Source: Marinicella meishanensis | Lineage (GTDB): Bacteria; Pseudomonadota; Gammaproteobacteria; Xanthomonadales; Marinicellaceae | DNA: 64,000 bases | Assembly (NCBI RefSeq): GCF_019931145.1 | Contig: NZ_JAIOUV010000003.1 | Span: 124,001-188,000, forward strand | Direction of reading: 5' to 3' | In this document: in pieces, positions 1 through 64,000 of the stretch | Layout: each line of letters starts with the position of its first letter | Numbering within the stretch: position 1 is the stretch's first letter | The notes under the pieces: model-generated | The model's database searches: none | What the model was told of the DNA's origin: nothing | What the model saw: only the letters and a program-made list of their open reading frames with translations | Program-made: the position numbers and the translations under genes

Positions 1-1
1 T

Positions 2-73
2 GGTTTGATGGTTTTGTTCATTGTGTTGGCCATGTTGTTGCCGATTTTCCAAATCAACACCGCTATTCAATGA
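2..73 (+). CDS. C-terminal tail of a probable GspF/PilC-type secretion inner-membrane protein (partial)
   Basis: Frame 2 is open from the window edge to TGA at 71-73. It gives a hydrophobic end with the pattern VLAMLLPIFQINTAIQ. A last membrane segment followed by LLPIF and a short polar end is how GspF-family platform proteins of type II secretion and type IV pili usually finish. Only about 23 residues are visible, so the family call is inference and any polytopic membrane protein remains possible. It ends 16 bases before ftsE, on the same strand. Confidence 0.45.
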   Translation, partial: GLMVLFIVLAMLLPIFQINTAIQ

Positions 74-89
74 GGGCTTGGGGCACAGC

Positions 90-764
90 ATGATCATCGA
101 TTTCAACCGCGTCAGCAAATCCTATGGCAAGCACAACAAAGCCTTGTCGGATGTCAGCTTTGGGGTGGAAGCCGGTGAAATGCTGTTCCTGACTGGTCAT
201 TCTGGTGCCGGTAAAACCTCAATCTTGAAATTGATCATGAAGATTGAGGACCTCAGCTATGGGCAAGCCACGGTCAATGGCTTTCAACTGCGACAACTCA
301 AAGAGCATCAATTACCACAATACCGTCAGGGACTGGGTATGATCTTTCAGGACCACCGTTTGTTGGCCAACCGCAACATCCTCGACAATGTGGCTTTGTC
401 TTTATGGATTCGTGGCTATGGACAGCAGGAAAGTCGCAAACAAGCCCGGGTCATCCTGCAGCAAGTGGGCTTGGGTGACAAATTGGCCTTCTTACCCAGC
501 CAACTGTCCAGTGGGCAGCAACAACGGGTCGGTATTGCCCGGGCCATTGTCAGCAAACCAGACATCCTGCTGGCGGATGAGCCAACCGGTAACTTGGATC
601 CCGATTTGTCGTTGGAACTGATGGAGTTGTTCATGAAGATCAACGAAGCCGGCACCACCGTGGTCATTGCCTCGCATGATTTGATTTTGATCAAACGCTT
701 GCGCAAACGGGTGTTGGTGTTGGATTCAGGGCAACTGATCGACGACTACCGGCCCAAAACATGA
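90..764 (+). CDS. ftsE: Cell division ATP-binding protein FtsE
   Basis: ABC-type ATPase of the FtsEX complex, which works at the division septum and signals to peptidoglycan hydrolases through FtsX. The 224-residue product has the Walker A motif GHSGAGKTS near residue 38, the ABC signature LSSGQQQRVGIARA, Walker B DILLADEPTGNLD and the switch histidine in ASHD. I chose the ATG at 90 because the product then begins MIIDFNRVSKSYG like other FtsE proteins; the frame can be extended to 21 but that adds an unrelated cysteine-rich stretch. The stop overlaps the ftsX start by four bases (ATGA), so the two are translationally coupled. Length is normal for the family. Confidence 0.97.
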   Translation: MIIDFNRVSKSYGKHNKALSDVSFGVEAGEMLFLTGHSGAGKTSILKLIMKIEDLSYGQATVNGFQLRQLKEHQLPQYRQGLGMIFQDHRLLANRNILDNVALSLWIRGYGQQESRKQARVILQQVGLGDKLAFLPSQLSSGQQQRVGIARAIVSKPDILLADEPTGNLDPDLSLELMELFMKINEAGTTVVIASHDLILIKRLRKRVLVLDSGQLIDDYRPKT

Positions 765-1696
765 ACCAGCCTTTGCAACAAACGCCCAGCGGCTTCAAGC
801 GGTGGTATCGCGGTCACCTGCGGGCCATGCGCGAAGGCATCAACATGCCCTTTCAATCACCGCTGTCGAGTTTGTTCACGGTCATCACTTTGGGCATTTG
901 TTTCTATTTGCCATTGGTGATGTGGACCATGTGGCAAAACTTCACCGAAGTTGAAGCCCGCTGGCAAGGGCAGGGCAGTGTCGCTTTGTTTCTGAAAAAA
1001 GGCTTGGATGCCAATCAGGTGACCGCGTTGCAACATGACCTGGATGAACGCAATCTGATTGCCGAAGTGACGGTGGTGGACAACGACACCATCAAAGCCA
1101 ACCTCAATGCCGACCCGCAATTGAATCAGATCATCGATGTCATCAAAAGCCATGAGTTACCCGATCAAATGTTGCTTAAGCCCCATCCCAATGCCACCAG
1201 CGATCAAATCCAAACATTGGCACAAAAACTGCAACTGCACCCGGATGTGGATTACGTGAGTTTTGATGCCGATTGGTTCAATCAGTTGAAGTCATTGACC
1301 CAGGCTCTGTACTATTTGATGCAAGCCAGCATCGCGGTGTTTTTGATCATCGTGTTTGTGTTCCTCAGTCATTCGATCGGTGGTGAAGTGTCGGCACACA
1401 AAGAAGAAATCGGCTTGAAAAAATTGTTGGGTGCCACCGCCGGTCAAATCCGTCGCCGATTTTTGTACGGTGGCATATACTATGGCCTGGCGGCCGCCTT
1501 GTTGTCGATGGCCATGTTAAACCTCACCTTGTGGTGGTTACAAACGCCGATTGAAGACTTGTCGGCTTCATTCGGGCACCGCATCGAATTGCGCACACCC
1601 AATGGGCCGGAAATGCTGTGGTTTGTACTGATTGTGACATTCATTGCCTGGGCCGGCTCGCGCATCAGTGCATCCAATCACATCAGGAATTTATAG
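761..1696 (+). CDS. ftsX: Cell division protein FtsX
   Basis: Membrane partner of FtsE, 311 residues, usual length. A cytoplasmic N-terminus of about 40 residues precedes a first membrane segment near residues 40-58. A periplasmic domain rich in charged residues follows (about 60-190), then three C-terminal membrane segments near 190-210, 235-260 and 285-300. This is the four-segment FtsX topology, with the motif SHSIGGEVSAHKEEIGLKKL between segments 2 and 3. The start lies inside the ftsE stop. In other bacteria the periplasmic domain recruits EnvC-type amidase activators; no such gene is in this window. Confidence 0.96.
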   Translation: MNQPLQQTPSGFKRWYRGHLRAMREGINMPFQSPLSSLFTVITLGICFYLPLVMWTMWQNFTEVEARWQGQGSVALFLKKGLDANQVTALQHDLDERNLIAEVTVVDNDTIKANLNADPQLNQIIDVIKSHELPDQMLLKPHPNATSDQIQTLAQKLQLHPDVDYVSFDADWFNQLKSLTQALYYLMQASIAVFLIIVFVFLSHSIGGEVSAHKEEIGLKKLLGATAGQIRRRFLYGGIYYGLAAALLSMAMLNLTLWWLQTPIEDLSASFGHRIELRTPNGPEMLWFVLIVTFIAWAGSRISASNHIRNL

Positions 1697-1774
1697 GTCC
1701 CTGATTTTTTGATGACCGCCACAAAAATCAACAATCGCCGCTAAGTCGCAGCACACTTGGTGTACAATGATCGC

Positions 1775-2575
1775 ATGAGTGAATCGCAGAAAGTTCTGAT
1801 CGCCGACTCTTCCAAGTTAGCCAGAACCATGACAGAAAAACTGGTCAAAAAAATCCGGCCTTACACCGATGTGTTTGCGGTTGATACGGTGGCACAAGCC
1901 CTCGATAAGCTACAAAACAACCGGGTGGATTTGATCATTTCAGCGCTGCGGTTACCGGATGATGACGGCACCAAAATCTGCCAATATGTGCGTGAGAACC
2001 ACCACTATTTACCGGTCATCATCGTTTCAGGGGATGTCGATGCCCGACTCAAAGACCGCTTATTAACCACCGATGTAACCGATTACATCGACAAAGCCGC
2101 GGGCCAGAAAGGTCTGGAGATATTCTTGCGGGGCTTGTTGCGTCCGGATGATCAAATCAACGGCAAAATCCTGTACATCGAAGATTCTGCAGTGGTGGCC
2201 CACGCCACCAAAAAGTTGTTGCAGAACCACAATCTGGAAATCACCCACACCATCAACGTCACCGATGCCAAGGAAATCATCCCAACCCGGGAAGATGCCT
2301 ATGACAAATTCGAACTGGTGTTGACCGATTACTATCTGAAGAACAACGAAACGGCCTTGGACATCCTGGACTATGTGCGCAACGATTTGGGCTTGGATAA
2401 GATCGAAATGCCCTTTGTGATCATGACCGGTGATGAAAACACCGAGAACCAAAAGCAAATCCTCAACTTGGGTGCCAATGACCTGATTGGCAAGCCAGTG
2501 AATCAGGAGGCCTTGGTGAAAAAAATCAAATTTCAAATCCGCTTCACCCAATTCCACCGCGAAAAAAACGCTTGA
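1775..2575 (+). CDS. Tandem-receiver response regulator with a degenerate first receiver
   Basis: The 266-residue protein is two CheY-like receiver domains and nothing else. Residues 5-125 form receiver 1 and 130-262 form receiver 2. In receiver 2 the phosphoacceptor aspartate is present in LVLTDYYL (D185), with the conserved lysine in IGKPV. In receiver 1 the equivalent position in DLIISALRLP is alanine (A57), so that domain should not be phosphorylated in the normal way. There is no output domain, so it probably acts by protein-protein contact or as a phosphate sink. The frame can open from a TTG at 1757, but the ATG at 1775 is preferred. A TACAAT box six bases upstream would make the message leaderless. 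Confidence 0.85.
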   Translation: MSESQKVLIADSSKLARTMTEKLVKKIRPYTDVFAVDTVAQALDKLQNNRVDLIISALRLPDDDGTKICQYVRENHHYLPVIIVSGDVDARLKDRLLTTDVTDYIDKAAGQKGLEIFLRGLLRPDDQINGKILYIEDSAVVAHATKKLLQNHNLEITHTINVTDAKEIIPTREDAYDKFELVLTDYYLKNNETALDILDYVRNDLGLDKIEMPFVIMTGDENTENQKQILNLGANDLIGKPVNQEALVKKIKFQIRFTQFHREKNA

Positions 2576-2581
2576 TGGCCG

Positions 2582-3262
2582 ATGCCTGTGCAGCTTGATG
2601 ACAGTTGGCTGGCCCACTTGGGCGCTGAGTTTGAGCAGCCCTACATGCAGCAACTGAAGGCCTTTTTGCAGCAGGAAAAACATCACAAGAAAATCATATA
2701 TCCCCCTGGTCAATTGATGTTCAACGCCCTGAACACCACCCCTTTGGATCAAGTTAAAGTGGTGATTCTCGGGCAGGATCCTTACCATGGTCCAGGGCAG
2801 GCCCATGGCTTGTCGTTTTCGGTCCCACCGGGGATCAAGCCTCCCCCATCATTGCTCAACATTTTCAAAGAAATTGAAGCCGACTTGGGTATCCGCAATG
2901 CCATCGGCGACCTGACGGCTTGGGCCCGTCAAGGGGTGTTGTTGTTGAACAGTGTGCTCAGTGTGGAACAGGCCCGGGCAGGCAGCCACCAAGGCCGTGG
3001 TTGGGAAACGTTCACCGACCGCATCATAGAAGTCATCAACCAGCACGCCCAACACGTGGTGTTCATGTTGTGGGGCTCGTATGCGCAAAAGAAAGGACAG
3101 CACATCGATGGCCGCCAACATTTGGTGTTGCGGGCACCGCATCCGTCACCGTTGTCAGCCCATCGTGGTTTTTTGGGTTGTCGACATTTTTCCCAATGCA
3201 ATGCCTACTTACAACAAAATGAGAAGTCGGTCATAAACTGGCAATTGGTCACGCCGACTTGA
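2582..3262 (+). CDS. ung: Uracil-DNA glycosylase
   Basis: Removes uracil from DNA in base excision repair. The 226-residue product carries the water-activating motif [18 protein letters not shown], with the catalytic aspartate at D66. The DNA-intercalating loop [13 protein letters not shown] lies near the C-terminus, and LLNSVLSVE matches the uracil pocket of family 1 enzymes. Length matches bacterial Ung. The ATG at 2582 is the only workable start: an ATG at 2575 overlapping the previous stop runs into a stop within eight codons. Only six bases separate it from the tandem-receiver gene. Confidence 0.97.
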
Positions 3263-3308
3263 TGACATTGTGATAAACTGATATTTCGAATATTTTGGAG
3301 CTTACTGC

Positions 3309-5096
3309 ATGAGAGCCATCTGCTTGATGTTGATGATGGTGCTGTCTCAGAATTTGTTGGCTTTTGAAATGGATGACTCCAGTCAATTGAATGCTGATGG
3401 TGGCCAATTGCGTCTTCACACTTTTTACCCACTGTTGGAAAAGTACGGCATCACGGTTGAAGATTCGATCGTTGACCGCCAACTTGACTGGGAGCAAAAT
3501 GCCCACATATCGCGCATCAAACCCTTGGGTGGGTTGCAGTTGTACGCGCCTTATGGTGGACTGAAAGCGGTCACCGGCGGACAATTGCATTTGGCGACCG
3601 ATTTCGCTTGGATTTTGGCCGATGGACGCCGCATCGAATTCAAAGACTTGCAAGCCAAACCCACCTCCCAACCGCTGAAATCCGGTGATTTGACCACCTT
3701 GGACCTGTACAACTCTGAAGGACAGGTGGTGTTCACCCTGGATCACATCCACGCCGGCTTTGCTGCTGGCAGGACCCATCTGTTCATGGAAAACATGGAC
3801 TGGCGCATCAGCCCTTGGTTGGCCAAACACATCAGTTTGCCCGAATTGGCCCATCATGTGATCGGACAAGCCAACATGGAGGTGATGATCTCAATCCCTG
3901 CTGATTACCGGCCCAAAGCCGCCCTTGGGGGCTGCTCTGCGGGTGACAATTGGCCACCGGGGAACCCGGATGTCGATGTGGCACTGATTGACATGCAGGA
4001 GGCGGCTTATTTGGATGATGTGGGCGATGATCACATCATCATCACCCCTTCGGCCACGTTAGAAAGTGTGGGCACGGCTGATGTGGCCTGGTACCGCAAA
4101 TTCACCGGTGATTTTGACCCCTACAACAATGATCAACACCCTTATCTGATTTGGAATTTGTACCGCGAAATCGATGGTCGCTTTGAGCAAATTGGCATGT
4201 CAGGAGTGAAACACGCCTTCTTTACGGTCAACACCGTGTGTCCTTGTGCGGGTGGCCAAGTCTTGTTTCCCACCTGTCAAGACAAATACAGCATCAGCAA
4301 CAACAATGCCCCCAGTCACTTGGGTCCGCGCGACAACATCGAAGCATACACCGGTCTGTGGGAAAGCACCGGTTCTTTCTTTGATCAGAATGGTGACGGG
4401 GTACAGGACACCACCTCCAATGGTTTGGGACAAAACCGATTGGTGGCCGCCGAAGCGGATTTGAATCACCCCCAGGCTGAGTATTACCTGTCAGCCTGGT
4501 ATCTGATACGTGATGACATCAACATCCACAACAGCATGGGCCACAAGCAATACAGCATCGCACCCAACGGCAACGCCTGGTTGGTGACGGCCTTGACCCC
4601 TTTCATCAGTGGTCCAGCCAGTGATCAATACGTGTCTCCCAACACCGTTGATTTGCCTGCAGGCACGGCTTCCCAAAGATTGCACCAAAATGGTGAAGGG
4701 CATTTGACGGTTGCTGTGAAAGTGGAGGAAAAGGGCGTGGGTTCTTACCGTTACAATTACATGATCGAAAACCACGATTATGATCCCCAGATACAAACCA
4801 TCACCATCCCCTTTCCGGATGTTGGTCAATATTCAAACTGGGTGTTTTCGGATGTTGATGAGGACCTGGTGAATGACTGGACGGTGTCCGCAGCCAACGG
4901 TCAGTTGATGCTGCAAGCCCCTGCAGGCAATGAAATTGACTGGGGCACCTTGTATGCATTTTCATTCACCACTGATTTGCCTCCTGTGTTGGGCGATGTG
5001 GTATTGACCGGGCTGGAAAATGGTGGCAACGAATTCAGCAGCCAAGTGATTGTGCCAAGTTTCTCGGATTTGATATTTGCGACGGCCTTCGAATAA
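3309..5096 (+). CDS. Large secreted protein with a DLIFATAFE tail; function unknown
   Basis: A signal peptide of about 18 residues (cut after LLA) is followed by roughly 575 exported residues with no further membrane segment. A central cysteine-containing stretch (near residues 298-345, with [14 protein letters not shown], then CQDKYSISN, then [12 protein letters not shown]) recalls a family of uncharacterised secreted proteins I associate with Planctomycetes and some Gammaproteobacteria; that is memory, not a search. The last nine residues, DLIFATAFE, match the tail of the secreted protein at 32488-33942. RBS TTGGAG ends nine bases before the ATG. A hairpin with a T-tract at 5139-5171 follows the gene. 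No catalytic motif is evident. Confidence 0.75.
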
Positions 5097-5138
5097 CTGA
5101 ATATGCCCTGAATAAGGGGCTTGAACTTTTATGCAAAG

Positions 5139-5171
5139 AACGCGTATATCTGATAGAATACGCGTTTTTTT
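5139..5171 (+). terminator. Intrinsic terminator after the 595-residue secreted protein gene
   Basis: AACGCGTAT (5139-5147) pairs perfectly with ATACGCGTT (5158-5166) around a 10-base loop and runs into a T-tract. It ends 14 bases before the infA start, so infA must be transcribed by read-through or from a promoter embedded here. The loop and right arm also contain TAGAAT, a possible -10 box. Confidence 0.75.
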
Positions 5172-5185
5172 ATGCAACAACATTT

Positions 5186-5404
5186 ATGGCGAAAGAAGAC
5201 GTAATTGAATTGGAAGGTAAAGTGATTGATACCTTACCCAATACCATGTTCCGGGTTGAGTTGGAAAACGGTCACATCGTGACGGCTCACATTTCCGGTC
5301 GCATGCGCAAACACTACATCAGAATTCTGACCGGTGACACGGTCACGGTGGAATTGACCCCTTACGATTTGAGTAAAGGGCGCATCACCTTTCGCAGTAA
5401 ATAA
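5186..5404 (+). CDS. infA: Translation initiation factor IF-1
   Basis: The 72-residue OB-fold protein binds the ribosomal A site during initiation. It begins [13 protein letters not shown] and contains the family motif [13 protein letters not shown] and the end [10 protein letters not shown]. Length and sequence are near-identical to the gammaproteobacterial consensus. It sits tail-to-tail with clpA, the neighbourhood seen in many relatives. Confidence 0.98.
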
Positions 5405-5434
5405 CCCTTCCTACAGCGGTTGCCCCGGCCACCA

Positions 5435-7717
5435 TCAATGGGCAGTGGGGCTTTCCTCAACCGCTGACAGCATCAAGGTGCTGGGGATGATTTCGAAGTT
5501 CAGTGCATCGTTGATGACATTGATTTTCACCAAACCGCCTTGTTTCAGCTGACCAAATAATATTTCATCAACCAACGGTTTCTTGACGTGTTGATCAATC
5601 GCGCGTTGCATGGGTCTGGCACCCATTTCTGGGTTGTATCCTTTGCCCACCAACCACTCTCGGGCCGCTTGGGTGATGTTGAAAGTGATGCCAGGTTCTT
5701 TCAACTGTTGCTCCAACTCGATGATGATTTTGTCCACAATTTTTTCGATGTGGGCTTTTTCCAAGGCTTTGAATGGCACGATGGCATCCAGTCGATTGCG
5801 AAACTCAGGGGTGAATGCCCGGTTCAATTCGATCATGGCATCAGAGCTGTGGTCCTGTTCCAAAAAGCCAAAGCTGTTTTGACTGAAGGCCGTGGCGCCG
5901 GCGTTGGTGGTCATCACCAACAACACATTGCGGAAATCGGTTTCCCGCCCATTGGAATCGGTTAATTTGCCGTTGTCCATAACCTGCAGTAACACGTTGA
6001 GGACGTCCGGGTGGGCTTTTTCAATCTCATCCAACAGCACAATGCTGTGCGGGGTTTGGTGAACTTTGTCGGTCAACAAGCCCCCTTGGTCATGGCCCAC
6101 ATAACCGGGCGGTGCGCCGATCATTTTGGCCACGGTGTGCGGCTCCATGTATTCGGACATGTCAAAGCGGATTAACTTCAATCCCAAGTGGTGCGACAGT
6201 TGTTTCACCACTTCGGTTTTGCCCACACCAGTGGGTCCGGCAAAAATCAAGTTCGCCACGGTGCGGTTGTCGCGGTTCAAGCCGGCACGGGCCATTTTGA
6301 TGGCCGTGGCCAAAATGTCGATGGCTTCATCTTGACCAAAGATCACATGCTGTAAATTGCGTTCAATGGATTGCAGACGTTGACCGTCTTCCTGATTCAG
6401 GTCATCCACCGGAATTTTGGCGATGGATGCCACCACCCGTTTGATGTCAGAGGCATTGATGGGTTCGTTTTGTAAGCCCTGAATGCGTTGCCAGGACCCG
6501 GCTTCATCAATGGCATCGATGGCTTTGTCAGGTAAAAATTTGTCGCTGATGTGCTTGGCCGATAATTTGACGGCTGAAGTGACCGCTGATTCTTCGTAGG
6601 TGACCCCATGGAACCCTTCAAAATGAGTTTGCAGGCCTTTGATGATCTCAATGGCCTCATCTTGGGTGGGTTCGGTAACGGTGATTTTTTGAAACCGTCT
6701 GGACAAAGCCCGGTCGCGATCAAACACATTGCGCACTTCGTCCTGGGTGGTGGCGCCGATGCAGCGCAGCGAGCCTTTGCTCAAGGCCGGCTTGAGCAAA
6801 TTGGACGCATCCAGAGAGCCACCGGATACGGCGCCAGCGCCGATGATGGTGTGAATCTCATCAATGAACATGATGGCATGATCGATGCCTTCGATGTATT
6901 TTATCACGGCTTTGAGCCGTTTTTCAAAATCCCCGCGGTATTTGGTGCCGGCCAACAAGCCACCCAAATCCAAGGCGAACACGTGCGCATCTTGCATCAC
7001 GGCCGGGACTTGTTGGTTGACCACATGCAGGGCCAGACCTTCGGCTATGGCGGTTTTACCCACCCCGGGTTCACCGACCAATAAGGGGTTGTTTTTGGAA
7101 CGACGCATGAGGATTTGGATCATCCGTTGTAATTCCTCGGTGCGGCCGATCAGGGGATCGATTTCACCGACCTCGGCTTTGGCGTTGAGGTCGACCAGGA
7201 ATTCTTTGCCAGCGTCTTTTTTCTCGGTCTCTGCGATGGCCTCGTCGGTTTGTTCAATGGTGTCTGGTTTGAGCCGGTCTTCGGTCACTTCGCTGTCACC
7301 GTGGGCAATGCTGCGCACCACATCAAAGCGGGTGATGCCTTGTTTGTTCAACAAGTACACCACATGGGAATCCATTTCATCGAACATTGCCACCAACACC
7401 CGGTCTCCGGTTACGGTTTTCAATTCGGCTGATTGGGCCGAATAGATGGCCCGTTGGATGACCCGCCTGAAGGCCAGGGTGGGTTGGGTTTCCAGCTCGG
7501 AGTCAGCCGGCAGTATTTTCACGTGTTGACCGATCAACACCTCCAGTTCTTGTTGCAACAGTTGCTTGTCGGCGCCGACCATGCTCAGCACCTGACTGGC
7601 GTGTTTGTTGTTGATCAAAGCCAACATCAAATGTTCCATGGTCAACAGTTCATGGCGGCGTTTGCGCGCCAGCTTGTAAATTTTGTTGATGCTTTGATCT
7701 AAATGAACATCCAACAT
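5435..7717 (-). CDS. clpA: ATP-dependent Clp protease ATP-binding subunit ClpA
   Basis: Hexameric AAA+ unfoldase that feeds ClpP. The 760-residue product has the N-terminal Clp repeat domain (residues 1-145). AAA module 1 has Walker A GEPGVGKTAIAEG and Walker B MFIDEIHTIIGAG. AAA module 2 has GPTGVGKTEV, VLLDEIEKAHPDV and the sensor-2 segment NPEMGARPMQRAI. The start at 7717 (MLDVHLDQS) is preferred over a start 21 bases upstream because a GGAGG sequence precedes it at good spacing. The start codon shares its A with the clpS stop (TGATG), so the two are coupled. No clpP is in the window. Confidence 0.97.
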   Translation of the reverse strand: MLDVHLDQSINKIYKLARKRRHELLTMEHLMLALINNKHASQVLSMVGADKQLLQQELEVLIGQHVKILPADSELETQPTLAFRRVIQRAIYSAQSAELKTVTGDRVLVAMFDEMDSHVVYLLNKQGITRFDVVRSIAHGDSEVTEDRLKPDTIEQTDEAIAETEKKDAGKEFLVDLNAKAEVGEIDPLIGRTEELQRMIQILMRRSKNNPLLVGEPGVGKTAIAEGLALHVVNQQVPAVMQDAHVFALDLGGLLAGTKYRGDFEKRLKAVIKYIEGIDHAIMFIDEIHTIIGAGAVSGGSLDASNLLKPALSKGSLRCIGATTQDEVRNVFDRDRALSRRFQKITVTEPTQDEAIEIIKGLQTHFEGFHGVTYEESAVTSAVKLSAKHISDKFLPDKAIDAIDEAGSWQRIQGLQNEPINASDIKRVVASIAKIPVDDLNQEDGQRLQSIERNLQHVIFGQDEAIDILATAIKMARAGLNRDNRTVANLIFAGPTGVGKTEVVKQLSHHLGLKLIRFDMSEYMEPHTVAKMIGAPPGYVGHDQGGLLTDKVHQTPHSIVLLDEIEKAHPDVLNVLLQVMDNGKLTDSNGRETDFRNVLLVMTTNAGATAFSQNSFGFLEQDHSSDAMIELNRAFTPEFRNRLDAIVPFKALEKAHIEKIVDKIIIELEQQLKEPGITFNITQAAREWLVGKGYNPEMGARPMQRAIDQHVKKPLVDEILFGQLKQGGLVKINVINDALNFEIIPSTLMLSAVEESPTAH

Positions 7718-8037
7718 CAAACCACCTCCGCGACGCACAACAAAGGATGTTCGTATTCCCTGGCATACTCATTGACCAGAGCGGTTTTGGTTTCCGCCAC
7801 TTCATGGGTGTAGATGCCACACAAGCCTTGTCCACGTGTGTGCACATGCAGCATGATTTGGGTGGCTTTTTGTTCGTCCATATCAAAGAACTTTTGCAAT
7901 ACTTCGATGACAAAATCCATGGGTGTGTAGTCATCATTCAACAGCATCACTTTGTACATACTGGGTTCTTTGAATTCTTGTTCCGTCTGCTCCAGCAGAC
8001 CGGCGCCCAATTCGTGTTTGTTTTGTTTGTCCGACAT
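7717..8037 (-). CDS. clpS: ClpA adaptor protein ClpS
   Basis: N-recognin adaptor that delivers N-degron substrates to ClpAP. The 106-residue product has the diagnostic core [20 protein letters not shown] and the C-terminal segment [14 protein letters not shown]. The negatively charged flexible N-terminus (to about residue 22) is typical. It lies directly upstream of clpA with a one-base overlap. A minus-strand promoter with TTGAAA and TATAAG boxes 18 bases apart lies at 8063-8092. Confidence 0.97.
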
Positions 8038-8062
8038 GTTTCAGGTTCGTTTTATCTCGCAG

Positions 8063-8092
8063 CTTATATTGGCATACAAATTGATATTTCAA
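8063..8092 (-). promoter_or_regulatory. Predicted sigma-70-type promoter for clpS-clpA
   Basis: On the minus strand TTGAAA (8092-8087) and TATAAG (8068-8063) are separated by 18 bases. They lie about 25 bases upstream of the clpS start, with a leader long enough for a ribosome site. Confidence 0.6.
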
Positions 8093-8201
8093 GTCAGTCA
8101 CCATTATCTTAGCGCATGGTGGATGGTTGGTACCAGATGTGTCACTGGAAATTGCCTGTTTATCATTTTAATCGAAATGGCCAGACAATGTAAAATTCTA
8201 G

Positions 8202-8231
8202 TTGACCGATCGGTCAGTCAGTTGTTATGAT
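8202..8231 (+). promoter_or_regulatory. Predicted alkB promoter overlapped by a palindromic operator
   Basis: TTGACC (8202-8207) and TATGAT (8226-8231) are 18 bases apart, about 27 bases before the alkB start. The perfect 14-base palindrome TGACCGATCGGTCA (8203-8216) covers the -35 box. The half-site TGACCG facing CGGTCA resembles operators bound by TetR-family repressors, so repression by steric block is the natural reading. No TetR-family gene lies within the window. The regulator identity is inference. Confidence 0.65.
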
Positions 8232-8257
8232 GACCCCATTCCAAGCAAAAATCAGTG

Positions 8258-9376
8258 ATGGCCATGCCTCTGCAAAACGCAAAACCCAAAAAATATTTAT
8301 GGATCTTTTCGACCCTGATGCCATTGGTTGGGGTGGCAGGGATTGCCTTGTTTCAAATAACCAATACCCCATGGATGTTGTTGGTACCATTGATTTTTAT
8401 CTATCTGTTCATCCCGTTGTTGGACACCATATTTTCCACCGATGATTCCAACCCCAATGCAAAGCAGGTGGTCGAATTGGAACAATCGGCTTATTATGAT
8501 TGGGTCTTGTATTTGATGTTGCCATTGCATTTTGGGGTGCTGGCATACACCGTCCATTTCATGCTCAACACGCCCTTGGCACTGGGCTGGCAATTGATTC
8601 AGCTATTGATTTTGGGGGTGTTTGGCGGACTGGCAGTCAATTTGGGTCATGAATTGGGCCATAAAAAATCCCGCGTGGATCGCAATCTGGCCAAATTGGC
8701 CCTGGCCAGTGGCGCCTATGGTCATTTCAACATCGAACACAATGCCGGTCATCATCGCGCAGTGGCCACCCCTGAGGACAGCGCCAGCGCCCGCATGGGT
8801 GAGAGCATCTATCAATTCGTGCGACGCGAATATCCGGGTGGACTGCGTCGGGCTTGGCGCATTGAAACCGAGCGACTGGCCAGAAAAGGCCTGCCCTGGT
8901 ATGCCTGGGACAACCAAATCTTGCATTCATATTACCTGACCTTCGGCATCTACGCCTTGATGACGGCTTGGTTGGGATGGGGGGCTTTGTTGATCTTGTT
9001 GTTGCATGCGCCCATCGTGTGGTGGCAATTGACCAGTGCCAACTACATCGAACACTATGGCTTGTTGCGTCAACGGGACGCCAATGGACGCTATGAAAAG
9101 TGCCAACCCAAACATTCTTGGAACTCCAATCATTTGATTTCCAATTTGGTGTTGTTCCATTTGCAACGGCATTCCGATCACCACGCCAACCCAGCCAGGC
9201 ATTACCAAAGTTTGCGGCATTTTGAAGAAGCGCCGCAATTGCCCACTGGCTACATGGGGATGTTTCTGTTGGCCTATGTGCCGGCCTTGTGGTATCACGT
9301 CATGGATCCCCGGGTGCTGCAATGGAGCGGACATGACCTGAGTTTGGTCAACACCGCTGCGCCCAAATCGGCTTGA
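8258..9376 (+). CDS. alkB: Alkane 1-monooxygenase (AlkB-type membrane diiron hydroxylase)
   Basis: Hydroxylates the terminal carbon of medium-chain alkanes or related fatty chains in the inner membrane, using rubredoxin as electron donor. The 372-residue protein has about six membrane segments and all the histidine boxes of the family: HELGHK, HNAGHHRAVATPEDSASA, the NYIEHYGLLRQ signature and LQRHSDHHANPARHYQSLR. The last two separate AlkB from ordinary desaturases. ATG at 8258 (a GTG precedes it, an ATG follows at 8264) is the likely start, though the ribosome site is weak. No rubredoxin or alcohol dehydrogenase gene is adjacent. Chain-length preference cannot be read from sequence. Confidence 0.93.
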   Translation: MAMPLQNAKPKKYLWIFSTLMPLVGVAGIALFQITNTPWMLLVPLIFIYLFIPLLDTIFSTDDSNPNAKQVVELEQSAYYDWVLYLMLPLHFGVLAYTVHFMLNTPLALGWQLIQLLILGVFGGLAVNLGHELGHKKSRVDRNLAKLALASGAYGHFNIEHNAGHHRAVATPEDSASARMGESIYQFVRREYPGGLRRAWRIETERLARKGLPWYAWDNQILHSYYLTFGIYALMTAWLGWGALLILLLHAPIVWWQLTSANYIEHYGLLRQRDANGRYEKCQPKHSWNSNHLISNLVLFHLQRHSDHHANPARHYQSLRHFEEAPQLPTGYMGMFLLAYVPALWYHVMDPRVLQWSGHDLSLVNTAAPKSA

Positions 9377-9463
9377 ATCACATCTGGGTTGGTTTGAAAG
9401 CCAGCCAAACACTAGCCAAGTCCGTGGTATAATTCGCAGCCTTCTACAGCCCCAAAGGCCCTC

Positions 9464-11218
9464 ATGTCTGCCAACCACCCCCCTCTGGACTTCACCCAAC
9501 TGGGTTTGTCTGATGCCGTCTTGCAAGCAGTGCAAGACAATGGATACGAACAGCCCTCGCCGATTCAACAGGCTTGCATTCCACCTATTTTGGCCGGCCA
9601 GGATGTGCTGGGCCAAGCCCAAACCGGCACCGGTAAAACCGCGGCTTTTGCCTTGCCCATCATTTCCCGCTTGAAGCCCAAGAAATCAGCGGTGCAGGTG
9701 TTGGTGTTGACCCCCACCCGTGAGCTGGCGATTCAGGTGGCCGAAGCGTTCCAAGCCTATGCCCGACACACGGCCGGGTTCAGTGTGTTGGCGGTGTATG
9801 GTGGACAAAGCTATGACGGCCAATTGAAAAAGTTGAAACGCGGGGTGCAAGTGGTGGTTGGAACCCCAGGGCGCGTGATGGACCACATGCGCCGCAAAAC
9901 TTTGCAACTGGATCAATTGGACATGTTGGTGTTGGATGAGGCCGATGAGATGTTGCGCATGGGCTTCATTGATGATGTCAATTGGATTTTGAGTCACACC
10001 CCAGATGGGCGACAAATTGCCTTGTTTTCTGCGACCATGCCCAAAGCCATCAAGCAGGTAGCGGTGAACCATTTGCAGCAACCGGTTGACATCAAGATCA
10101 AAGCCAAAACAACCACCGCGAAAAACATCAGACAACGGTTTTGGCTGGTCAGCGGCATGCCCAAGCTGGAAGCTTTGAGCCGCTTGTTGGAGGTGGAAAA
10201 GTATGCCGGGGTGTTGGTCTTTGTGCGCACCAAAATGGCCACCGAGGAAGTGGCCGAAAAACTCCAAGCCAGGGGGTTTGCCGCCGAAGCCTTGAATGGC
10301 GACATGGTGCAAAAACAACGCGAACGTTTGGTGTCCAAACTCAAATCTGGTGCCACCGACATTTTGATAGGTACCGATGTGGTGGCCCGTGGATTGGATG
10401 TGGATCGCATCAGCCATGTGATCAATTATGACGTGCCTTATGACACCGAATCCTACGTCCATCGCATTGGGCGAACAGGGCGAGCTGGCCGTTCTGGTGA
10501 AGCCATTTTGTTCATCACCAAGCGGGAACAGCGGATGTTAAAAATGATCGAAAAAGCCACCAATCAGCCGATTGAACGCATGACCATTCCCAGCATTGCT
10601 GACATCAATGAAAGCCGCCAGCAACGCTTCAAAGAGCAACTGCTGGAAACCCTGGCAAGCCAAGACTTGTCAGCGTATCAAGCCGTGATGGCAGCCATCG
10701 AAGAGGAAACAGCGCACAGCCCCAGCGAATTGGCCGCAGCCATGGCCCATCTGTTGCATGGGGATCAGGGCATGTTGTTGACCGAGTCCGCAGCACCACA
10801 ACAAGCCGCCACTCATGCCCGAATCAAGGCCGCCCATGGCCATTTGGCCAGCCAGCCCGAGCCTTTGCATGAGTTTCCTGACATACCCATGGAACGGTTT
10901 GTGTTGGCCGTGGGTCGTTCTCATGGTGTCACCCCCAGTCAAGTGGTGGGTATGATTTGCAACGAAGCCGAATTGGACCGGGTTTATGTCGGTCAAATTG
11001 ACATCCATGAGCAAGTGACCACCGTTGACTTGCCTGCCGACATGCCACCTGAGATCCTGGCCATCCTGCGACGGGCCATGATCTGTGGCCGCCGCAGTGG
11101 CATGCAAAGTATGGTCGAATTTCAGTCTGCCGGCCAGTCCGCCAAGTCAGCTCACAAGCCCAGCGAACAGCGCCGCCGTCGCCAACCGAAGAAAAACCGC
11201 AAATTCCGTAAAAAATAG
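9464..11218 (+). CDS. deaD: DEAD-box ATP-dependent RNA helicase DeaD/CsdA-type
   Basis: RNA helicase for ribosome assembly and mRNA unwinding, often cold-induced. The 584-residue product has the Q motif (YEQPSPIQQ), motif I AQTGTGKT, motif II VLDEADEM, SAT in LFSATMP, and motif VI HRIGRTGRAGRSG. A C-terminal DbpA-like RNA-binding domain (about 470-545) and a basic tail rich in R and K follow. Helicase core plus DbpA-like domain plus basic tail is the DeaD arrangement and separates it from RhlE or RhlB. A TATAAT box lies about 30 bases upstream of the ATG. Confidence 0.93.
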   Translation: MSANHPPLDFTQLGLSDAVLQAVQDNGYEQPSPIQQACIPPILAGQDVLGQAQTGTGKTAAFALPIISRLKPKKSAVQVLVLTPTRELAIQVAEAFQAYARHTAGFSVLAVYGGQSYDGQLKKLKRGVQVVVGTPGRVMDHMRRKTLQLDQLDMLVLDEADEMLRMGFIDDVNWILSHTPDGRQIALFSATMPKAIKQVAVNHLQQPVDIKIKAKTTTAKNIRQRFWLVSGMPKLEALSRLLEVEKYAGVLVFVRTKMATEEVAEKLQARGFAAEALNGDMVQKQRERLVSKLKSGATDILIGTDVVARGLDVDRISHVINYDVPYDTESYVHRIGRTGRAGRSGEAILFITKREQRMLKMIEKATNQPIERMTIPSIADINESRQQRFKEQLLETLASQDLSAYQAVMAAIEEETAHSPSELAAAMAHLLHGDQGMLLTESAAPQQAATHARIKAAHGHLASQPEPLHEFPDIPMERFVLAVGRSHGVTPSQVVGMICNEAELDRVYVGQIDIHEQVTTVDLPADMPPEILAILRRAMICGRRSGMQSMVEFQSAGQSAKSAHKPSEQRRRRQPKKNRKFRKK

Positions 11219-11293
11219 GCACATTGGCGCAATTCTTGACACCAAATTGACAGCGCCAGCCCTACCATGACATTTTGGGCTTTGGAACCCGCG

Positions 11294-12241
11294 ATGAAAA
11301 AAATCAAAGTTGGCATCAGTGCCTGTTTGTTGGGGCAAGCCGTGCGCTTCAACGGCTCTCACAAGAATTCACCGTTCTGCAGTCAAGTGCTGGCTGAATG
11401 GTTCGAATTCGTGCCCATTTGTCCAGAAGTGGAAATAGGCATGGGCATCCCCCGCGAGCCAATTCGTTTGGTCAATGAGAAAGGCCAGATCCGGGTCAAG
11501 AATGTCACCGACCACAGCCGCGATTACACCGACCAACTGCGGGCTTTGGCCGATCAAAAGGCCCCGGAATTGACCGACTTGTGTGGTTACATATTCATGC
11601 AAAAGTCGCCCAGTTGTGGGGTGTTCCGGGTCAAAGTTTACAATGAAAATGGCATGCCCGAAACCAACCCAGCGATGGGTGCCTTTGCCCACCAGTTGCA
11701 ACAACATCGGCCCTTGTTGCCGATGGAAGAGGCTGGCCGCTTGAACGACATTCGCTTGCGTGAAAACTTCATCATTCGGGTGTTTGCCAACCACGATTGG
11801 CAACAAAACGTGGCGGCTGATCCACAGCCCAAAAACCTGGTGGCTTTCCACACCCGCTACAAGTTTTTGTTGCAAGCCCATTCCGAAGTTCACTACCGCC
11901 AACTGGGCCAACTGGTGGCCGAAGCCGGGGTTCGGCCCATGGACGAAGTGATGGCTGAATATTTTGGCTTATTCACCGCCTGTTTGACCCATGTGGCCAA
12001 GATCAACAACCACGTGAATGTGCTGTTGCACATGCTGGGTTTTTTGAAATCCAAGCTGCCCAGTGAAGTTAAAATGTCCATCATCAAGTTGATTGAGCGC
12101 TACAAAGAGCAAAAGATACACTTGATTGTGCCGATCACCATGCTCAAGCACTATGTCGAAATCTACCAAATCGAATACCTGCTGAACCAAAAGTACTTGT
12201 CACCTTATCCGTATGAACTGGGCTTGCGCAACAGCCTGTAA
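11294..12241 (+). CDS. YbgA-like protein: DUF523 domain fused to DUF1722
   Basis: The 315-residue protein has an N-terminal DUF523 domain (about 1-150), with the cysteine motifs GISACLLG and SPSCGV. A DUF1722 domain follows (about 190-305), with FHTRYKFLLQAHS and HVNVLLHMLGFLK. Its biochemical role is unknown. In many Gammaproteobacteria it neighbours a photolyase gene and light- or oxidation-responsive lipid genes like those that follow here, but no photolyase is present in this window. The ATG at 11294 (MKKIKVGISACL) is chosen over an in-frame start at 11267 because it places the conserved motif near the N-terminus. Confidence 0.85.
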   Translation: MKKIKVGISACLLGQAVRFNGSHKNSPFCSQVLAEWFEFVPICPEVEIGMGIPREPIRLVNEKGQIRVKNVTDHSRDYTDQLRALADQKAPELTDLCGYIFMQKSPSCGVFRVKVYNENGMPETNPAMGAFAHQLQQHRPLLPMEEAGRLNDIRLRENFIIRVFANHDWQQNVAADPQPKNLVAFHTRYKFLLQAHSEVHYRQLGQLVAEAGVRPMDEVMAEYFGLFTACLTHVAKINNHVNVLLHMLGFLKSKLPSEVKMSIIKLIERYKEQKIHLIVPITMLKHYVEIYQIEYLLNQKYLSPYPYELGLRNSL

Positions 12242-12359
12242 ACCCAGTCTTTAAACCCAGCAGCTCAACCCAGTCTTGGAATTGGGTGTGTTGCTGGCAA
12301 TCCATTCACAGGTCAATGGCAATTGTGCCGCATTTCCGATATCATGAAACAGGTGTTGT

Positions 12360-12365
12360 GAGGAG
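12360..12365 (+). promoter_or_regulatory. Ribosome binding site that fixes a TTG start
   Basis: GAGGAG lies six bases before the TTG at 12372. There is no ATG or GTG in a comparable position, and the first internal methionine falls after the first membrane segment. Confidence 0.7.
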
Positions 12366-12371
12366 TGTGTT

Positions 12372-13388
12372 TTGACCCGAGCTTTGGATAAACACAAAAA
12401 GACTGTTTTGCTGGTGTTTTTGTTGATCACCGTGGTAGCCGCGGTGGTGTTCGCTGTGGTGAATTACCAACGGGGGCAGGTGGCCCTGGCTGTGACCGAG
12501 CTGTTGGTGGCCATGATCTCGCTGGTGCTGTTGGTGTTGTTGCTCCGGCTCAAACAGGTGGCCAATGCCCGGGTCGTGGCCTTGCTGTTCATTTTGATGT
12601 TTTTTTCGGTCATGATGTTTGCATTTTCACTGGAGAAATCATCCCCCACCGTATTTGTTTGGGCCCTGGTCATCCCCATGGTTTCTTACTTGTTACTGGG
12701 AGTGAAAAGCGGCTTCATCCTCACCGCCTTGTTTTATTCGGTCTCTTTTGGGTTGTATTACCAACGTTTTCATGGACAACCCATCATCAATGAACAGGTG
12801 GCCTATGCCAATGTGTTTTTCAGCGCTTTATTGTTTTGGATCTTGTCCCATACCTACGAATTGACCAACCAAAAAAGCAAAGACAAACTCAGAAAGCAGG
12901 CCGTCTATGACCACCTCACAGGCTTGTACAACCGCACCTTGTTGAAGCGGTCGTTTGAAGAACATTTGTCTGCTGCGATGGATGATCACCTGGCGCTGAG
13001 TCTGGTGTTGTTTGACTTGGATCATTTCAAACAGATCAATGACCGCCATGGGCATGCGGTGGGCGATGAGGTGTTGCGGCGCTTTGCGGCGGTGTTGCGC
13101 AACATGGCGGGTGCTGACGCTCCCATCTTTCGCATCGGTGGTGAAGAATTTGTGGTGTTCATGGTCACCGATGACCTGGCTGACGCCATCGGTTTGGCCG
13201 AAACAGTGCGCCAAGCCACTGCCGACATTACCGTGGCGCAGATGGGTTTTGAATCCATCACCGTCAGTAGTGGTGTGGCCCTGACCCGCGATCCGGCAGA
13301 AACCATCGAAGGCTTGTTGCGACAGGCCGATCAGCGCATGTATCGGGCCAAGGACCTGGGCCGCAACCGGGTGGTTCACGAAGTTTGA
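12372..13388 (+). CDS. Membrane diguanylate cyclase (GGDEF)
   Basis: Makes the second messenger c-di-GMP. The 338-residue protein has an N-terminal membrane sensor of about six segments (residues 12-160) and a C-terminal GGDEF domain (about 175-335). DHLTGLYNRTLL, the metal-binding stretch FDLDHFKQIND and the active-site sequence GGEEF (residues 256-260) are intact, so it should be active. Translation probably begins at TTG 12372 behind GAGGAG. It stands alone between the YbgA-like gene and the lipid locus; whether it is functionally linked to either is unknown. Confidence 0.9.
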   Translation: MTRALDKHKKTVLLVFLLITVVAAVVFAVVNYQRGQVALAVTELLVAMISLVLLVLLLRLKQVANARVVALLFILMFFSVMMFAFSLEKSSPTVFVWALVIPMVSYLLLGVKSGFILTALFYSVSFGLYYQRFHGQPIINEQVAYANVFFSALLFWILSHTYELTNQKSKDKLRKQAVYDHLTGLYNRTLLKRSFEEHLSAAMDDHLALSLVLFDLDHFKQINDRHGHAVGDEVLRRFAAVLRNMAGADAPIFRIGGEEFVVFMVTDDLADAIGLAETVRQATADITVAQMGFESITVSSGVALTRDPAETIEGLLRQADQRMYRAKDLGRNRVVHEV

Positions 13389-13392
13389 TCGA

Positions 13393-13983
13393 TCAACAAG
13401 TCATGCGGCTTTGTGAGCAATCACTGAACGCCGATTTCAAGCGATCAATCACCGGCTCCTGACCAAACCAAATGTTGAAATATTGTTGGCTGAATGGTGC
13501 ATTGTTGGCCACCGCCAGCAACTGGTCGTTTTTGAATAATTTGAGTTGGTCGCCGGCGGAATGGACCAAATCAAAATATTCGCCGTCTGCAATGTCGGTG
13601 TAGCCGCTGTTGAATTCATTCAGCACCGCGGTCAATTGTTGCTTTTCTGCCTCTGAAGGCAGATTTTTCAAAAAGTATTCGGCCGCACTCTGTTTGAAAA
13701 AATCGGCTTTGACGTTTTTGAAGTAGTGAAATCGCACGATTTTATTGCTGGCTTGCAAAATCGGTGGGGACTCAGCGCAACTGGGTGCGTACCAACCAAT
13801 TTCAGCCACTTTGATGACCAAACCATAGCGCAAGGTGAAACTGTTGCACTGCTCATAGACGCTGTCGTTGTGTTCAATTTGACCCGGTAAATATTTGGCC
13901 GCATGACCGGTGGTGGTCAACAACAAGCCACAGATCAAAGCCCAGGTGGGGATGGAGGAAAAATCATTCATGGCACAACTCAC
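13393..13983 (-). CDS. Exported chalcone-isomerase-like protein
   Basis: A signal peptide or membrane anchor (about residues 10-28, ending GHAAKY) precedes a roughly 165-residue domain. The pattern YFDLVHSAGDQLKLF, LLAVANNAPFSQQYFNIWFG, then P..DRLKSAF matches the chalcone-isomerase-like fold found in bacterial exported proteins. The residues that make plant enzymes catalytic cannot be confirmed, and bacterial members are mostly thought to bind fatty acids or similar ligands. The GTG start at 13983 overlaps the stop of the upstream NTF2-like gene by four bases; ATG at 13971 is the alternative. Its position opposite the Cfa/DUF1365 operon matches an association I recall from other Gammaproteobacteria. 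Confidence 0.75.
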   Translation of the reverse strand: MSCAMNDFSSIPTWALICGLLLTTTGHAAKYLPGQIEHNDSVYEQCNSFTLRYGLVIKVAEIGWYAPSCAESPPILQASNKIVRFHYFKNVKADFFKQSAAEYFLKNLPSEAEKQQLTAVLNEFNSGYTDIADGEYFDLVHSAGDQLKLFKNDQLLAVANNAPFSQQYFNIWFGQEPVIDRLKSAFSDCSQSRMTC

Positions 13984-14534
13984 AGCATGGTTTTGACTTT
14001 TTTAACAAATCGACCCAGAAAAGGCAAATGTTCATAGAACGCCTCGGATGAGTCCCAAAAGTCTTGGTGAAACACCACCTGACCGGCTTCATTGAAACGC
14101 AATTGGGTCATGCCAATCGAACGGGAATGCACGTCCCGGCCTTGGATGGTGACCCTGATGTCCATCACCCAACGCACAAAATAGTCATGGTTGGCATGAA
14201 TCACATCGAGGATTTCGACGGTGGTGCTTTCCACATTGTTGGCTGATTCGGACATGTAATGCACCAGATCATCGATGTTGTGGATGATTTTAAAGGTGTC
14301 ATTGAAATAAATGTCATCGGCATAAACGGCGCGGATGTTTTGCTCGGTGGCACCCTGTTTAAAATCGGTGAAGATGGTGCCAAAAATGTATTCCACATCT
14401 TGTTCGGTGGTGGCCGGGGTGTTGGCCAGGTGTGACAGATACTGATCGACCGTGCGGTTGGGTTTGAGTTCAGGCGCACGACTGCAAGCATACATGACAC
14501 ACAACAGCAAGATGACTGCAATCAAGGATCTCAT
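13980..14534 (-). CDS. NTF2/SnoaL-like lipoprotein
   Basis: A lipoprotein signal (hydrophobic stretch ending MYAC, lipid-modified cysteine at residue 17) is followed by a domain of about 130 residues in the NTF2/SnoaL cone fold. Signs are DIYFNDTFKIIHNIDDLVHYM in the first half and VVFHQDFWDSSEAFYEHLPFLG at the end. Such folds bind small hydrophobic ligands. The protein would be anchored to a membrane facing the periplasm. It shares an operon with the chalcone-isomerase-like gene and diverges from the desaturase gene across 143 bases. Confidence 0.78.
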   Translation of the reverse strand: MRSLIAVILLLCVMYACSRAPELKPNRTVDQYLSHLANTPATTEQDVEYIFGTIFTDFKQGATEQNIRAVYADDIYFNDTFKIIHNIDDLVHYMSESANNVESTTVEILDVIHANHDYFVRWVMDIRVTIQGRDVHSRSIGMTQLRFNEAGQVVFHQDFWDSSEAFYEHLPFLGRFVKKVKTML

Positions 14535-14591
14535 GGGACCTCTGTGTTTATCAATTAAGGCCGCATGTTAGCAGTGGCCATGTGGATAAAT

Positions 14592-14624
14592 TGTGAACCA
14601 AAATGTCAGGGTCAAGGGTTCACA
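14592..14624. promoter_or_regulatory. Inverted repeat between the divergent lipid-locus operons
   Basis: TGTGAACC (14592-14599) and GGTTCACA (14617-14624) are perfect inverted 8-base half-sites with centres 25 bases apart. They lie in the 143-base gap between the NTF2-like gene (minus) and the desaturase gene (plus). Half-sites about 2.5 helical turns apart fit a dimer or tetramer operator that could control both directions. The bound protein is unknown; the operon's own OmpR-type regulator is one candidate. Confidence 0.5.
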
Positions 14625-14677
14625 GTTTCTTCACCGACCCCTTTCTATCATGGGCCCATCTGTTAACCACAAGACCC

Positions 14678-15598
14678 ATGAAAAAAACGATCACCAAATG
14701 GTTCGACAACACCCAAAGTCAGGTTGAGCAACTGACCAATCCCGATGCCATTGACCTCACTCGAATCATTCCTTTCATCGCCATCCACCTGGCTTGTTTG
14801 TTCGTCATGGTGGTTGGGGTTTCGTGGGTGGCTGTGCTGGTATGCGTGTTGTCCTATGGATTGCGCATGTTTGCCATCACCGCTTTTTACCACCGCTATT
14901 TTTCGCACAAGTCATTCAAAACTTCACGTTGGATGCAGGCCCTGTTTGCCGCTTTGGGGGCCACAGCCACCCAACGTGGGCCCATTTGGTGGGCCGCCCA
15001 CCACCGCCATCACCACATCCACGCCGACTCAAACGCCGACACCCATTCACCCAAGGATGGGTTTTGGCACAGTCATTTGAAGTGGTTTTTGATGAAGAAA
15101 AACTTCGCCACCAAGTCCGAATACGTGCGCGATTTGGAGCAGTATCCGGAACTCAAATTCATCGATCGGTTTGATATCTTGTTTCCCATCATTTACGCTT
15201 TCTTGTTGTTTGCTTTGGGCGCGGCCTTACAAACGTGGCAGCCCCAATTGGGCACCTCCGGCTGGCAAATGGTCATTTGGGGCTACTTCATCTCCACGGT
15301 GTTGTTGTCACACATCACTTATTGCATCAATTCTTTGGCCCATGTTTTTGGTTCCCGCGAATACGCCACCAAGGACGACAGCAAAAACAATTTCTGGTTG
15401 GCCATTTTGACCCTGGGTGAAGGTTGGCACAACAACCACCACTGTTGCCCTGGATCGGTCAAGCAAGGATTTAAGTGGTGGCAAATTGATGTCAGTTATT
15501 ATGCCTTATACCTGATGGACAAGGTTGGCTTGATTTGGGATTTGAAATACCCCAATCAAGAATTGTTGAACAAAAAACTGATCAGGCACAAACCATGA
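14678..15598 (+). CDS. Membrane fatty acid desaturase (acyl-CoA or acyl-lipid delta-9 type)
   Basis: Membrane diiron desaturase of the DesA/stearoyl-CoA desaturase family, 306 residues. The three histidine boxes are present: HRYFSH, HRHHH and HNNHH (in GEGWHNNHH). Two pairs of membrane segments and the NSLAHVFGSREY stretch between boxes 2 and 3 are typical. It should introduce a cis double bond into membrane-lipid acyl chains, the substrate needed by the Cfa-type enzymes downstream. ATG at 14678 is chosen because MKKTITKW starts the homologous region. Its stop overlaps the next start by four bases. It is the first gene of a nine-gene overlapping operon. Confidence 0.9.
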   Translation: MKKTITKWFDNTQSQVEQLTNPDAIDLTRIIPFIAIHLACLFVMVVGVSWVAVLVCVLSYGLRMFAITAFYHRYFSHKSFKTSRWMQALFAALGATATQRGPIWWAAHHRHHHIHADSNADTHSPKDGFWHSHLKWFLMKKNFATKSEYVRDLEQYPELKFIDRFDILFPIIYAFLLFALGAALQTWQPQLGTSGWQMVIWGYFISTVLLSHITYCINSLAHVFGSREYATKDDSKNNFWLAILTLGEGWHNNHHCCPGSVKQGFKWWQIDVSYYALYLMDKVGLIWDLKYPNQELLNKKLIRHKP

Positions 15599-16833
15599 AA
15601 GTGGCCATCATCGGTGCGGGAATCAGTGGTCTGATGGTGGCAGACCAACTCAATGATTGGGCCCAATACACGCTGTTTGAAGCGGCCGATTACCTCGGTG
15701 GACATGCCAACACCCATGCCATCGAGGTCGACGGCCAGACCATTCAAGTGGACACCGGGTTCATTGTGTTCAATGAAGACGTGTATCGGCATTTCAATGC
15801 CATGTTGGAAAAATATGGGGTGGAATCCATCCCCTCTGACATGAGTTTTGCGGTGTCCAACAGGGTCACTGGTTTGGAATACAACGCCACCAACCTGCGC
15901 AGTTTGTTTTGTCAGAAAGCCAATTTGTTCAAGCCCAAGTTTTATCGCATGTTGTTGGACATCAAACGATTTTATGGGGCCGCAGAAGCCATCATGGCTT
16001 CAGGGACCGACGTCGGCATCATGGCGTACTTGCAAGACAATGGCTACAGTGACTATTTCATCGAAGAACACATCATTCCCATGGTCAGTGCCTTGTGGTC
16101 GGGCGATTTCGCCACGGTGCATGATTATCCCTTGGTGTTCATGCTGCAGTTCATGAAAAACCACCAAATGTTGCAGCTCAATAACCGGCCTGAATGGCGC
16201 ACCATCAAACATGGCTCCCAGGCTTATGTCCAAGCCATGGCCGATCACATGACCGGTGAGGTGCGCTTGCATACCCCGGTTTTGGGCGTCAAACGGGAGA
16301 CGAATCAAGTGTTGGTCACCACTGAGCAGGGCACTGAAGTGTTTGATCAGGTGGTGTTCGCCACCCACACCGACACCACCTTGCGCCTGTTGCAAGACCC
16401 CACCGCCGCCGAACAATCGGCGTTGGCTGGCATTCCTTATGTGGAAAACCAGATGGCCTTGCACACCGATGCCAGTTTGTTGCCACGCAACCGCCAGGCC
16501 TGGGCCAGCTGGAGTGTCAACAAACACGCCGCCAACAATCCGGTCTGCACCGTGAATTACTACATGAATTTGTTGCAGTCCTTACCTTGTGACACGCCAG
16601 TGATCGTCTCATTGAACCAAAACGAATACATTGATCCGGATCAATTGTTGCTGACCAAAACCTATCACCACCCGATTTACACCCGCCAAACCTTGCAGTC
16701 GCAACAACAAATTCAAGCCTTGCAAGGCCAAAACAACACCCACTATTGTGGTGCCTATCTGGGTTGGGGCTTTCATGAAGACGGCGCCAGAAGTGGGGTT
16801 GAGGTGAGTCAAATGTTGAGGCAGTCAGCGTGA
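15595..16833 (+). CDS. FAD-dependent amine-oxidase-like oxidoreductase (COG2907 type)
   Basis: The 412-residue protein opens with the dinucleotide-binding motif GAGISGLMVADQL, followed by FEAADYLGGHANTH and a C-terminal FAD contact region GAYLGWGFHEDGARSG. This is the COG2907 group of flavin amine-oxidase-like proteins, regularly found with DUF1365 and Cfa genes. The substrate is probably a lipid rather than an amine, and related enzymes have been tied to unusual fatty acids, but the exact reaction is not established. ATGA overlap with the desaturase gene upstream, GTGA overlap with the DUF1365 gene downstream. Confidence 0.88.
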   Translation: MKVAIIGAGISGLMVADQLNDWAQYTLFEAADYLGGHANTHAIEVDGQTIQVDTGFIVFNEDVYRHFNAMLEKYGVESIPSDMSFAVSNRVTGLEYNATNLRSLFCQKANLFKPKFYRMLLDIKRFYGAAEAIMASGTDVGIMAYLQDNGYSDYFIEEHIIPMVSALWSGDFATVHDYPLVFMLQFMKNHQMLQLNNRPEWRTIKHGSQAYVQAMADHMTGEVRLHTPVLGVKRETNQVLVTTEQGTEVFDQVVFATHTDTTLRLLQDPTAAEQSALAGIPYVENQMALHTDASLLPRNRQAWASWSVNKHAANNPVCTVNYYMNLLQSLPCDTPVIVSLNQNEYIDPDQLLLTKTYHHPIYTRQTLQSQQQIQALQGQNNTHYCGAYLGWGFHEDGARSGVEVSQMLRQSA

Positions 16834-17663
16834 ACATGAGTGAACAAATGATCGCTGAATTGAGCCGCATGCGCCCTGGATTCGCCCATGGCCACGTGAT
16901 ACACAACCGCAAAACACCCCGCCGGCACCGTTTCAAGTACCACATGTGTTGGTGCTTGTTTGATTTGGATCAATTGTCTGAATGGATGACGAAGTCCAGG
17001 TTATGGCGTCACAACCGTTGGGCCTTGTTCAGTCTACATGACCGCGATTACATCAACCCTGAGTCACGCCCCATCAAAGAAAAATTACAACAATTCCTGG
17101 CGCAGAAAACTGGTGCCGCATTCAATGGGCAGGTGTGGCTGTTCACCCACCCACGATTTTTGGGCTATGGTTTCAATTCGGTGAATTTTTATTTCTGTTA
17201 TGAACAACAGCGGTTGACCCACATTGTCTCCGAAATCACCAACACCCCGTGGGGTGAAAAACACCTGTATTGGCACGATTGCCGGCCGCACGATGCCTTG
17301 AGTGAAACCCACGAGTTCTGTTTTGCCAAACAATTCCACATTTCACCATTCATGGCCATGGACATGCATTACCGGTGGCGCTTTACAGTCAGTCCAGAGC
17401 GGATCGGCATCACCATGGCGGTGGATAAAAATGACGTGAATGTGATGAACGTTGTTTTAGACACGAAAATCACACCCCTCATGGAGAATAACATCAACAG
17501 CCAGCCGCTCATGAAGTGGTTCCAGCCCTGGAAGATGTCGCTGGGAATTTATTGGCAGGCTGCCAAATTGTGGTTCAAAAAAACCCCGTTTTATGACCAC
17601 CCTGATAACCACAAGCCAGCCATGAAATCTGGCCAAGACAAGCAACAACACAACCGGAGATGA
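16830..17663 (+). CDS. DUF1365 protein of the Cfa-linked locus
   Basis: 277 residues with the DUF1365 hallmarks near the N-terminus (HGHVIHNRKTPRRHRFKY), the motif HPRFLGYGFNSVNFYFCY, and HISPFMAMDMHYRW. No membrane segment is obvious. The function is unknown; co-occurrence with COG2907 oxidoreductases and Cfa synthases is widespread, so a role in acyl-chain modification is the working idea. Start is GTG 16830 (overlapping the previous stop) or ATG 16836. It ends in an ATGA overlap with cfa. Confidence 0.88.
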   Translation: MNMSEQMIAELSRMRPGFAHGHVIHNRKTPRRHRFKYHMCWCLFDLDQLSEWMTKSRLWRHNRWALFSLHDRDYINPESRPIKEKLQQFLAQKTGAAFNGQVWLFTHPRFLGYGFNSVNFYFCYEQQRLTHIVSEITNTPWGEKHLYWHDCRPHDALSETHEFCFAKQFHISPFMAMDMHYRWRFTVSPERIGITMAVDKNDVNVMNVVLDTKITPLMENNINSQPLMKWFQPWKMSLGIYWQAAKLWFKKTPFYDHPDNHKPAMKSGQDKQQHNRR

Positions 17664-18931
17664 ACCCCATGAACAGCACTGAAACACTCGTCCGCAAGAC
17701 CGAATCCAAACCCGGTGTGATCAATCGGTTCATCAAAAAACAAGTGTTGCGGCAATTGGATCGCATCCAACAAGCTTGTTTGACCATATCCGATCAGCAG
17801 GGCAGTGTTGAATATGGCGATCCGAATGCCGATTTGCGGGCTGAGCTGCGGTTATACAACGACCGTTTTTACAACGAAGTGGCATTCCAAGGCAGCATTG
17901 GGGCGGCTGAATCATACATTGCCGGGGACTGGGATTGTGATGATTTGACCGCTTTGATCCGCATCTTCGTGCGCAACCGCGATTTGCTGGATGACCTGGA
18001 AGGGGGCAGCGCCCGCTTCAAAAATGCGCTGTTGAAAGTCGGACACTTTTTCAACAAAAACACGCTCAAGGGCAGCAAAAAGAACATCGCCGGCCATTAT
18101 GATTTGGGTAACGATTTGTTCAAAGAATTCTTGGATTCCCGCATGATGTATTCATCAGCGATTTATCAAACACCCACAGACACTTTGGAAGAGGCCAGTG
18201 AGCGTAAGCTGAAAACCATCTGTGAGAAACTGGACTTACAAGCCGATGATCACGTGATTGAAATCGGTACCGGGTGGGGCGGTTTCGCCATTTATGCGGC
18301 AGAAAATTACGGATGTCGTATCACCACCACCACCATTTCTGAAGAACAGCATGATTACGCCCAGGCCTTGATTCGTGAAAAGGGTCTGGAGTCGCAGATC
18401 ACCCTGCTAAAGCAAGACTATCGCTTGCTGACCGGCACTTATGACAAATTGGTCTCGATCGAAATGATTGAAGCGGTCGGCCATCACTACCTGCCCACCT
18501 ACTTGCGCAAATGCGATGAGTTACTTAAGCCAGAAGGCATGGCCTTGATCCAAGCCATCACCATCGAAGACCACCGCTATGAAATGGCTTTGAAATCGGT
18601 CGATTTCATCAAAAAATACATTTTCCCAGGCAGCTTCATCCCTTCGGTGGGCGCCATTGCCGCGGCCAATGCCAACAGCACCACCATGAAGTTGGTTAAC
18701 TTGGAAGATTTTGGTGAAAGTTATGCCCACACCCTGCGTGACTGGCATGCCAAATTCAATGACAACATTGAAGCGATTGAACGGGCCGGTTACGGGCTGG
18801 ATTTCCAACGCATGTGGCGCTTTTATTTCTGTTATTGCGAAGGCGGCTTCATCGAACGGGCGATCAGTGACGTGCACCTGTTGTTTGCCAAAGCCAACAA
18901 CCGCAGGCCTGCCCTGCTGGCAGTTCAGTGA
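17660..18931 (+). CDS. cfa: Cyclopropane-fatty-acyl-phospholipid synthase family protein
   Basis: SAM-dependent methyltransferase acting on cis double bonds of phospholipid acyl chains at the inner membrane. The 423-residue protein has an N-terminal lipid-binding domain (about 45-150, with AAESYIAGDWDCDDL) and a catalytic domain. The latter holds the SAM motif VIEIGTGWGGFAIYAA, the linking motif SAIYQTPTDTLEEA, and SIEMIEAVGHHYL, where the glutamates match Cfa active-site positions. FIKKYIFPGSFIPS is typical of Cfa. Whether it makes cyclopropane or a methyl or methylene branch cannot be told from sequence. Overlaps both neighbours. Confidence 0.92.
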   Translation: MNPMNSTETLVRKTESKPGVINRFIKKQVLRQLDRIQQACLTISDQQGSVEYGDPNADLRAELRLYNDRFYNEVAFQGSIGAAESYIAGDWDCDDLTALIRIFVRNRDLLDDLEGGSARFKNALLKVGHFFNKNTLKGSKKNIAGHYDLGNDLFKEFLDSRMMYSSAIYQTPTDTLEEASERKLKTICEKLDLQADDHVIEIGTGWGGFAIYAAENYGCRITTTTISEEQHDYAQALIREKGLESQITLLKQDYRLLTGTYDKLVSIEMIEAVGHHYLPTYLRKCDELLKPEGMALIQAITIEDHRYEMALKSVDFIKKYIFPGSFIPSVGAIAAANANSTTMKLVNLEDFGESYAHTLRDWHAKFNDNIEAIERAGYGLDFQRMWRFYFCYCEGGFIERAISDVHLLFAKANNRRPALLAVQ

Positions 18932-19455
18932 TGGTTTTGCTGAACGTCATGTTGCTGAACATGCTGTGGTTTGCCACCATTTTGGGGGTAGCCAATGGCA
19001 TGCTGTGGCCTTCTGCTGTGATGTTGTTGCTGCTGTTGACAGTGCTGTTTATTTATCAGGGCATCAGCAAACTGGATCTTAAAATCATGGCTTTCAGTGT
19101 GCTTTGCGGCTTGTTGTTTGATGGTTTTCTGGCCCACCAAGGCACCCTGACTTACCCAATGACCCTGCACCAATTTTCATTCTTGCCACCGATGTGGATC
19201 CTGTTCTTGTGGGTGGGCTTTGCGGCCACCGCGCGGGTTGGGCTGCAATGGCTGTTGCAAAACCCTCTGATTGGCGGCACCTTCATGCTGATCGGCGCTC
19301 CTTTGAGCTACTATTCGGCGGCCAAATTGGGCGCCGTGGTGATCAACGACTTCTGGCACGCCATGACTTTTGTCGGTTTGACCTGGTTGTTGTATTTTGC
19401 GGTTTTGGTGTGGTTCACCCAGGCCAAAGAGGCTCGTGACAATGCCGTGGCTTGA
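18931..19455 (+). CDS. DUF2878 integral membrane protein
   Basis: About five membrane segments in 174 residues. The family motif region GTLTYP followed by PPMWILFLWVGFAAT, then GAPLSYYSAAKLGAV, identifies DUF2878. It is found with Cfa/DUF1365 genes in many Gammaproteobacteria, but its biochemical role is unknown. ATG 18931 shares one base with the cfa stop; GTG 18928 is an alternative start. The 3-prime end overlaps the DUF1295 gene by 14 bases. Confidence 0.85.
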   Translation: MVLLNVMLLNMLWFATILGVANGMLWPSAVMLLLLLTVLFIYQGISKLDLKIMAFSVLCGLLFDGFLAHQGTLTYPMTLHQFSFLPPMWILFLWVGFAATARVGLQWLLQNPLIGGTFMLIGAPLSYYSAAKLGAVVINDFWHAMTFVGLTWLLYFAVLVWFTQAKEARDNAVA

Positions 19456-20221
19456 TCACCCCATTGTGTGGGCCGCTGGGGCTTGTGTGCTGTTGCAATT
19501 GCTGGCCTGGCTGCGCCAACGGCAAACCAGCAATGCCGACTCGGTGGACATTGCCTGGACCCTGGGCATCATTGTATGTGCGGTGATCTACTTGTTCACG
19601 GTGCCGTCTCCTGATTGGAACATGATCCTGGTGTTCGTGTTCCCAGTGATCTGGTACAGCCGTTTGTTGTTGCACCTGATAGACCGTTATGACGTGGCAC
19701 ATGAAGACAGCCGCTATCAACACCTCAGGGCCCATTGGTCACAAGGCACCCAAGCCAAGTTCTTGGCCTTTTTCATGTTCCAAGCCGGCTTGTCGGTGTT
19801 GTTTTCACTGACTGCTTATTGGGTCTTGGTGGCCGCCGAATTGAATGCCGTCAAAGTGGTCACAGCCGCGGTCATTGGTTTGCTGGCCTTGCTGGGGGTG
19901 ACGGTGGCCGATAAACAATTGCTGCGCTTTAAGCGCAACCACGATTCCAGTGAAGTGTGCAATGTGGGGTTGTGGCGTTATTCGCGGCACCCCAATTACT
20001 TTTTTGAATGGTTACACTGGTTTGTCTATCCCATTTTGTTGTGGGGCAACCCATATTTTGAGTGGTCCTTATTGGTGGTGGCCATCATGCTGTTGTTTTT
20101 GTTGAAGCTGACCGGCATCCCTTATTCAGAACAGCGGGCCTTGGAAAAACGGGGTGATGCCTACCGCAGCTACATGAAACAAACCAGCCCATTCATACCC
20201 TGGAGAACAAACCATGATTAA
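19442..20221 (+). CDS. DUF1295 membrane protein (steroid 5-alpha-reductase / ICMT-like fold)
   Basis: 259 residues with about seven membrane segments. The C-terminal signature (GLWRYSRHPNYFFEWLHWF, then RGDAYRSYMKQTSPFIP) marks the DUF1295 branch of the steroid 5-alpha-reductase/isoprenylcysteine methyltransferase superfamily. Members either reduce a double bond with NADPH or methylate. In this operon a reductase acting on a modified acyl chain would make sense, but that is inference. ATG 19442 gives MPWLDHP; an earlier in-frame start at 19397 would lie deep inside the DUF2878 gene. Confidence 0.85.
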   Translation: MPWLDHPIVWAAGACVLLQLLAWLRQRQTSNADSVDIAWTLGIIVCAVIYLFTVPSPDWNMILVFVFPVIWYSRLLLHLIDRYDVAHEDSRYQHLRAHWSQGTQAKFLAFFMFQAGLSVLFSLTAYWVLVAAELNAVKVVTAAVIGLLALLGVTVADKQLLRFKRNHDSSEVCNVGLWRYSRHPNYFFEWLHWFVYPILLWGNPYFEWSLLVVAIMLLFLLKLTGIPYSEQRALEKRGDAYRSYMKQTSPFIPWRTNHD

Positions 20222-21245
20222 AACCCTGATTCAATGGATCGAACGAGGTCATTTACCCGATTTTGTGGTGCGTGCCGGGATCCGTAAATTGCTCAAACAA
20301 AGGCTGCGCGAGGAGCACGCCGATGACGTCGAAGCCAGTGACCAAAAATACCATGAGTTTTTGACTGAAATCAAGCAGTCGGCCTTGGCCATTGACACCG
20401 ACAAGGCCAATGAACAGCATTATGAAGTGGACGCCGAATTTTACCGTTATGCCTTGGGTGCCCGCAAAAAGTACTCCGCTTGTTATTACCACGGCAATGA
20501 ATCGCTGGATCAAGCCGAAGAAAACATGTTGGCCTTGTACGTGGAACGGGGCCAATTCATCGATGGCCAAGAAATTCTTGAGTTGGGTTGCGGCTGGGGC
20601 TCCATCACCTTGTATTTGGCCGAACAATTCCCCGGATCCAAAATCACTGGGGTGTCCAACTCCAACTCACAGCGGCGTCACATCATGGCCCAAGCCCAGG
20701 CCCGGGGCTTGAACAACGTCAACATCATCACTTGTGACATCAACGAGCTGGAACTGCACCAACAATTCGATCGCGTCATTTCGATTGAAATGTTTGAACA
20801 TGTGCGCAATTACCAAAACCTGTTCAACAACATCGCCAGTTGGCTCAAAGACGATGGCAAAATGTTCGTGCATGTATTCGCCCACCGCTATTTGATGTAT
20901 CCGTTCATCGCCGAGGGTGATGACAACTGGATGGCCAAGTATTTTTTCAGTGGCGGTCAAATGCCCGCGGTTGACACCTTTTATCATTTCCAACAACAGC
21001 TTAAAATAGAACGCAGATGGCTTAATTCTGGTGTGCATTATGAAAAAACCGCCAACCACTGGCTGCAAAACATGGACCAAAACAAGGCCCAAATCATGCC
21101 GGTGATGGAAAAAGTCTATGGTGAAGATGCCAAGCTGTGGTTTCAACGCTGGCGCATCTTTTTCATGTCTTGCGCCGAATTGTTCGGTCATGACGGCGGC
21201 AACCAATGGCTGGTGGCCCATTATCTGTTCAGCAAACAAGCATGA
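20214..21245 (+). CDS. Second Cfa-type SAM-dependent methyltransferase
   Basis: 343 residues, shorter than the Cfa upstream because the N-terminal lipid-binding domain is reduced. The motif ILELGCGWGSITLYLAEQFP binds SAM. KYSACYYHGNESLDQAEENM and SIEMFEHVRNYQNL correspond to Cfa active-site regions, and QRWRIFFMSCAELFG closes the family. It belongs to the same COG2230 group as plant coclaurine N-methyltransferase-like proteins. Having two different Cfa-type enzymes in one operon points to two methylations or two acyl substrates. Overlaps its neighbours by eight bases upstream and four downstream. Confidence 0.88.
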   Translation: MIKTLIQWIERGHLPDFVVRAGIRKLLKQRLREEHADDVEASDQKYHEFLTEIKQSALAIDTDKANEQHYEVDAEFYRYALGARKKYSACYYHGNESLDQAEENMLALYVERGQFIDGQEILELGCGWGSITLYLAEQFPGSKITGVSNSNSQRRHIMAQAQARGLNNVNIITCDINELELHQQFDRVISIEMFEHVRNYQNLFNNIASWLKDDGKMFVHVFAHRYLMYPFIAEGDDNWMAKYFFSGGQMPAVDTFYHFQQQLKIERRWLNSGVHYEKTANHWLQNMDQNKAQIMPVMEKVYGEDAKLWFQRWRIFFMSCAELFGHDGGNQWLVAHYLFSKQA

Positions 21246-22597
21246 CCCTGCAGATCAGTAAAGTTCGATCACCCAAGCCTGCCAAAGGCAGTGTGATCAG
21301 CCGCCTGAACAAGGTCTTTGTCTTTCAAATCATATTCATCAGCATCGCCACTGTCGGTGGCGTCATCGGCGCGGCCAAAGTGGTCGAAGACGTGTTGATC
21401 AAAGAGGCTTTGATTGGCGAGGCAGAATTCTTTTGGGCCCACAAAGAGAAATATGTGGAGTTCCCTTTGCCCAAAACCATGAACTTGACTGGTTATTTGG
21501 TGTATGACGATGATTATTCCATGGTGCCTGAAGCCTTGCAAGGCATCACTGAGCAATACCAGCGCATTGAATTGAATGACAAAAATCCCATTGCCTATGT
21601 CACCGAACAACAAGGTGCCAAACTGTATTTGATCTTTGAAGAGGCACAGGTATCGAAACTGGCTTTGTATTTCGGCATCACGCCGTTGATCATCGTGCTG
21701 TTGATTGTTTATTTGCCGGCCTTCATTTCTTATGTGTTTTCCAAGCGTGCCTTTTCACCGGTGTTGCAGTTGGTCAACCGCTTAGAAAGCACCAATGTGT
21801 CACGCGCTGGACTGCATGATTTGCAATTCGATGACATCAAAGTCGTGGGCAACCATGACGTCAACACATTGATTGACGCTTTTGAAGATTTTTCTGCCCG
21901 CATCACCGAGTTGATCAACCGCGAGCGTAATTTTTCCCGCTATGCCTCGCATGAATTGCGCACCCCGCTGACGGTGTTGCGTGGCTCCATGTCTTTGTTG
22001 AAGCGGCAGGAGTTGACCGAGAAGGGACAACAATTGGTCAACCGCATGCAGCCCATGATTGAAGACATGCAGGCCTTGATCGAGGCATTGTTGATGTTGT
22101 CACGCGACGAAGTGATTGCCATCAGCGAAGAACCGGTGATGATCAACGACCTCTTGAAAAGCACGGTGGCTGACACCATTCGATTGTTTGACCCGCGTGA
22201 AATACAACTCAACTGGCAACCCAAACATCTGATTCAGGCCTACCTGCCAGAACAGTTGTTCAGCATAGTGATCGGTAATTTGGTTCGCAACGCCTGTATA
22301 TACTCACAGGACCCGGCCTCGATCACGGTCCAAATTGATGGTCCTCAGATCATCATCGAAGACAACGGCAAAGGCATGAGTGCGGCCGAACTGGCCCGCA
22401 TCATGGAACCTTTTTACCGCGCCGATGAACACGGCGAAGAAAAAGGTTTTGGACTGGGCCTGTCCATTGTTGATATGATTTGCAGGCAATGTCAATGGGA
22501 CATCGCCTTTGAAAGTGAAGAAGGGCATTGGACCCGGGCCATCCTGACTTTGCCCGAAGTGGACATATTGGCATCAACCCAAAAGGCAACAACATGA
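21242..22597 (+). CDS. Sensor histidine kinase
   Basis: Membrane sensor of 451 residues. A first membrane segment lies near residues 26-46, a periplasmic loop of about 90 residues follows, and a second segment near 140-165. The phosphoacceptor is in SHELRTPLTVL (H237). N box VIGNLVRNACIYS, G1 DNGKGM and G2 GFGLGLSIV are intact, so it should be a working kinase. No conventional HAMP sequence stands out. It is translationally coupled to the second methyltransferase upstream and to the response regulator downstream, so the lipid operon carries its own signalling pair. Confidence 0.93.
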   Translation: MTLQISKVRSPKPAKGSVISRLNKVFVFQIIFISIATVGGVIGAAKVVEDVLIKEALIGEAEFFWAHKEKYVEFPLPKTMNLTGYLVYDDDYSMVPEALQGITEQYQRIELNDKNPIAYVTEQQGAKLYLIFEEAQVSKLALYFGITPLIIVLLIVYLPAFISYVFSKRAFSPVLQLVNRLESTNVSRAGLHDLQFDDIKVVGNHDVNTLIDAFEDFSARITELINRERNFSRYASHELRTPLTVLRGSMSLLKRQELTEKGQQLVNRMQPMIEDMQALIEALLMLSRDEVIAISEEPVMINDLLKSTVADTIRLFDPREIQLNWQPKHLIQAYLPEQLFSIVIGNLVRNACIYSQDPASITVQIDGPQIIIEDNGKGMSAAELARIMEPFYRADEHGEEKGFGLGLSIVDMICRQCQWDIAFESEEGHWTRAILTLPEVDILASTQKATT

Positions 22598-23289
22598 CAA
22601 ACAGAAGCACCAACATACTCCTGGTCGAAGACCACACGGCGCTGGCACAGACCATAGCCGATCATCTGGAACTGGCCGGATTCACCATCGACTTTGCCGC
22701 CGATGGCATCACCGGCCTGCATTTGGCAGTGACCAACCCCTATGACGCCATTGTGCTGGACGTCATGCTGCCGGGTATTGACGGTTTTGAAATTTGCGAC
22801 AAAATCCGCAAAGAAGCCAAATCCGATGTGCCGATCATCATGCTCACCGCGCGTGATCAAATTGGCGACAAAATCAAAGGTTTTGACACCGGTGCTGATG
22901 ACTACCTGGCCAAACCATTCAATCCCGATGAGTTGATTGCCCGTTTACAAGCCATGATCCGCCGCCACCGCGGTGAATTTGACAGCAAGGCCATGAAAGT
23001 GGGGGACCTGGTGTTTGATTTGGGCACCATGGAAGTGACCCGAGACAAACAAAAACTCAAAGTGTCGCCAACCGGCTTGCAGATCCTTAAAATTCTGATG
23101 AAAAAGTCTCCCGAGGTGGTGACCAAAGATCAATTGGCTCAACAGCTGTGGGGCGATTTGATTCCGGACTCAGATGTGTTGCGCAGTCACCTGTATATTT
23201 TGCGCAAAACCATCGACAAACCGTTTGACCAACAACTGCTGCACACCATTCCTGGGGTGGGCTTGAAGATTTCAGATTCGGCTGATTGA
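22594..23289 (+). CDS. OmpR-family response regulator
   Basis: 231 residues: an N-terminal receiver with phosphoacceptor D56 in IVLDVMLPGIDG and K in YLAKPFNPDEL, and a C-terminal winged helix (about 135-228) ending LRKTIDKPFDQQLLHTIPGVGLKI. The partner kinase gene overlaps it by four bases. As the last gene of the lipid operon it likely controls the operon itself, perhaps through the inverted repeat at 14592-14624. That link is inference. An imperfect hairpin spans its stop codon (about 23282-23313), but it lacks a T-tract. Confidence 0.93.
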   Translation: MTNRSTNILLVEDHTALAQTIADHLELAGFTIDFAADGITGLHLAVTNPYDAIVLDVMLPGIDGFEICDKIRKEAKSDVPIIMLTARDQIGDKIKGFDTGADDYLAKPFNPDELIARLQAMIRRHRGEFDSKAMKVGDLVFDLGTMEVTRDKQKLKVSPTGLQILKILMKKSPEVVTKDQLAQQLWGDLIPDSDVLRSHLYILRKTIDKPFDQQLLHTIPGVGLKISDSAD

Positions 23290-23304
23290 GTCTGTGATAC
23301 TGAC

Positions 23305-23841
23305 TCAAATCAGGGTCTGCGGGTTGGGTAATTCCTGTTGTTGATCCAGTTTTCTGAGGGCTTGGAATAGTTTCTTGCGCAACTCGGCTAGTTCGGGTTT
23401 GCGCCGATGGTTTCTCAAAGTCTGACGCAAGGCATTGATCACATCATGCCCATGGTCGGTGTACAGGTGGTCAAACAAGGCTTTTTCATGCTCGGCAAAC
23501 AGTTCAATCCAGGCGTTGATCACGGCATCACGCACCTGATAATGCCCTTCACTTTGTTCCAGTTGGGCCAAGGTCTCTTGGATTTTGATGGGGTCGGCTT
23601 TGAGCAACAATTTACCCATATATTGAAAATGCCGTTTTCTGGCAATGTGGCTGGTGATGCGCTTGGCTTCGGCCATGGCCTGCAAAAACACCTCAGGTAA
23701 GTCCAATTGGGCCACTTTTTTCGGCGGCATCTCGCAAATGGCCTTGGCCAGGTCCTTCAGCTCATGCACCATTTGTTTGCGCTTGGTTTTGCTGATGACG
23801 GCTTCGCTGTCAGCCTGGTCTGAAAGGTGGTCTTTGGTCAT
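23305..23841 (-). CDS. darP: Ribosome-associated protein DarP/YjgA (DUF615)
   Basis: 178 residues, almost entirely helical and highly charged, matching the DUF615 family, whose E. coli member binds late 50S assembly intermediates. Hallmarks are SKTKRKQMVHELKDLAKAI, the LDLPEVFLQAMAEAKRI stretch, and RKPELAELRKKLFQALR near the end. The start at 23841 (MTKDHLSD) is chosen over a much longer frame to 24072 that would overlap the pmbA promoter region. It is divergent from pmbA, the same arrangement as yjgA/pmbA in E. coli. Confidence 0.92.
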   Translation of the reverse strand: MTKDHLSDQADSEAVISKTKRKQMVHELKDLAKAICEMPPKKVAQLDLPEVFLQAMAEAKRITSHIARKRHFQYMGKLLLKADPIKIQETLAQLEQSEGHYQVRDAVINAWIELFAEHEKALFDHLYTDHGHDVINALRQTLRNHRRKPELAELRKKLFQALRKLDQQQELPNPQTLI

Positions 23842-24016
23842 GTCTGAGGTGGTGGCAACAAAGCCCACATCATACCAAAACGCGTGACGCTTGTAGACGA
23901 TTTCCTGTGGCCTGCGGCATTCTGGCTCTGGCGGTGTGGTTTGCTGGTTTCTAAAGGCGGCCATTTCCTGTAAACTGTCAGCCTTCAGAACAACCCCGTC
24001 AAGGCACAACAAACCC

Positions 24017-25333
24017 ATGTCACAAACACTCGCAGAACAAATTCTTGACCAACTCAAACAACAAGGTGCCACCGCCGCGGAAGTGGTTTATTCCGAAGGC
24101 GCTGGTGTTTCCGTCAGTTGCCGCAATGGAGAGGTCGACACCATTGAAAACAACCACGATAAATCGGTGGTGGTCACCGCTTATAAATACCAAGCCAAAG
24201 GCTCTGCATCAACCGCAGTGGTCGATGCCGACAGCATCGCCCTGACCATCGAAAAAGCCTTGGCCATTGCCTCCCTGACCGAGGCCGATCCGGCCGCAGG
24301 TTTGGCAGATGCCGAGTTGTTTTGTCGTGATTTCAAGGACTTACAGACCAACCACCCTACCACTTTGGCGGCCGATGACTTGGTGGGAATGGCCTTGGAA
24401 GCGAACCAAGGAGCGGTTGATCACGCGCGCCAGGCCGGTATTGAGATCAGTGTAGATGAAGCCAATTTGCAGTTGGGCTCGGGTCACAGCCTGTATGCCA
24501 ACAGTGCGGGATTCATGGGTGAAAAAAGCGGCACCAATGCCTCAGCCAGTGTGGTCGCCATCGCCGCACAAGATGGGGTGATGGAGCGTGAATACTGGTG
24601 GGATGCGGTGCGTGATGCCCAGCAATTGATGCCGATGTCACAACTGGGTGAGGTGGCCGCTGAACGCACCTTGTCTCGCTTGGGATCGCGTAAGGTCAAA
24701 TCCACCAAAGCACCGGTGTTGTTCGATCCGTCCTGTGCCAAATCGCTGTTGGGCCATGCCTTGAGTGCGATCAGCGGCAGTGCCTTGTATCAGGAAGCCA
24801 GCTTCTTGAAAGATGATTTGCATCAAGCGGTGTTTCCTGAGTGGTTCAGTTTGTATGAAGACCCGTTTTTACCGGCTGGATTTGCCAGTCGCAATTTTGA
24901 CAGCAACGGGGTGCAAACCCAACAACGACACCTCATTGATTCGGGTGTGCTGGCGGGCTTTTTGTTGTCGGTGTATTCGGCCAGGCGCCTGGGCTTACAA
25001 ACCACGGGCAACGCCGGTGGCGCCCATAACTTACAAATTGAGGCCCCCACCGCGACACCTGAACAACTGCTCAAACAAATGGACACCGGCTTGTGGGTAA
25101 CCTCATTGATGGGACAAGGTGTGAATGCGGTGACCGGCGATTATTCCCGTGGCGCTGCAGGCTTTTGGGTGGAGCGGGGGACCGTACAATACCCGGTCAG
25201 TGAGCTGACCATTGCGGCCAACCTGAAGGACATGTATCGCCAACTGTTGGCGGTGGGTGATGATGTGGATCGGCGTTCCAAAATTCAAACCGGTTCCTGG
25301 TTGCTTGAGGAAATGACCATAGCGGGTGATTGA
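24017..25333 (+). CDS. pmbA: Metalloprotease PmbA/TldE
   Basis: 438 residues. Works with TldD in maturation of ribosomally made peptides and in toxin or antitoxin turnover. Family markers are the N-terminal SVSCRNGEVDTIENN, the central GKSGT-like loop, and the C-terminal GVNAVTGDYSRGAAGFWVERG. The HExxxH zinc site lies in TldD, not PmbA, and is absent here as expected. ATG 24017 gives MSQTLAEQIL. No tldD in the window. The stop shares one base with the murL start (TGATG), so murL may be cotranslated. Confidence 0.95.
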   Translation: MSQTLAEQILDQLKQQGATAAEVVYSEGAGVSVSCRNGEVDTIENNHDKSVVVTAYKYQAKGSASTAVVDADSIALTIEKALAIASLTEADPAAGLADAELFCRDFKDLQTNHPTTLAADDLVGMALEANQGAVDHARQAGIEISVDEANLQLGSGHSLYANSAGFMGEKSGTNASASVVAIAAQDGVMEREYWWDAVRDAQQLMPMSQLGEVAAERTLSRLGSRKVKSTKAPVLFDPSCAKSLLGHALSAISGSALYQEASFLKDDLHQAVFPEWFSLYEDPFLPAGFASRNFDSNGVQTQQRHLIDSGVLAGFLLSVYSARRLGLQTTGNAGGAHNLQIEAPTATPEQLLKQMDTGLWVTSLMGQGVNAVTGDYSRGAAGFWVERGTVQYPVSELTIAANLKDMYRQLLAVGDDVDRRSKIQTGSWLLEEMTIAGD

Positions 25334-26688
25334 TGGGACAGCATGTGGCAGCACAATTTGGTGCATCGTTCACCTTCAAAGACTGGCAATTAAACCCGGC
25401 ATCTGGACAATTGTTGCTGCACTACCACACCCCTGAGTGGGGGGATTTCACCGAGCAGTTGGACTTTCCGGTGGTCCCAGACTCGCGCATCGAGCAACTG
25501 GGCGGTGCCCTGACCGTCGCCATTGATTGCCTGTTTTGGATGGCCGGCGTGAGTTATTACAAAACCACCTTGGCTCAGGACATTCGCTTCCAGGGCCGCC
25601 GGCCCGATGAAGATCAAGCCCGTTGGCTGACCGACACCTGGCAAGCCGGTTTGGCCGAATTGGCCGTGGCCAATGATCTGCCTTGGCTGGATCACATTCA
25701 CATCAGCGGTGAGGCTCGAGCGCCAGTTACCCAACCGCCGTTGGCATTGGCGGCCAAAACTTTGGTGGCCATCGGTGGTGGCAAGGACTCGTTGGTGACC
25801 ATCGAATCGCTGAAACATCTGGGTGAACCTGCCACCGCTTTGCAAGTGGGGCAATCGGCGTTCATCGCCGAGGTGGCCCATCACACCGATTTGCCGTTGT
25901 TGGCCATTGGCCGACGGGTGGATGCCAAACTGACCCAGGTCAACACGGCCGGTGCTTTTAATGGGCACGTCCCGGTCACCGCCATCAATGCCTGCATCGG
26001 GGTGGTGGCGGCCCTGTTGACCGACTGTGACAGCGTGGTGTTTGCCAATGAGCGCTCCGCCGATGTGGGCAATTTTCAAACCACCGATGGGCGCTGGGTC
26101 AATCACCAGTATTCCAAATCGCTGGTCTACGAACGGCAATGGCAACACATCATCAAGCACCACGTGGCGCCTGATTTGCATTGTTTTTCCTTGCTCAGGC
26201 CATTCAGTGAACTGGCCATCATCAAAAAGTTTGCCCAGTACCCGGCGTATTTTCCGGTGTTTTCCAGCTGCAACCGCAATTTTCATTTGGCTGGCTCGCA
26301 AAACAAAACCCACCATTGGTGTGGTCAATGCCCCAAATGCGCCTTTGTGTTTTTGTGCTTGGCCCCATTTGTCAGCCCACCACAGTTGTTCACCATCTTT
26401 CACAAAAACTTATTGGATGACGTCAGTTTGTACCCCCTGTTTGACGCTTTGTTGGGTTTACAGGGCAACAAACCCTTCGAATGCGTCGGCGAGGCCGCCG
26501 AGTGTCGCCTGGCCATCGAACTGTTGAGCCAACAACCCGCTTGGCAAGCCCACCCCAGGATCGTACATTGGCAGTCGGTGTTGCCCGCGATGCCGGCCGC
26601 ACAGCAGACCGCATTGATGCAGCCTGCGACGGACCACATGATTCCCGACAAACGCCAATTTCAACAGGTCATTGGCCATGTTGCTTGA
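25333..26688 (+). CDS. murL: UDP-MurNAc-L-Ala-L-Glu epimerase MurL
   Basis: Converts the terminal L-glutamate of UDP-MurNAc-L-Ala-L-Glu to D-glutamate, in an ATP-dependent step first described in Xanthomonas. The 451-residue product has the nucleotide-binding motif AIGGGKDSLVTIE, SADVGNFQTTDGRWVNHQYSK-type motifs mid-protein, and the cysteine pair of HWCGQCPKCAFVFL. The adjacent MurD-type ligase makes the identification much firmer. The ATG shares a base with the pmbA stop. The gene overlaps murD2 by 11 bases. A long antisense frame lies opposite it and is rejected. Confidence 0.9.
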   Translation: MGQHVAAQFGASFTFKDWQLNPASGQLLLHYHTPEWGDFTEQLDFPVVPDSRIEQLGGALTVAIDCLFWMAGVSYYKTTLAQDIRFQGRRPDEDQARWLTDTWQAGLAELAVANDLPWLDHIHISGEARAPVTQPPLALAAKTLVAIGGGKDSLVTIESLKHLGEPATALQVGQSAFIAEVAHHTDLPLLAIGRRVDAKLTQVNTAGAFNGHVPVTAINACIGVVAALLTDCDSVVFANERSADVGNFQTTDGRWVNHQYSKSLVYERQWQHIIKHHVAPDLHCFSLLRPFSELAIIKKFAQYPAYFPVFSSCNRNFHLAGSQNKTHHWCGQCPKCAFVFLCLAPFVSPPQLFTIFHKNLLDDVSLYPLFDALLGLQGNKPFECVGEAAECRLAIELLSQQPAWQAHPRIVHWQSVLPAMPAAQQTALMQPATDHMIPDKRQFQQVIGHVA

Positions 26689-27985
26689 AACCCTGCAACA
26701 AGCCCGCGTGGCGGTGTGGGGCCAGGGCGTGGATGGCCGGGCGGTGGTGGACTATTTGCGTTTGCGGTGCCCCGAGTTGACGGTGCATGTGTTGTGTCGT
26801 CCTGCCGAAGTGGATGATCGGCAGGACCCGCAGGTGGTGTTTCACACCGAGGCGGTGAGCAACGAATTGTTGGATGGTTTTGATGTGGTGGTCAAATCGC
26901 CGGGCATCAGCCCGTATCAAGCGGCGGTGCAAAACACCCGGGCCCAGATCATCAGCAGTGCCGCTTTGTGGTTCAGCAACGAACGGTCTGGGCAGGTGAT
27001 CGCCATCACCGGCACCAAAGGCAAAAGCACCGCCAGTGCCATGTTGACAGCGGTGCTGCAAGCCTTGGGCCATCGGGTGGTGTTGGCCGGCAATTTTGGG
27101 GTGCCCTTGTTGCGTTGTTTGGATGTCCAGGACTTTGTGGTGCTGGAAACCTCCAGTTACCAAGCCCAAGATGGCGCCATCCAGGCCGATGTGGCGGTGT
27201 TGCTGAATCTGTACAGCGAACATTTGGATTGGCACGGCAGTGAAACCCAATACCACTGGGACAAATGGCGCTTGTTGCAAGCAGCGAACCGGGTGGTGCT
27301 CAATGCCAAAGACCGCAACACCGCCAGCTTGTTGTCCCAACAACCCTTGTCTGGCGAGCTCATATGGTTTGAACAAGTCCATGGGTTTTACGAATTGAAT
27401 GAGGTCTTGATGTGGCAGGACCAGGCCTTGTTGTCGACTTATGGTTGGCAGCTGAAAGGACGCCACAACTTGCAAAATGCGGCGGCGGTGTGTGCGGTGA
27501 TGCGGGCGCTGGGTGCCGACATGAAGCCTGTGATCAATGCCATCAAGCGGTTCGAACCCTTGCCCCATCGATTGCAAACCGTGGCGGAAAAGGATGGGGT
27601 GACCTACATCAACGACAGCATCTCTTCGACCCCACATGCCACCCATGCCGCGTTGTCTACGGTGAACCCCAGTCGCACGATATTGTTGGTGGGTGGGTAT
27701 GACCGCGGGGTGGATTGGCATTGGTGGATCGAAGAGGTGGCCAAGCGGCCGCCCAAAATGATCATTTGCAGCGGGCAAAATGGTGAAAAAATTCATCGGT
27801 TGATCTTGAAGAAGGGGATACAATCACAATGTATGTATACAGCAGCGCTGAAAAGTGCGGTGGCGGCGGCCCAACAAGCGGCTGAGCCTGGTGACTGCGT
27901 GTTGTTGTCGCCCGGAGCCCCGAGCTTTGATGCATTCCAAGACTACCAACAGCGAGGAGACTGTTTCTTACAATGGCTCGAATGA
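26678..27985 (+). CDS. murD2: UDP-MurNAc-L-alanine--L-glutamate ligase MurD2
   Basis: Mur ligase that adds glutamate to UDP-MurNAc-L-Ala. Motifs: N-terminal nucleotide-sugar domain (VAVWGQGVDGRAV), ATP site ITGTKGKSTASAM, VLETSSYQAQDG, NLYSEHLDWHGS, and C-terminal NDSISSTPHATHAAL with GGYDRGVDW. Ordinary MurD enzymes take D-glutamate; pairing with MurL indicates the MurD2 type that takes L-glutamate. ATG 26678 lies inside the murL end. The 3-prime end overlaps the Sel1-repeat gene by 13 bases. Whether a normal MurD and a glutamate racemase exist elsewhere in the genome cannot be seen here. Confidence 0.9.
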   Translation: MLLETLQQARVAVWGQGVDGRAVVDYLRLRCPELTVHVLCRPAEVDDRQDPQVVFHTEAVSNELLDGFDVVVKSPGISPYQAAVQNTRAQIISSAALWFSNERSGQVIAITGTKGKSTASAMLTAVLQALGHRVVLAGNFGVPLLRCLDVQDFVVLETSSYQAQDGAIQADVAVLLNLYSEHLDWHGSETQYHWDKWRLLQAANRVVLNAKDRNTASLLSQQPLSGELIWFEQVHGFYELNEVLMWQDQALLSTYGWQLKGRHNLQNAAAVCAVMRALGADMKPVINAIKRFEPLPHRLQTVAEKDGVTYINDSISSTPHATHAALSTVNPSRTILLVGGYDRGVDWHWWIEEVAKRPPKMIICSGQNGEKIHRLILKKGIQSQCMYTAALKSAVAAAQQAAEPGDCVLLSPGAPSFDAFQDYQQRGDCFLQWLE

Positions 27986-28818
27986 TGTGGCTGATCATGA
28001 TGATGTGCACCGCGGTGACCCAAGCGTCGCAAGAAACCGCTGAGGCCGGTGCTGCCCACAACGAAACCACAGCAGAGATCCCACAGGCTTTGTTGGAACA
28101 GGTGGCGGCGGGTCATGCCGAAAGTGCGTTTTTCATTGGTTCGGCTTTTGCCGATGGCACCATGGGCATCGAGCGCAATTTACAGGAAGCCAAACAATGG
28201 TTCCTCAAGTCGGCAGAATTGGGCTATGTGCACGGCATGTTTGAGATCGGCAAATTGTTTTATCAGGAACAAGCCTATCCGGATGCCAAACAATGGTTCA
28301 GCAAAGCCGCTGAAGCGGGCCATGGAGAAGCCTTCTATCGCTTGTCGATTTACCACATTTATCAAATTGACGGCCAGGCCTTTGATTGTGACAAAGCCTA
28401 TGAGTTGTTGCGTGAAGCCCAATTGCGGGGTGTCAGGGCAGCCTACAATGACCACGCTTGGATGCTGTCGACCTTGCCTGATAAGACTTGCCGAAATGGC
28501 CAAAAAGCCTGGAAAATTTACGCCGATTTACAAAGCCTGTACGGCAACATGGAGCCCATTCCCTGGGCCTATTTGGACACCAAGGCGGCGGTGTTGGCAG
28601 AAATCGCTGACTTCAATGAAGCCATTGAGGTGCAGTCTTGGGTGGTGGAAGATTTTTGTGGGATTGAATTTGATGCCGATGAAAACAAATTCAAACAAGC
28701 GGTTGATGCCTACACCGAAGCGTTCAGCCAGGCCGATGACGACTTGTGCTTTGGGGCCATCAAACGCCTACAAACTTACGTCAACCGCCAACCGTGGCGA
28801 GAGATGCCGGAGTTCTGA
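27973..28818 (+). CDS. Exported Sel1-repeat protein
   Basis: 281 residues. An N-terminal signal (MARMMWLIMMM to TQA) leads into Sel1-like repeats, visible as FFIGSAFADGTMGIERNLQEAKQW, then KSAELGYVHGMFEIGKLFY and KAAEAGHGEAFYRLSIYH (each within residues 50-140). A longer helical segment with several cysteines follows. Sel1 repeats form helical scaffolds for protein contacts in the envelope. The gene overlaps the end of murD2, so it probably belongs to the same operon. No enzymatic function is suggested. Confidence 0.8.
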   Translation: MARMMWLIMMMCTAVTQASQETAEAGAAHNETTAEIPQALLEQVAAGHAESAFFIGSAFADGTMGIERNLQEAKQWFLKSAELGYVHGMFEIGKLFYQEQAYPDAKQWFSKAAEAGHGEAFYRLSIYHIYQIDGQAFDCDKAYELLREAQLRGVRAAYNDHAWMLSTLPDKTCRNGQKAWKIYADLQSLYGNMEPIPWAYLDTKAAVLAEIADFNEAIEVQSWVVEDFCGIEFDADENKFKQAVDAYTEAFSQADDDLCFGAIKRLQTYVNRQPWREMPEF

Positions 28819-28853
28819 GCCCAGCCACCCTGATGCCGATAGAGGACTGATTG

Positions 28854-29177
28854 ATGAATGCAGAAACCAGCCAAGACCCAGCCAACAGCGAATTGACTGT
28901 GACCGAGCAGTTGCAACAAGAGATGGCGCCCATCAGTTTTCAGGAGTTGCAGAAATTTTTTGCCCGAGGGGTGATGATTGTGGTTGATCGGTCGCTGGAT
29001 TTGGTGACGGTGGCGGTGGCCTTGCATGAGGACAATGCCCAACAATTGCAACAGTGGTTGGACATGGGTTTGGTCAATCGGGCACAGGATGAACAGGCGC
29101 AGAAATGGGTCGATGAACGCACAGAGTTCATGGCCGTGACGGTGGCACCATGGGTGCTGGTACAGGAAATGAAATGA
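28854..29177 (+). CDS. DUF2288 family protein
   Basis: 107 residues, soluble. The family pattern is FARGVMIVVDRSLDLVTVAVAL, then QQWLDMGLVNRA, then W near the end in KWVDERTEFMAVTVAPWVLVQE. Function unknown. ATG 28854 follows GAGG at 28842-28845 with good spacing. It is eight bases from the zapG/yhcB gene, so the two are likely cotranscribed. Confidence 0.8.
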   Translation: MNAETSQDPANSELTVTEQLQQEMAPISFQELQKFFARGVMIVVDRSLDLVTVAVALHEDNAQQLQQWLDMGLVNRAQDEQAQKWVDERTEFMAVTVAPWVLVQEMK

Positions 29178-29185
29178 GGTGAAAC

Positions 29186-29539
29186 ATGGGAGAATTGATT
29201 AATTTGGTGCTGGCAGGCTTGGTTGGATTGGTGATTGGCGGGGTGTTCATGTACGTGTCCCTGCGCAAAAAAAGCCCGAACCAATCGGTCAAAGCCGTCG
29301 AGCAACAACTGCACCAATACCAACAGGACGTGGAAGCGCATTTTGCCAAAACCGCGGATTTGATTGATAACCTGACCCACAGTTATCAAGAGGTGTTTGA
29401 GCACCTGTCCGATTCGGCAGAGAACTTGCTGACTGAAGAACAAATCAAAAACCAGCTGCAAAACCGCAAATCCAGGGAAGTCACCATCAAGTACCTGAAG
29501 AGTTCAGAACCCACCGAAGACCCAACCGCATCGACTTGA
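29186..29539 (+). CDS. zapG: ZapG/YhcB-like inner-membrane protein (DUF1043)
   Basis: 117 residues: one N-terminal membrane segment (LINLVLAGLVGLVIGGVFMYV), then a coiled coil (about 30-100) rich in Q, E and L, and a loose acidic tail. This is the YhcB/DUF1043 arrangement, a protein tied to cell division and envelope growth in E. coli. The motif SLRKKSPNQSVKAVEQQL and the downstream HSYQEVFEHLSDSAENLL fit the family. GAGGTG provides the ribosome site. Confidence 0.87.
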   Translation: MGELINLVLAGLVGLVIGGVFMYVSLRKKSPNQSVKAVEQQLHQYQQDVEAHFAKTADLIDNLTHSYQEVFEHLSDSAENLLTEEQIKNQLQNRKSREVTIKYLKSSEPTEDPTAST

Positions 29540-29581
29540 TGCGATCGGGCCGGTGTTGAGGCCTTGAGGGGCCATGCCCAT

Positions 29582-29836
29582 TCAGTTCAGCTGAATCTCC
29601 TGACGGTTTTGTTCAACCGTTTTCAGGCCAATGCCTTTGACCTCGGTCAACTGTTCAATGGTTTTGAACGGACCGTTGGCCTCGCGGTATTCGACAATGG
29701 CGGTGGCCTTGGACAAACCAATGCCTTTCAACTCAGCGGCGATTTTTTCGGCATCAGCGGTGTTGATGTTAACCGCTGCCCACAATGATTGCGCCATAAA
29801 CAAACTGGCCAAAATCAGGCCTTTAATAATTTTCAT
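29582..29836 (-). CDS. Small exported ComEA-like helix-hairpin-helix protein
   Basis: 84 residues with a signal peptide (cut after SLWA) and a ComEA-type helix-hairpin-helix domain: VNINTADAEKIAAELKGIGL then ATAIVEYREANGPFKTIEQL and VKGIGLKTVEQNR. Such proteins bind double-stranded DNA non-specifically in the periplasm and can act in DNA uptake. The short form without a membrane anchor is common in Gammaproteobacteria. AAGGAG lies nine bases before the ATG. Convergent with zapG. Confidence 0.92.
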   Translation of the reverse strand: MKIIKGLILASLFMAQSLWAAVNINTADAEKIAAELKGIGLSKATAIVEYREANGPFKTIEQLTEVKGIGLKTVEQNRQEIQLN

Positions 29837-30062
29837 GATGTTACTCCTTCTTTATTGATTGATAAAAAGTGACCATCCAGTGACTGCGATGGTTCACTGG
29901 TTCCATGTTAGGCACAAATGGGCCCGCAGCCGATGGTCAAAAATTGAGACGCTTGTATGAAATTTGCGGACATTTGTGATTTTTTGTCTTACGGCAGTAG
30001 GAATTTCTCCCAAGAGTGCCTATAATCATTGGGTTTTTTGACCGATCACACATAAGGCCCCT

Positions 30063-31910
30063 ATGATCCGCTCATTTCTGCTGTTGTCCCTGTTGTTCCT
30101 GTGTCAGCCTGTGCTGGCCGGTAATCCCATTGATTTCACGCCCCATGGTTCACAGCCGGGATTGACCTTTGCTTTGGAAGGTGGTGCCAAATGCCACAGT
30201 TGTCATGCCGGTTATTATGGCGATCCCAATTACGACAACGACAAACACTTCATGCCTTACACCACCTGGGCGGGATCCATGAAAGCCCAGGCCACCCGCG
30301 ATCCCTTGTTTTGGGCAGCCCTGGATGTGGCCAACAACGACATCCCCGGGGTTGGCGATTTTTGTCTGAAATGTCACACCCCCCAAGGGTGGTTCAAAGG
30401 CCATGTGGTGAAGCCGGTGAATCAGGGCGATCCGTGGTTGGATGGGGCCAATGGATGTGAATTACAGGGCGATCACGTGGCCCGCAACACCGAAGGCAAT
30501 GACTACACCGGTGTGACTTGTCATTTTTGTCATCGCATGGATCAACATGGACCCAATGGCGAAGCCCAAATCATCGAAAATGGCAACGTTTGGCTGGATG
30601 ATGAAGCCTGTGCCGGCGGCTTCGGTCCATGCCGCAAAGGACCCTATGATTACCCCGTCGGAGGGGCCGTTGGTGAACCACCGCATGACTGGGCTTATTC
30701 GGATTTCATTCAATCGGCCGAATTCTGTGGCAGTTGCCATGACGTCTCTTCGCCTGAAGTGGATGACAACGGCACCTTGAGATATGCCCAATTGTTTTGG
30801 CACAACGGTACCGAGACCGCCCAGCCCATGCCGATTGAACGCACCTACACCGAGTGGCAGCAATCGCTGTATGCCGATTTGATTTTTCGCGATCCCCTGG
30901 AACTGGCAGATTACGGTCAGATTCCTGTGTTGCTGAAAGGTGAAACCTGTCAAAGTTGTCACATGCCGCAGACCGACAACATGGCCGCGCGGGCTTGTGT
31001 CTTTAATGCCCCGGGTGACCGCGAAAACAATTTGCGCACCCACCAATTCGCTGGTGGCAATACCTGGGTGCCCCAGGTGATCAAAGCGGTGTATGGTGAT
31101 CAGTTGGAAATGGTCGACCAAGGCATCAAAGAACTGCTGGACTTGACCACCACATACGCCGAGAACATGCTGCAGCTGCACAGTGCTGCGGTTGATGTGG
31201 AACTGGTGTCCAATGATGGCACCAATCTGGTGGTGGATGTGAAGGTGACCAACTTAACCGGCCACAAACTGCCCACTGGCTATCCTGAGGGACGCCGCAT
31301 GTGGATCAATCTGCTGGCCACCGATGATGGGGCCACTGATTTGTTCGAATCGGGGGCTTATGACCCAGTCACTGCGGTGTTGACCGAGGATCCACAAATC
31401 AAGGTTTATGAATCCTTACAAGGTCAATGGGACGAAAAAAGCGGCACCTGTGAGGTGGAGGATGAAAGCAACAACAAAATGTTCCACTTCGTGCTCAATG
31501 ACTGCATTTACAAAGACAACCGCATCCCCCCATTGGGCTTCCGGGGTGGCAACGACATCACCTTGGCACCGGTGGGCATCACGTATCCCAATGCCCCCCA
31601 AAACAGCGATTACTTGGTGAACTATGACGTCACGCGCTACACCATTCCAGTCACCGGCGCGCAATTCCCGGTGACCGTGACCGCCACTTTGAAATACCAA
31701 ACCGCCAGCAAGGAATACATTGATTTTCTGGATGCCGAAGCCACTGCCAACAGCATCCCTTCAGAAAATGTCATGTGTGACCGCAGTTGGACGGTGGGAC
31801 CGCAGAACCAATCACGCGGGGCCTTTGCCAAACAATTGTGGCAAAACCATGGCCAATCAGCCCCGGTTGATATGGTGATCGATATTCAACAATTTGGAGG
31901 CAGCCCATGA
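30063..31910 (+). CDS. Exported five-heme c-type cytochrome
   Basis: 615 residues with a signal peptide (cut after VLA, residue 19). Five CxxCH heme sites are present at residues 44-48 (CHSCH), 101-105 (CLKCH), 153-157 (CHFCH), 222-226 (CGSCH) and 296-300 (CQSCH). The heme part resembles cytochrome c554-type multiheme proteins. The second half (about 370-610) is a beta-rich domain with VTNLTGHKLPTGYPEGRRMW, a motif I associate with this class of multiheme proteins. It should act in the periplasm or outside the outer membrane in electron transfer; the partner is unknown. Overlaps the next gene by four bases. Upstream, 226 bases contain a TATAAT at about 30021 but no convincing -35. Confidence 0.9.
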   Translation: MIRSFLLLSLLFLCQPVLAGNPIDFTPHGSQPGLTFALEGGAKCHSCHAGYYGDPNYDNDKHFMPYTTWAGSMKAQATRDPLFWAALDVANNDIPGVGDFCLKCHTPQGWFKGHVVKPVNQGDPWLDGANGCELQGDHVARNTEGNDYTGVTCHFCHRMDQHGPNGEAQIIENGNVWLDDEACAGGFGPCRKGPYDYPVGGAVGEPPHDWAYSDFIQSAEFCGSCHDVSSPEVDDNGTLRYAQLFWHNGTETAQPMPIERTYTEWQQSLYADLIFRDPLELADYGQIPVLLKGETCQSCHMPQTDNMAARACVFNAPGDRENNLRTHQFAGGNTWVPQVIKAVYGDQLEMVDQGIKELLDLTTTYAENMLQLHSAAVDVELVSNDGTNLVVDVKVTNLTGHKLPTGYPEGRRMWINLLATDDGATDLFESGAYDPVTAVLTEDPQIKVYESLQGQWDEKSGTCEVEDESNNKMFHFVLNDCIYKDNRIPPLGFRGGNDITLAPVGITYPNAPQNSDYLVNYDVTRYTIPVTGAQFPVTVTATLKYQTASKEYIDFLDAEATANSIPSENVMCDRSWTVGPQNQSRGAFAKQLWQNHGQSAPVDMVIDIQQFGGSP

Positions 31911-32485
31911 AACACCTCATGCTGATTGGTGTGCTGGTGATGGGCACGGCCCACGCCATCAAATATGACACCATTTATGAACAAGACTTGTCCGCCCCAG
32001 CCATCAAGATCACCCAAGATGACGCCGGCAACTGGGTTGAAATCACCACCAGCCAGTGGCAGGACACAGTACAATCTGACGAAGGTCAAAAGTCATTCAT
32101 CTACCAGTTGTCCTTCAATTATGTTGAGAAAACCGGCTATTTACGAACCTACACCACCGACATGGCTTTGGTCAGTGAAGTGAAACACCCGGATGGTGGT
32201 GGCATGGCTTCCAGAGAAGAAATCATGCGGTCATTTGAAATTTTCAAGCAACACCCTGACATCATCAAGGTGCTGCAGCAAGAACAAGAACCGATCAAAT
32301 TGTTCGGTGGCTTTGGCTACGCCGATGACGAGCCCGGTCAGTCTTGTTACCAAGGTCAACGGTGTGTGCACGTGTTTGCCCATACTGAAAGCAAAGCATT
32401 GGTGGCACATGCCATCGTGAAGCTGTCGGATCAGAGCGTCCCCTATCCTGATTTCGACGGTTTGTACAACAAAAAAGAGGAATAA
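31907..32485 (+). CDS. Small secreted protein of the cytochrome operon, function unknown
   Basis: 192 residues. Signal peptide cut after AHA (residue 17). The mature part is polar, with only two cysteines (SCYQGQRC), which could form a disulfide. No CxxCH site and no recognised domain. The first residues of the mature protein echo a beta-rich fold. It lies between the five-heme cytochrome (ATGA overlap) and the amine-oxidase-like protein (two-base gap), so it is probably a structural or assembly partner of one of them. Confidence 0.7.
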   Translation: MKHLMLIGVLVMGTAHAIKYDTIYEQDLSAPAIKITQDDAGNWVEITTSQWQDTVQSDEGQKSFIYQLSFNYVEKTGYLRTYTTDMALVSEVKHPDGGGMASREEIMRSFEIFKQHPDIIKVLQQEQEPIKLFGGFGYADDEPGQSCYQGQRCVHVFAHTESKALVAHAIVKLSDQSVPYPDFDGLYNKKEE

Positions 32486-32487
32486 CA

Positions 32488-33942
32488 ATGAAAAAAATAA
32501 TCATGATGGCGCTGGTGTTAGGCGCCAGTCTGGTGCATGCCGGTTCGCCGGTGTGTGATCAACCGGGCGAAAATTACGTCGGCTGGCCGACCGCAGACCC
32601 CATTTGGGAAATGTGTTACTTGCGGGCGTCGGACAGTTCGGCTGCCCAAGGCTCAAGCCTGGAAGTGAGGAAAATTTACTTCAATGGATTTTTGGCCTTG
32701 GAACGCATCCACGTACCGATGTTGTTTGCCTCCTACGAAACCTCCACCTGCTACCGCGATTGGAAAGACACCAACGCCACTTTTTTGCAAGCCGACCAGG
32801 TAGAAAACCCCTCCCGCCCGGCGATCACCACCTGTGATGCCTCGACCGAACCCAATGCGGTGGTCAGTGATTGTCCATTCAATGACCCCAATGGCCCCGG
32901 TACCATCGGCAGTTCCGGCGACTGCATCACCGGGGTGCAGGTGGAAAAATACGACGACCGCCTGGTGTTGGTCACCAACCATTCGGCCGCCTGGTATAAG
33001 TATTCGTCGAAATACATCTTCCATGCCGATGGCCGCATCCAGCCGCGCTTTGGCTACGGCAACAGCACCGGTAACTCGAACAACATCAACCACTGGCACA
33101 CAGGCTATTGGCGGGTGAATTTTGACATCGACGGTCCCGACAACGATGAAATTTACATCAATGACGGTGCTTCGTCGGTGTTGCAAACAGTCGAGTTTTT
33201 TGACTTACGCCACGATGATTCCGGCGGCACGCCCGTGCCCCGCACCGGCTTGTCCTGGACCGTGCAAGACAGCGTCACTGGCCGTGGTTACCGCGTGGTG
33301 CCCGAAACCGAAGGCGATCAACAGCTGGGCTTTGTCGATGAATTTGCCTTGACAGTCAACCCCAGTGGCCGCAACTTTCACATGACCGATGTGATGGCCA
33401 CCCAATATAAACTGATCAATGGCACTTTGCCTGAATATTCGGACACGCCGGGTTCCAATAACCTGGGAAATTGTTCTATGAATCATGAAAATTTGGTGAA
33501 TGGAGAAGACTTGGCTGGTGAAAATGTGGTGTTCTGGTACCGCACCGCAGTGATGGACCGCGCCGGTCAAGGCATGCTGTGTAAAACCGGTGGCCCAACT
33601 TTTTACCCGGTGGGTGACTGGGGCCTGGCGATTGATCCCACGGCGGTTACCGACATCATGCTGGTTGACAAAGACACCGTTGATAATGTGTTGGATGTGT
33701 TGGCCAATGACACCGATCCAGATGGCGGTGACATGATCATTGAAGCCGTGACCCAACCCGCCAATGGCACTGTGGTCATTGGCGTGGATGGTGCCAACGT
33801 CTTGTACACCCCAGATGCCGCCTACTGCAACAACGGTGACACCACCGATGATTTCACCTACACCTTGAACGGTGGTTCGGTGGCTGATGTGGCCGTGGCG
33901 GTGGATTGTTTGGATCTGATCTTTGAAACCAGTTTTGAATGA
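32488..33942 (+). CDS. Secreted copper-amine-oxidase-like protein with Ig/cadherin-like repeat and DLIFETSFE tail
   Basis: 484 residues with a signal peptide (cut after VHA, residue 18). Residues about 55-380 resemble the C-terminal beta-sandwich of copper amine oxidases: HADGRIQPRFGYG, the H-x-H pair in NHWHTGYWRVNFDIDG (H202, H204) and ENVVFWYRTAVMDR near residue 350. In true amine oxidases an Asn-Tyr pair provides the TPQ cofactor; here the equivalent position reads TNHSAAWY (N164, H165), so the classical cofactor cannot form. A bacterial Ig/cadherin-like module (NDTDPDGGD) follows, then the tail DLIFETSFE. The homology is my reading and should be checked by structure search. Last gene of the cytochrome operon. 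Confidence 0.65.
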   Translation: MKKIIMMALVLGASLVHAGSPVCDQPGENYVGWPTADPIWEMCYLRASDSSAAQGSSLEVRKIYFNGFLALERIHVPMLFASYETSTCYRDWKDTNATFLQADQVENPSRPAITTCDASTEPNAVVSDCPFNDPNGPGTIGSSGDCITGVQVEKYDDRLVLVTNHSAAWYKYSSKYIFHADGRIQPRFGYGNSTGNSNNINHWHTGYWRVNFDIDGPDNDEIYINDGASSVLQTVEFFDLRHDDSGGTPVPRTGLSWTVQDSVTGRGYRVVPETEGDQQLGFVDEFALTVNPSGRNFHMTDVMATQYKLINGTLPEYSDTPGSNNLGNCSMNHENLVNGEDLAGENVVFWYRTAVMDRAGQGMLCKTGGPTFYPVGDWGLAIDPTAVTDIMLVDKDTVDNVLDVLANDTDPDGGDMIIEAVTQPANGTVVIGVDGANVLYTPDAAYCNNGDTTDDFTYTLNGGSVADVAVAVDCLDLIFETSFE

Positions 33943-33963
33943 TCACAGCCCGGCACAATGAAT

Positions 33964-33999
33964 CAACAACGGCCCGCTCAATGGGCCGTTGTTGTTTGG
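33964..33999 (+). terminator. Intrinsic terminator of the cytochrome operon
   Basis: CAACAACGGCCC (33964-33975) and GGGCCGTTGTTG (33983-33994) form a perfect 12-bp stem with a seven-base loop, 21 bases after the stop of the amine-oxidase-like gene. The T-tract is short and interrupted. Confidence 0.7.
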
Positions 34000-34030
34000 A
34001 CGAAAGGCCACACTCAGACTGCAGCCAGGC

Positions 34031-34858
34031 ATGAAGTTCAGTGTTCACCCGTTGCCCGCCCTGCTGGCACCGTTCATTGAATCGATTTTTCATTATGCCG
34101 AGTTCGTACCGGACCACGCGATTGAGCGGGTGGTTCCAACCGGCCACGTGTTTTTGTTGTTTGAATTGGATGGTTTCACCCGGCACACCTACCACCCTGA
34201 AGATTTGCAGCCCAATGGCACCTTCACCAAGGCCTGGATCTCCGGTCAACAAAACAACCACCTGACCATCTCGGCCCACCACCAATCCGAAATGTTGGTG
34301 GTGCAATTCAAAGTCGATGGCGCCCGGCCTCTTTTTCATCAAGCGATGGCTCAATTCACCGACCGGGTTTTTCCGGCCCAGGAAGTGTTTGGTGCGGCGG
34401 TGTTGGATTTGCGCGAGAACTTGCTGTCCTTGTCCACTGCCGAGGACAAAATGACCCTCGTGGCCAATTGGTTAATCGGGCGCGTACAACCCGACTTGGC
34501 GGTGCCCGATAAACTGTCACAAGTGATTCAGGCGATGCAGGCCGAACCGATAGCACACCACGCCCAAGTGATCGAACAATACCCGCATTCGCAGAAGCAT
34601 TTGATCGAACAGTTCAAGCAGTATGTGGGCCTGACGCCGAAATCATTTCATCGCATGTTGCGTTTCAATGACCTCTTGGCCACCATCCAAAACCAACAAA
34701 GCATTCAATGGTCTGATGTCTCACACCTGTGTGGCTATGCCGATCAATCGCATTTCATCAAAGAATTCAAGCACTTCTCTGGCTTCAATCCCCAGGCCTT
34801 CATTGGCCAAGATTGGCAACACGATGCCGGCAATTTTTTTCCATTGGATCGGGGTTAA
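34031..34858 (+). CDS. AraC-family transcriptional regulator
   Basis: 275 residues. The N-terminal half (about 1-150) resembles the DUF6597-type sensor domain (VVPTGHVFLLFELDG). The C-terminal half (about 165-265) is an AraC DNA-binding domain, with HSQKHLIEQFKQYVGLTPKSF and LCGYADQSHFIKEFKHFSGFNPQ (read as separate helices). ATG 34031 (MKFSVHPLP) is chosen over 33989, which would start inside the preceding terminator. No obvious target gene is adjacent; the two genes downstream are unrelated. Confidence 0.87.
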   Translation: MKFSVHPLPALLAPFIESIFHYAEFVPDHAIERVVPTGHVFLLFELDGFTRHTYHPEDLQPNGTFTKAWISGQQNNHLTISAHHQSEMLVVQFKVDGARPLFHQAMAQFTDRVFPAQEVFGAAVLDLRENLLSLSTAEDKMTLVANWLIGRVQPDLAVPDKLSQVIQAMQAEPIAHHAQVIEQYPHSQKHLIEQFKQYVGLTPKSFHRMLRFNDLLATIQNQQSIQWSDVSHLCGYADQSHFIKEFKHFSGFNPQAFIGQDWQHDAGNFFPLDRG

Positions 34859-34944
34859 TTTTATACAATCATTGTTTGGCCCAATGGCCTATGATGTCGT
34901 CTACTCAAGTTTTATCATTCAACCATTGATGTGAGGATTACCCC

Positions 34945-35475
34945 ATGGAAGCAGGCATTCTGAAAACCACCGGCAAAGACTTGTCCCATTGGATTCAAGT
35001 GGTGCGCTCATCGGGCATCGACCCGCACAAGGCCATCATCGACTTGCTCAAAACCGAACATGGCTTCACCTATGGTTATGCCAATTTTGTCGCCCACAAA
35101 GCCCGGGCCTCGGATGCCGCATCGCAGCCCGATGAGGACTTGTTGCAGGGCCAATACGAAGGCAAAGAAAACCTCAGACCGATCTTTGACGTGTTGGCCA
35201 AACAGCTCATGGCCTTTGGTGACGACGTCACCCAAACCCCCAAGAAGGCGGCTGTCAGCTTCATCCGCAAGCACCAGTTTGCCTTGGTCAAGCCAGCCAC
35301 CAAGAGCCGCATTGATTTGGGTTTGAAACTGAAAGGCAAACCCACCGCTGGCCGCTTGGAAGATTCCGGTCCCTTTGGCACCATGTGCACCCACCGCGTG
35401 CAGCTGTTTGAAGTGGCGGATGTGGATGATGAGGTGGTGGCTTGGCTCAAAGAAGCCTACGACATGTCGGTGTAA
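34945..35475 (+). CDS. DUF4287 / DUF5655 domain protein
   Basis: 176 residues, soluble. The N-terminal part (about 1-55, TGKDLSHWIQVVRSSGI then HGFTYGYANFVAHKA) matches DUF4287. The rest (about 70-175, with TPKKAAVSFIRKHQFALVKP and KSRIDLGLKLKGK) matches DUF5655. This two-domain form is widespread in soil and marine bacteria, and its function is unknown. A TGTGAGGA ribosome site precedes the ATG. A TACAAT box at 34863-34868 could be its promoter. Confidence 0.8.
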   Translation: MEAGILKTTGKDLSHWIQVVRSSGIDPHKAIIDLLKTEHGFTYGYANFVAHKARASDAASQPDEDLLQGQYEGKENLRPIFDVLAKQLMAFGDDVTQTPKKAAVSFIRKHQFALVKPATKSRIDLGLKLKGKPTAGRLEDSGPFGTMCTHRVQLFEVADVDDEVVAWLKEAYDMSV

Positions 35476-35514
35476 AATCGGCCTGGGCTTGGATGCTGAT
35501 CGACAGTTCAGTGA

Positions 35515-36660
35515 TCAGGCCATGGACCACTGGTCGCTGTCGGTGCCCACATCCATGAATTGGGATTGTGACGCAATCTGGTAGCCGTTTTTGCCGTTCT
35601 TTTTGACTTCGTACATGGCCAGATCGGCGATTTTAATCAAAGTTTTGCTGTCCAGTCCTGCCTGGGCCTGACTGCTGGCCACCCCCATGGACACCCCCAA
35701 ATTGACCTGCGGATTGCGGCTGGCTATTTGGTCAGCGATCAGCTCAACCTGCTCGATGATTTTCTGACAGACTTCGTGAATGTATGTTTCGCTGGTGTCA
35801 TACAGCAACAACACGAATTCATCGCCACCCAAACGGGCAGCCACATCCAACGGGCGATTGCTGAATGAGTCCAACACATGGGCCACTTGTATCAAGACCT
35901 GATCGCCCCGGTCATGGCCCATGCTGTCGTTGATCTGCTTAAAATGATCCAAGTCAACCAAGATGATGGCCATGGGTTTTTCATCTCGATAAGCGACTTT
36001 TTGGGTGTGTGCTGCCTGGTCGAAAAAGTACCGCCGGTTGCACAGTTTGGTTAAATTGTCGGTGTTGGCTTGGATGTCAATTTCTTTGATCAATTTAAGG
36101 TTGTTGGCCAAAATGCGGCTACAAACCACATTCATGACCAAACAACAAGCGGCAAAGGCCCCATAAAAAACCGTAATGGACAACACCTCATCGGCGGGCA
36201 AACCAGCCGAGCTGTAGGCGTGGTTGGCAAAGCCCACGATCAACACCGAAGCGATCACCGAATACAATAATGGTTGGACCAGGATGATGCCGGCATAGTA
36301 CAAAATGATCACCAGACCCACTTTGGGAAAATAGCGGGCATGCTCATAGGCCGTGACCAGAATTTCTGCATGGCCAATGCCAATCAGCACAATGCCGGTC
36401 GTCATGCCAACATATATCAAATGCTTAGGTCGGTTTTTGCTGCGTTGCCAGAAGGCCAACGCAATCAATGCCATGATGGGGATCAATTGAAAAATCAACC
36501 GATGCCACAGGATTTCTTGCAACAATTCGTTGTTGTCACTGAACCGTTGATAATCCAAATAGACAAAGACAAACAAACAGAGCAAACCGAAATACAAGGC
36601 CATTTGGCGAATTTGATAGATCTGCTGCAGAAAATATTCTGACTTCAGTTGGGTTTTCAT
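35515..36660 (-). CDS. Membrane diguanylate cyclase (GGDEF)
   Basis: 381 residues. About six membrane segments (residues 20-190) form the sensor, followed by a short linker and a GGDEF domain. NLTKLCNRRYFFDQA, VDLDHFKQINDSMGHDRGD and the active-site sequence GGDEF at residues 278-282 are intact. ATG 36660 is chosen; a TTG at 36684 is also possible. TATTAA lies eight bases before the ATG, which would give a nearly leaderless message. Lies downstream of tRNA-Val on the same strand. Confidence 0.88.
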   Translation of the reverse strand: MKTQLKSEYFLQQIYQIRQMALYFGLLCLFVFVYLDYQRFSDNNELLQEILWHRLIFQLIPIMALIALAFWQRSKNRPKHLIYVGMTTGIVLIGIGHAEILVTAYEHARYFPKVGLVIILYYAGIILVQPLLYSVIASVLIVGFANHAYSSAGLPADEVLSITVFYGAFAACCLVMNVVCSRILANNLKLIKEIDIQANTDNLTKLCNRRYFFDQAAHTQKVAYRDEKPMAIILVDLDHFKQINDSMGHDRGDQVLIQVAHVLDSFSNRPLDVAARLGGDEFVLLLYDTSETYIHEVCQKIIEQVELIADQIASRNPQVNLGVSMGVASSQAQAGLDSKTLIKIADLAMYEVKKNGKNGYQIASQSQFMDVGTDSDQWSMA

Positions 36661-36827
36661 CACACGCTTTAATACACTCTGCAATCAACATAGCATATTT
36701 GGCCTCGATTTTCTTATTTTGGCAGGGGTTTCAAGGCGCCACCGCACAGATGGGACTTTTTGGTACATCAGACAGGACTGGTGTGCTGACCTAAGTGGTG
36801 ATCAGGTGGGTGGTTAAGCTTGGGTGG

Positions 36828-36902
36828 TGGTGGACACGACTGGGATTGAACCAGTGACCCCTTCGATGTCAACGAAGTGCTCTCCCGCTGAGCTACGCGT
36901 CC
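36828..36902 (-). tRNA. tRNA-Val (anticodon GAC)
   Basis: The minus strand folds into a full cloverleaf of 75 bases including an encoded CCA. The acceptor stem is GGACGCG with CGTGTCC and discriminator A. The D-arm stem is GCTC/GAGC. The anticodon stem CTTCG/CGAAG has loop TTGACAT and anticodon GAC. The T-arm is ACTGG-TTCAATC-CCAGT. The anticodon reads GUC and GUU valine codons. The acceptor stem has one G-T pair. A minus-strand promoter lies about 60 bases upstream. Confidence 0.95.
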
Positions 36903-36962
36903 ACAAGTGGCTTGGGTTGCTGGAAAACCAGGCCTGAACAGGCTATGTTTCCAAGGATGCGT

Positions 36963-36991
36963 ATTCTATAAAAGAAATCAGCAGAAGGCAA
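36963..36991 (-). promoter_or_regulatory. Predicted promoter for tRNA-Val
   Basis: On the minus strand TTGCCT (36991-36986) and TAGAAT (36968-36963) are separated by exactly 17 bases. They sit just downstream of the hairpin at 36995-37030 and about 61 bases before the tRNA 5-prime end. Confidence 0.65.
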
Positions 36992-36994
36992 TAG

Positions 36995-37030
36995 GGACCT
37001 TGGCTTGTTTCGTGAAATAAGCCAAGGTCC
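36995..37030 (-). terminator. Perfect 12-bp hairpin after the PDZ-protein gene
   Basis: GGACCTTGGCTT (36995-37006) pairs perfectly with AAGCCAAGGTCC (37019-37030) around a 12-base loop. It begins seven bases past the stop of the PDZ gene and is read on the minus strand as an operon end. There is no T-tract, so Rho-independent termination is uncertain; it could instead protect the 3-prime end. Confidence 0.5.
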
Positions 37031-37037
37031 GGTGGTT

Positions 37038-38333
37038 TTAGGATTCCAGATACAGGGTTTCTTTTTCGCGGATGATCTCAATTTCGAAGGATTCATCGGC
37101 TTTGAATTGAGACATGATTTTAACCACATCTTTGGGTGATTTCACATCCTGGCCATTGATTGAAAGGATCACATCACCGTCTTGTAAGCCCAGCTTGTTG
37201 TCCTGATCCACTTCCAACACCAACACCCCTTGGCTGGTACCGAAGTATTTGCCCAAAGATTCGGTGACGGTGGAAAAATGGTGTTTGCTGCCCAGCCATT
37301 GGTTCATCTTGCTGCCGGAGAAGAAGTAGGCATCATGATCACCGGTGGTCACCACCCGAATGTCGTGATCCCCCAAGCCTTCGACCATTTGATCCAAGTG
37401 CGCCACATCCACATGCAACCCTTCAAACAGGCTGTCCAGATCGCCGGTACCAAATTTAAAGTCCTGCCCTGAAGAAGAGAACCAGTTCTTATCACCGCTC
37501 AATTCCATGATAATGTCTGGAGAATCCAGCACCTTTGCTGTCACATCCATGGTGATGGTTTGACCATCACGCAGCACTTCAATCACACTGACGTCGCCGG
37601 CTTGGTGGTCCATGGCGATGAATTCGGTTAAGCCCAAACCACTTTTGGCAGTGCTTTGACCATCGATGTTAACCACCACATCGCCTTTTTGGATGCCGGC
37701 TTCAGCGGCGCCACTGTCAGGCACCACCGACATGATTTCCCAACCATTGTCTTTGACCGAGGCCATGAAACCAAAACGGGGTTTGTCATCGGCAATTTTC
37801 GCCACATTGCGATCCAGCTTAATCACTTTGCGGTGCACTTCGGCATCACCTGCCTCAATGCCGTGCTCAGCCATCAATTCATCGACCAAGACATTGATGT
37901 CGGTGCCGTCGGTGACGTCAAAAGTGCGTTCAATGGTCTCGACATTGCCATTGTGGTCCTTTTTCAAAACCACGGTGGCTTGGCCATTGGCCAAGTTCAT
38001 GTCGATGTCACCACTTTTTTGCACCCACACCATCTTGTTGTGGCTGCCATCGCCCAGGCGAATGACTTCTTTGTGGATTTGTTTGTCACCATCATCGGCC
38101 ACTCCATGGGCTGCCAAAATGGCGGCAATTTCGGCATCGATGTCGGTGTCGGGGCCGACCACAAAAGTGTCTTCAAAGGTTTGGCTTTGGCCGTTGACTT
38201 CTTTGACCACGACCACCGTGCCGTTGCCTTTTTTGACTTCAACATTGACGTCGACGCCTTCTGTGGTGGCGGCCCCGGCCAAGGGACTGGTGGCCATCAA
38301 ACTGGCCAGAATTGCGGTTTTTAATTTCATCAT
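37038..38333 (-). CDS. Exported protein with two PDZ domains
   Basis: 431 residues with a signal peptide (cut after AGA, about residue 21). An acidic N-terminal half contains two similar blocks of about 60 residues, each with VVVxKxxNGxxQTxExTF-like strands followed by a His-Gly helix. PDZ 1 follows (about 185-270, FGFMASVKDNGWEIMSVVPDSGAAEAGIQ read in parts), then PDZ 2 at the C-terminus (about 360-430, QGVLVLEVDQDNKLGLQDGDVILSINGQ read in parts). No protease domain is present. It lies in an operon with an ECF sigma factor and a membrane anti-sigma-like protein, suggesting an envelope-stress sensing role. AGGTGA lies just upstream of the ATGATG start. Confidence 0.82.
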   Translation of the reverse strand: MMKLKTAILASLMATSPLAGAATTEGVDVNVEVKKGNGTVVVVKEVNGQSQTFEDTFVVGPDTDIDAEIAAILAAHGVADDGDKQIHKEVIRLGDGSHNKMVWVQKSGDIDMNLANGQATVVLKKDHNGNVETIERTFDVTDGTDINVLVDELMAEHGIEAGDAEVHRKVIKLDRNVAKIADDKPRFGFMASVKDNGWEIMSVVPDSGAAEAGIQKGDVVVNIDGQSTAKSGLGLTEFIAMDHQAGDVSVIEVLRDGQTITMDVTAKVLDSPDIIMELSGDKNWFSSSGQDFKFGTGDLDSLFEGLHVDVAHLDQMVEGLGDHDIRVVTTGDHDAYFFSGSKMNQWLGSKHHFSTVTESLGKYFGTSQGVLVLEVDQDNKLGLQDGDVILSINGQDVKSPKDVVKIMSQFKADESFEIEIIREKETLYLES

Positions 38334-38356
38334 TTCACCTTAAATAATTGAGTTGT

Positions 38357-38830
38357 TTAAATTACGGATTGGCGTGCTGGTGGCCGATACTTTTTCTGTA
38401 ATGCCACCAGATCGTCCAGAATTTCGAGCTTGGCATGCAGTAACTCGAGTTTATGGCTGGGGTTGTTGGTTTGCGCGATGTTCTGATCCAACTGATCCAA
38501 CCAATTTTCCATGGAAACCATTTTTTCCAAGATCGGCGAGCCCGGCTCTGAATGATTGATCACTTCATTGCGGACCACGTCTTCGATCATGGCGATTTTG
38601 TGGGTCAAGGCCGCCAGGGCCTGATCCTGATTGTTATTTGGGTTGCTGGGCCATTGCCACAGCAACACCGCTGCCAGCACCGCAGCGGCCATGGCTGGCA
38701 AGCGGAAGCTGCGTTGTCTTTGGTGTTGGTGCACCCGGTCCATGATGGCGTCAAAGCCATCGCGGGGTGGCAACAATTGGGGTTCGGCCCGCAGGGTTTG
38801 ACCGATGCGTTCGTCAGAGGCGTTGTTCAT
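38357..38830 (-). CDS. Putative membrane-anchored anti-sigma factor
   Basis: 157 residues. A short cytoplasmic N-terminus (about 1-42), one membrane segment (about residues 44-60, LPAMAAAVLAAVLLWQW) and a periplasmic helical part. No zinc anti-sigma motif is present and I recognise no named family. The call rests on position: it overlaps the ECF sigma factor gene by 17 bases and precedes the PDZ gene, with a topology usual for anti-sigma factors. Confidence 0.6.
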   Translation of the reverse strand: MNNASDERIGQTLRAEPQLLPPRDGFDAIMDRVHQHQRQRSFRLPAMAAAVLAAVLLWQWPSNPNNNQDQALAALTHKIAMIEDVVRNEVINHSEPGSPILEKMVSMENWLDQLDQNIAQTNNPSHKLELLHAKLEILDDLVALQKKYRPPARQSVI

Positions 38831-39365
38831 TGTGTGGCTCCTGATTTTGTAACCATTTGGTCAGCAGCTGTTTGCTGCGGGCCAATTGTGATTTGGAAAA
38901 ACTGGTGGACATTTGATACAGCTCGGCAATTTCCTGGTGGGTCATGCCCTCCACTTCATACAACCACAGCACCGAGCGTGACAACGGTGGCAGCTGGCCC
39001 AACAACAAACCCAAGTCGTGTTGGTAATCATAGGTCAGTTGTTCATTGATGGCTTCGGCATCCGGCAGCTTGTGCTCCCATTGGTGGTGGTTCTTTTTGA
39101 TCAGATCCAGACAGTGGTTGATGACGATGCGCCGCAACCAAAATCCAAACGCCACTTTGCCTGACCATTGGGTGATTTTCTGAAACGCGGTGATGAATGC
39201 GTTTTGCATGGCATCCTGGGCATCATCCCGGTTTTGCAACATGCGAAAGGCCAGGTTATAGACCGGGGTAGAAAACGTGTCATACACTTGGCGACAAGCC
39301 GATTGTCGGCCCTTGAGGACCTGGGCTTTGGTGATGTCGTCAATGGTTTGGTTGAAATAGCTCAA
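38814..39365 (-). CDS. ECF-type RNA polymerase sigma factor
   Basis: 183 residues. Region 2 has NRDDAQDAMQNAFITAFQKI and WLRRIVINHCLDLIK. Region 4 has LPPLSRSVLWLYEVEGMTHQEIA, with a recognition helix segment STSFSKSQLARSKQLL that replaces the more usual GTVKSRL pattern. There is no ATG near the N-terminus; TTG at 39365 gives MSYFNQTIDD and appears to be the start. A TATACA box lies about 17 bases upstream of it. First gene of the sigma / anti-sigma / PDZ operon. Confidence 0.88.
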   Translation of the reverse strand: MSYFNQTIDDITKAQVLKGRQSACRQVYDTFSTPVYNLAFRMLQNRDDAQDAMQNAFITAFQKITQWSGKVAFGFWLRRIVINHCLDLIKKNHHQWEHKLPDAEAINEQLTYDYQHDLGLLLGQLPPLSRSVLWLYEVEGMTHQEIAELYQMSTSFSKSQLARSKQLLTKWLQNQEPHNEQRL

Positions 39366-39426
39366 AGTTTCAATGTTGCTTGCTGTATACCCTGAAGACT
39401 GAGTTTAGGTCCAAAGGGTCGCAGGA

Positions 39427-40506
39427 TCACAGAAATTCTTTGATTTTTTGCAGGAAAATGCGGGTATCAAAGCCCTGAGCACGGGCTTCACAGGCGCTGC
39501 GCATGCGGGCGGCTCGGGGGGCGTCCAGTTGCCCCACGGCTTCGATCAGCTGCCCAACCAAGTCTTCGTCGGCCACATAAATCCCGGTTTCCTGATCGTG
39601 CACCGATTCCAACAGGCCGCCATGGTCTGAACAAATCACCGGTTTGCCAGCCGACATGGATTCCACCGGCGACATGCCAAAATCCTCATCTGTGGGAATG
39701 TATATGGTGGCGATGCATTGACCCATCAGTTCGCGCAGTTGGGCGTCACTGAGCCAGCCGGTGAAACGGATGTTGGGGTTGCCTTGGGCCAAGTGTTGCA
39801 GCTGTTTGGTTTGTTCGCCGCCTGAGGCCACCACCAGTTTTTTGTGGGGCATGCGGTTGAACGCCTGAATGACCTGGTCCACCCGTTTCAATTCGTCATG
39901 ACGGGCCAAGGACAAATAATAGTCGCTTTGTCCCTGCCAAGTGAAGCGCCCGGTGTCACAGGGTGGGTAAACCACCTGGGCCTCCTGCTGGATGCTGTCT
40001 TTGATCCGTTGTTGCACGTAATGGGAATTGGTCAACACCACGTCCATGTTGGCCACCGCGGCTTCATATTGGGGTTGAAACCATTGGATCAGGCGGCGAA
40101 AAGCCCATTGTTTCAAGGGGTTCATGCTGGCCATGTAATGGGCTTGTTTGTCATACACGAAGCGGGGCGGGGTGTGACAGTAAAAAATCGACTTGGCCTG
40201 TGGGTAACGGTGCACCGCCAAAGGGCTGGCCACACCACTGTAGATCACCGCGGCATAGGGCAACTCAATGGCTGGGTGGCGTCGAAAAGCGCGGGCCAAA
40301 TGCCAGGTTTTGATGCCATGGATGCGACTGAGGGCCCGCAAGTTTTTGACCTCACCAGGTAAATCACTCAGATCAAAGGAGTCCGGTCCAATGTGCCCAG
40401 TCAGCAGGTCGGCACCCAAGCCAGCTGCCAAGGTATGAACCAGGCGTTCGCCACCACCCATGATGTGAAACAAGTCGTGAACAATGAGGGTTTTGTTGGG
40501 TTCCAT
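39427..40506 (-). CDS. GT4-family glycosyltransferase
   Basis: 359 residues, GT-B fold. The N-terminal domain begins HDLFHIMGGGERLVHTLAAG. The donor-binding domain has YLSLARHDELKRVDQVIQAF, SGGEQ, and the retaining-enzyme motif DEDFGMSPVESMSAGKPVI (E-x7-E), which contacts the nucleotide sugar. It transfers a sugar from a nucleotide donor to an unknown acceptor. It is divergent from the GT2/DUF2304 genes and probably part of the same glycan cluster. Confidence 0.88.
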   Translation of the reverse strand: MEPNKTLIVHDLFHIMGGGERLVHTLAAGLGADLLTGHIGPDSFDLSDLPGEVKNLRALSRIHGIKTWHLARAFRRHPAIELPYAAVIYSGVASPLAVHRYPQAKSIFYCHTPPRFVYDKQAHYMASMNPLKQWAFRRLIQWFQPQYEAAVANMDVVLTNSHYVQQRIKDSIQQEAQVVYPPCDTGRFTWQGQSDYYLSLARHDELKRVDQVIQAFNRMPHKKLVVASGGEQTKQLQHLAQGNPNIRFTGWLSDAQLRELMGQCIATIYIPTDEDFGMSPVESMSAGKPVICSDHGGLLESVHDQETGIYVADEDLVGQLIEAVGQLDAPRAARMRSACEARAQGFDTRIFLQKIKEFL

Positions 40507-40536
40507 GGTGCCGGCCTGATGCGCGTGAAAAAAATG

Positions 40537-40558
40537 AAAAAAACCACCACTCCGGTGG
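40537..40558 (-). terminator. Possible leader attenuator before the GT4 gene
   Basis: On the minus strand CCACC-GGAGT-GGTGG is followed directly by seven T residues (complement of 40543-40537). It lies about 30 bases upstream of the GT4 start and just after a TATATC box. A terminator in a 5-prime leader suggests attenuation, but the stem is only five base pairs. Confidence 0.35.
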
Positions 40559-40605
40559 ACAGTTGATATATAAAGTGTGCTTTATTTTAAATCAAGTCGT
40601 CGTTC

Positions 40606-41286
40606 ATGAAGACACTTATTGTGATTCCGGCATTCAATGAAGAACAAAATTTGCGGAATCTGTTGCCCATCCTCAATGCCGAGGTCAGTCACGATGTGGT
40701 GGTGGTGAATGATGCCAGCACCGATGCCACTGCTGAGGTGGTCAAAGCACATGGTTTGGTGTGTTTGACCCTGCCCATTCAATTGGGTGCTTGGGGGGCG
40801 ACCCAAACCGGCATCCGTTATGCCGTGAAAAAGGACTATGACCAAGTCATCACCATGGATGCCGACGGTCAACATTTACCCCATGAGGTGGCGGCGCTGA
40901 TCCAACAACGGCAAACCACCGATGCCAATGTCATCATCGGCACCTTTCCGTCGCGATTGAGCCGCTTGAAAAAATTGGCTTGGAAATATTTCAAACTGTT
41001 GACCCACATCAAAATTGAAGATTTGACTTCAGGGTTTCGCCTGTATGACAAGTCAGCCATTCAGGTGCTCTCTTCGCGCCAGGCGAGCATGCTGGATTAC
41101 CAAGATGTGGGGGTTTTGTTGATACTTTTGGGAGCGGGATTAAAAATCAATGAAGTTCCTGTTAAAATGCTGGACCGCAATGACGGCAAGTCCAGGGTGT
41201 TCAGTTCCTGGATGGTGGTTTTGAAGTACATGATTCAAACCACCACTTTATGTATCGCAAACATGGGAACCAGACCAACAAAATGA
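40606..41286 (+). CDS. GT2-family glycosyltransferase (polyprenyl-phosphate sugar synthase type)
   Basis: 226 residues. GT-A fold with VIPAFNEEQNLRNLLP, VVNDASTD and the metal-binding TMDADGQHLP, and DLTSGFRLYDKSA in place of the usual SGFR motif. This is the dolichyl/undecaprenyl-phosphate mannosyltransferase-like branch; it would charge a polyprenyl phosphate with a sugar at the cytoplasmic face. It lacks the C-terminal membrane segments of longer relatives. The adjacent DUF2304 membrane protein, which overlaps by four bases, probably supplies the membrane anchor. Confidence 0.88.
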   Translation: MKTLIVIPAFNEEQNLRNLLPILNAEVSHDVVVVNDASTDATAEVVKAHGLVCLTLPIQLGAWGATQTGIRYAVKKDYDQVITMDADGQHLPHEVAALIQQRQTTDANVIIGTFPSRLSRLKKLAWKYFKLLTHIKIEDLTSGFRLYDKSAIQVLSSRQASMLDYQDVGVLLILLGAGLKINEVPVKMLDRNDGKSRVFSSWMVVLKYMIQTTTLCIANMGTRPTK

Positions 41287-41627
41287 CCAACATCACCATC
41301 CTCATCATCGGCGCCATCTTGTCCATCAGCATCTTATATTTGGTGCGCAAAGGCAAAATGCATGGACCATACGCCACCTGGTGGCTGCTGGTGGCGGTTT
41401 CGGCCATTGTGCTGTCCATCTTTCCCAACATCGTCGACTGGGTCGCGGCTCAGGTTGGCATCACCTATCCGCCCACCTTGTTGTTGGTGTTGGCCATCAG
41501 CATGATCCTGATTCGGATGTTGACCATGGACATGGCCCTGACCCGCAAAGAACGTAAAATCAGGCGTTTGACACAAAAAATGGCGATTTTGGAAGCAGCC
41601 CTGGATCAAACCAAAGACCGGCACTGA
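41283..41627 (+). CDS. DUF2304 membrane protein
   Basis: 114 residues with three membrane segments (about 3-20, 32-50, 62-82) and a C-terminal coiled coil with RKERKIRRLTQKMAILEAAL. DUF2304 proteins are regular partners of GT2 polyprenyl-phosphate glycosyltransferases. ATG 41283 overlaps the GT2 stop; the frame from 41250 is not used because it lies inside the GT2 gene. Confidence 0.85.
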   Translation: MTNITILIIGAILSISILYLVRKGKMHGPYATWWLLVAVSAIVLSIFPNIVDWVAAQVGITYPPTLLLVLAISMILIRMLTMDMALTRKERKIRRLTQKMAILEAALDQTKDRH

Positions 41628-41638
41628 CCAGGCATTCA

Positions 41639-42808
41639 ATGAATATCCTGCACATCGGCAAGTTCTATCCACCGTATCGCGGTGGCATGGAGACTTACCT
41701 GTGTGATCTGGCCCGCGAACAAGTCCAACAAGGCCACCAGGTCTCGGTGTTGGTACACAACCACGACTGGGGTCGGTTCAGTTCAGGCACCGCAGCGACC
41801 GAAGAAGCGGGTGTCCAGGTGGTGCGGTTGCGGTCCTGGCGGCCCATCTTGTTCACTCCCTTGATGCGGGGGCTGAATCGCTGGTTGAAGCATTTCATCA
41901 ACACCCAACCAGTGGATTTGATTCACCTGCATTTGCCCAACCCCAGTTTGTTTGTCTTGTTGTTGAACCGTTCCGCCCGGGACATTCCCTGGGTGGTCAG
42001 TTGGCACTCCGACATGGTGACTGATCACAGTGGTGGTTTGATGCGCCTGCTGTATCGACTGATTCGCCCATTGGAAACCCGCTTGCTCAAGCGGGTATCG
42101 CGGATTTTGGTTTCCACCCAAGCCTATGCCGATCATTCACCCGTGTTACAACGGCATGCCAACAAAACCCATGTGTTGCCGTTGGGCTTGCGCACCAATG
42201 AATTGGAGCAGCGGGATGGCGATGAAACACAGGCCAGTGCGCAATGGGCCGAGCACAGCTGGGTTGCCAAGGGCTTCAGAATCCTGCACTTGGGGCGCCT
42301 GACATTTTATAAAAACCAAGCCATGTTGATTGCCGCCATGGCCGATCTGCCTGACTGTCAACTGCAAATCGTTGGCGATGGCGGCCTGCGTGCTTCGCTC
42401 GAATTGGCCATCGAACGTCATCAGGTGGTCGATCGAGTGCAACTGGCCGGTGCCCAAAGCTGGCAACGCATCCATGCGCTGTATGCCAGCTGTGAGCTGT
42501 TTTGCCTGGCCTCCAATGACCGGGCTGAGTCGTTCGGGGTGGTGTTGTTGGAAGCGATGTACCACAACAAAATCATCTTGGTCCCAGACACCGTTGGCTC
42601 GGGCATGCGTTGGTTGGCCGAACAATACAACAAGGGTTTCGTGTTCAACAACAATGATCCAGCCGATTTTGTGCGGCAAGTGCAAGCAATTCAAGCCAAC
42701 CATGCTGCGATTGCCGCCAGACCCCAACAATTCGATTTCGCCATGCCGGCCATTGCCCAGCGCATGGCTGAACATTACCTAACCATCATCAACCGGAGAT
42801 CACCATGA
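41639..42808 (+). CDS. GT4-family glycosyltransferase
   Basis: 389 residues, GT-B fold. The glycine-rich N-terminal motif KFYPPYRGGMETYLCDLA is typical of GT4 enzymes, as are GRLTFYKNQAMLI, the loop VGDGGLRASLE and the E-x7-E motif ESFGVVLLEAMYHNK. It forms an operon with the GT2/DUF2304 pair (12-base gap) and overlaps the M49-like lipoprotein gene by four bases. Sugar and acceptor are unknown. Confidence 0.9.
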   Translation: MNILHIGKFYPPYRGGMETYLCDLAREQVQQGHQVSVLVHNHDWGRFSSGTAATEEAGVQVVRLRSWRPILFTPLMRGLNRWLKHFINTQPVDLIHLHLPNPSLFVLLLNRSARDIPWVVSWHSDMVTDHSGGLMRLLYRLIRPLETRLLKRVSRILVSTQAYADHSPVLQRHANKTHVLPLGLRTNELEQRDGDETQASAQWAEHSWVAKGFRILHLGRLTFYKNQAMLIAAMADLPDCQLQIVGDGGLRASLELAIERHQVVDRVQLAGAQSWQRIHALYASCELFCLASNDRAESFGVVLLEAMYHNKIILVPDTVGSGMRWLAEQYNKGFVFNNNDPADFVRQVQAIQANHAAIAARPQQFDFAMPAIAQRMAEHYLTIINRRSP

Positions 42809-44496
42809 ACAAACGCATTCAATTGCTGGGCCTGCTTGGCTGGTGTTGCCTGCTGGCAGCCTGTCAGTCAGAGCCCGATGGCGCGACTGACCAAGCCGAG
42901 TTGGCACCTGCAGAGCCAGCAGCACCAGTGAGCGTAGTCGTTGACACCGCAGCCGAGCACCCGTTGCTGAAGAAATACGCTGAATTTGAATTGACCAGTG
43001 ATTTGTCGCACCTCACGCAAAACCAAAAAGACCTGCTGCCGTTTTTGATCGCGGCCGCAGAAATCATGGATGAGTTGTTTTGGTTACAAAGCTATGGACC
43101 CAAAGAACCATTTTTGGCCGGTATTGAAGACCCCAATTTGAGGCAGTTTGCTGCCATCAATTACGGACCTTGGGATCGCTTGGCCGGTGATCAACCGTTT
43201 TTGCCGGGGTATGCCGAGAAATTCACCGGGGCCAATTTTTATCCGGCGGATCTGGACAAAGCCGATTTTGAGGTCAATGGCACAGCGTCCATGAAGGGTT
43301 TGTATACCTATGTTAAGCGCGATGCCGAAGGCCAATTGATGGCGGTGCCATACCACAAAGCCCATCAAGCGGCCTTGGCCAAAGCTGCTGACTTGCTGCG
43401 CCAAGCCGCGCGTCTGGCCGAAGACCCAGGCTTTCAAGACTACTTGTTGCTGCGCGCAGAGGCCTTGATCACCGATCAATTCAAAGCCTCAGACTTGGCC
43501 TGGATGGACATGAAAAACAATGCCATCGACGTGGTCATCGGGCCGATTGAAACCTATGAGGACCAACTGTTTGGTTACAAAGCCGCCTATGAGGCCTATG
43601 TGCTGATCAAAGATTTGTCTTGGAGTGAAAGGCTGGCCAAGTACGCGGCCTTCTTGCCCCAGTTACAAGCCGAATTGCCGGTGGCGGACCGCTTCAAATC
43701 AGAGACACCCGGCACCGATTCGGATTTGAATGCCTATGACGCGATTTACTATGCCGGTCATTCCAACGCGGGCAGCAAAACCATTGCCATCAATTTACCC
43801 AACGATGAAACCGTGCAATTGGAAAAAGGCACCCGGCGTTTACAATTGAAGAATGTGATGCAGGCCAAGTTTGAAAAGATTCTGGTGCCGATTGCGGCAC
43901 AAGTGGTGAGCCCGGAACAACGCCACCACATCACTTTCAACGCCTTTTTTGCCAACACCATGTTTCATGAAGTGGCCCATGGTCTGGGGGTGAAAAACAC
44001 CATCAATGACCAGGGCACCGTCAGAACGGCATTGAAAGAATTGGCCTCTCCTATGGAAGAAGGCAAAGCCGACATTCTGGGCCTGTACATGGTGGAGAAG
44101 TTGCATAAAATGGGCGAATTGGAGGCCGGTGAAATGATGGATTATTACACCACATTCATGGCCGGGATTTTCCGCTCAGTGCGCTTTGGCTCAACCTCAG
44201 CCCATGGTGTGGCCAACGTGCTGCGGTTTAATTATTTCGCCGACCAAGGGGCCTTCAGTTTTGACCCCGCCACCGGACACTATTCGGTGGATCCGGAAAA
44301 AATGTCGGCAGCGGTGGCTTCCTTGTCAGAGAAGATCCTGACCCACCAAGGATTGGGTGATTATCCAGGCGTGCAACAGTGGTTCCAAGAAAAAGGCCAA
44401 ATCAATGAACAATTGGCCGCTTCATTGAAGCGCATCAACCAAGCCGGTATCCCGGTGGATGTGGACTTCAAACAAGGCGGATCTTTGATTCAATGA
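42805..44496 (+). CDS. M49-like zinc metallopeptidase lipoprotein
   Basis: 563 residues. Lipoprotein signal peptide with lipobox LLAAC (lipidated cysteine at 20). A zinc-binding helix HEVAHG at residues 388-393 and the downstream EEGKAD at 418-423 (third ligand glutamate) match bacterial proteins related to peptidase family M49 (dipeptidyl peptidase III). The canonical M49 motif is HEXXGH with six positions; here it is the five-position HExxH, as in related uncharacterised bacterial members. Probably a periplasmic or outer-membrane-anchored peptidase. It follows a GT4 gene with ATGA overlap, which may be operon linkage rather than shared function. Ends at a clear terminator. Confidence 0.8.
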   Translation: MNKRIQLLGLLGWCCLLAACQSEPDGATDQAELAPAEPAAPVSVVVDTAAEHPLLKKYAEFELTSDLSHLTQNQKDLLPFLIAAAEIMDELFWLQSYGPKEPFLAGIEDPNLRQFAAINYGPWDRLAGDQPFLPGYAEKFTGANFYPADLDKADFEVNGTASMKGLYTYVKRDAEGQLMAVPYHKAHQAALAKAADLLRQAARLAEDPGFQDYLLLRAEALITDQFKASDLAWMDMKNNAIDVVIGPIETYEDQLFGYKAAYEAYVLIKDLSWSERLAKYAAFLPQLQAELPVADRFKSETPGTDSDLNAYDAIYYAGHSNAGSKTIAINLPNDETVQLEKGTRRLQLKNVMQAKFEKILVPIAAQVVSPEQRHHITFNAFFANTMFHEVAHGLGVKNTINDQGTVRTALKELASPMEEGKADILGLYMVEKLHKMGELEAGEMMDYYTTFMAGIFRSVRFGSTSAHGVANVLRFNYFADQGAFSFDPATGHYSVDPEKMSAAVASLSEKILTHQGLGDYPGVQQWFQEKGQINEQLAASLKRINQAGIPVDVDFKQGGSLIQ

Positions 44497-44519
44497 GTCT
44501 GCTCAGCCACTGAACCACC

Positions 44520-44546
44520 AAGCCCTGCTTCATGCAGGGCTTTTTT
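44520..44546 (+). terminator. Intrinsic terminator after the M49-like gene
   Basis: AAGCCCTGC (44520-44528) pairs with GCAGGGCTT (44534-44542) around TTCAT, followed by further Ts to 44546. It lies 23 bases past the stop and overlaps the 3-prime end of the convergent minus-strand membrane protein gene. Confidence 0.85.
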
Positions 44547-45960
44547 GTGCCGCTGTGGATTGGTTTGTCGCGGCGGTCGACCATTGGGCAAACAAACCAA
44601 ACAACAAAAACACATAACACGGTGTGAGTTGCAGGACGATGCGATTGATCGCGGTCATGTCCAGGGCCCATTGGCTGGCCGGGGTGAAATAGAACAAAAA
44701 CAGGAACGCCGCCAATGCCATGATCAAAAACACCTGCGGTACCCGGGTGGTGGGGTCGGGTGCTGACCTGAGCGGACTCAACAACAACCAGGGCAGGCCC
44801 AACCAAATCAGCCCCCAATTGTTTTGCCACAACAAACCGGTGAGCAAGGCATCGGTGATGTCCACCCACCCGATGGGAAAATCAAACAGGTGAAACAATG
44901 CAATGCGATCTGGGGTGAATGCCAGATCACCCCAAGGACTGGCCCACTGCAAACCGCCAGCAAGCAAAATCACACCCAGCACTGAACCCACGCCCAACAG
45001 CAGCAGCCAGCGATGACGGCCTGGCGCCATGCGGCACCAACCATAAGCCAACACAAACACCATCAACCAAACCCAGCCTTCCAATTTCAGCAAAGGCAAC
45101 ATGGCCACATAGGCCAACACCGTCAGGCCCAAGCCTGTGGGCTGGTTTTGCGACGATGCTTTGGCATCAAAATAGTCAATCAAGCTGACCATGATCAACA
45201 ACACATACAGGCCCAGCCAAAGGTCGGCATAGCCATGGATCATCAAATGATTACCCATCAATGGGGTGGTGTACAACACCCCCGCCGCCAACAGCAACCA
45301 GGGTGTGGCAGCGCCCATTTTGCGCAGGCGATTGACCACCAACCAGGTCATCATGGCAAAGGCAAACAGCAACACCACATGCATCACCGCAAAAGAATCG
45401 TGGCTCAATGCCATCGGCAGGAAATACAACAAGGACAAACCGTCTGGATAACTGGCAGAGGGGTTGAAAAACGCCTGGTCTTGAGCCAACCAGGCCTCCC
45501 AGCTGACAATGTCGGCCGCCAAGCCATGGTTGATCCATTGTTGGGCTTTGCCTTCCCAGACGATCCATGAGTCCCAGGCCAGGTTGGGCAGCCAGCTGCC
45601 ATTGCGCCACAGCAACCAGGAAGCCAGCAGCATCAGCAACAAGACCAGCCCTTGGCTGGGCTCAGGACGCCATTTCAAGGACAGTGGCCGCTGCACCAGC
45701 CACTGCCGCAAAACACAGACCATGGTTGCGAGTAACACCACGCCCAAGCACCACCACAAGCCAGTGAGTCCCCAGCCGGTCCATTGCCACAGGTTGAGCA
45801 TGACCACGTGCAGAAACACCCCTTGAAAGAAGGCGTGGGGCATGAAATCAGTCGCCTGACCAATGGGGCTGTGGCTGCCCCGGATCCAATGAAACGCACA
45901 GCGGGCGCCCCCACCCAGCAGCAAGAAGTAAGCCATGTATGCAGCAGCGAGCCAGGCCAT
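44530..45960 (-). CDS. Polytopic membrane protein, GT-C-like
   Basis: 476 residues with roughly 11-13 membrane segments. Between early segments lies a loop with NLAWDSWIVWEGKAQQW and FFNPSASYPDGLSLLYFLP. The DSW and SYPDG motifs in the first periplasmic loops are reminiscent of GT-C glycosyltransferases that use lipid-linked sugars, but no named family is certain. ATG 45960 shares a base with the stop of the upstream gene (TGATG), so the two are coupled. Position beside GT2, DUF2304 and GT4 genes supports a glycan role. Confidence 0.65.
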   Translation of the reverse strand: MAWLAAAYMAYFLLLGGGARCAFHWIRGSHSPIGQATDFMPHAFFQGVFLHVVMLNLWQWTGWGLTGLWWCLGVVLLATMVCVLRQWLVQRPLSLKWRPEPSQGLVLLLMLLASWLLWRNGSWLPNLAWDSWIVWEGKAQQWINHGLAADIVSWEAWLAQDQAFFNPSASYPDGLSLLYFLPMALSHDSFAVMHVVLLFAFAMMTWLVVNRLRKMGAATPWLLLAAGVLYTTPLMGNHLMIHGYADLWLGLYVLLIMVSLIDYFDAKASSQNQPTGLGLTVLAYVAMLPLLKLEGWVWLMVFVLAYGWCRMAPGRHRWLLLLGVGSVLGVILLAGGLQWASPWGDLAFTPDRIALFHLFDFPIGWVDITDALLTGLLWQNNWGLIWLGLPWLLLSPLRSAPDPTTRVPQVFLIMALAAFLFLFYFTPASQWALDMTAINRIVLQLTPCYVFLLFGLFAQWSTAATNQSTAAQKSPA

Positions 45961-47117
45961 CACACTTTCCTCATCAAACAATAATGGCGATCCAGGTGCA
46001 ACACGGTGACCTGACCCTTGAGCCATTCATGTTGTTCAGGTTGTTCGCAGAATCGCCATGCCTGGCGGCTCAAAACAAACACATGGCGGTCATCGGTTTG
46101 GGCCAACATGCGTGAAAACCCGGAGTCCAACGCAACGTTGTGGTCAAACAGGTGACGCATCAACCTGAGGTGGAAAAAATCTTTGGGACCCACCAAGATC
46201 AGCTTTTGAGGCTGTGCCGATGGGTTGGGGTGTAAGGGCAACTGGCGCTTGATGGCTTGGGCCAGCTGGCGTGCTTCCTGGTCCAATTGATTCAAGTTGA
46301 CCGGGTCTTCACTGAAGGCCTGGGCCAATTGCTGGTGTTGTCGCCAATGGTTGTTGAGGTAAATGCCGGTTGGTAACAACCAGCCAATGAGCAGGGTATA
46401 CAACAGGTGATGGGGTCGCAGTTTCAGCCCGGTTAACAACAGGGCGCTGAGCAACAGCCACAGACCCAATCGCTGGATCAAGCCTTTGAGGTGGGGGTCT
46501 TGGCTGGCCGTGTAGCCGTTGATTGAGCTGAATTTCACCGCAGTCAGGTCCATCCATTCACTGCGATTGATGGCCCATTGGTTGCCGATGTTGGCTTGGG
46601 TGAAAGCAATGGACTGAAAAGTCACGGCGCGTTCAAAGCGGCTCACGTTGCCCAATTCATGGTTGGCCTCCAGCAACAAATGCAAATCGGTGATGGCGGT
46701 GGCTTCGCTGGTTTGAAAATCAAATGGGGTGAGTGAGTGACTGGTTTGGTTAATGGGTACCCGGTGAGGGACGCCATTGACTGACCAATTGAGGCTGAAG
46801 CGGACATCCAAGCCCAAATCCAATCCCTTGAATTCAAGGACATGATAATGGCTCAAGTGCGCCGGCAACTTATCGGGTTCAATGTCAATCCGCAAAGTCC
46901 CCAAAACCCGGGCATGAAAGCGGTTGTCGCGGTAATAAAAAAAGCGGGGTTCCACATCCAGGTGTGATTTCAAATCCAAGGCCGTCTGCTTATCGTGCCG
47001 GTTGGTGGCGGGGGCTGGCAGCAACAAACATGTCATCAGCAACGCCAGGCTCAAGGCCCAGTAAGTGACTGGTTTTGTGATCACAGCTTGATGCTCCATT
47101 GGCTCGATTGGTGACAT
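45960..47117 (-). CDS. Membrane protein of the glycan cluster, unknown function
   Basis: 385 residues. One N-terminal membrane segment (about 18-36), a periplasmic beta-rich region to about residue 215, two further segments near 217-260, and a soluble C-terminal region with KLILVGPKDFFHLRLMRHLF. No family recognised. Start is ATG 47117 or ATG 47099; a TATAAT overlaps the first, so the second may be used. Translationally coupled to the GT-C-like protein downstream, and probably its partner. Confidence 0.65.
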   Translation of the reverse strand: MSPIEPMEHQAVITKPVTYWALSLALLMTCLLLPAPATNRHDKQTALDLKSHLDVEPRFFYYRDNRFHARVLGTLRIDIEPDKLPAHLSHYHVLEFKGLDLGLDVRFSLNWSVNGVPHRVPINQTSHSLTPFDFQTSEATAITDLHLLLEANHELGNVSRFERAVTFQSIAFTQANIGNQWAINRSEWMDLTAVKFSSINGYTASQDPHLKGLIQRLGLWLLLSALLLTGLKLRPHHLLYTLLIGWLLPTGIYLNNHWRQHQQLAQAFSEDPVNLNQLDQEARQLAQAIKRQLPLHPNPSAQPQKLILVGPKDFFHLRLMRHLFDHNVALDSGFSRMLAQTDDRHVFVLSRQAWRFCEQPEQHEWLKGQVTVLHLDRHYCLMRKV

Positions 47118-47200
47118 TATAAAGGAATGTACAGGAATCTTCTGGCACTTTTCTCAAGCCCCTGATCTGCCGCCCAATGGGGTGGTGACAGTGGCGCCCA

Positions 47201-47232
47201 GTTCACCGCCTGTGAACAGCTGTGTTCAGGCG
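47201..47232. promoter_or_regulatory. Two mutually exclusive inverted repeats upstream of the FHA-like gene
   Basis: GTTCAC (47201-47206) pairs with GTGAAC (47212-47217). Alternatively CGCCT-GT-GAACA (47207-47218) pairs with TGTTC-AGGCG (47223-47232), leaving a two-base bulge. Both cannot form at once. The site is about 70 bases upstream of the predicted FHA-gene promoter and 85 bases from the divergent start, so a protein-binding site is likelier than an RNA switch. Confidence 0.35.
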
Positions 47233-47304
47233 TCAGAACGACACATGTTAATTCAATGTCTCTGGCTGGAACTGTGACAGGCCTCAACTATTTAAGAATT
47301 AAGA

Positions 47305-47334
47305 TTGAAATCTGCGCCACAATGCAGCTAAAAT
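47305..47334 (+). promoter_or_regulatory. Predicted sigma-70 promoter for the FHA-like gene
   Basis: TTGAAA (47305-47310) and TAAAAT (47329-47334) are separated by 18 bases, with the ATG 24 bases downstream. Confidence 0.55.
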
Positions 47335-47358
47335 CTTTTGACAAAATGGCTTATTTAG

Positions 47359-48132
47359 ATGTATTTAGTTATTGAAAACACAAAAAAATCTTTCTCATTT
47401 CCAGAGAGCAAAACGTTGCTGGTGGGTAATGATTTTGATTGTGACATCCAAATCAATCACCCGAAAATCTGGGGCCGCCATTTCGCCATCACCCAGCAAC
47501 CATATGGCTGTGTGCTACAAATCTTCAATGATCGGGTGAAAGTCAACAACGAATGGGTGCATGAACAATGCATGCTGGACACCGGTGATGTGTTGTTGGT
47601 TGATGACTTGCGTTTTCGCTTGTTGGATGATGAGTACATCCCCAAAGATTCATCGATCAACCACACCAACATCACCATCAGCGACACCACCAATGAATCT
47701 TCGGTCTATGGCATCCGCAGTTTTGCAGCCGACTCCATGGGACGATTCATCATCGATGATTACCACCATCAAGATGGTTGGCATGTGTTTCGGCACAACA
47801 ATGAACTGCACTTTGTCGACAACAAACAAACCACTTTTTTGAATGGTCTGCAAATCGCCCAAGCCAACCTCAGCAACGGTGACGTGATTTCCAATGAGGT
47901 GTATAAATACAAAATCGAACTGCCTGGCACCTCGGGATTTTCCAAGTTCAGTCCCTCACACCCACGCAATGTGCAACTCAGTGAGGCCATGTTGGATGCC
48001 AGCAAAGTGACCGGGCCGACCGAAAAAGCCAGTTCTAAATTTGGCTTTTTGAAGAATAATTTGTGGTGGCTGACCTTATTGGTGGGCTTGATCATCCTGG
48101 TTTTGGTGATCATGAATAACCCCAATCGGTGA
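47359..48132 (+). CDS. FHA-like domain protein with C-terminal membrane anchor
   Basis: 257 residues. The N-terminal domain (about 1-90) resembles an FHA phosphothreonine-binding fold: LLVGNDFDCDIQINHPKIWGRHFAIT, with the R-H pair after the glycine and LDTGDVLLVDDLRFRL later (each read in parts). A second, similar beta-rich block spans about 115-195. One membrane segment at about 232-250 anchors it with the domains in the cytoplasm. No kinase or phosphatase gene is nearby. Its role may be in signalling or type VI-like regulation, but nothing here supports a specific one. Confidence 0.7.
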   Translation: MYLVIENTKKSFSFPESKTLLVGNDFDCDIQINHPKIWGRHFAITQQPYGCVLQIFNDRVKVNNEWVHEQCMLDTGDVLLVDDLRFRLLDDEYIPKDSSINHTNITISDTTNESSVYGIRSFAADSMGRFIIDDYHHQDGWHVFRHNNELHFVDNKQTTFLNGLQIAQANLSNGDVISNEVYKYKIELPGTSGFSKFSPSHPRNVQLSEAMLDASKVTGPTEKASSKFGFLKNNLWWLTLLVGLIILVLVIMNNPNR

Positions 48133-48203
48133 GCCCTCAAGGCCCTTTCTGCGCCTGCTTAGCCCAGATCTGGCCGTCTGCTTAAATTCTGTGCAAATAT
48201 CAG

Positions 48204-48232
48204 TTGACCGGCCTGGCTTATTTCAGTAAAAT
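48204..48232 (+). promoter_or_regulatory. Predicted sigma-70 promoter of rplU-rpmA
   Basis: TTGACC (48204-48209) and TAAAAT (48227-48232) are exactly 17 bases apart, leaving a 5-prime leader of about 33 bases and a TTGGAG ribosome site before rplU. This is one of the best-matching promoters in the window. Confidence 0.75.
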
Positions 48233-48271
48233 CCCCGCTCTTTTAAAGAACAACCGAATTGGAGTAGTTTC

Positions 48272-48580
48272 ATGCACGCAGTTGTAGCTACAGGTGGCAA
48301 ACAATACAGAATCAAAGAAGGCGACGTCATTAAAGTGGAGTCGTTGCAGGTTGAAGCGGGTGATAAAATCAAGCTGGACCAAGTTTTGATGCTGTCCGAT
48401 GGTGAAAACATTGAAATCGGCAAACCCTTGCTGGAAGGCAAATCGGTTTCTGCTGAAGTGTTGTCAAATGGCCGCCACAAAAAAGTAAGAATCATCAAAT
48501 TCAAGAGACGTAAGCACCACATGAAACAAATGGGTCATCGTCAAAATTACACTGAATTGAAAATCACTAAAATTGGATAA
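48272..48580 (+). CDS. rplU: 50S ribosomal protein L21
   Basis: 102 residues, normal length. Begins [18 protein letters not shown] and ends with the L21 signature [20 protein letters not shown]. First gene of the rplU-rpmA-obgE block, 13 bases before rpmA. Driven by the promoter at 48204-48232. Confidence 0.98.
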
Positions 48581-48593
48581 GAGGTAAAACGTC

Positions 48594-48854
48594 ATGGCTC
48601 ATAAGAAAGCAGCAGGTAGTACCAATAACGGTCGCGATTCGAATCCTAAGTACCTGGGTGTCAAAATGTACGGTGGTCAAGCTGCCATTGCTGGTAACAT
48701 TTTAGTGCGCCAACGGGGTACCAAATTTCATGCCGGCGACAACGTTGGCATGGGTAAAGACCACACTTTGTTCGCCCTGAAAGACGGTGTGGTTAAGTTT
48801 GCCAAGAAAGGCAAAAACACCCGTCAATACGTTTCGGTCGAAACCCAAGGTTAA
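48594..48854 (+). CDS. rpmA: 50S ribosomal protein L27
   Basis: 86 residues. [19 protein letters not shown] and the [21 protein letters not shown] stretch identify L27, whose N-terminus reaches the peptidyl transferase centre. A strong intrinsic terminator at 48892-48921 separates it from obgE. Confidence 0.98.
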
Positions 48855-48891
48855 ACCAGCCCACATTTGAATCTGTGGTCAGATTCGTAGC

Positions 48892-48921
48892 AAAAGCCCA
48901 CCCCCGAGGTGGGCTTTTTTT
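48892..48921 (+). terminator. Intrinsic terminator between rpmA and obgE
   Basis: AAAAGCCCACC (48892-48902) pairs perfectly with GGTGGGCTTTT (48908-48918) around a five-base loop, followed by Ts to 48921. It lies 26 bases before the obgE start. Confidence 0.9.
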
Positions 48922-48946
48922 GTCCTGATCAGATACAATCAATGCC

Positions 48947-49972
48947 ATGAAATTCGTAGATGAAGTCAAAATCACCGTTAAAGCCGGCAATGGCGGCAGC
49001 GGTTCGGCCAGCTTTCGGCGGGAAAAATTCATCGCTTATGGTGGTCCCGATGGGGGTGACGGCGGGCATGGCGGCAGTGTCATTTTGCAAGGTGATCAAG
49101 GCTTGAATACCCTGGTCGATTTTCGCCACAAAAAGCGGTTTGAAGCGGCCAATGGCGAATCGGGCAAAGGCCGTCAGATGTATGGCAAAGGGGGCGATGA
49201 CCTGATCATCAAAGTGCCCACGGGGACTGAGGTCTACGACTTGGAAACCGATCAAAAAATCGGCGACATCACCAACCATGAACAGCAGTTGGTGGTGGCC
49301 CAAGGGGGCAAAGGCGGACTGGGTAACATGCACTTCAAAAGCTCGGTCAACCGCGCTCCCAGACAATTCACTTCAGGTGAGGCCGGCCAGTTGCGCGAAC
49401 TCAAATTGGAATTGAAAGTGCTGGCCGATGTCGGTTTGTTGGGCTTCCCCAATGCCGGTAAATCGACCTTTGTCAATGCCATCTCAAAAGCCAAGCCCAA
49501 AATTGCCGATTATCCTTTCACCACTTTGTACCCGGCCTTGGGTGTGGTGCCAGTCAGTGCCGACACCAGTTTTGTGGTGGCGGACATTCCAGGCATCATC
49601 GAGGGCGCGGCCGAAGGGGCTGGCCTGGGCATTCAATTCCTCAAGCACTTGCAGCGCACCGGCTTGTTGTTGCACATGGTTGAATTGCCGGCATATGAAG
49701 GGCTGTCAGATCCGGTGCTGCAATTCCAACAGTTGACCAAAGAACTGGGTCGTTTCTCTGAGCATCTGCATGAAAAGGACCGCTGGTTGGTGTTCACCAA
49801 AGCCGATTTGACCACCCCCGAAGAAGCCGCAGAATTGGCTGCTGAATATGCCCAAGCCATGGGCTGGGAAGGTAAATACTACCTGATTTCTTCGATCAAC
49901 AAATCTGGTCTGGATGAATTGATCAACGACATGGCCAAGCACTTGTTTGGTGAGACCGACGATTGGGCTTGA
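48947..49972 (+). CDS. obgE: GTPase ObgE/CgtA
   Basis: 341 residues. The glycine-rich Obg fold (1-158) carries VKAGNGGSGSASFRREKF and GGDGGHGGSVI. The G domain has G1 GFPNAGKSTF, G3 DIPGIIEGA and G4 FTKAD. It acts in 50S assembly and stress response. It lacks a long acidic C-terminal tail. TACAAT at 48934-48939 lies seven bases before the ATG, so a leaderless transcript starting after the rpmA terminator is possible; read-through from rplU is the alternative. Confidence 0.97.
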   Translation: MKFVDEVKITVKAGNGGSGSASFRREKFIAYGGPDGGDGGHGGSVILQGDQGLNTLVDFRHKKRFEAANGESGKGRQMYGKGGDDLIIKVPTGTEVYDLETDQKIGDITNHEQQLVVAQGGKGGLGNMHFKSSVNRAPRQFTSGEAGQLRELKLELKVLADVGLLGFPNAGKSTFVNAISKAKPKIADYPFTTLYPALGVVPVSADTSFVVADIPGIIEGAAEGAGLGIQFLKHLQRTGLLLHMVELPAYEGLSDPVLQFQQLTKELGRFSEHLHEKDRWLVFTKADLTTPEEAAELAAEYAQAMGWEGKYYLISSINKSGLDELINDMAKHLFGETDDWA

Positions 49973-49984
49973 TGCCTGCGGTGT

Positions 49985-50905
49985 TCAGCCTTGCTTGAAC
50001 TGTTCGGCCTCGGCAAACAGCCATTGGCGAATGATTTGTAGTTTTTGATCGTGTTCGGTGGCCTCAGGATACACCAAGTAATAGGACATCTTGCTCTTGA
50101 GCTTGACGTCAAATGGCGCCACCAATAACCCCCGTTTGATGTCATCCTGCACCAACGGGGTGCGCCCCAAGGCAAAGCCTTGGTGGTTTTCCACCGCTTC
50201 AAGCATCATGGCCATGTGACTGAAACGGGTGCCCCTTAACTTGGGTATGGGTGACATGCCCACGGCAGTGAACCAATCGTGCCAATCCTCGGTGGTGAAA
50301 TCTTCATGATACAGGTTGGCCTGCAACAGGGTTTCGGGTAGTAACTTACCGGCATACGAATCATGCAGTTTTTTGGAACACACCGGAAACACCTCTTCTT
50401 CCATCAACAACTCAGCCTTCAGTCCGGGGTAGTTGGGGTCAGCAGAATACCGAATGGCGATGTCGCAATCGTCTTTATTGAAATCGGTTAGCCACTCAAA
50501 AGCAGAGATGCGCACATCCAATTCATGGTGTTGCTGTTGGAATTTCCAGATTCTTTTCGACAGCCACTTGCTGGCGAAGGAGGGCAACACCGAAATGTTC
50601 AAGGTTCCAGAGGTGTCTTTGTTTTTTAACTGTCGCGTGGCCTTTTCGATGCTTTCCAAGGCACTGCGCAAAGAAATGTAATACAAACGGCCATCAAAAG
50701 TCAGTTTCAGTGAGCGGTTGTATCGATCAAATAATTTCACCCCGGTCATGTTTTCCAGATTTTTGATTTGATGGCTGATGGCAGCCTGGGTGACGTGCAA
50801 TTCTTCGGCGGCTTTGGTGAAGCTCAACAGGCGGGCTGACGCTTCGAAGGCTTTGATGGAGCGCAGTGAAGGGATGTTTTTGTATTGGGTCGCCATGATT
50901 CGCAT
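49985..50905 (-). CDS. LysR-family transcriptional regulator (GcvA-like)
   Basis: 306 residues. N-terminal winged helix: PSLRSIKAFEASARLLSFTKAAEELHVTQAAISHQIKNLE (read in parts). C-terminal effector domain starts about residue 95 with SGTLNISVLPSFASKWL, then DCDIAIRYS, typical of the GcvA subgroup. Two starts are possible: ATG 50905 and ATG 50896. It is divergent from the 0.5 kb region carrying the candidate small RNA, so LysR-type control of that RNA is worth considering. Confidence 0.9.
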   Translation of the reverse strand: MRIMATQYKNIPSLRSIKAFEASARLLSFTKAAEELHVTQAAISHQIKNLENMTGVKLFDRYNRSLKLTFDGRLYYISLRSALESIEKATRQLKNKDTSGTLNISVLPSFASKWLSKRIWKFQQQHHELDVRISAFEWLTDFNKDDCDIAIRYSADPNYPGLKAELLMEEEVFPVCSKKLHDSYAGKLLPETLLQANLYHEDFTTEDWHDWFTAVGMSPIPKLRGTRFSHMAMMLEAVENHQGFALGRTPLVQDDIKRGLLVAPFDVKLKSKMSYYLVYPEATEHDQKLQIIRQWLFAEAEQFKQG

Positions 50906-51149
50906 TAGTATAATTTATCCGAATGACAAAAACAATTAGCTTGTCAAAATGCATAACGACTGTAAAATGGCGTCCTGAGTTTGATTCGAACGGTTGTTTA
51001 AAAAATATTTGAATAAATCAAAATTATTTGAACTTTTTTTTGAAATCCGCATCAAACACCGTATCTGCCAGCATTGATATGCAGAATTTGAACTTCAGAT
51101 TCACATTATATTCATGTTGCATCGGTAGAATTATAGTTAACAATTTTCA

Positions 51150-51270
51150 TTGTTCCCCGAAATCGCAAGATTTCAAGCATGTGATCTTCACATGCGACAA
51201 ATAGCTGAGGTTTTCCTCCCTCTTCCTCAGCGAAATACTTCAGGCGTCATACACATGACGCCTTTTTTTT
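51150..51270 (+). ncRNA. Candidate small RNA with C/U-rich loop and intrinsic terminator
   Basis: The 505-base gap 50906-51410 has no credible gene but holds four consecutive hairpins. (1) GAAATC-GCAA-GATTTC, with a GNRA tetraloop, at 51159-51174. (2) GCATGTGA/TCACATGC at 51177-51195. (3) GCTGAGG/CCTCAGC at 51204-51231, with a 14-base all-pyrimidine loop containing CCTCCC. (4) Terminator AGGCGTCAT/ATGACGCCT at 51242-51263, followed by Ts to 51270. An exposed TTCCCC precedes hairpin 1. The CCTCC in the loop could pair with Shine-Dalgarno sequences, as in C-rich-loop trans-acting RNAs. The 5-prime end is not fixed: no convincing promoter is visible in the AT-rich stretch upstream. Confidence 0.7.
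51242..51270 (+). terminator. Intrinsic terminator of the candidate small RNA
   Basis: A 9-bp perfect stem with loop ACAC and a run of eight Ts. No protein-coding gene ends upstream on this strand, which is why an untranslated RNA is proposed. Confidence 0.88.
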
Positions 51271-51410
51271 GTCTTGAATTTGTCAAATTCGGCCATTGCC
51301 CCTGTTTTTTGGCCACGAAACAAGCAAAAACTTGTAAAAAAATGTCAAAAACCCTGGATTTCATGCAATAAGTCAAGCACGGCTTTGGTGAATCAGGTTA
51401 GAATTAAATC

Positions 51411-52361
51411 GTGTGTATGGCTGTACCTGTGGGTGATTTTGCAGAAATCACGGACCTGTTCAGCCCTTGTGTGGAGTTGCTTGCGTTCAATATGCCCTTG
51501 CTCAGTAAAATCATTGTCGTGATATTGGCTTTGGCCGGCTTTGTGATCTACGACATCGCTTACCTTGAACCGGTTGATGACATCCGTGTATTCAATGTGG
51601 TTTTCGAATTCTCTTTCGCCATCATGGCCCTGGTCATGTTCCTGGTGATCGAAAGCCTCAAAGGCAAATCGTTTTATCAATTTTTGAATGCCGGTTTCCT
51701 GTTGTTGTTCATCTCCATGTATGTGGATGGCTTGGATCAGTTTTACTTGCATGGCGAAATGTATACCGCCGTGGCAGAAAAGGCCACCATGTTCACTGGC
51801 TTTATTTTGCTGTTTGTTGGCATCAACAAATGGATCGTCGAACACGGCAACTTAAACAAAAAGTTGGAAAACCAGGCATTCACCGATGAACTCACGGGGC
51901 TGTACAACCGCCGCGGGCTGTTGAAAAAGTTCGAAGCCATGATGATGCAAGCCGACGCCGAAGGGCAGGCCATGTCCATCATCATTGCCGACCTGGATGA
52001 CTTCAAAGAATTCAATGACACCTTCGGCCATTTGGCCGGTGATGATTTTCTTGCTGAACTGGGCTGCCATTTGTTGGGCATGATGGGTGAACAGCAAGTG
52101 ATCGGACGTTGGGGCGGTGAAGAGTTTGCCATCGGTTTGTTGGGCAGTGAATTGCAGCAGGCGCTGGCATTTGCCGAGAGGTTGCGCTTAAACGTGGCCC
52201 AAATTGAATTGCCCAAAGGCATGAGCAAACACCGCGTGACCATCAGCATGGGGGTGTGTGAAAAGGCCGCTGATGAAAGCCTCATGGATGCCGTCAAACG
52301 GGCTGACCGTTCGCTGTACCAAGCCAAAAATTTGGGCAAAAACCAAGCCATCGCCTCTTAA
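51411..52361 (+). CDS. Membrane diguanylate cyclase (GGDEF)
   Basis: 316 residues from GTG 51411 (ATG at 51417 and 51492 are alternatives). Four or so membrane segments (about 28-135) form the sensor, followed by a coiled linker (NLNKKLENQAF) and a GGDEF domain: DELTGLYNRRGLL, IADLDDFKEFNDTFGH and active-site GGEEF in GRWGGEEFAIG. Catalytically intact by motif. A TAGAAT box six bases before the GTG would give a leaderless message. It stands alone between the small RNA candidate and the oxygenase gene. Confidence 0.87.
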   Translation: MCMAVPVGDFAEITDLFSPCVELLAFNMPLLSKIIVVILALAGFVIYDIAYLEPVDDIRVFNVVFEFSFAIMALVMFLVIESLKGKSFYQFLNAGFLLLFISMYVDGLDQFYLHGEMYTAVAEKATMFTGFILLFVGINKWIVEHGNLNKKLENQAFTDELTGLYNRRGLLKKFEAMMMQADAEGQAMSIIIADLDDFKEFNDTFGHLAGDDFLAELGCHLLGMMGEQQVIGRWGGEEFAIGLLGSELQQALAFAERLRLNVAQIELPKGMSKHRVTISMGVCEKAADESLMDAVKRADRSLYQAKNLGKNQAIAS

Positions 52362-52437
52362 GCAACCGAATAATCGCTTGAAACCCAGCCCAACATTTTC
52401 CATAATGCTGCTGGTTTAATCGTATCAGGTATCGGGT

Positions 52438-53142
52438 TTGAGTCAATTCATCGAAATTTATGACGGCGCATTGAGTGCTGAATTCTGTCAGCAATGCATC
52501 CACAAGTTTGAGCAAAGCAAAGAACAACACAAGGGACGCACCGGCCATGGTGTTGATCCCATCAAAAAGCACAGTTCCGACATCACCATCACCCAATCCG
52601 CCGATTGGCAAGCTGAAATTCAACATTTGCAACAGGTGGTGCTGCAAGGCCTGATCCAATACATCCGCAAGTACCCCTTTGCTTTGGTGGGTTCGATCGC
52701 TTTGCAGGTGCAAACCCCTGATGGGGTGGAGCAGATTTCTTATGTGGACATTCCCAAGTTGAATGACGATTCATTGGCCAAGTTGATCCAAACGGTGTTT
52801 CGCTTGGGATCAATCAACATCCAAAAATACGACCAGAAACAAGGTGGTTACTTCTATTACCACTCAGAAATTTATCCCCATCCCAACGACCAAGCCAACG
52901 ATGCCTTACACCGCAAACTGTTGTGGATGTTTTATTTGAATGACGTTGAGCAAGGCGGTGAAACCGAGTTTTATCACCAACAGGTGGTGACCAAGCCGAA
53001 ACAGGGCAGTCTGGTCATCGCCCCAGCTGGCTTCACCCACACCCACCGGGGCAACATGCCTGAATCCAATGACAAATACATCTTCACTTCCTGGGTGTTG
53101 TATCAGCGGGCCGAACAACTGTATGGCCAGCCAGTCGCTTGA
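52438..53142 (+). CDS. 2OG-Fe(II) oxygenase family protein
   Basis: 234 residues. The C-terminal double-stranded helix has QGGYFYYHSEIYPH (first iron ligand histidine, followed by S-E where most members have x-D), WMFYLNDVEQGGETEF and FTHTHRGNMP (second histidine), typical of the prolyl-4-hydroxylase-like / PiuC-like superfamily. The substrate cannot be assigned. There is no ATG near the N-terminus, so TTG 52438 (MSQFIEIYDG) appears to be the start. Confidence 0.8.
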   Translation: MSQFIEIYDGALSAEFCQQCIHKFEQSKEQHKGRTGHGVDPIKKHSSDITITQSADWQAEIQHLQQVVLQGLIQYIRKYPFALVGSIALQVQTPDGVEQISYVDIPKLNDDSLAKLIQTVFRLGSINIQKYDQKQGGYFYYHSEIYPHPNDQANDALHRKLLWMFYLNDVEQGGETEFYHQQVVTKPKQGSLVIAPAGFTHTHRGNMPESNDKYIFTSWVLYQRAEQLYGQPVA

Positions 53143-53191
53143 ACATCCGGTGCTGGCCTGGCAAATACCCGAGAATTAACGCAAAAAGGGT

Positions 53192-53219
53192 TTGCAGTTT
53201 GTTGGCAGATGGGTATAAT
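53192..53219 (+). promoter_or_regulatory. Predicted promoter for rpmJ
   Basis: TTGCAG (53192-53197) and TATAAT (53214-53219) are 16 bases apart, with about 30 bases of leader to the ATG. Confidence 0.6.
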
Positions 53220-53249
53220 TTCCAATCTTTTTAAGACCAGCGGTAAATT

Positions 53250-53375
53250 ATGAAAGTTTTATCATCTTTGAAATCAGCCAAGACTCGTTCACGAGACTGC
53301 AAAGTGGTTCGCCGCCGTGGTAAGGTTTTTGTGATTTGTAAATCAAATCCAAAATTGAAAGCACGTCAAAGATAA
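53250..53375 (+). CDS. rpmJ: 50S ribosomal protein L36, zinc-free (type B, YkgO-like)
   Basis: A 41-residue gene. The product [20 protein letters not shown], then [21 protein letters not shown], is the longer type-B L36. Type-A L36 binds zinc through a C-x2-C-x12-C-x4-H set; here only C17 and C30 remain, and the other cysteine and the histidine are gone. Type-B copies usually serve when zinc is scarce. If this is the only L36 in the genome, it is used all the time. It has its own promoter and a terminator at 53399-53426. Confidence 0.95.
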
Positions 53376-53398
53376 ACCGCTGATTGACTGAATTCTGT

Positions 53399-53426
53399 AA
53401 AAGCCCTCCATCGTGAGGGCTTTTTT
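53399..53426 (+). terminator. Intrinsic terminator after rpmJ
   Basis: AAAAGCCCTC (53399-53408) pairs with GAGGGCTTTT (53415-53424) around a six-base loop with Ts to 53426. Confidence 0.9.
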
Positions 53427-53447
53427 GTGTCTGGGGCAAAAAAGGTG

Positions 53448-53828
53448 TCAGCGCTCGCCTTCAATCAGCATCAAACAAACCGCTTGTCGGCTTTCAGACA
53501 ACAACACATTGAACGTGCGCGCGGCGGCTTGGTTGTGCAACACCTCCAAACCAATGTTTTGTTGCACCAGCGGCTGTAAGATGTCGGTGGCAGGAAACAC
53601 GATGTCGGCACCGGTGGCCAACAGCACCACTTCCGGTTGGTAATCACACAATTCAGCCATCAAAGACTCGGTCAAGTCTGTCACCGCAGTCACCGCCACT
53701 GGCTTGATGGCCTGGTGGCTGGGAATGATCAAGCTTTGTTGGTGAACCTGGGCGTTGATGATGCATTGATGGGCTTGGGCCGAAGTGATCAAATTGGGGT
53801 GTTGCAACCGATTTTCTGACAAATCCAT
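53448..53828 (-). CDS. Mth938-like domain protein
   Basis: 126 residues, soluble. Pattern: HQQSLIIPSHQAIKPV, then YQPEVVLLATGADIVFPA and IGLEVLHNQAAARTFNVLLSE match the Mth938-like family (DUF498), of unknown function in bacteria. It lies four bases downstream of yhbY on the same strand, so probably the same transcript. Confidence 0.83.
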   Translation of the reverse strand: MDLSENRLQHPNLITSAQAHQCIINAQVHQQSLIIPSHQAIKPVAVTAVTDLTESLMAELCDYQPEVVLLATGADIVFPATDILQPLVQQNIGLEVLHNQAAARTFNVLLSESRQAVCLMLIEGER

Positions 53829-53831
53829 GGT

Positions 53832-54158
53832 TTATTTGGGCAGTTCGAAGACAGGTTTTTTGGGGTTGGCTCGATACAGGGTCAGGACTTGGCCAATGCT
53901 TTGTACTTTTTCAGCCTGACTGGCTTTGATCAGTGCCTCACTGATGGTCACGCGTGCTTCGCGATCGGCCCGTATTTTGACTTTGATCAATTCGTGCTGA
54001 TTCAAGCAAATTTCCAGCTCGTTGAGGATGTTTTCGGTGATGCCTTTGTCGGCAATGGTCAGCACCGGTTTGGTGTGGTGGGCAACACCACGGAGGAATT
54101 TGATGGCTGACTTGCTCAGCGCCGGCTTGGTGGATTTATTTGCAGCTTTGTTTGACAT
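53832..54158 (-). CDS. yhbY: RNA-binding protein YhbY (CRM domain)
   Basis: 108 residues. CRM-domain core: FLRGVAHHTKPVLTIADKGIT, HELIKVKIRADREAR. It associates with pre-50S ribosomes. Slightly extended N-terminus relative to E. coli. Divergent from rlmE, the arrangement conserved in Gammaproteobacteria. Confidence 0.94.
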   Translation of the reverse strand: MSNKAANKSTKPALSKSAIKFLRGVAHHTKPVLTIADKGITENILNELEICLNQHELIKVKIRADREARVTISEALIKASQAEKVQSIGQVLTLYRANPKKPVFELPK

Positions 54159-54232
54159 TCAGTGATACACTTTTGTAGTAAACTCGCATTTTATCATTTT
54201 ACCGTGTACATGGCATGACTTCGTGAATCAAT

Positions 54233-54850
54233 ATGAGCAGAAGCAAAAGTTCCAATCAATGGCTCAAAGAACATTTTGATGACCAATTCGTCAAACAGTC
54301 ACAAGAGTCGGGTTTTCGCGCCAGATCGGCCTACAAGCTGATCGAGATCGCCGAAAAATTCAAGCTGTTCAATGGCTTGCAGGCGGTGGTTGACCTGGGC
54401 GCGGCACCGGGTGGCTGGTGTCAGGTGGTCAAAGCCAAAGCGCCCAAAACTGAGTTGGTCATCGGCTTGGATTTGTTGCCGATTGAACCCATAGAAGGGG
54501 TTGAATTCATCCAAGGGGATTTCACCGAAGATGCAGTTTATGAACAGCTGCTGAGGCTGTTGGGAAACCGCAAAATAGACCTTGTATTATCGGATATGGC
54601 CCCCAACTTAAGTGGCATGAGTGCCATGGATCAGCCGCGCAGCATGCTGCTGGCTGAAATGGCATTGGAATTTTGTCAACAGGCATTGCAACCTGGCGGT
54701 GCCCATGTTGTCAAACTGTTTCAGGGTGAAGGTTTTGATCAACACATGCAAAACCTGCGCCAATTGTTTAACAAAGCAGTGATATACAAACCCAAGTCGT
54801 CGCGCCCCAGATCCAGGGAAGTCTTTGCGGTGGCCACCGGTTACAAGTAA
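54233..54850 (+). CDS. rlmE: 23S rRNA (uridine-2-prime-O) methyltransferase RlmE (FtsJ)
   Basis: 205 residues, normal length. Methylates U2552 of 23S rRNA. Motifs: [22 protein letters not shown] site [27 protein letters not shown] and the K in [10 protein letters not shown] complete the K-D-K-E catalytic set. Upstream of ftsH, as usual. Confidence 0.97.
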
Positions 54851-54878
54851 CCCACATCATTGCCAGCAGAGACTGATT

Positions 54879-56810
54879 TTGAATAACATAGCGAAAAACA
54901 TTTTATTGTGGGTGGTGGTGCTGATGGTGCTGATGAGTGTGTTCAGCAGCATGGTGCAACAGCCACAAAAACAAGGCCAAATCGTCTACTCTGAATTCAT
55001 CAACATGGTGCAAAGCGGCCAGATTGAAGAAGTCGAGATTGACCAGGAAGGTTTGGTGCACCGAAAGATCACGGCATTGACCAAAAACAATGAAAAAATC
55101 TTGGTCCAAGGCGGCAACGATCCCAACTTGGAAGACGACCTGATTTTGAACAATGTGAAATATTCGGTCAAAGAACCCCCTTCACAGGGTTGGGGATGGC
55201 GCATCTTTGAAACCATCTTCCCGATTTTGTTGTTCATTGGTTTGTGGTTCTTGATCATGCGCCAAATGCAAGGCGGTGGTGGTAAAGGTGGGGCCATGAG
55301 TTTTGGCCGCTCCAAAGCCAAATTGATGACCGAAGATCAAAACAAAGTCACCTTTGCTGACATGGCCGGGGCCGAAGAGGCCAAGGAAGAGGTGACCGAA
55401 GTGGTGGATTTCTTGCGGGACCCCACCAAATTCCAAAAGCTTGGCGGTCACATCCCCCGTGGGATTCTGATGGTCGGCTCACCCGGTACCGGCAAAACAC
55501 TGCTGGCCCGGGCCATTGCCGGTGAGGCCAAAGTGCCGTTTTTCACCATTTCCGGTTCTGATTTTGTGGAAATGTTTGTCGGTGTCGGTGCCTCTCGGGT
55601 TCGTGACATGTTCGAACAAGCGAAAAAGAATTCACCGTGCATCATCTTCATTGATGAAATTGATGCCGTCGGTCGCCAACGTGGTGCTGGATTGGGTGGC
55701 GGTCATGATGAACGCGAACAAACCCTGAACCAGTTGCTGGTGGAGATGGATGGTTTCGAAGGCAATGAAGGTGTTATTGTCATCGCCGCCACCAACCGCC
55801 CCGACGTGTTGGACCCCGCTTTGTTGCGTCCAGGTCGTTTTGATCGCCAGGTGGTGGTACCATTGCCTGATATTTTGGGTCGCGAAGCCATTCTGAAAGT
55901 GCACATGAAAAAAGTGCCCTTGGCTGATGATGTGGTACCGTCTTTGATTGCCCGCGGAACCCCGGGTTTCTCCGGTGCCGATTTGGCCAATTTGGTCAAC
56001 GAAGCCGCGCTGTTTGCAGCCCGTGAAAATAAAACCGAAATCAGCATGGAGTTGTTCGACAAAGCCCGCGACAAAATCATGATGGGCGCCGAGCGCAAAT
56101 CCATGGTGATGAAAGAAGAAGAAAAGCGCAACACCGCTTACCATGAAGCCGGACATGCAATTGTTGGTCTGAAAGTGCCGGAACACGATCCGGTCTACAA
56201 AGTGACCATTATTCCGCGTGGACGGGCTTTGGGTGTGACCATGTTTTTGCCCGAAGAAGACAAGTATTCTTACAGCAAAACGGCGTTGGAAAGCCAGATT
56301 GCCAGTTTGTACGGTGGTCGCATTGCCGAAGAAATCATCGGCGGTCCAGATGCCGTGACCACCGGTGCATCAAATGACATCGAACGGGCCACTGAAATCG
56401 CCAAAAACATGGTGACCAAGTGGGGTTTGTCTGAAATGGGTCCCTTGTCCTACTCAGAAGACGAAGGTGAAGTGTTCTTGGGTCGTCAAGTGACGCAACA
56501 CAAGAACATGTCTGACACCACGGCTGAGATGATCGACAAAGAAATCCGCGAGATCATTGATCGCAACTACAACAAAGCAGAGAAGATTCTGAAAGAGCAC
56601 CTGGACATCCTGCATTTGATGGCCGATGCTTTGATGAAATATGAAACCATTGATGCCAAGCAGATCAAAGAGATCATGGCCGGCCAGGAGCCCACGCCAC
56701 CAGAAGGCTGGGACATTGACCTGCCGGATGACGATGCCGATGATGGCAGCAAAGGTGAAAAAAAGGATGCCAGTGATTCATCCATCGGCGGACCAGCTGA
56801 ACAAGTCTGA
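54879..56810 (+). CDS. ftsH: ATP-dependent zinc metalloprotease FtsH
   Basis: 643 residues from TTG 54879, which gives [18 protein letters not shown], matching the usual FtsH N-terminus. The frame can open earlier, but that adds a stretch that overlaps rlmE. Two membrane segments (about 6-24 and 105-125), AAA module with [27 protein letters not shown], the second region of homology [16 protein letters not shown], and zinc site HEAGHAIVG. Membrane-bound quality-control protease. AGAGAC lies upstream as a ribosome site. Confidence 0.96.
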
Positions 56811-56819
56811 TTCGCTTTC

Positions 56820-57647
56820 ATGAAAGACTATCAAGTGATGGGGGTCCTGAATGTGACCCCCGATTCATTTTCAGACGGCGGCAAATTCATTGACCTGGAC
56901 GCCGCCATGCAGCAAGTGGACGCCATGGTCCAAGCCGACGTGGACTGGGTTGATGTGGGTGGTGAATCGACCCGACCCGGGGCCCAGCCGGTGACCACCG
57001 AGGCAGAAATGCAGCGCGTTATTCCGGTCATCCAGGCCATCAAACAGCGCCATCCGAATCTCAACATTTCCATTGACAGCAGCAAGCCTGAGGTGATGGA
57101 GGCGGCCGTCATGGCCGGCGCTTCCATGATCAATGACGTCAATGCCCTGCAGGCCGATGGCGCCATTGAAGTGGCGGTCAAACACGATGTCAAGGTGTGT
57201 TTGATGCACAAACAAGGATCCCCACAAACCATGCAAGATGATCCGGCCTATGACGATGTGGTGCAGCAGGTGTTGGATTTTTTTGAGCAACGGGTGGAAG
57301 ACTGTCTGGCCCATGGTATGGATGCCGATGCCATCATTCTTGATCCGGGCATCGGTTTTGGCAAAACTTTGGCGCATAACATACAATTGATCCAAAACAC
57401 GGCGACCTTCAAACAGATGGGTTTTCCGCTGTTGTTGGGGGTGTCCAGAAAGTCGATGTTTGGTGAACTGCTGGGACGACCGGTGGATCAACGACTGGCC
57501 GGTTCATTGGCGGTGGCGCAGTTTGCCTATTTGCAAGGGGCCGATTATTTTCGGGTGCATGATGTGGCCGCCACCGTGGATGTGCTGAAAACCAGCGAGG
57601 CCTTGATTGGTGGTGGGCTGACAGCGGGAGCAATGACAGATGAGTAA
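56820..57647 (+). CDS. folP: Dihydropteroate synthase
   Basis: 275 residues. Folate biosynthesis enzyme, target of sulfonamides. Motifs: MGVLNVTPDSFSDGGKF, DVGGESTRPGA, SIDSSKPEVMEAAV, DPGIGFGKTLAHN, GVSRKSMFGELLG and the C-terminal FRVHDVAATVD. Length normal. Nine bases after ftsH; overlaps glmM by eight bases, so the two are coupled. Confidence 0.97.
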   Translation: MKDYQVMGVLNVTPDSFSDGGKFIDLDAAMQQVDAMVQADVDWVDVGGESTRPGAQPVTTEAEMQRVIPVIQAIKQRHPNLNISIDSSKPEVMEAAVMAGASMINDVNALQADGAIEVAVKHDVKVCLMHKQGSPQTMQDDPAYDDVVQQVLDFFEQRVEDCLAHGMDADAIILDPGIGFGKTLAHNIQLIQNTATFKQMGFPLLLGVSRKSMFGELLGRPVDQRLAGSLAVAQFAYLQGADYFRVHDVAATVDVLKTSEALIGGGLTAGAMTDE

Positions 57648-58971
57648 ACAATATTTTGGCACCGACGGCATTCGTGGCAAAGTCGGTGGCTCGGTGATGA
57701 CCGCGGAGTTTGCCCTGCGCTTGGGCTATGCCGCCGGCAAAGTCCTGGGTCAAGCCATGCCCAACAAAACCATCGTGATCGGTAAAGACACGCGGGTCTC
57801 TGGTTACATGTTGGAATCGGCCCTGGAAGCCGGTTTGTCCTCAGCCGGGGTCAACATCATCCTGTTTGGGCCGATGCCCACCCCCGCGGTGGCTTGGTTG
57901 ACAAAAACCTTGCACGCCAGTGCCGGCATTGTGATCAGTGCATCACACAACCCTTATTTTGACAACGGCATCAAGTTTTTCAATGAACAGGGCCAAAAAC
58001 TCAATGACGAACAAGAGTTGGCCATTGAAGCCTTGTTGGACCAACCGATGCAGATGGTGGATTCAGCCAGTCTGGGTAAAGCCAAACGCCTGGAAGACGT
58101 GGCTGGGCGCTACATTGAATTTTGCAAACGTGCGGCCAACCGCCAATTGTTGGCTGGCAAGAAGATCGTGTTGGATTGTGCCAACGGTGCCAGCTACCAC
58201 ATTGCCCCTCAAGTGTTTGCTGAATTGGGCGCTGACATCACCGTAATCGGCAACCAACCCGATGGCTTCAACATCAACCGCGACTGTGGTTCCACCGAAG
58301 TTTCGGTGCTCAGTGAAAAAGTGCTGGAGACCAAAGCCGACCTGGGCATTGCCCTGGATGGTGACGGTGACCGAGTGGTGATGGTGGACCACACCGGCAA
58401 TGAAGTGAACGGTGATCAATTGATTTTCTTGGTGGCCAAACACCTGCATGAACAAGGACAGCTCAACGGCGGGGTGGTGGGCACTTTGATGTCTAACCAG
58501 GGCATGGAGGCCGGGTTGAAACAATTGGGCATTCCTTTCGTGCGAGCCGATGTGGGTGACCGTTATGTGCACCAGGAATTGACCGCCCGTGATTGGATCT
58601 TGGGGGGTGAATCATCGGGACACATATTGAATTTGAATTTGGCGGGAACCGGTGATGGCATCATCAGTGCCTTGATGGTGTTGGAAGTGATCATGGAACG
58701 GGGCGCCACTTTGAAAGAATTGGCGGCCGAAATGGCGTTGTACCCACAAGTGATGATCAACGTCCAGACTGAGCAACCCAAAGTCTTGGCCGAAAACGGC
58801 GAACTGACCCGGCAGGCACAACAGGTGGATGAACAACTGGGTGATGCTGGTCGGGTGTTGATACGACCATCGGGCACCGAACCCAAGTTGCGGGTCATGG
58901 TCGAAGCCAAAGACCCACAAGTGGCCACACAACATGCCAATGAATTGGCCCAACTGGCAAAATCCTTATGA
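57640..58971 (+). CDS. glmM: Phosphoglucosamine mutase
   Basis: 443 residues. Makes glucosamine-1-phosphate for peptidoglycan and LPS. The catalytic serine is S102 in SASHNP; the metal loop DGDGDR, sugar loop GGESSGH and phosphate loop RPSGTEPKLRVM are intact. It begins MSKQYFGTDGIRG. Overlaps folP upstream and the PCuAC gene downstream (four bases). Confidence 0.97.
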   Translation: MSKQYFGTDGIRGKVGGSVMTAEFALRLGYAAGKVLGQAMPNKTIVIGKDTRVSGYMLESALEAGLSSAGVNIILFGPMPTPAVAWLTKTLHASAGIVISASHNPYFDNGIKFFNEQGQKLNDEQELAIEALLDQPMQMVDSASLGKAKRLEDVAGRYIEFCKRAANRQLLAGKKIVLDCANGASYHIAPQVFAELGADITVIGNQPDGFNINRDCGSTEVSVLSEKVLETKADLGIALDGDGDRVVMVDHTGNEVNGDQLIFLVAKHLHEQGQLNGGVVGTLMSNQGMEAGLKQLGIPFVRADVGDRYVHQELTARDWILGGESSGHILNLNLAGTGDGIISALMVLEVIMERGATLKELAAEMALYPQVMINVQTEQPKVLAENGELTRQAQQVDEQLGDAGRVLIRPSGTEPKLRVMVEAKDPQVATQHANELAQLAKSL

Positions 58972-59399
58972 ATAAGCTGATTGTTTTGTGGGCTTTGCTC
59001 ACCGCTGGCTGGGCTCAAGCCATCGAATTCCCAGCAGCCGATGACCTGTGGCTGCGGGCAGCACCGCCAGGGGTCAAGATGATGGCGGCCTATGTGACTC
59101 TGGACAACCAAACCGATGCCGAGCTGAGTTTGGTCGGGGTTTATGCGCCGGATTTTGGCACGGCCGAAATTCACCGCACCGTGGAAGTCGATGGTGTGTT
59201 CAAGATGCGCGAGCAAAAATCATTGCCGCTGGCACCCCAAGCCAGCATCACCATGGAACCCGGTGGTTTGCACCTCATGTTGATGATGCCCAAGCGGTCC
59301 TTTGCAATTGGCGATGAGGTGCGAATTTGTTTGATTTACGCCGATGCGGCTGGCACCGAGCACGTGCAACACCTGGATTTTCCCGTCAAACGACAGTGA
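58968..59399 (+). CDS. Periplasmic copper chaperone PCu(A)C
   Basis: 143 residues with a signal peptide (cut after AQA). The copper-binding signature is present: H in AEIHRTVEVDG, M in VFKMREQ, and the HLM pair in GGLHLMLMMPK. It delivers Cu(I) to cytochrome oxidase. Its place after glmM (ATGA overlap) is unusual for the family, and no SCO or cox genes are near. Confidence 0.9.
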   Translation: MNKLIVLWALLTAGWAQAIEFPAADDLWLRAAPPGVKMMAAYVTLDNQTDAELSLVGVYAPDFGTAEIHRTVEVDGVFKMREQKSLPLAPQASITMEPGGLHLMLMMPKRSFAIGDEVRICLIYADAAGTEHVQHLDFPVKRQ

Positions 59400-59421
59400 G
59401 TTCTCAGCGCAGGAGTGAGAC

Positions 59422-60447
59422 ATGCAAAAAGCGGATTTTGATTTTGAATTGCCCACCGAGTTGATTGCCCAGCAGCCGCTGGCTGAACGCAGTGCCTCCC
59501 GGTTATTGAAACTCGACAAGACCACAGGTCAGGTCACCGACCGACGGTTTACCGACATCCTGGAGGAATTGAATCCAGGTGATTTATTGGTCTTCAACAA
59601 CACCAAAGTCATCCCAGCCCGCCTGTTTGCCAACAAACCGACCGGTGGGCAAATCGAAGTGTTCATTGAACGTCTGCTCAACCCCCAGCAGGCCAAAGTC
59701 TTGCTCAAAGCCAACAAATCAGTCAGGTTGGGAACGCCCATTGAATTCGATGGCGAACCGCAGTTGCTGGTCAGTGCCAAGCAAGGCATGTTCTATCTGG
59801 TGGAAACCATCGGTGATTTGACTTTGTCTGAGCTCATGGATCGCTGTGGTCACATGCCATTACCGCCCTACATCAGTCGCCAAGCCAATGCGCAAGACAG
59901 CCGCCGTTATCAAACGGTTTATGCCGATGAACAACAAGCCGGAGCGGTGGCAGCACCCACCGCGGGGTTGCACTTTGATGAGGACTTGTTGGCCCAAATC
60001 AAAGCCAAAGGTGTCAAACTGGCATTCGTCACCTTGCACGTCGGCGCGGGCACTTTTCAACCGGTCAAAGTGGATGATTTGACTGAGCATCAAATGCACA
60101 AAGAGTGGCTGACCGTGGATCAGGCGGTGTGTGATTTGGTGCGCACCACCCAAGCCAATGGCCAGCGGGTGGTGGCCGTCGGCACCACCGCCGTCAGAAG
60201 CCTTGAAACCGCTGCGGCCAGTGGTCAGATTGAGCCCTATACCGGTGACACCCAAATTTTCATTTATCCAGGCTATGAGTTCCAATGTGTGGATGCCTTG
60301 ATCACCAATTTCCATTTGCCTGAATCCACCCTGGTGATGTTGGTGTCGGCCTTGGCTGGTCGGGAAGCCATATTGCATGCCTATCAACACGCTGTGAACC
60401 AAAAATACCGCTTCTTCAGCTACGGCGATGCCATGTTGATTGTTTGA
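59422..60447 (+). CDS. queA: S-adenosylmethionine:tRNA ribosyltransferase-isomerase QueA
   Basis: 341 residues. Makes epoxyqueuosine in tRNA. Motifs: FDFELPTELIAQQPL, FNNTKVIPARLF, RCGHMPLPPYI, TAGLHFDEDLL, HVGAGTFQPVK and NFHLPESTLVMLVSAL. In most relatives tgt, yajC and secD follow; here they are absent and hypothetical membrane proteins follow instead. Confidence 0.97.
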   Translation: MQKADFDFELPTELIAQQPLAERSASRLLKLDKTTGQVTDRRFTDILEELNPGDLLVFNNTKVIPARLFANKPTGGQIEVFIERLLNPQQAKVLLKANKSVRLGTPIEFDGEPQLLVSAKQGMFYLVETIGDLTLSELMDRCGHMPLPPYISRQANAQDSRRYQTVYADEQQAGAVAAPTAGLHFDEDLLAQIKAKGVKLAFVTLHVGAGTFQPVKVDDLTEHQMHKEWLTVDQAVCDLVRTTQANGQRVVAVGTTAVRSLETAAASGQIEPYTGDTQIFIYPGYEFQCVDALITNFHLPESTLVMLVSALAGREAILHAYQHAVNQKYRFFSYGDAMLIV

Positions 60448-60456
60448 GGAGACGGC

Positions 60457-61047
60457 GTGAACGTTGAATCGATCTTGTCTTGGGCAGTGGCCGCAGCTGC
60501 ACTCACCGCAGCCATCGTGGTGGCCATCAAAACGCCCAAAGAAAAATGGTTTAATCCAAAGACCCAAGGCGATCCCAACCAAGCTTGGGCACCAGAATTC
60601 ACAGCCAAGGAAAAAAGGGCCCACATGGCCAAGCATGGTCTGTGGTTGGTGCCACTGATGATTGGGCTGCAATTGCTGTTGCGGGCATTGAACAAAAAGA
60701 ACCTGTTGTGTGAGCAAACCTGGGGGTTGAGCCATTGGCATTGGTTCATTGCCGTGATGTTATTGTTGCTGTTGGCGGTATTTATCGGGGCTGTGGTGTT
60801 CAATTGGTTGTACTGGCAAAAAGTGCGGCAATCTGAGCAATTTCCACTGCCTGGACAAAAGGTCTGGAAACCACAAAGAATCATCACCGGGCAGGCCGCT
60901 CAACAACGGGCCAAATTGTACTTGTCTGTGCTGGCTTGTCTGGGTCTGGCATTCATGGTCTGTGTGGCGGTGTTGTTTTACTTGATTCAGGGCTTGATCA
61001 CTCCGGCCGCATTGGCCGCCAAATGTGCCGCGCTGGCGGCTGCTTAA
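60457..61047 (+). CDS. Integral membrane protein, unknown
   Basis: 196 residues starting at GTG 60457 behind GAGGAG. Four membrane segments near 6-23, 67-83, 97-125 and 152-175; a polar stretch between the first two has EFTAKEKRAHMAKHG. It ends in an alanine-rich tail with a cysteine. No family recognised. Convergent with the ankyrin gene, overlapping it by four bases at the 3-prime ends. Confidence 0.65.
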   Translation: MNVESILSWAVAAAALTAAIVVAIKTPKEKWFNPKTQGDPNQAWAPEFTAKEKRAHMAKHGLWLVPLMIGLQLLLRALNKKNLLCEQTWGLSHWHWFIAVMLLLLLAVFIGAVVFNWLYWQKVRQSEQFPLPGQKVWKPQRIITGQAAQQRAKLYLSVLACLGLAFMVCVAVLFYLIQGLITPAALAAKCAALAAA

Positions 61048-61613
61048 TTGGCGTTGGGGAACCACTGGCGCAATTCAGTCACTGCCACTTGATTGTCATG
61101 ATCGATGGCCACATCCAACACATCTTGGCCATACACATTGCGGTGGTGCACATCGGCACCCAGTTGAATCAAATGCGTGACAATGCCCGGATTTTCATTG
61201 TACATGGCCGCAGCCTGTAAGATGCTGTTGTCATGTAACAATCTGGCATGCAGGTCTGCGCCGTTGGCCACCAACGCATCGATCACATCGGTGTTGTTGT
61301 TGTGACTGGCCGCACCTGACAACGGGGTGCCCAAAAAGTCCCCATCGACCTCATTGATGTCAACCCCCCGGGCCAACAAGGCGTCAATGATGGCGGGGTC
61401 CTGGGTGGTGGTCGCGGCCCACATCAACACCGGTCCATTGCCATTACCCGGTTGCAAGGCGTCCTCAGGGATGTCTGCCACATCGGCCACTGTGGCCGTT
61501 TCCCAAAATGCTTGGGTGCTGTATTTTTTGTGGGGGTTGAGGGCTTGTAAAATGAAATAGCCGGCAATCACCAGCAACAACAAGATGATCAGTTTGGGGT
61601 CAGTATTTTCCAT
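61044..61613 (-). CDS. Membrane-anchored ankyrin-repeat protein
   Basis: 189 residues. An N-terminal membrane segment (about 7-24) is followed by ankyrin repeats: PVLMWAATTTQDPAIIDALL, GTPLSGAASHNNNTDVIDAL, SILQAAAMYNENPGIVTHLI, QDVLDVAIDHDNQVAVTEL, each with the turn residues ANGADL or GADV. Probably a periplasm-facing protein-binding scaffold. No linked partner apparent. Confidence 0.82.
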   Translation of the reverse strand: MENTDPKLIILLLLVIAGYFILQALNPHKKYSTQAFWETATVADVADIPEDALQPGNGNGPVLMWAATTTQDPAIIDALLARGVDINEVDGDFLGTPLSGAASHNNNTDVIDALVANGADLHARLLHDNSILQAAAMYNENPGIVTHLIQLGADVHHRNVYGQDVLDVAIDHDNQVAVTELRQWFPNAN

Positions 61614-61707
61614 GTGCCGGTATCCTTAAGCAGAACCCACATTGTATGTCATGGCGGGCCGATGCGAAAGACTTTGTCTGGAGGGTGAGGGGCAACGCGT
61701 CAATCCA

Positions 61708-61736
61708 TTGTGATGGCTGGCCCACTCGGCTACAAT
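61708..61736 (+). promoter_or_regulatory. Predicted promoter of the 32-residue membrane protein gene
   Basis: TTGTGA (61708-61713) and TACAAT (61731-61736) are exactly 17 bases apart, followed by a 29-base leader and GGAG at 61755-61758. Confidence 0.55.
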
Positions 61737-61765
61737 GGGCAGTCATCTGCAGTTGGAGCATCATC

Positions 61766-61864
61766 ATGGAAGATCATCAAAAATACGCCAAAGAATTGGC
61801 CATCAACAACACCCGGGCGGGCGTCATCATGGGCATGGTGCTGTTTGGTATTTGGGCCTGTTAA
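61766..61864 (+). CDS. Small single-span membrane protein (32 residues)
   Basis: A very short gene: polar N-terminus MEDHQKYAKELAINNTRAG, then one hydrophobic segment VIMGMVLFGIWAC, ending in a cysteine. GGAG lies seven bases upstream of the ATG and a predicted promoter with 17-base spacing precedes it. Those signals, not homology, support it. It may be a regulatory or chaperone-type small membrane protein. A further 65-codon open frame in the same phase follows its stop (61865-62059) but has no start. Confidence 0.55.
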   Translation: MEDHQKYAKELAINNTRAGVIMGMVLFGIWAC

Positions 61865-62059
61865 CACCAACTGAAAGACCACTGTTCAGGCTGCAAAGGT
61901 CACAATCAAGGCGCGAATCGCGTGGTTTGGTCATTCCAATCGAGCGATGAGCAACGCAGGGTGTGGCCTTTGCTGTCTGAACCCATGGGGCTGGGTCGTA
62001 TTTTCCATCCCTCAGCGTTATTCATTCGTTCATGTGGAGTGACCACACTTCACGACTGA
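61865..62059 (+). other. In-frame 65-codon open stretch after the small membrane protein, no start codon
   Basis: Directly after the TAA of the 32-residue gene the same phase stays open to TGA at 62057-62059. It has a CxxC pair and a moderately complex composition. It has no ATG at a useful place and no ribosome site. It could be a decayed gene fragment, a read-through extension or chance. I recognise no homology. Confidence 0.25.
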
Positions 62060-62066
62060 TGCCTTG

Positions 62067-62954
62067 ATGGCTGAAAAATACGATCCAGCAGTCGCCTTGC
62101 AGTTGGTGTTAACAGGCCCTAATTTGGGCCGGGTCTTGGTCAGCTACTTGTCGGATGTCAATCATGCACCACTCATTGCCCATTTTGATGGTTGGACGGT
62201 GGCGCTCTTGCTGATCATATTTATGTTGATTTGGGACATGAGCCGATTTTCCAGGGCAGCGGCGGTGGTGATGTTTGTGTTTGTGCTGTTGAATCAAGTC
62301 CTGGTGTTCTTGGAAACCGCTTCGATCTGGGCCGTGGCCATCGGTCTGTTGTTTTTGTTTTTCTTGGGTCGGGGCATCAAAGGCACCTTTGATTACCATG
62401 CCTTGATGCGTCAAGTGAACCCAGAGCACCAACCGACCAAACGTTGGATGTGGGTGGTGTTCACGCCGGTGGCGCTGATCGCGGTGTGGGTGCTGGGCTT
62501 GGGGGCCTTGTCTCATTTTAAGTTGATTCCGGCCGAACACGTCAAAGCCAAACATGAAATCACGGCAAAGGAGCGTCAGGCATTGCAGGACATGTACTTG
62601 GTTGAGGCGGACACCGAAATTGAGTACTTCAACACCCATGGCCTGTTTTCACTGCGCACCGGAGGGGTGCTGATGACCGCTGATGAATTGATCATTTATG
62701 CCGAAGTGGAAGGTGAGATCTACTATGACAGCATGCGCTTTGAAGACATGCAGTGGGTGAAGCAATTGCACGCCGGTGGAGAACTTGAGAACAGTGTGTT
62801 TCAAGTGGCTGGAACAGCACAGTACACGGGATTTCAGTTTGAGCTGTCCACCACCGACAACATGGACACGGTGTTTTTCCAAGCCTTGGAAAACAAGATC
62901 AACCCTTATCCGATCGACGTCAAGATGCCCGAACCAGATTTTAGCCTGGATTGA
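62067..62954 (+). CDS. Membrane protein with extracytoplasmic or cytoplasmic beta domain, unknown
   Basis: 295 residues. Four membrane segments: about 43-58, 64-80, 85-102 and 130-150. A polar, beta-rich C-terminal domain (about 165-295) follows, containing ADTEIEYFNTHGLFSLRTGG and WVKQLHAGGELENSVFQVAG. I recognise no family. ATG 62067 is used rather than TTG 62064. The upstream 200 bases hold only the unassigned open frame. Confidence 0.6.
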   Translation: MAEKYDPAVALQLVLTGPNLGRVLVSYLSDVNHAPLIAHFDGWTVALLLIIFMLIWDMSRFSRAAAVVMFVFVLLNQVLVFLETASIWAVAIGLLFLFFLGRGIKGTFDYHALMRQVNPEHQPTKRWMWVVFTPVALIAVWVLGLGALSHFKLIPAEHVKAKHEITAKERQALQDMYLVEADTEIEYFNTHGLFSLRTGGVLMTADELIIYAEVEGEIYYDSMRFEDMQWVKQLHAGGELENSVFQVAGTAQYTGFQFELSTTDNMDTVFFQALENKINPYPIDVKMPEPDFSLD

Positions 62955-63040
62955 AACCTGCGGTCTGAGCAGCAGGCCGCGGCCACAACCGGTGTTGCTG
63001 CCATGACTAGGGCTGTTGTCTTAAAGCTGGCTGCTTTGCC

Positions 63041-63070
63041 TGATGTTGACTGATGTTGACTGATGTTGAC
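63041..63070. repeat. Three tandem copies of a 10-bp unit
   Basis: TGATGTTGAC occurs three times head to tail with no mismatch, between the four-segment membrane protein gene and slyX. The unit length is close to one helical turn, so binding sites would face the same side of the helix. Slipped-strand expansion is another reading. The rest of 62955-63118 holds nothing recognisable. Confidence 0.85.
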
Positions 63071-63118
63071 GCGCCATAAGAGATTGGGCGAGTTGCGGGC
63101 GGTCTTCTCGCTGGGCAT

Positions 63119-63325
63119 TCAATAATGCGGGGGGATTTCGTTGTCGGGTTTGAATTCCTCGATGTCGCTTTGCACTTGCTTCATGTGCCGGGTTAAATTG
63201 TGCATGGCTTGTTGGAATTCGCTGAGTTGCTTGGCCTGCTGATAGACTTGCTTGTTCAAGGCGTCCACGGTGTCTTCCAAAAAGGCCATGCGGGTTTCCA
63301 AATCCACGATTTTGCTTTCAGTCAT
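63119..63325 (-). CDS. slyX: SlyX family protein
   Basis: 68 residues, all coiled coil: MTESKIVDLETRMAFLEDTV, then DALNKQVYQQAKQLSEFQQA, then NLTRHM and the typical proline-rich end NEIPPHY. Function unknown. The start at 63325 is chosen because MTESKIVDLETR aligns with SlyX N-termini; an earlier in-frame start two codons upstream is possible. Divergent from the last gene. Confidence 0.9.
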   Translation of the reverse strand: MTESKIVDLETRMAFLEDTVDALNKQVYQQAKQLSEFQQAMHNLTRHMKQVQSDIEEFKPDNEIPPHY

Positions 63326-63357
63326 GTGCATGCTTTCTATCGGTGAGTGTGTCATAG

Positions 63358-63363
63358 TATAAT
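63358..63363 (+). promoter_or_regulatory. Predicted -10 box for the last gene
   Basis: TATAAT lies 29 bases before the ATG at 63393. The -35 region is poor (TTTCTA at 18 bases), so only the -10 is supported. Confidence 0.4.
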
Positions 63364-63392
63364 GCATTTGAACCAATTTGGATGATGACAAA

Positions 63393-64000
63393 ATGACCCA
63401 CAAAAAGAGTTTAGTCGCCGAACTCATCGAGCGCCGGGTGCCACAAATCCTGGGCATGTATGTGGCTGCTGTGTGGTTGGCGGTGGAAATTGGCGAGTGG
63501 ATGAGTGAACGGTTTGCCGTCCCAGAACAAACGTCATCCTACATCTTTGTGATCATGATTGCCTTCATCCCCTTGGTCGGCTTGTTGGCCTGGGGCCATG
63601 GCCGGCCTGGCAAAGACAAATGGACCCAAAAACAACTGTTTTTCATCCCGTTCAACATCGCCATCGCCTGGTTTGCGGTGGCGTCGTTCATCAAGCCCGA
63701 AGTGAGTGCCACCGAAATCTTGAGTGTGGTGGATGCCCAAACTGGTGAGGTCAAAGAGTTCGAGGTGGCCAAAAGCGGCTTGAACCAAAAAGTCACTGGC
63801 TTCTTTTGGGAAAACAACACCGGCGATGAACAATGGGATTGGCTCAGTTATGGCGCCATGTGGCTGGTTTCTCAAGACCTGTTGCGCAGCCCCATCATCA
63901 GCATCCAAACCCCCTATGATTCGGCATCGATTTTGTCACAAGTCAGAAAGCAAGGTTATGAAGACGCGGTGGGCGAACCGCTGTCATTGGACTTGAGCAT
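63393..64000 (+). CDS. Membrane protein, N-terminal part (runs off the window)
   Basis: The frame is open from ATG 63393 to the window end, giving more than 200 residues. The N-terminus KSLVAELIERRVPQILGMYV resembles the lead of large membrane proteins of the type ELKRRxVFRVAAxY, in which a first membrane segment is followed by TPR or TolB-like domains. Further membrane segments lie near 52-68 and 86-104. The C-terminal part visible (TPYDSASILSQVRKQGYEDA) is soluble. Function cannot be called from the fragment. Confidence 0.7.
   Translation, partial: MTHKKSLVAELIERRVPQILGMYVAAVWLAVEIGEWMSERFAVPEQTSSYIFVIMIAFIPLVGLLAWGHGRPGKDKWTQKQLFFIPFNIAIAWFAVASFIKPEVSATEILSVVDAQTGEVKEFEVAKSGLNQKVTGFFWENNTGDEQWDWLSYGAMWLVSQDLLRSPIISIQTPYDSASILSQVRKQGYEDAVGEPLSLDLS

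Follow-up and report, generated by a model that had tools for sequence, protein, structure and literature searches.

The nine-gene operon at positions 14678–23289 of the Marinicella meishanensis stretch analysed here (the window; 64,000 nucleotides) probably encodes a complete pathway for furan fatty acids (FuFAs) together with a two-component system of its own, which would replace sigma-E/ChrR or MerR control; both the product and the signal are predicted from sequence. FuFAs are scavengers of radicals and singlet oxygen that occur in fish, plants and microbes, and bacterial FuFA control has so far been attributed to sigma-E/ChrR and, in Pseudomonas, to light-responsive LitR regulators. The conserved two-component regulator is the new element of this FuFA-type cluster, and a search of open-licence PMC papers found none that links furan fatty acids with two-component control. 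A furan was one of three products named in a sequence-only reading of this DNA, and it is favoured by the UfaD- and UfaO-family genes in the operon; the predicted enzyme set appears to fit the FuFA pathway better than that reading had seen.

All nine reading frames are open, and Pfam and NCBIfam matches agree with the gene order first described: a desaturase (FA_desaturase), an Amino_oxidase-type FAD protein, a DUF1365 protein, a first CMAS-family methyltransferase (Cfa1), DUF2878 and DUF1295 membrane proteins, a second CMAS methyltransferase (Cfa2), a HisKA/HATPase_c histidine kinase and a response regulator, all on the forward strand. These families also support the proposed lipid modification by the operon's enzymes. 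The eight junctions overlap by 4, 4, 4, 4, 14, 8, 4 and 4 bases, so the claim of overlap throughout holds, with a range of 4–14 instead of 1–14 bases. The inventory of nine genes was likewise right, although it overlooked a divergent gene pair (SnoaL_2 and Chalcone_3) and an operator-like site. A search for the same order in other genomes, as had been suggested, recovered the full series of genes, desaturase through response regulator, in 10 of 15 further Marinicella loci, the other five ending at contig edges. The DUF2878 gene is present in 17 of 18 Marinicella genomes, and the nine-gene arrangement is thus more than chance. In the Marinicella relatives, where start codons are alignment estimates, many junctions overlap or almost touch, but not all overlap.

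The operon begins with a membrane fatty acid desaturase (14678–15598; PF00487, 93.8 bits) carrying the histidine boxes HRYFSH, HHRHHH and HNNHH. An FAD-dependent oxidoreductase with a GAGISG motif (15595–16833; PF01593, 68 bits) and a DUF1365 protein (16830–17663; PF07103, 239 bits) follow in neighbouring, overlapping genes. In Rhodobacter sphaeroides, UfaD (RSP1091) and UfaO (RSP1090, which contains DUF1365) are encoded by adjacent genes; their roles, and those of UfaM and of FufM from Rhodopseudomonas palustris, have been proven (PMC7380195, in excerpt). The UfaD-like and UfaO-like (oxygenase) assignments proposed here rest on family and adjacency, by comparison with the enzymes proven in Rhodobacter and Rhodopseudomonas. 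Cfa1 (17660–18931; PF02353, 248 bits) is of the CFA-synthase type, and its family and position suggest the UfaM role. Some caution is needed, since RSP1089, the next number after ufaO in the same R. sphaeroides operon, is dispensable for FuFA in the passages of PMC7380195 that treat it, and a gene beside ufaO therefore need not be ufaM. The nearest solved relative of Cfa1 is the E. coli CFA synthase (6bqc, 195 bits), which favours an alternative in which the products are phospholipid chains with methyl branches or cyclopropane rings and not furans, with Cfa1 as an ordinary CFA synthase, Cfa2 as a branched-chain methylase and DUF1295 saturating the product. This alternative is unlikely: the operon holds a UfaD-type FAD gene and a DUF1365 gene, both of them actors in furan synthesis in the available text of PMC7380195. 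The cyclopropane named in the sequence-only reading may still be made, but with UfaD- and UfaO-family genes in the operon it is no longer the simplest reading. An ordinary CFA operon was dropped as the main reading, given these genes and a Cfa2 whose nearest relatives are not CFA synthases.

Cfa2 (20214–21245) had been labelled a second Cfa-type enzyme, a label that has to be revised. Among solved structures it is nearer plant coclaurine N-methyltransferase (6gkv, 232 bits) than the best CFA synthase (99 bits), and when used as a profile it scores 340 versus 140 bits. Arabidopsis AT4G33110 is presumably a member of the coclaurine-N-methyltransferase-like (FufM/LIME1) branch, and the literature search returned no paper with both AT4G33110 and this family. 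FufM, which makes dimethyl-FuFA (PMC7380195, in part), is 37.87% identical to AT4G33110 (PMC10940516, in part). In Chlamydomonas, the genes for CFA1, a coclaurine-N-methyltransferase-named CFA2, DUF1365 and DUF1295 are all SAK1-dependent singlet-oxygen genes (extracts of PMC4067076). Cfa2 thus probably belongs to the FufM branch, with its nearness to coclaurine-type N-methyltransferases measured and the link to FufM running via AT4G33110 only. More generally, orthology to FufM, UfaM and UfaD is proposed by family, position and published identities.

Between the two methyltransferases lie the DUF2878 protein (18928–19455; PF11086, 91.2 bits) and the DUF1295 protein (19442–20221; PF06966, 168.7 bits), which also matches Steroid_dh (PF02544, 27.6 bits). 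In the latter, N185, Y186 and E189 are invariant across 44 sequences and form an NYxxE motif, which we take to be a mark of the reductase branch. A profile search gave 7c83 first (E 0.0004) and the ICMT structure 4a2n second (0.0051), and the structural model aligned with 4quv (VIA Z 15.6; 4.4 Å over 236 residues), 7bw1 (13.8; 3.5 Å, 190), 7c83 (13.6; 4.1 Å, 209) and the ICMT 5v7p (11.2; 3.5 Å, 165), with weak Foldseek E-values (best 0.011). Both fold and motif place the protein in the steroid 5-alpha-reductase-like (steroid/sterol-reductase-like) branch. This reductase likeness is what the furan-free alternative would expect, and 10-methyl-stearate systems reportedly pair a methylase with a reductase; against that alternative, Wenzhouxiangella-type clusters keep Cfa2 and the kinase, and no DUF1295 was found in them by similarity. 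Within FuFA synthesis, a DUF1295-type reduction, which the sequence-only reading had counted as a building step, is not required, because UfaM, UfaD, UfaO and FufM, with nothing further, suffice for the known products (PMC7380195, in the sections at hand).

In the favoured FuFA route, the desaturase would supply or adjust the unsaturated phospholipid chains, Cfa1 would add the methyl branch, the FAD protein would convert the product into a methylated diene, the DUF1365 protein would close the furan ring with O2, and Cfa2, as its subfamily suggests, would put on the second ring methyl. DUF1295 would act as a membrane C=C reductase, for which spent or oxidised furan chains are likelier substrates than synthesis intermediates, and DUF2878, SnoaL_2 and Chalcone_3 may serve as conserved helpers. 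The last two are encoded on the reverse strand by genes overlapping by 4 bases: a chalcone isomerase-like protein that, judged visually, has a hydrophobic stretch at its N-terminus (13393–13983; PF16036, 62.4 bits) and an NTF2-like probable lipoprotein whose N-terminus, by eye, reads ...VMYACS (13980–14534; PF12680, 32.6 bits). Among 51 kinase-bearing clusters (two contig-truncated Marinicella loci were set aside), 42 have the SnoaL_2 gene divergent to the desaturase gene and 36 contain the Chalcone_3 gene, whereas both counts are 0 of 11 in clusters without the kinase. The divergent pair belongs to the cluster.

The sensor histidine kinase (21242–22597) has two membrane spans, a distinct periplasmic sensor domain of about 100 residues in sensor alignments and the model, and HisKA (PF00512) and HATPase_c (PF02518) domains. 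Its partner (22594–23289) matches OmpR-family NCBIfam models over its full length, with scores under the curated cut-offs of single families (best TIGR01387, 190 bits against a cut-off of 279). The kinase gene lies directly 3' of Cfa2 in 72 of 80 named loci from several orders, in carriers ranging from Marinicella to Kangiella, Wenzhouxiangella and methanotrophs. Among the best-scoring genomes of the order it directly follows Cfa2 in 56 of 63, at a 259-bit cut chosen after viewing the list and with a profile built from operon-linked kinases; the comparison with the next-ranked entries omits 3 of 24 (G112, G161 and G215, genomes without Cfa2). The adjacency in 72 of 80 loci argues against the two-component genes being mere neighbours, that is, a general membrane-stress system at the end of the operon and not its controller, which is distinctly unlikely. 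In its favour, among the matches listed, sister kinases of the same sensor type occur elsewhere in many genomes of the order, and one Marinicella genome (G006) retains the kinase-regulator pair although it lacks both Cfa2 and DUF2878, which means that the pair serves or once served another purpose; moreover, of the 80 named loci, 44 encode the response regulator on the opposite strand and 21 gave no response regulator inside the locus. The first suggestion of control by a two-component system belonging to the cluster is supported; in relatives, the kinase and regulator occupy the place of sigma-E/ChrR. No ECF sigma or ChrR gene was seen by eye among the genes at 11267–26688, and a Cupin_7 double-domain gene elsewhere in genome G000 had no sigma gene, again by eye, within the surrounding 4 kb; RpoE-ChrR control was accordingly rejected. 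The model of the 228 N-terminal residues of the kinase is middling (pLDDT 77.4, pTM 0.54), a sequence search of the PDB at E 0.01 gave no relative of this segment, and the structural matches were weak and CACHE-like (6iop, Z 8.9, rmsd 2.4 Å, 96 residues); no ligand is therefore claimed.

Upstream of the operon, a tandem repeat TTCAC-N6-TTCAC (14619–14634, forward strand) lies 59 bases before the desaturase start, and a TATCAT hexamer resembling a -10 element lies 11 bases past it (14646–14651). A second, divergent copy with one mismatch (TTCACAATTTATCCAC; 14582–14597, reverse strand) faces the SnoaL_2 gene. The repeat was spotted by eye in the window, where the exact form occurs once, and was tested elsewhere afterwards, on upstream stretches of which 82 of 83 were full-length and identical ones were merged. 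Upstream of the desaturase gene, the exact repeat was found in 40 of 56 clusters that carry the kinase and in 0 of the 11 that do not, leaving out two Marinicella loci truncated by contig ends (L068 and L072), each of which has the site; a Markov control gave a mean of 0.018 of 56 loci. The forward exact site is absent from the other 16 of the 56, and an exact reverse-strand copy is found in 6. Tolerating one mismatch reduces the contrast to 48 of 56 versus 3 of 11, and such sites were dropped as evidence because clusters without the kinase also have them. Of the 40 exact sites, 27 are followed at 10–12 bases by a TANNNT element, compared with a mean of 3.0 and a maximum of 9 for shuffled tails. 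In three related Acinetobacter plasmid clusters held out from the site definition, the exact repeat stands at two promoters each. Both this recurrence and the way in which the repeat tracks the kinase argue against mere neighbourhood of the two-component genes.

Direct repeats with an 11-base period, as found at 14619–14634, are the usual layout for OmpR/PhoB-family regulators, and TTCAC-N6-TTCAC is likely the DNA docking site of the cluster's response regulator. It is very unlikely that the repeat instead serves another shared regulator (for example, of the CRP or LitR type) and merely correlates with the kinase: its direct orientation and period, its fixed spacing (spacers other than 6 in at most 1 of 56 clusters) and its absence from clusters without the kinase all point away from this. 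What speaks for another regulator is that binding by the response regulator is itself predicted, and that a few other Marinicella sites, upstream of an alpha/beta hydrolase gene, are embedded in palindromes, pointing to a second factor that recognises a similar half-site.

The sequence-only reading had described the usual photolyase as missing, but the genome does have a photolyase-related gene at another locus, and the operator-like site recurs 160 bases upstream of that gene, which is thus displaced. The exact site precedes this gene in five of seven Marinicella genomes. Near the more distant homologues in six non-Marinicella genomes no site was found within 450 bases of the approximate starts, and a photolyase regulon outside Marinicella was not retained. 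In the preferred scheme, the kinase would respond to a signal from the membrane or periplasm, which might be lipid oxidation, and the phosphorylated regulator would bind the repeat just upstream of the -10-like element and activate the operon and the divergent gene pair, as well as the photolyase-like gene in the case of Marinicella. A doubtful though conceivable extension is that the kinase is dedicated to sensing photo-oxidation of membrane lipids in gammaproteobacteria that do not photosynthesise, and is coupled to a renewable scavenging cycle in which dimethyl-furan chains quench singlet oxygen and open to dioxo-ene forms, DUF1295 reduces these before proteins are damaged, and transport of oxidised chains across the periplasm falls to the SnoaL_2, chalcone-type and lipocalin proteins.

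If the FuFA reading is correct, the operon unites all four known FuFA functions in one compact cassette, together with a candidate for the fate of spent furan chains. The likely regulator site recurs before the same genes in many distantly related bacteria, and the conserved two-component system and its readable operator offer a testable third route to the FuFA-inducing signal, in culturable marine and methanotrophic bacteria. The two-component system would hold the place taken in other bacteria by sigma-E/ChrR or by MerR regulators of the LitR/PhrR type. The closest published arrangement is smlt2375–smlt2367 of Stenotrophomonas maltophilia, which is regulated as a single unit, rises 165- to 697-fold in a chrR mutant and has the same order of desaturase, FAD oxidoreductase, hypothetical protein, CFA synthase, two inner-membrane hypothetical proteins and CFA synthase, but has sigma-Ec/ChrR in place of the kinase and response regulator, begins with a gene for a periplasmic protein and ends with one for a lipocalin; in the excerpted text its authors do not name furan chemistry (PMC11832516). 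By position, Smlt2372, Smlt2370 and Smlt2369 would be DUF1365, DUF2878 and DUF1295. In a genome of the same order as Marinicella (locus L063), genes of all seven families neighbour those for an ECF sigma factor and ChrR. On Rhizobium tropici pRtrCIAT899a, the DUF1295-Cfa2 pair adjoins Cfa, DUF1365 and FAD genes as well as rpoE-chrR; on R. johnstonii pRL12 (no intact Cfa/DUF1365 gene annotated) its neighbours are FAD genes and rpoE-chrR, and in Burkholderia anthina it occurs with ECF sigma/anti-sigma genes.

In R. sphaeroides (RSP1091–1087 and ufaM) and Rhodopseudomonas palustris (RPA2571–2569 and fufM), a UfaD-type FAD protein likewise adjoins the DUF1365 protein UfaO, the methylases are of the same superfamily and O2 is needed, but UfaM (Rhodobacter) and FufM (Rhodopseudomonas) are encoded apart from ufaD-ufaO (PMC7380195, in the portions available); the Marinicella operon, by contrast, combines the four proposed functions with a desaturase, DUF1295 and the two-component system. 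A regulon that joins FuFA-type genes, DUF2878 and photolyase, as proposed for Marinicella, has parallels in the LitR/PplR light-regulated phrB-ufaM region of Pseudomonas (PMC9758184, in part) and in the PhrR regulon, which includes the DUF2878 gene VC1123 (PMC12971978, in part). There, MerR-family control lies beside the photolyase gene, whereas Marinicella has a two-component system and a photolyase-like gene at a distant genome locus. The cassette is also found on mobilizable Acinetobacter plasmids (NZ_CP053948.1, CP085288.1 and NZ_CP015616.1). No DUF2878 was found by similarity in these clusters, a lipocalin is added and, unlike in Marinicella, a separate unit on the opposite strand contains the response regulator gene together with the chalcone-type and NTF2-type genes. 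With the desaturase, FAD, DUF1365, Cfa1, DUF1295 and Cfa2 genes, a kinase related to that of the operon (the sensor profile was run on one of them), the divergent-type genes and the same repeat, the Acinetobacter plasmid clusters are members of the same variant as the Marinicella operon.

The nine genes at 14678-23289, from a desaturase to an OmpR-type regulator, are all real open reading frames in the order claimed by the sequence-only reading, and all eight junctions overlap (by 4, 4, 4, 4, 14, 8, 4, and 4 bases). By Pfam and NCBIfam, they encode, in order, a desaturase, an FAD oxidoreductase, a DUF1365 protein, a CMAS protein (Cfa1, 17660-18931), a DUF2878 protein, a DUF1295 protein, a second CMAS protein (Cfa2, 20214-21245), a histidine kinase, and an OmpR-family regulator. 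Directly upstream on the opposite strand, a SnoaL_2 gene (13980-14534, minus strand) overlaps a Chalcone_3 gene (13393-13983, minus strand). Within the genus, the whole run from desaturase to regulator is found in 10 of 15 further loci, the remaining five being truncated at contig ends; DUF2878 is present in 17 of 18 genomes of the genus and in 40 of 61 relatives. The closest loci in the named collection include those of M. marina, M. litoralis, and M. sediminis. Elsewhere in the window, AT skew is strong (0.24) across 44001-46000, where the minus strand encodes a hydrophobic membrane protein of 498 residues (44530-46026).

In Rhodobacter and Rhodopseudomonas, furan fatty acid (FuFA) synthesis is described, in passages of one paper, as methylation of 18:1 chains by UfaM, formation of a methylated diene by the FAD protein UfaD, formation of the furan with O2 by the DUF1365 protein UfaO, and addition of a second methyl by FufM (PMC7380195). 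Family and adjacency mark the FAD and DUF1365 genes of the window as the predicted UfaD/UfaO pair. The solved structure nearest to Cfa1 is E. coli CFA synthase (195 bits), whereas Cfa2 scores 232 bits against coclaurine N-methyltransferase and 99 against the best CFA synthase (340 vs. 140 bits when used as a profile). Arabidopsis AT4G33110 is presumably a coclaurine N-methyltransferase-like protein, and none of the open-licence PMC papers found named the two together. FufM is reported in an excerpt to share 37.87% identity with AT4G33110 (PMC10940516). In an 11-protein tree, the window's Cfa2 clusters with the DUF1295-adjoining methylases of Rhizobium, Burkholderia, Cupriavidus, and Acinetobacter, separate from the Cfa genes of those same clusters. 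In Chlamydomonas, the genes for CFA1, CFA2, DUF1365, and DUF1295 all appear as SAK1-dependent singlet-oxygen genes in one table, and CFA2 is labelled coclaurine N-methyltransferase in another (tables in PMC4067076). The UfaD/UfaO-type pair, the affinities of Cfa1 and Cfa2, and the Chlamydomonas co-regulation therefore make the presence of all four FuFA functions in the operon (with Cfa1 as candidate UfaM and Cfa2 as candidate FufM) well supported, albeit indirectly.

The DUF1295 protein scores 27.6 bits as Steroid_dh (cut-off 22.6), and its residues N185, Y186, and E189 are invariant among 44 sequences. Among solved relatives, its profile ranks a bacterial steroid 5-alpha-reductase first and ICMT second; its confident structure model (pLDDT 95.3) reaches Z scores of 15.6, 13.8, and 13.6 with sterol/steroid reductases vs. 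11.2, 10.8, and 10.5 with ICMT, at weak Foldseek E-values. Quenching of singlet oxygen by a furan leaves an enedione, and on this basis DUF1295 is proposed as a reductase that would act on this remnant. DUF1295 is dispensable for the second methylation, because FufM alone yielded dimethyl-FuFA in R. sphaeroides (passage in PMC7380195), and the failure to find DUF1295 by similarity in Wenzhouxiangella-type clusters fits this dispensability.

Across 398 genomes of the order, the kinase's sensor part matches 274 (E 1e-10) and Cfa2 matches 250 (E 1e-60). With a profile derived from operon-linked kinases and a cut picked after the list was seen, 56 of the 63 top-scoring kinases lie at most 300 bases downstream of Cfa2 on the same strand; the other seven are in G006, G014, G039, G049, G104, G133, and G148, with Cfa2 about 6.5 kb away in G039 and G049. 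Of 21 lower-scoring sister kinases entered, one adjoins Cfa2. Among the matches listed, this sister family of the same sensor type (below 259 bits) lies away from the operon in many genomes of the order. The named collection contains 132 stretches coding for sensor relatives, and in 72 of the best 80 Cfa2 lies on the kinase's strand, at most 600 bases upstream of it. These 72 come from Marinicella, Kangiella, Wenzhouxiangella, Methylococcales, Methylophaga, Porticoccus, and unnamed gammaproteobacteria (exceptions: loci L081, L093 (contig edge), L124, L125, L141, L144, L146, and L151). Among the same best 80 of 132, 15 have the response regulator on the same strand and 44 on the opposite strand; in 21 it was not found inside the locus. 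The kinase thus keeps company with the enzyme genes, including at loci in which the regulator gene has been rearranged. Marinicella G006 (L081, L232; C1:79000-88000) retains the kinase (76% identity) and the regulator (89%); the surrounding 9 kb contains no counterpart of the window's enzyme genes, and the genome has no match to Cfa2 or DUF2878. Other lone kinase loci (L124, L141, L146, and L151) resemble it.

Upstream of the desaturase, the window carries the repeat TTCAC-N6-TTCAC (14619-14634, plus strand). When all desaturase upstream stretches from non-redundant clusters were compared, the exact repeat was present in 40 of 56 kinase-bearing clusters and in 0 of 11 same-order clusters lacking the kinase; over 500 runs, Markov-generated controls averaged 0.018 loci per 56 (maximum 1). 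When every repeated 5-mer with a spacing of 0-15 was counted without bias, TTCAC with a 6-base spacing ranked first (40 loci), followed by its shifted form (9), its reverse complement (6), and the next unrelated word (4). Exact sites begin 39-96 bases upstream of the start codon, and TANNNT follows 10-12 bases past the site in 27 of 40 (shuffled tails: mean 3.0, maximum 9). In PhoB/OmpR-activated promoters, repeats take the place of the -35 box; the repeat with TANNNT is of this layout, as a putative site. Two results count against this reading: 16 of the 56 kinase-bearing clusters have no exact site in forward orientation (in L053, it is reversed), and allowing one mismatch gives the weaker contrast of 48 of 56 with the kinase vs. 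3 of 11 without.

Plasmid clusters of Acinetobacter, reached later via Cfa2, served as a held-out test of the repeat. The three examined have the window's enzyme order plus a kinase (152.8 bits against the sensor profile in the first). A regulator gene is annotated in two, and a similarity search located one in the third. Exact sites precede a lipocalin gene and an NTF2-type gene in all three (chance expectation 0.03 per 17 kb), and the first has a one-mismatch site at the desaturase promoter. Two of the three plasmids share a replicon type, so the clusters are not independent. The exact site was found in 0 of 4 kinase-less plasmid clusters (two of Rhizobium, one each of Burkholderia and Cupriavidus). 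An extra exact site in Acinetobacter schindleri p1AsACE (L234:16120-16135) lies upstream of a ribA gene for GTP cyclohydrolase II and may point to a tie between the regulon and flavin supply.

The window's own genome (G000) has 12 exact copies of the repeat vs. 4 of the reversed pattern, and 18 Marinicella genomes hold 41 sites with a -10-like element vs. 12 for the reversed control (hand-summed). The photolyase, which the sequence-only reading had called missing, is represented in G000 by a photolyase-related gene (PF04244) with an exact site upstream. Such a site lies at most 450 bases upstream in five of the seven Marinicella genomes holding the gene (G000, G001, G003, G007, and G017; 356-410 bases away in three), and thus the photolyase is present and probably co-regulated with the operon, as judged from the site. 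Within the same distance, G002 has a one-mismatch site, and neither G012 nor six homologues outside Marinicella have a site. The repeat also stands upstream of a CIA30-domain gene in four species: G000 (L173; PF08547 tested on this copy), G012 (L194), G016 (L200), and G003 (L205). At L177 and L196, the repeat before an alpha/beta-hydrolase gene lies inside a TTCAC...GTGAA palindrome, and a site in G017 (C23:251871-251902) has nearly the same sequence; the palindromic site is probably that of another regulator whose half-site is similar.

The same enzymes adjoin other regulators elsewhere: rpoE-chrR in R. tropici and, for part of the set, in R. johnstonii; an ECF sigma/anti-sigma pair in Burkholderia anthina; a TetR gene in Cupriavidus; and an ECF sigma factor plus ChrR at L063, in a genome of the window's order. 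In Pseudomonas, LitR-type regulators adjoin the set (as excerpted from PMC9758184). In S. maltophilia, the sigma-E/ChrR-controlled cluster smlt2375-smlt2367, whose layout matches the window, is induced 165- to 697-fold on ChrR loss (excerpt of PMC11832516). A further point about this S. maltophilia system weakens the case for singlet oxygen as the presumed main stress here. By its genes, the set is a predicted FuFA-type operon, most parts of which have already been seen in other orders, under other regulators; the apparent novelty is a two-component version that is widespread and has a sensor-kinase family of its own, together with a predicted operator and a predicted regulon.
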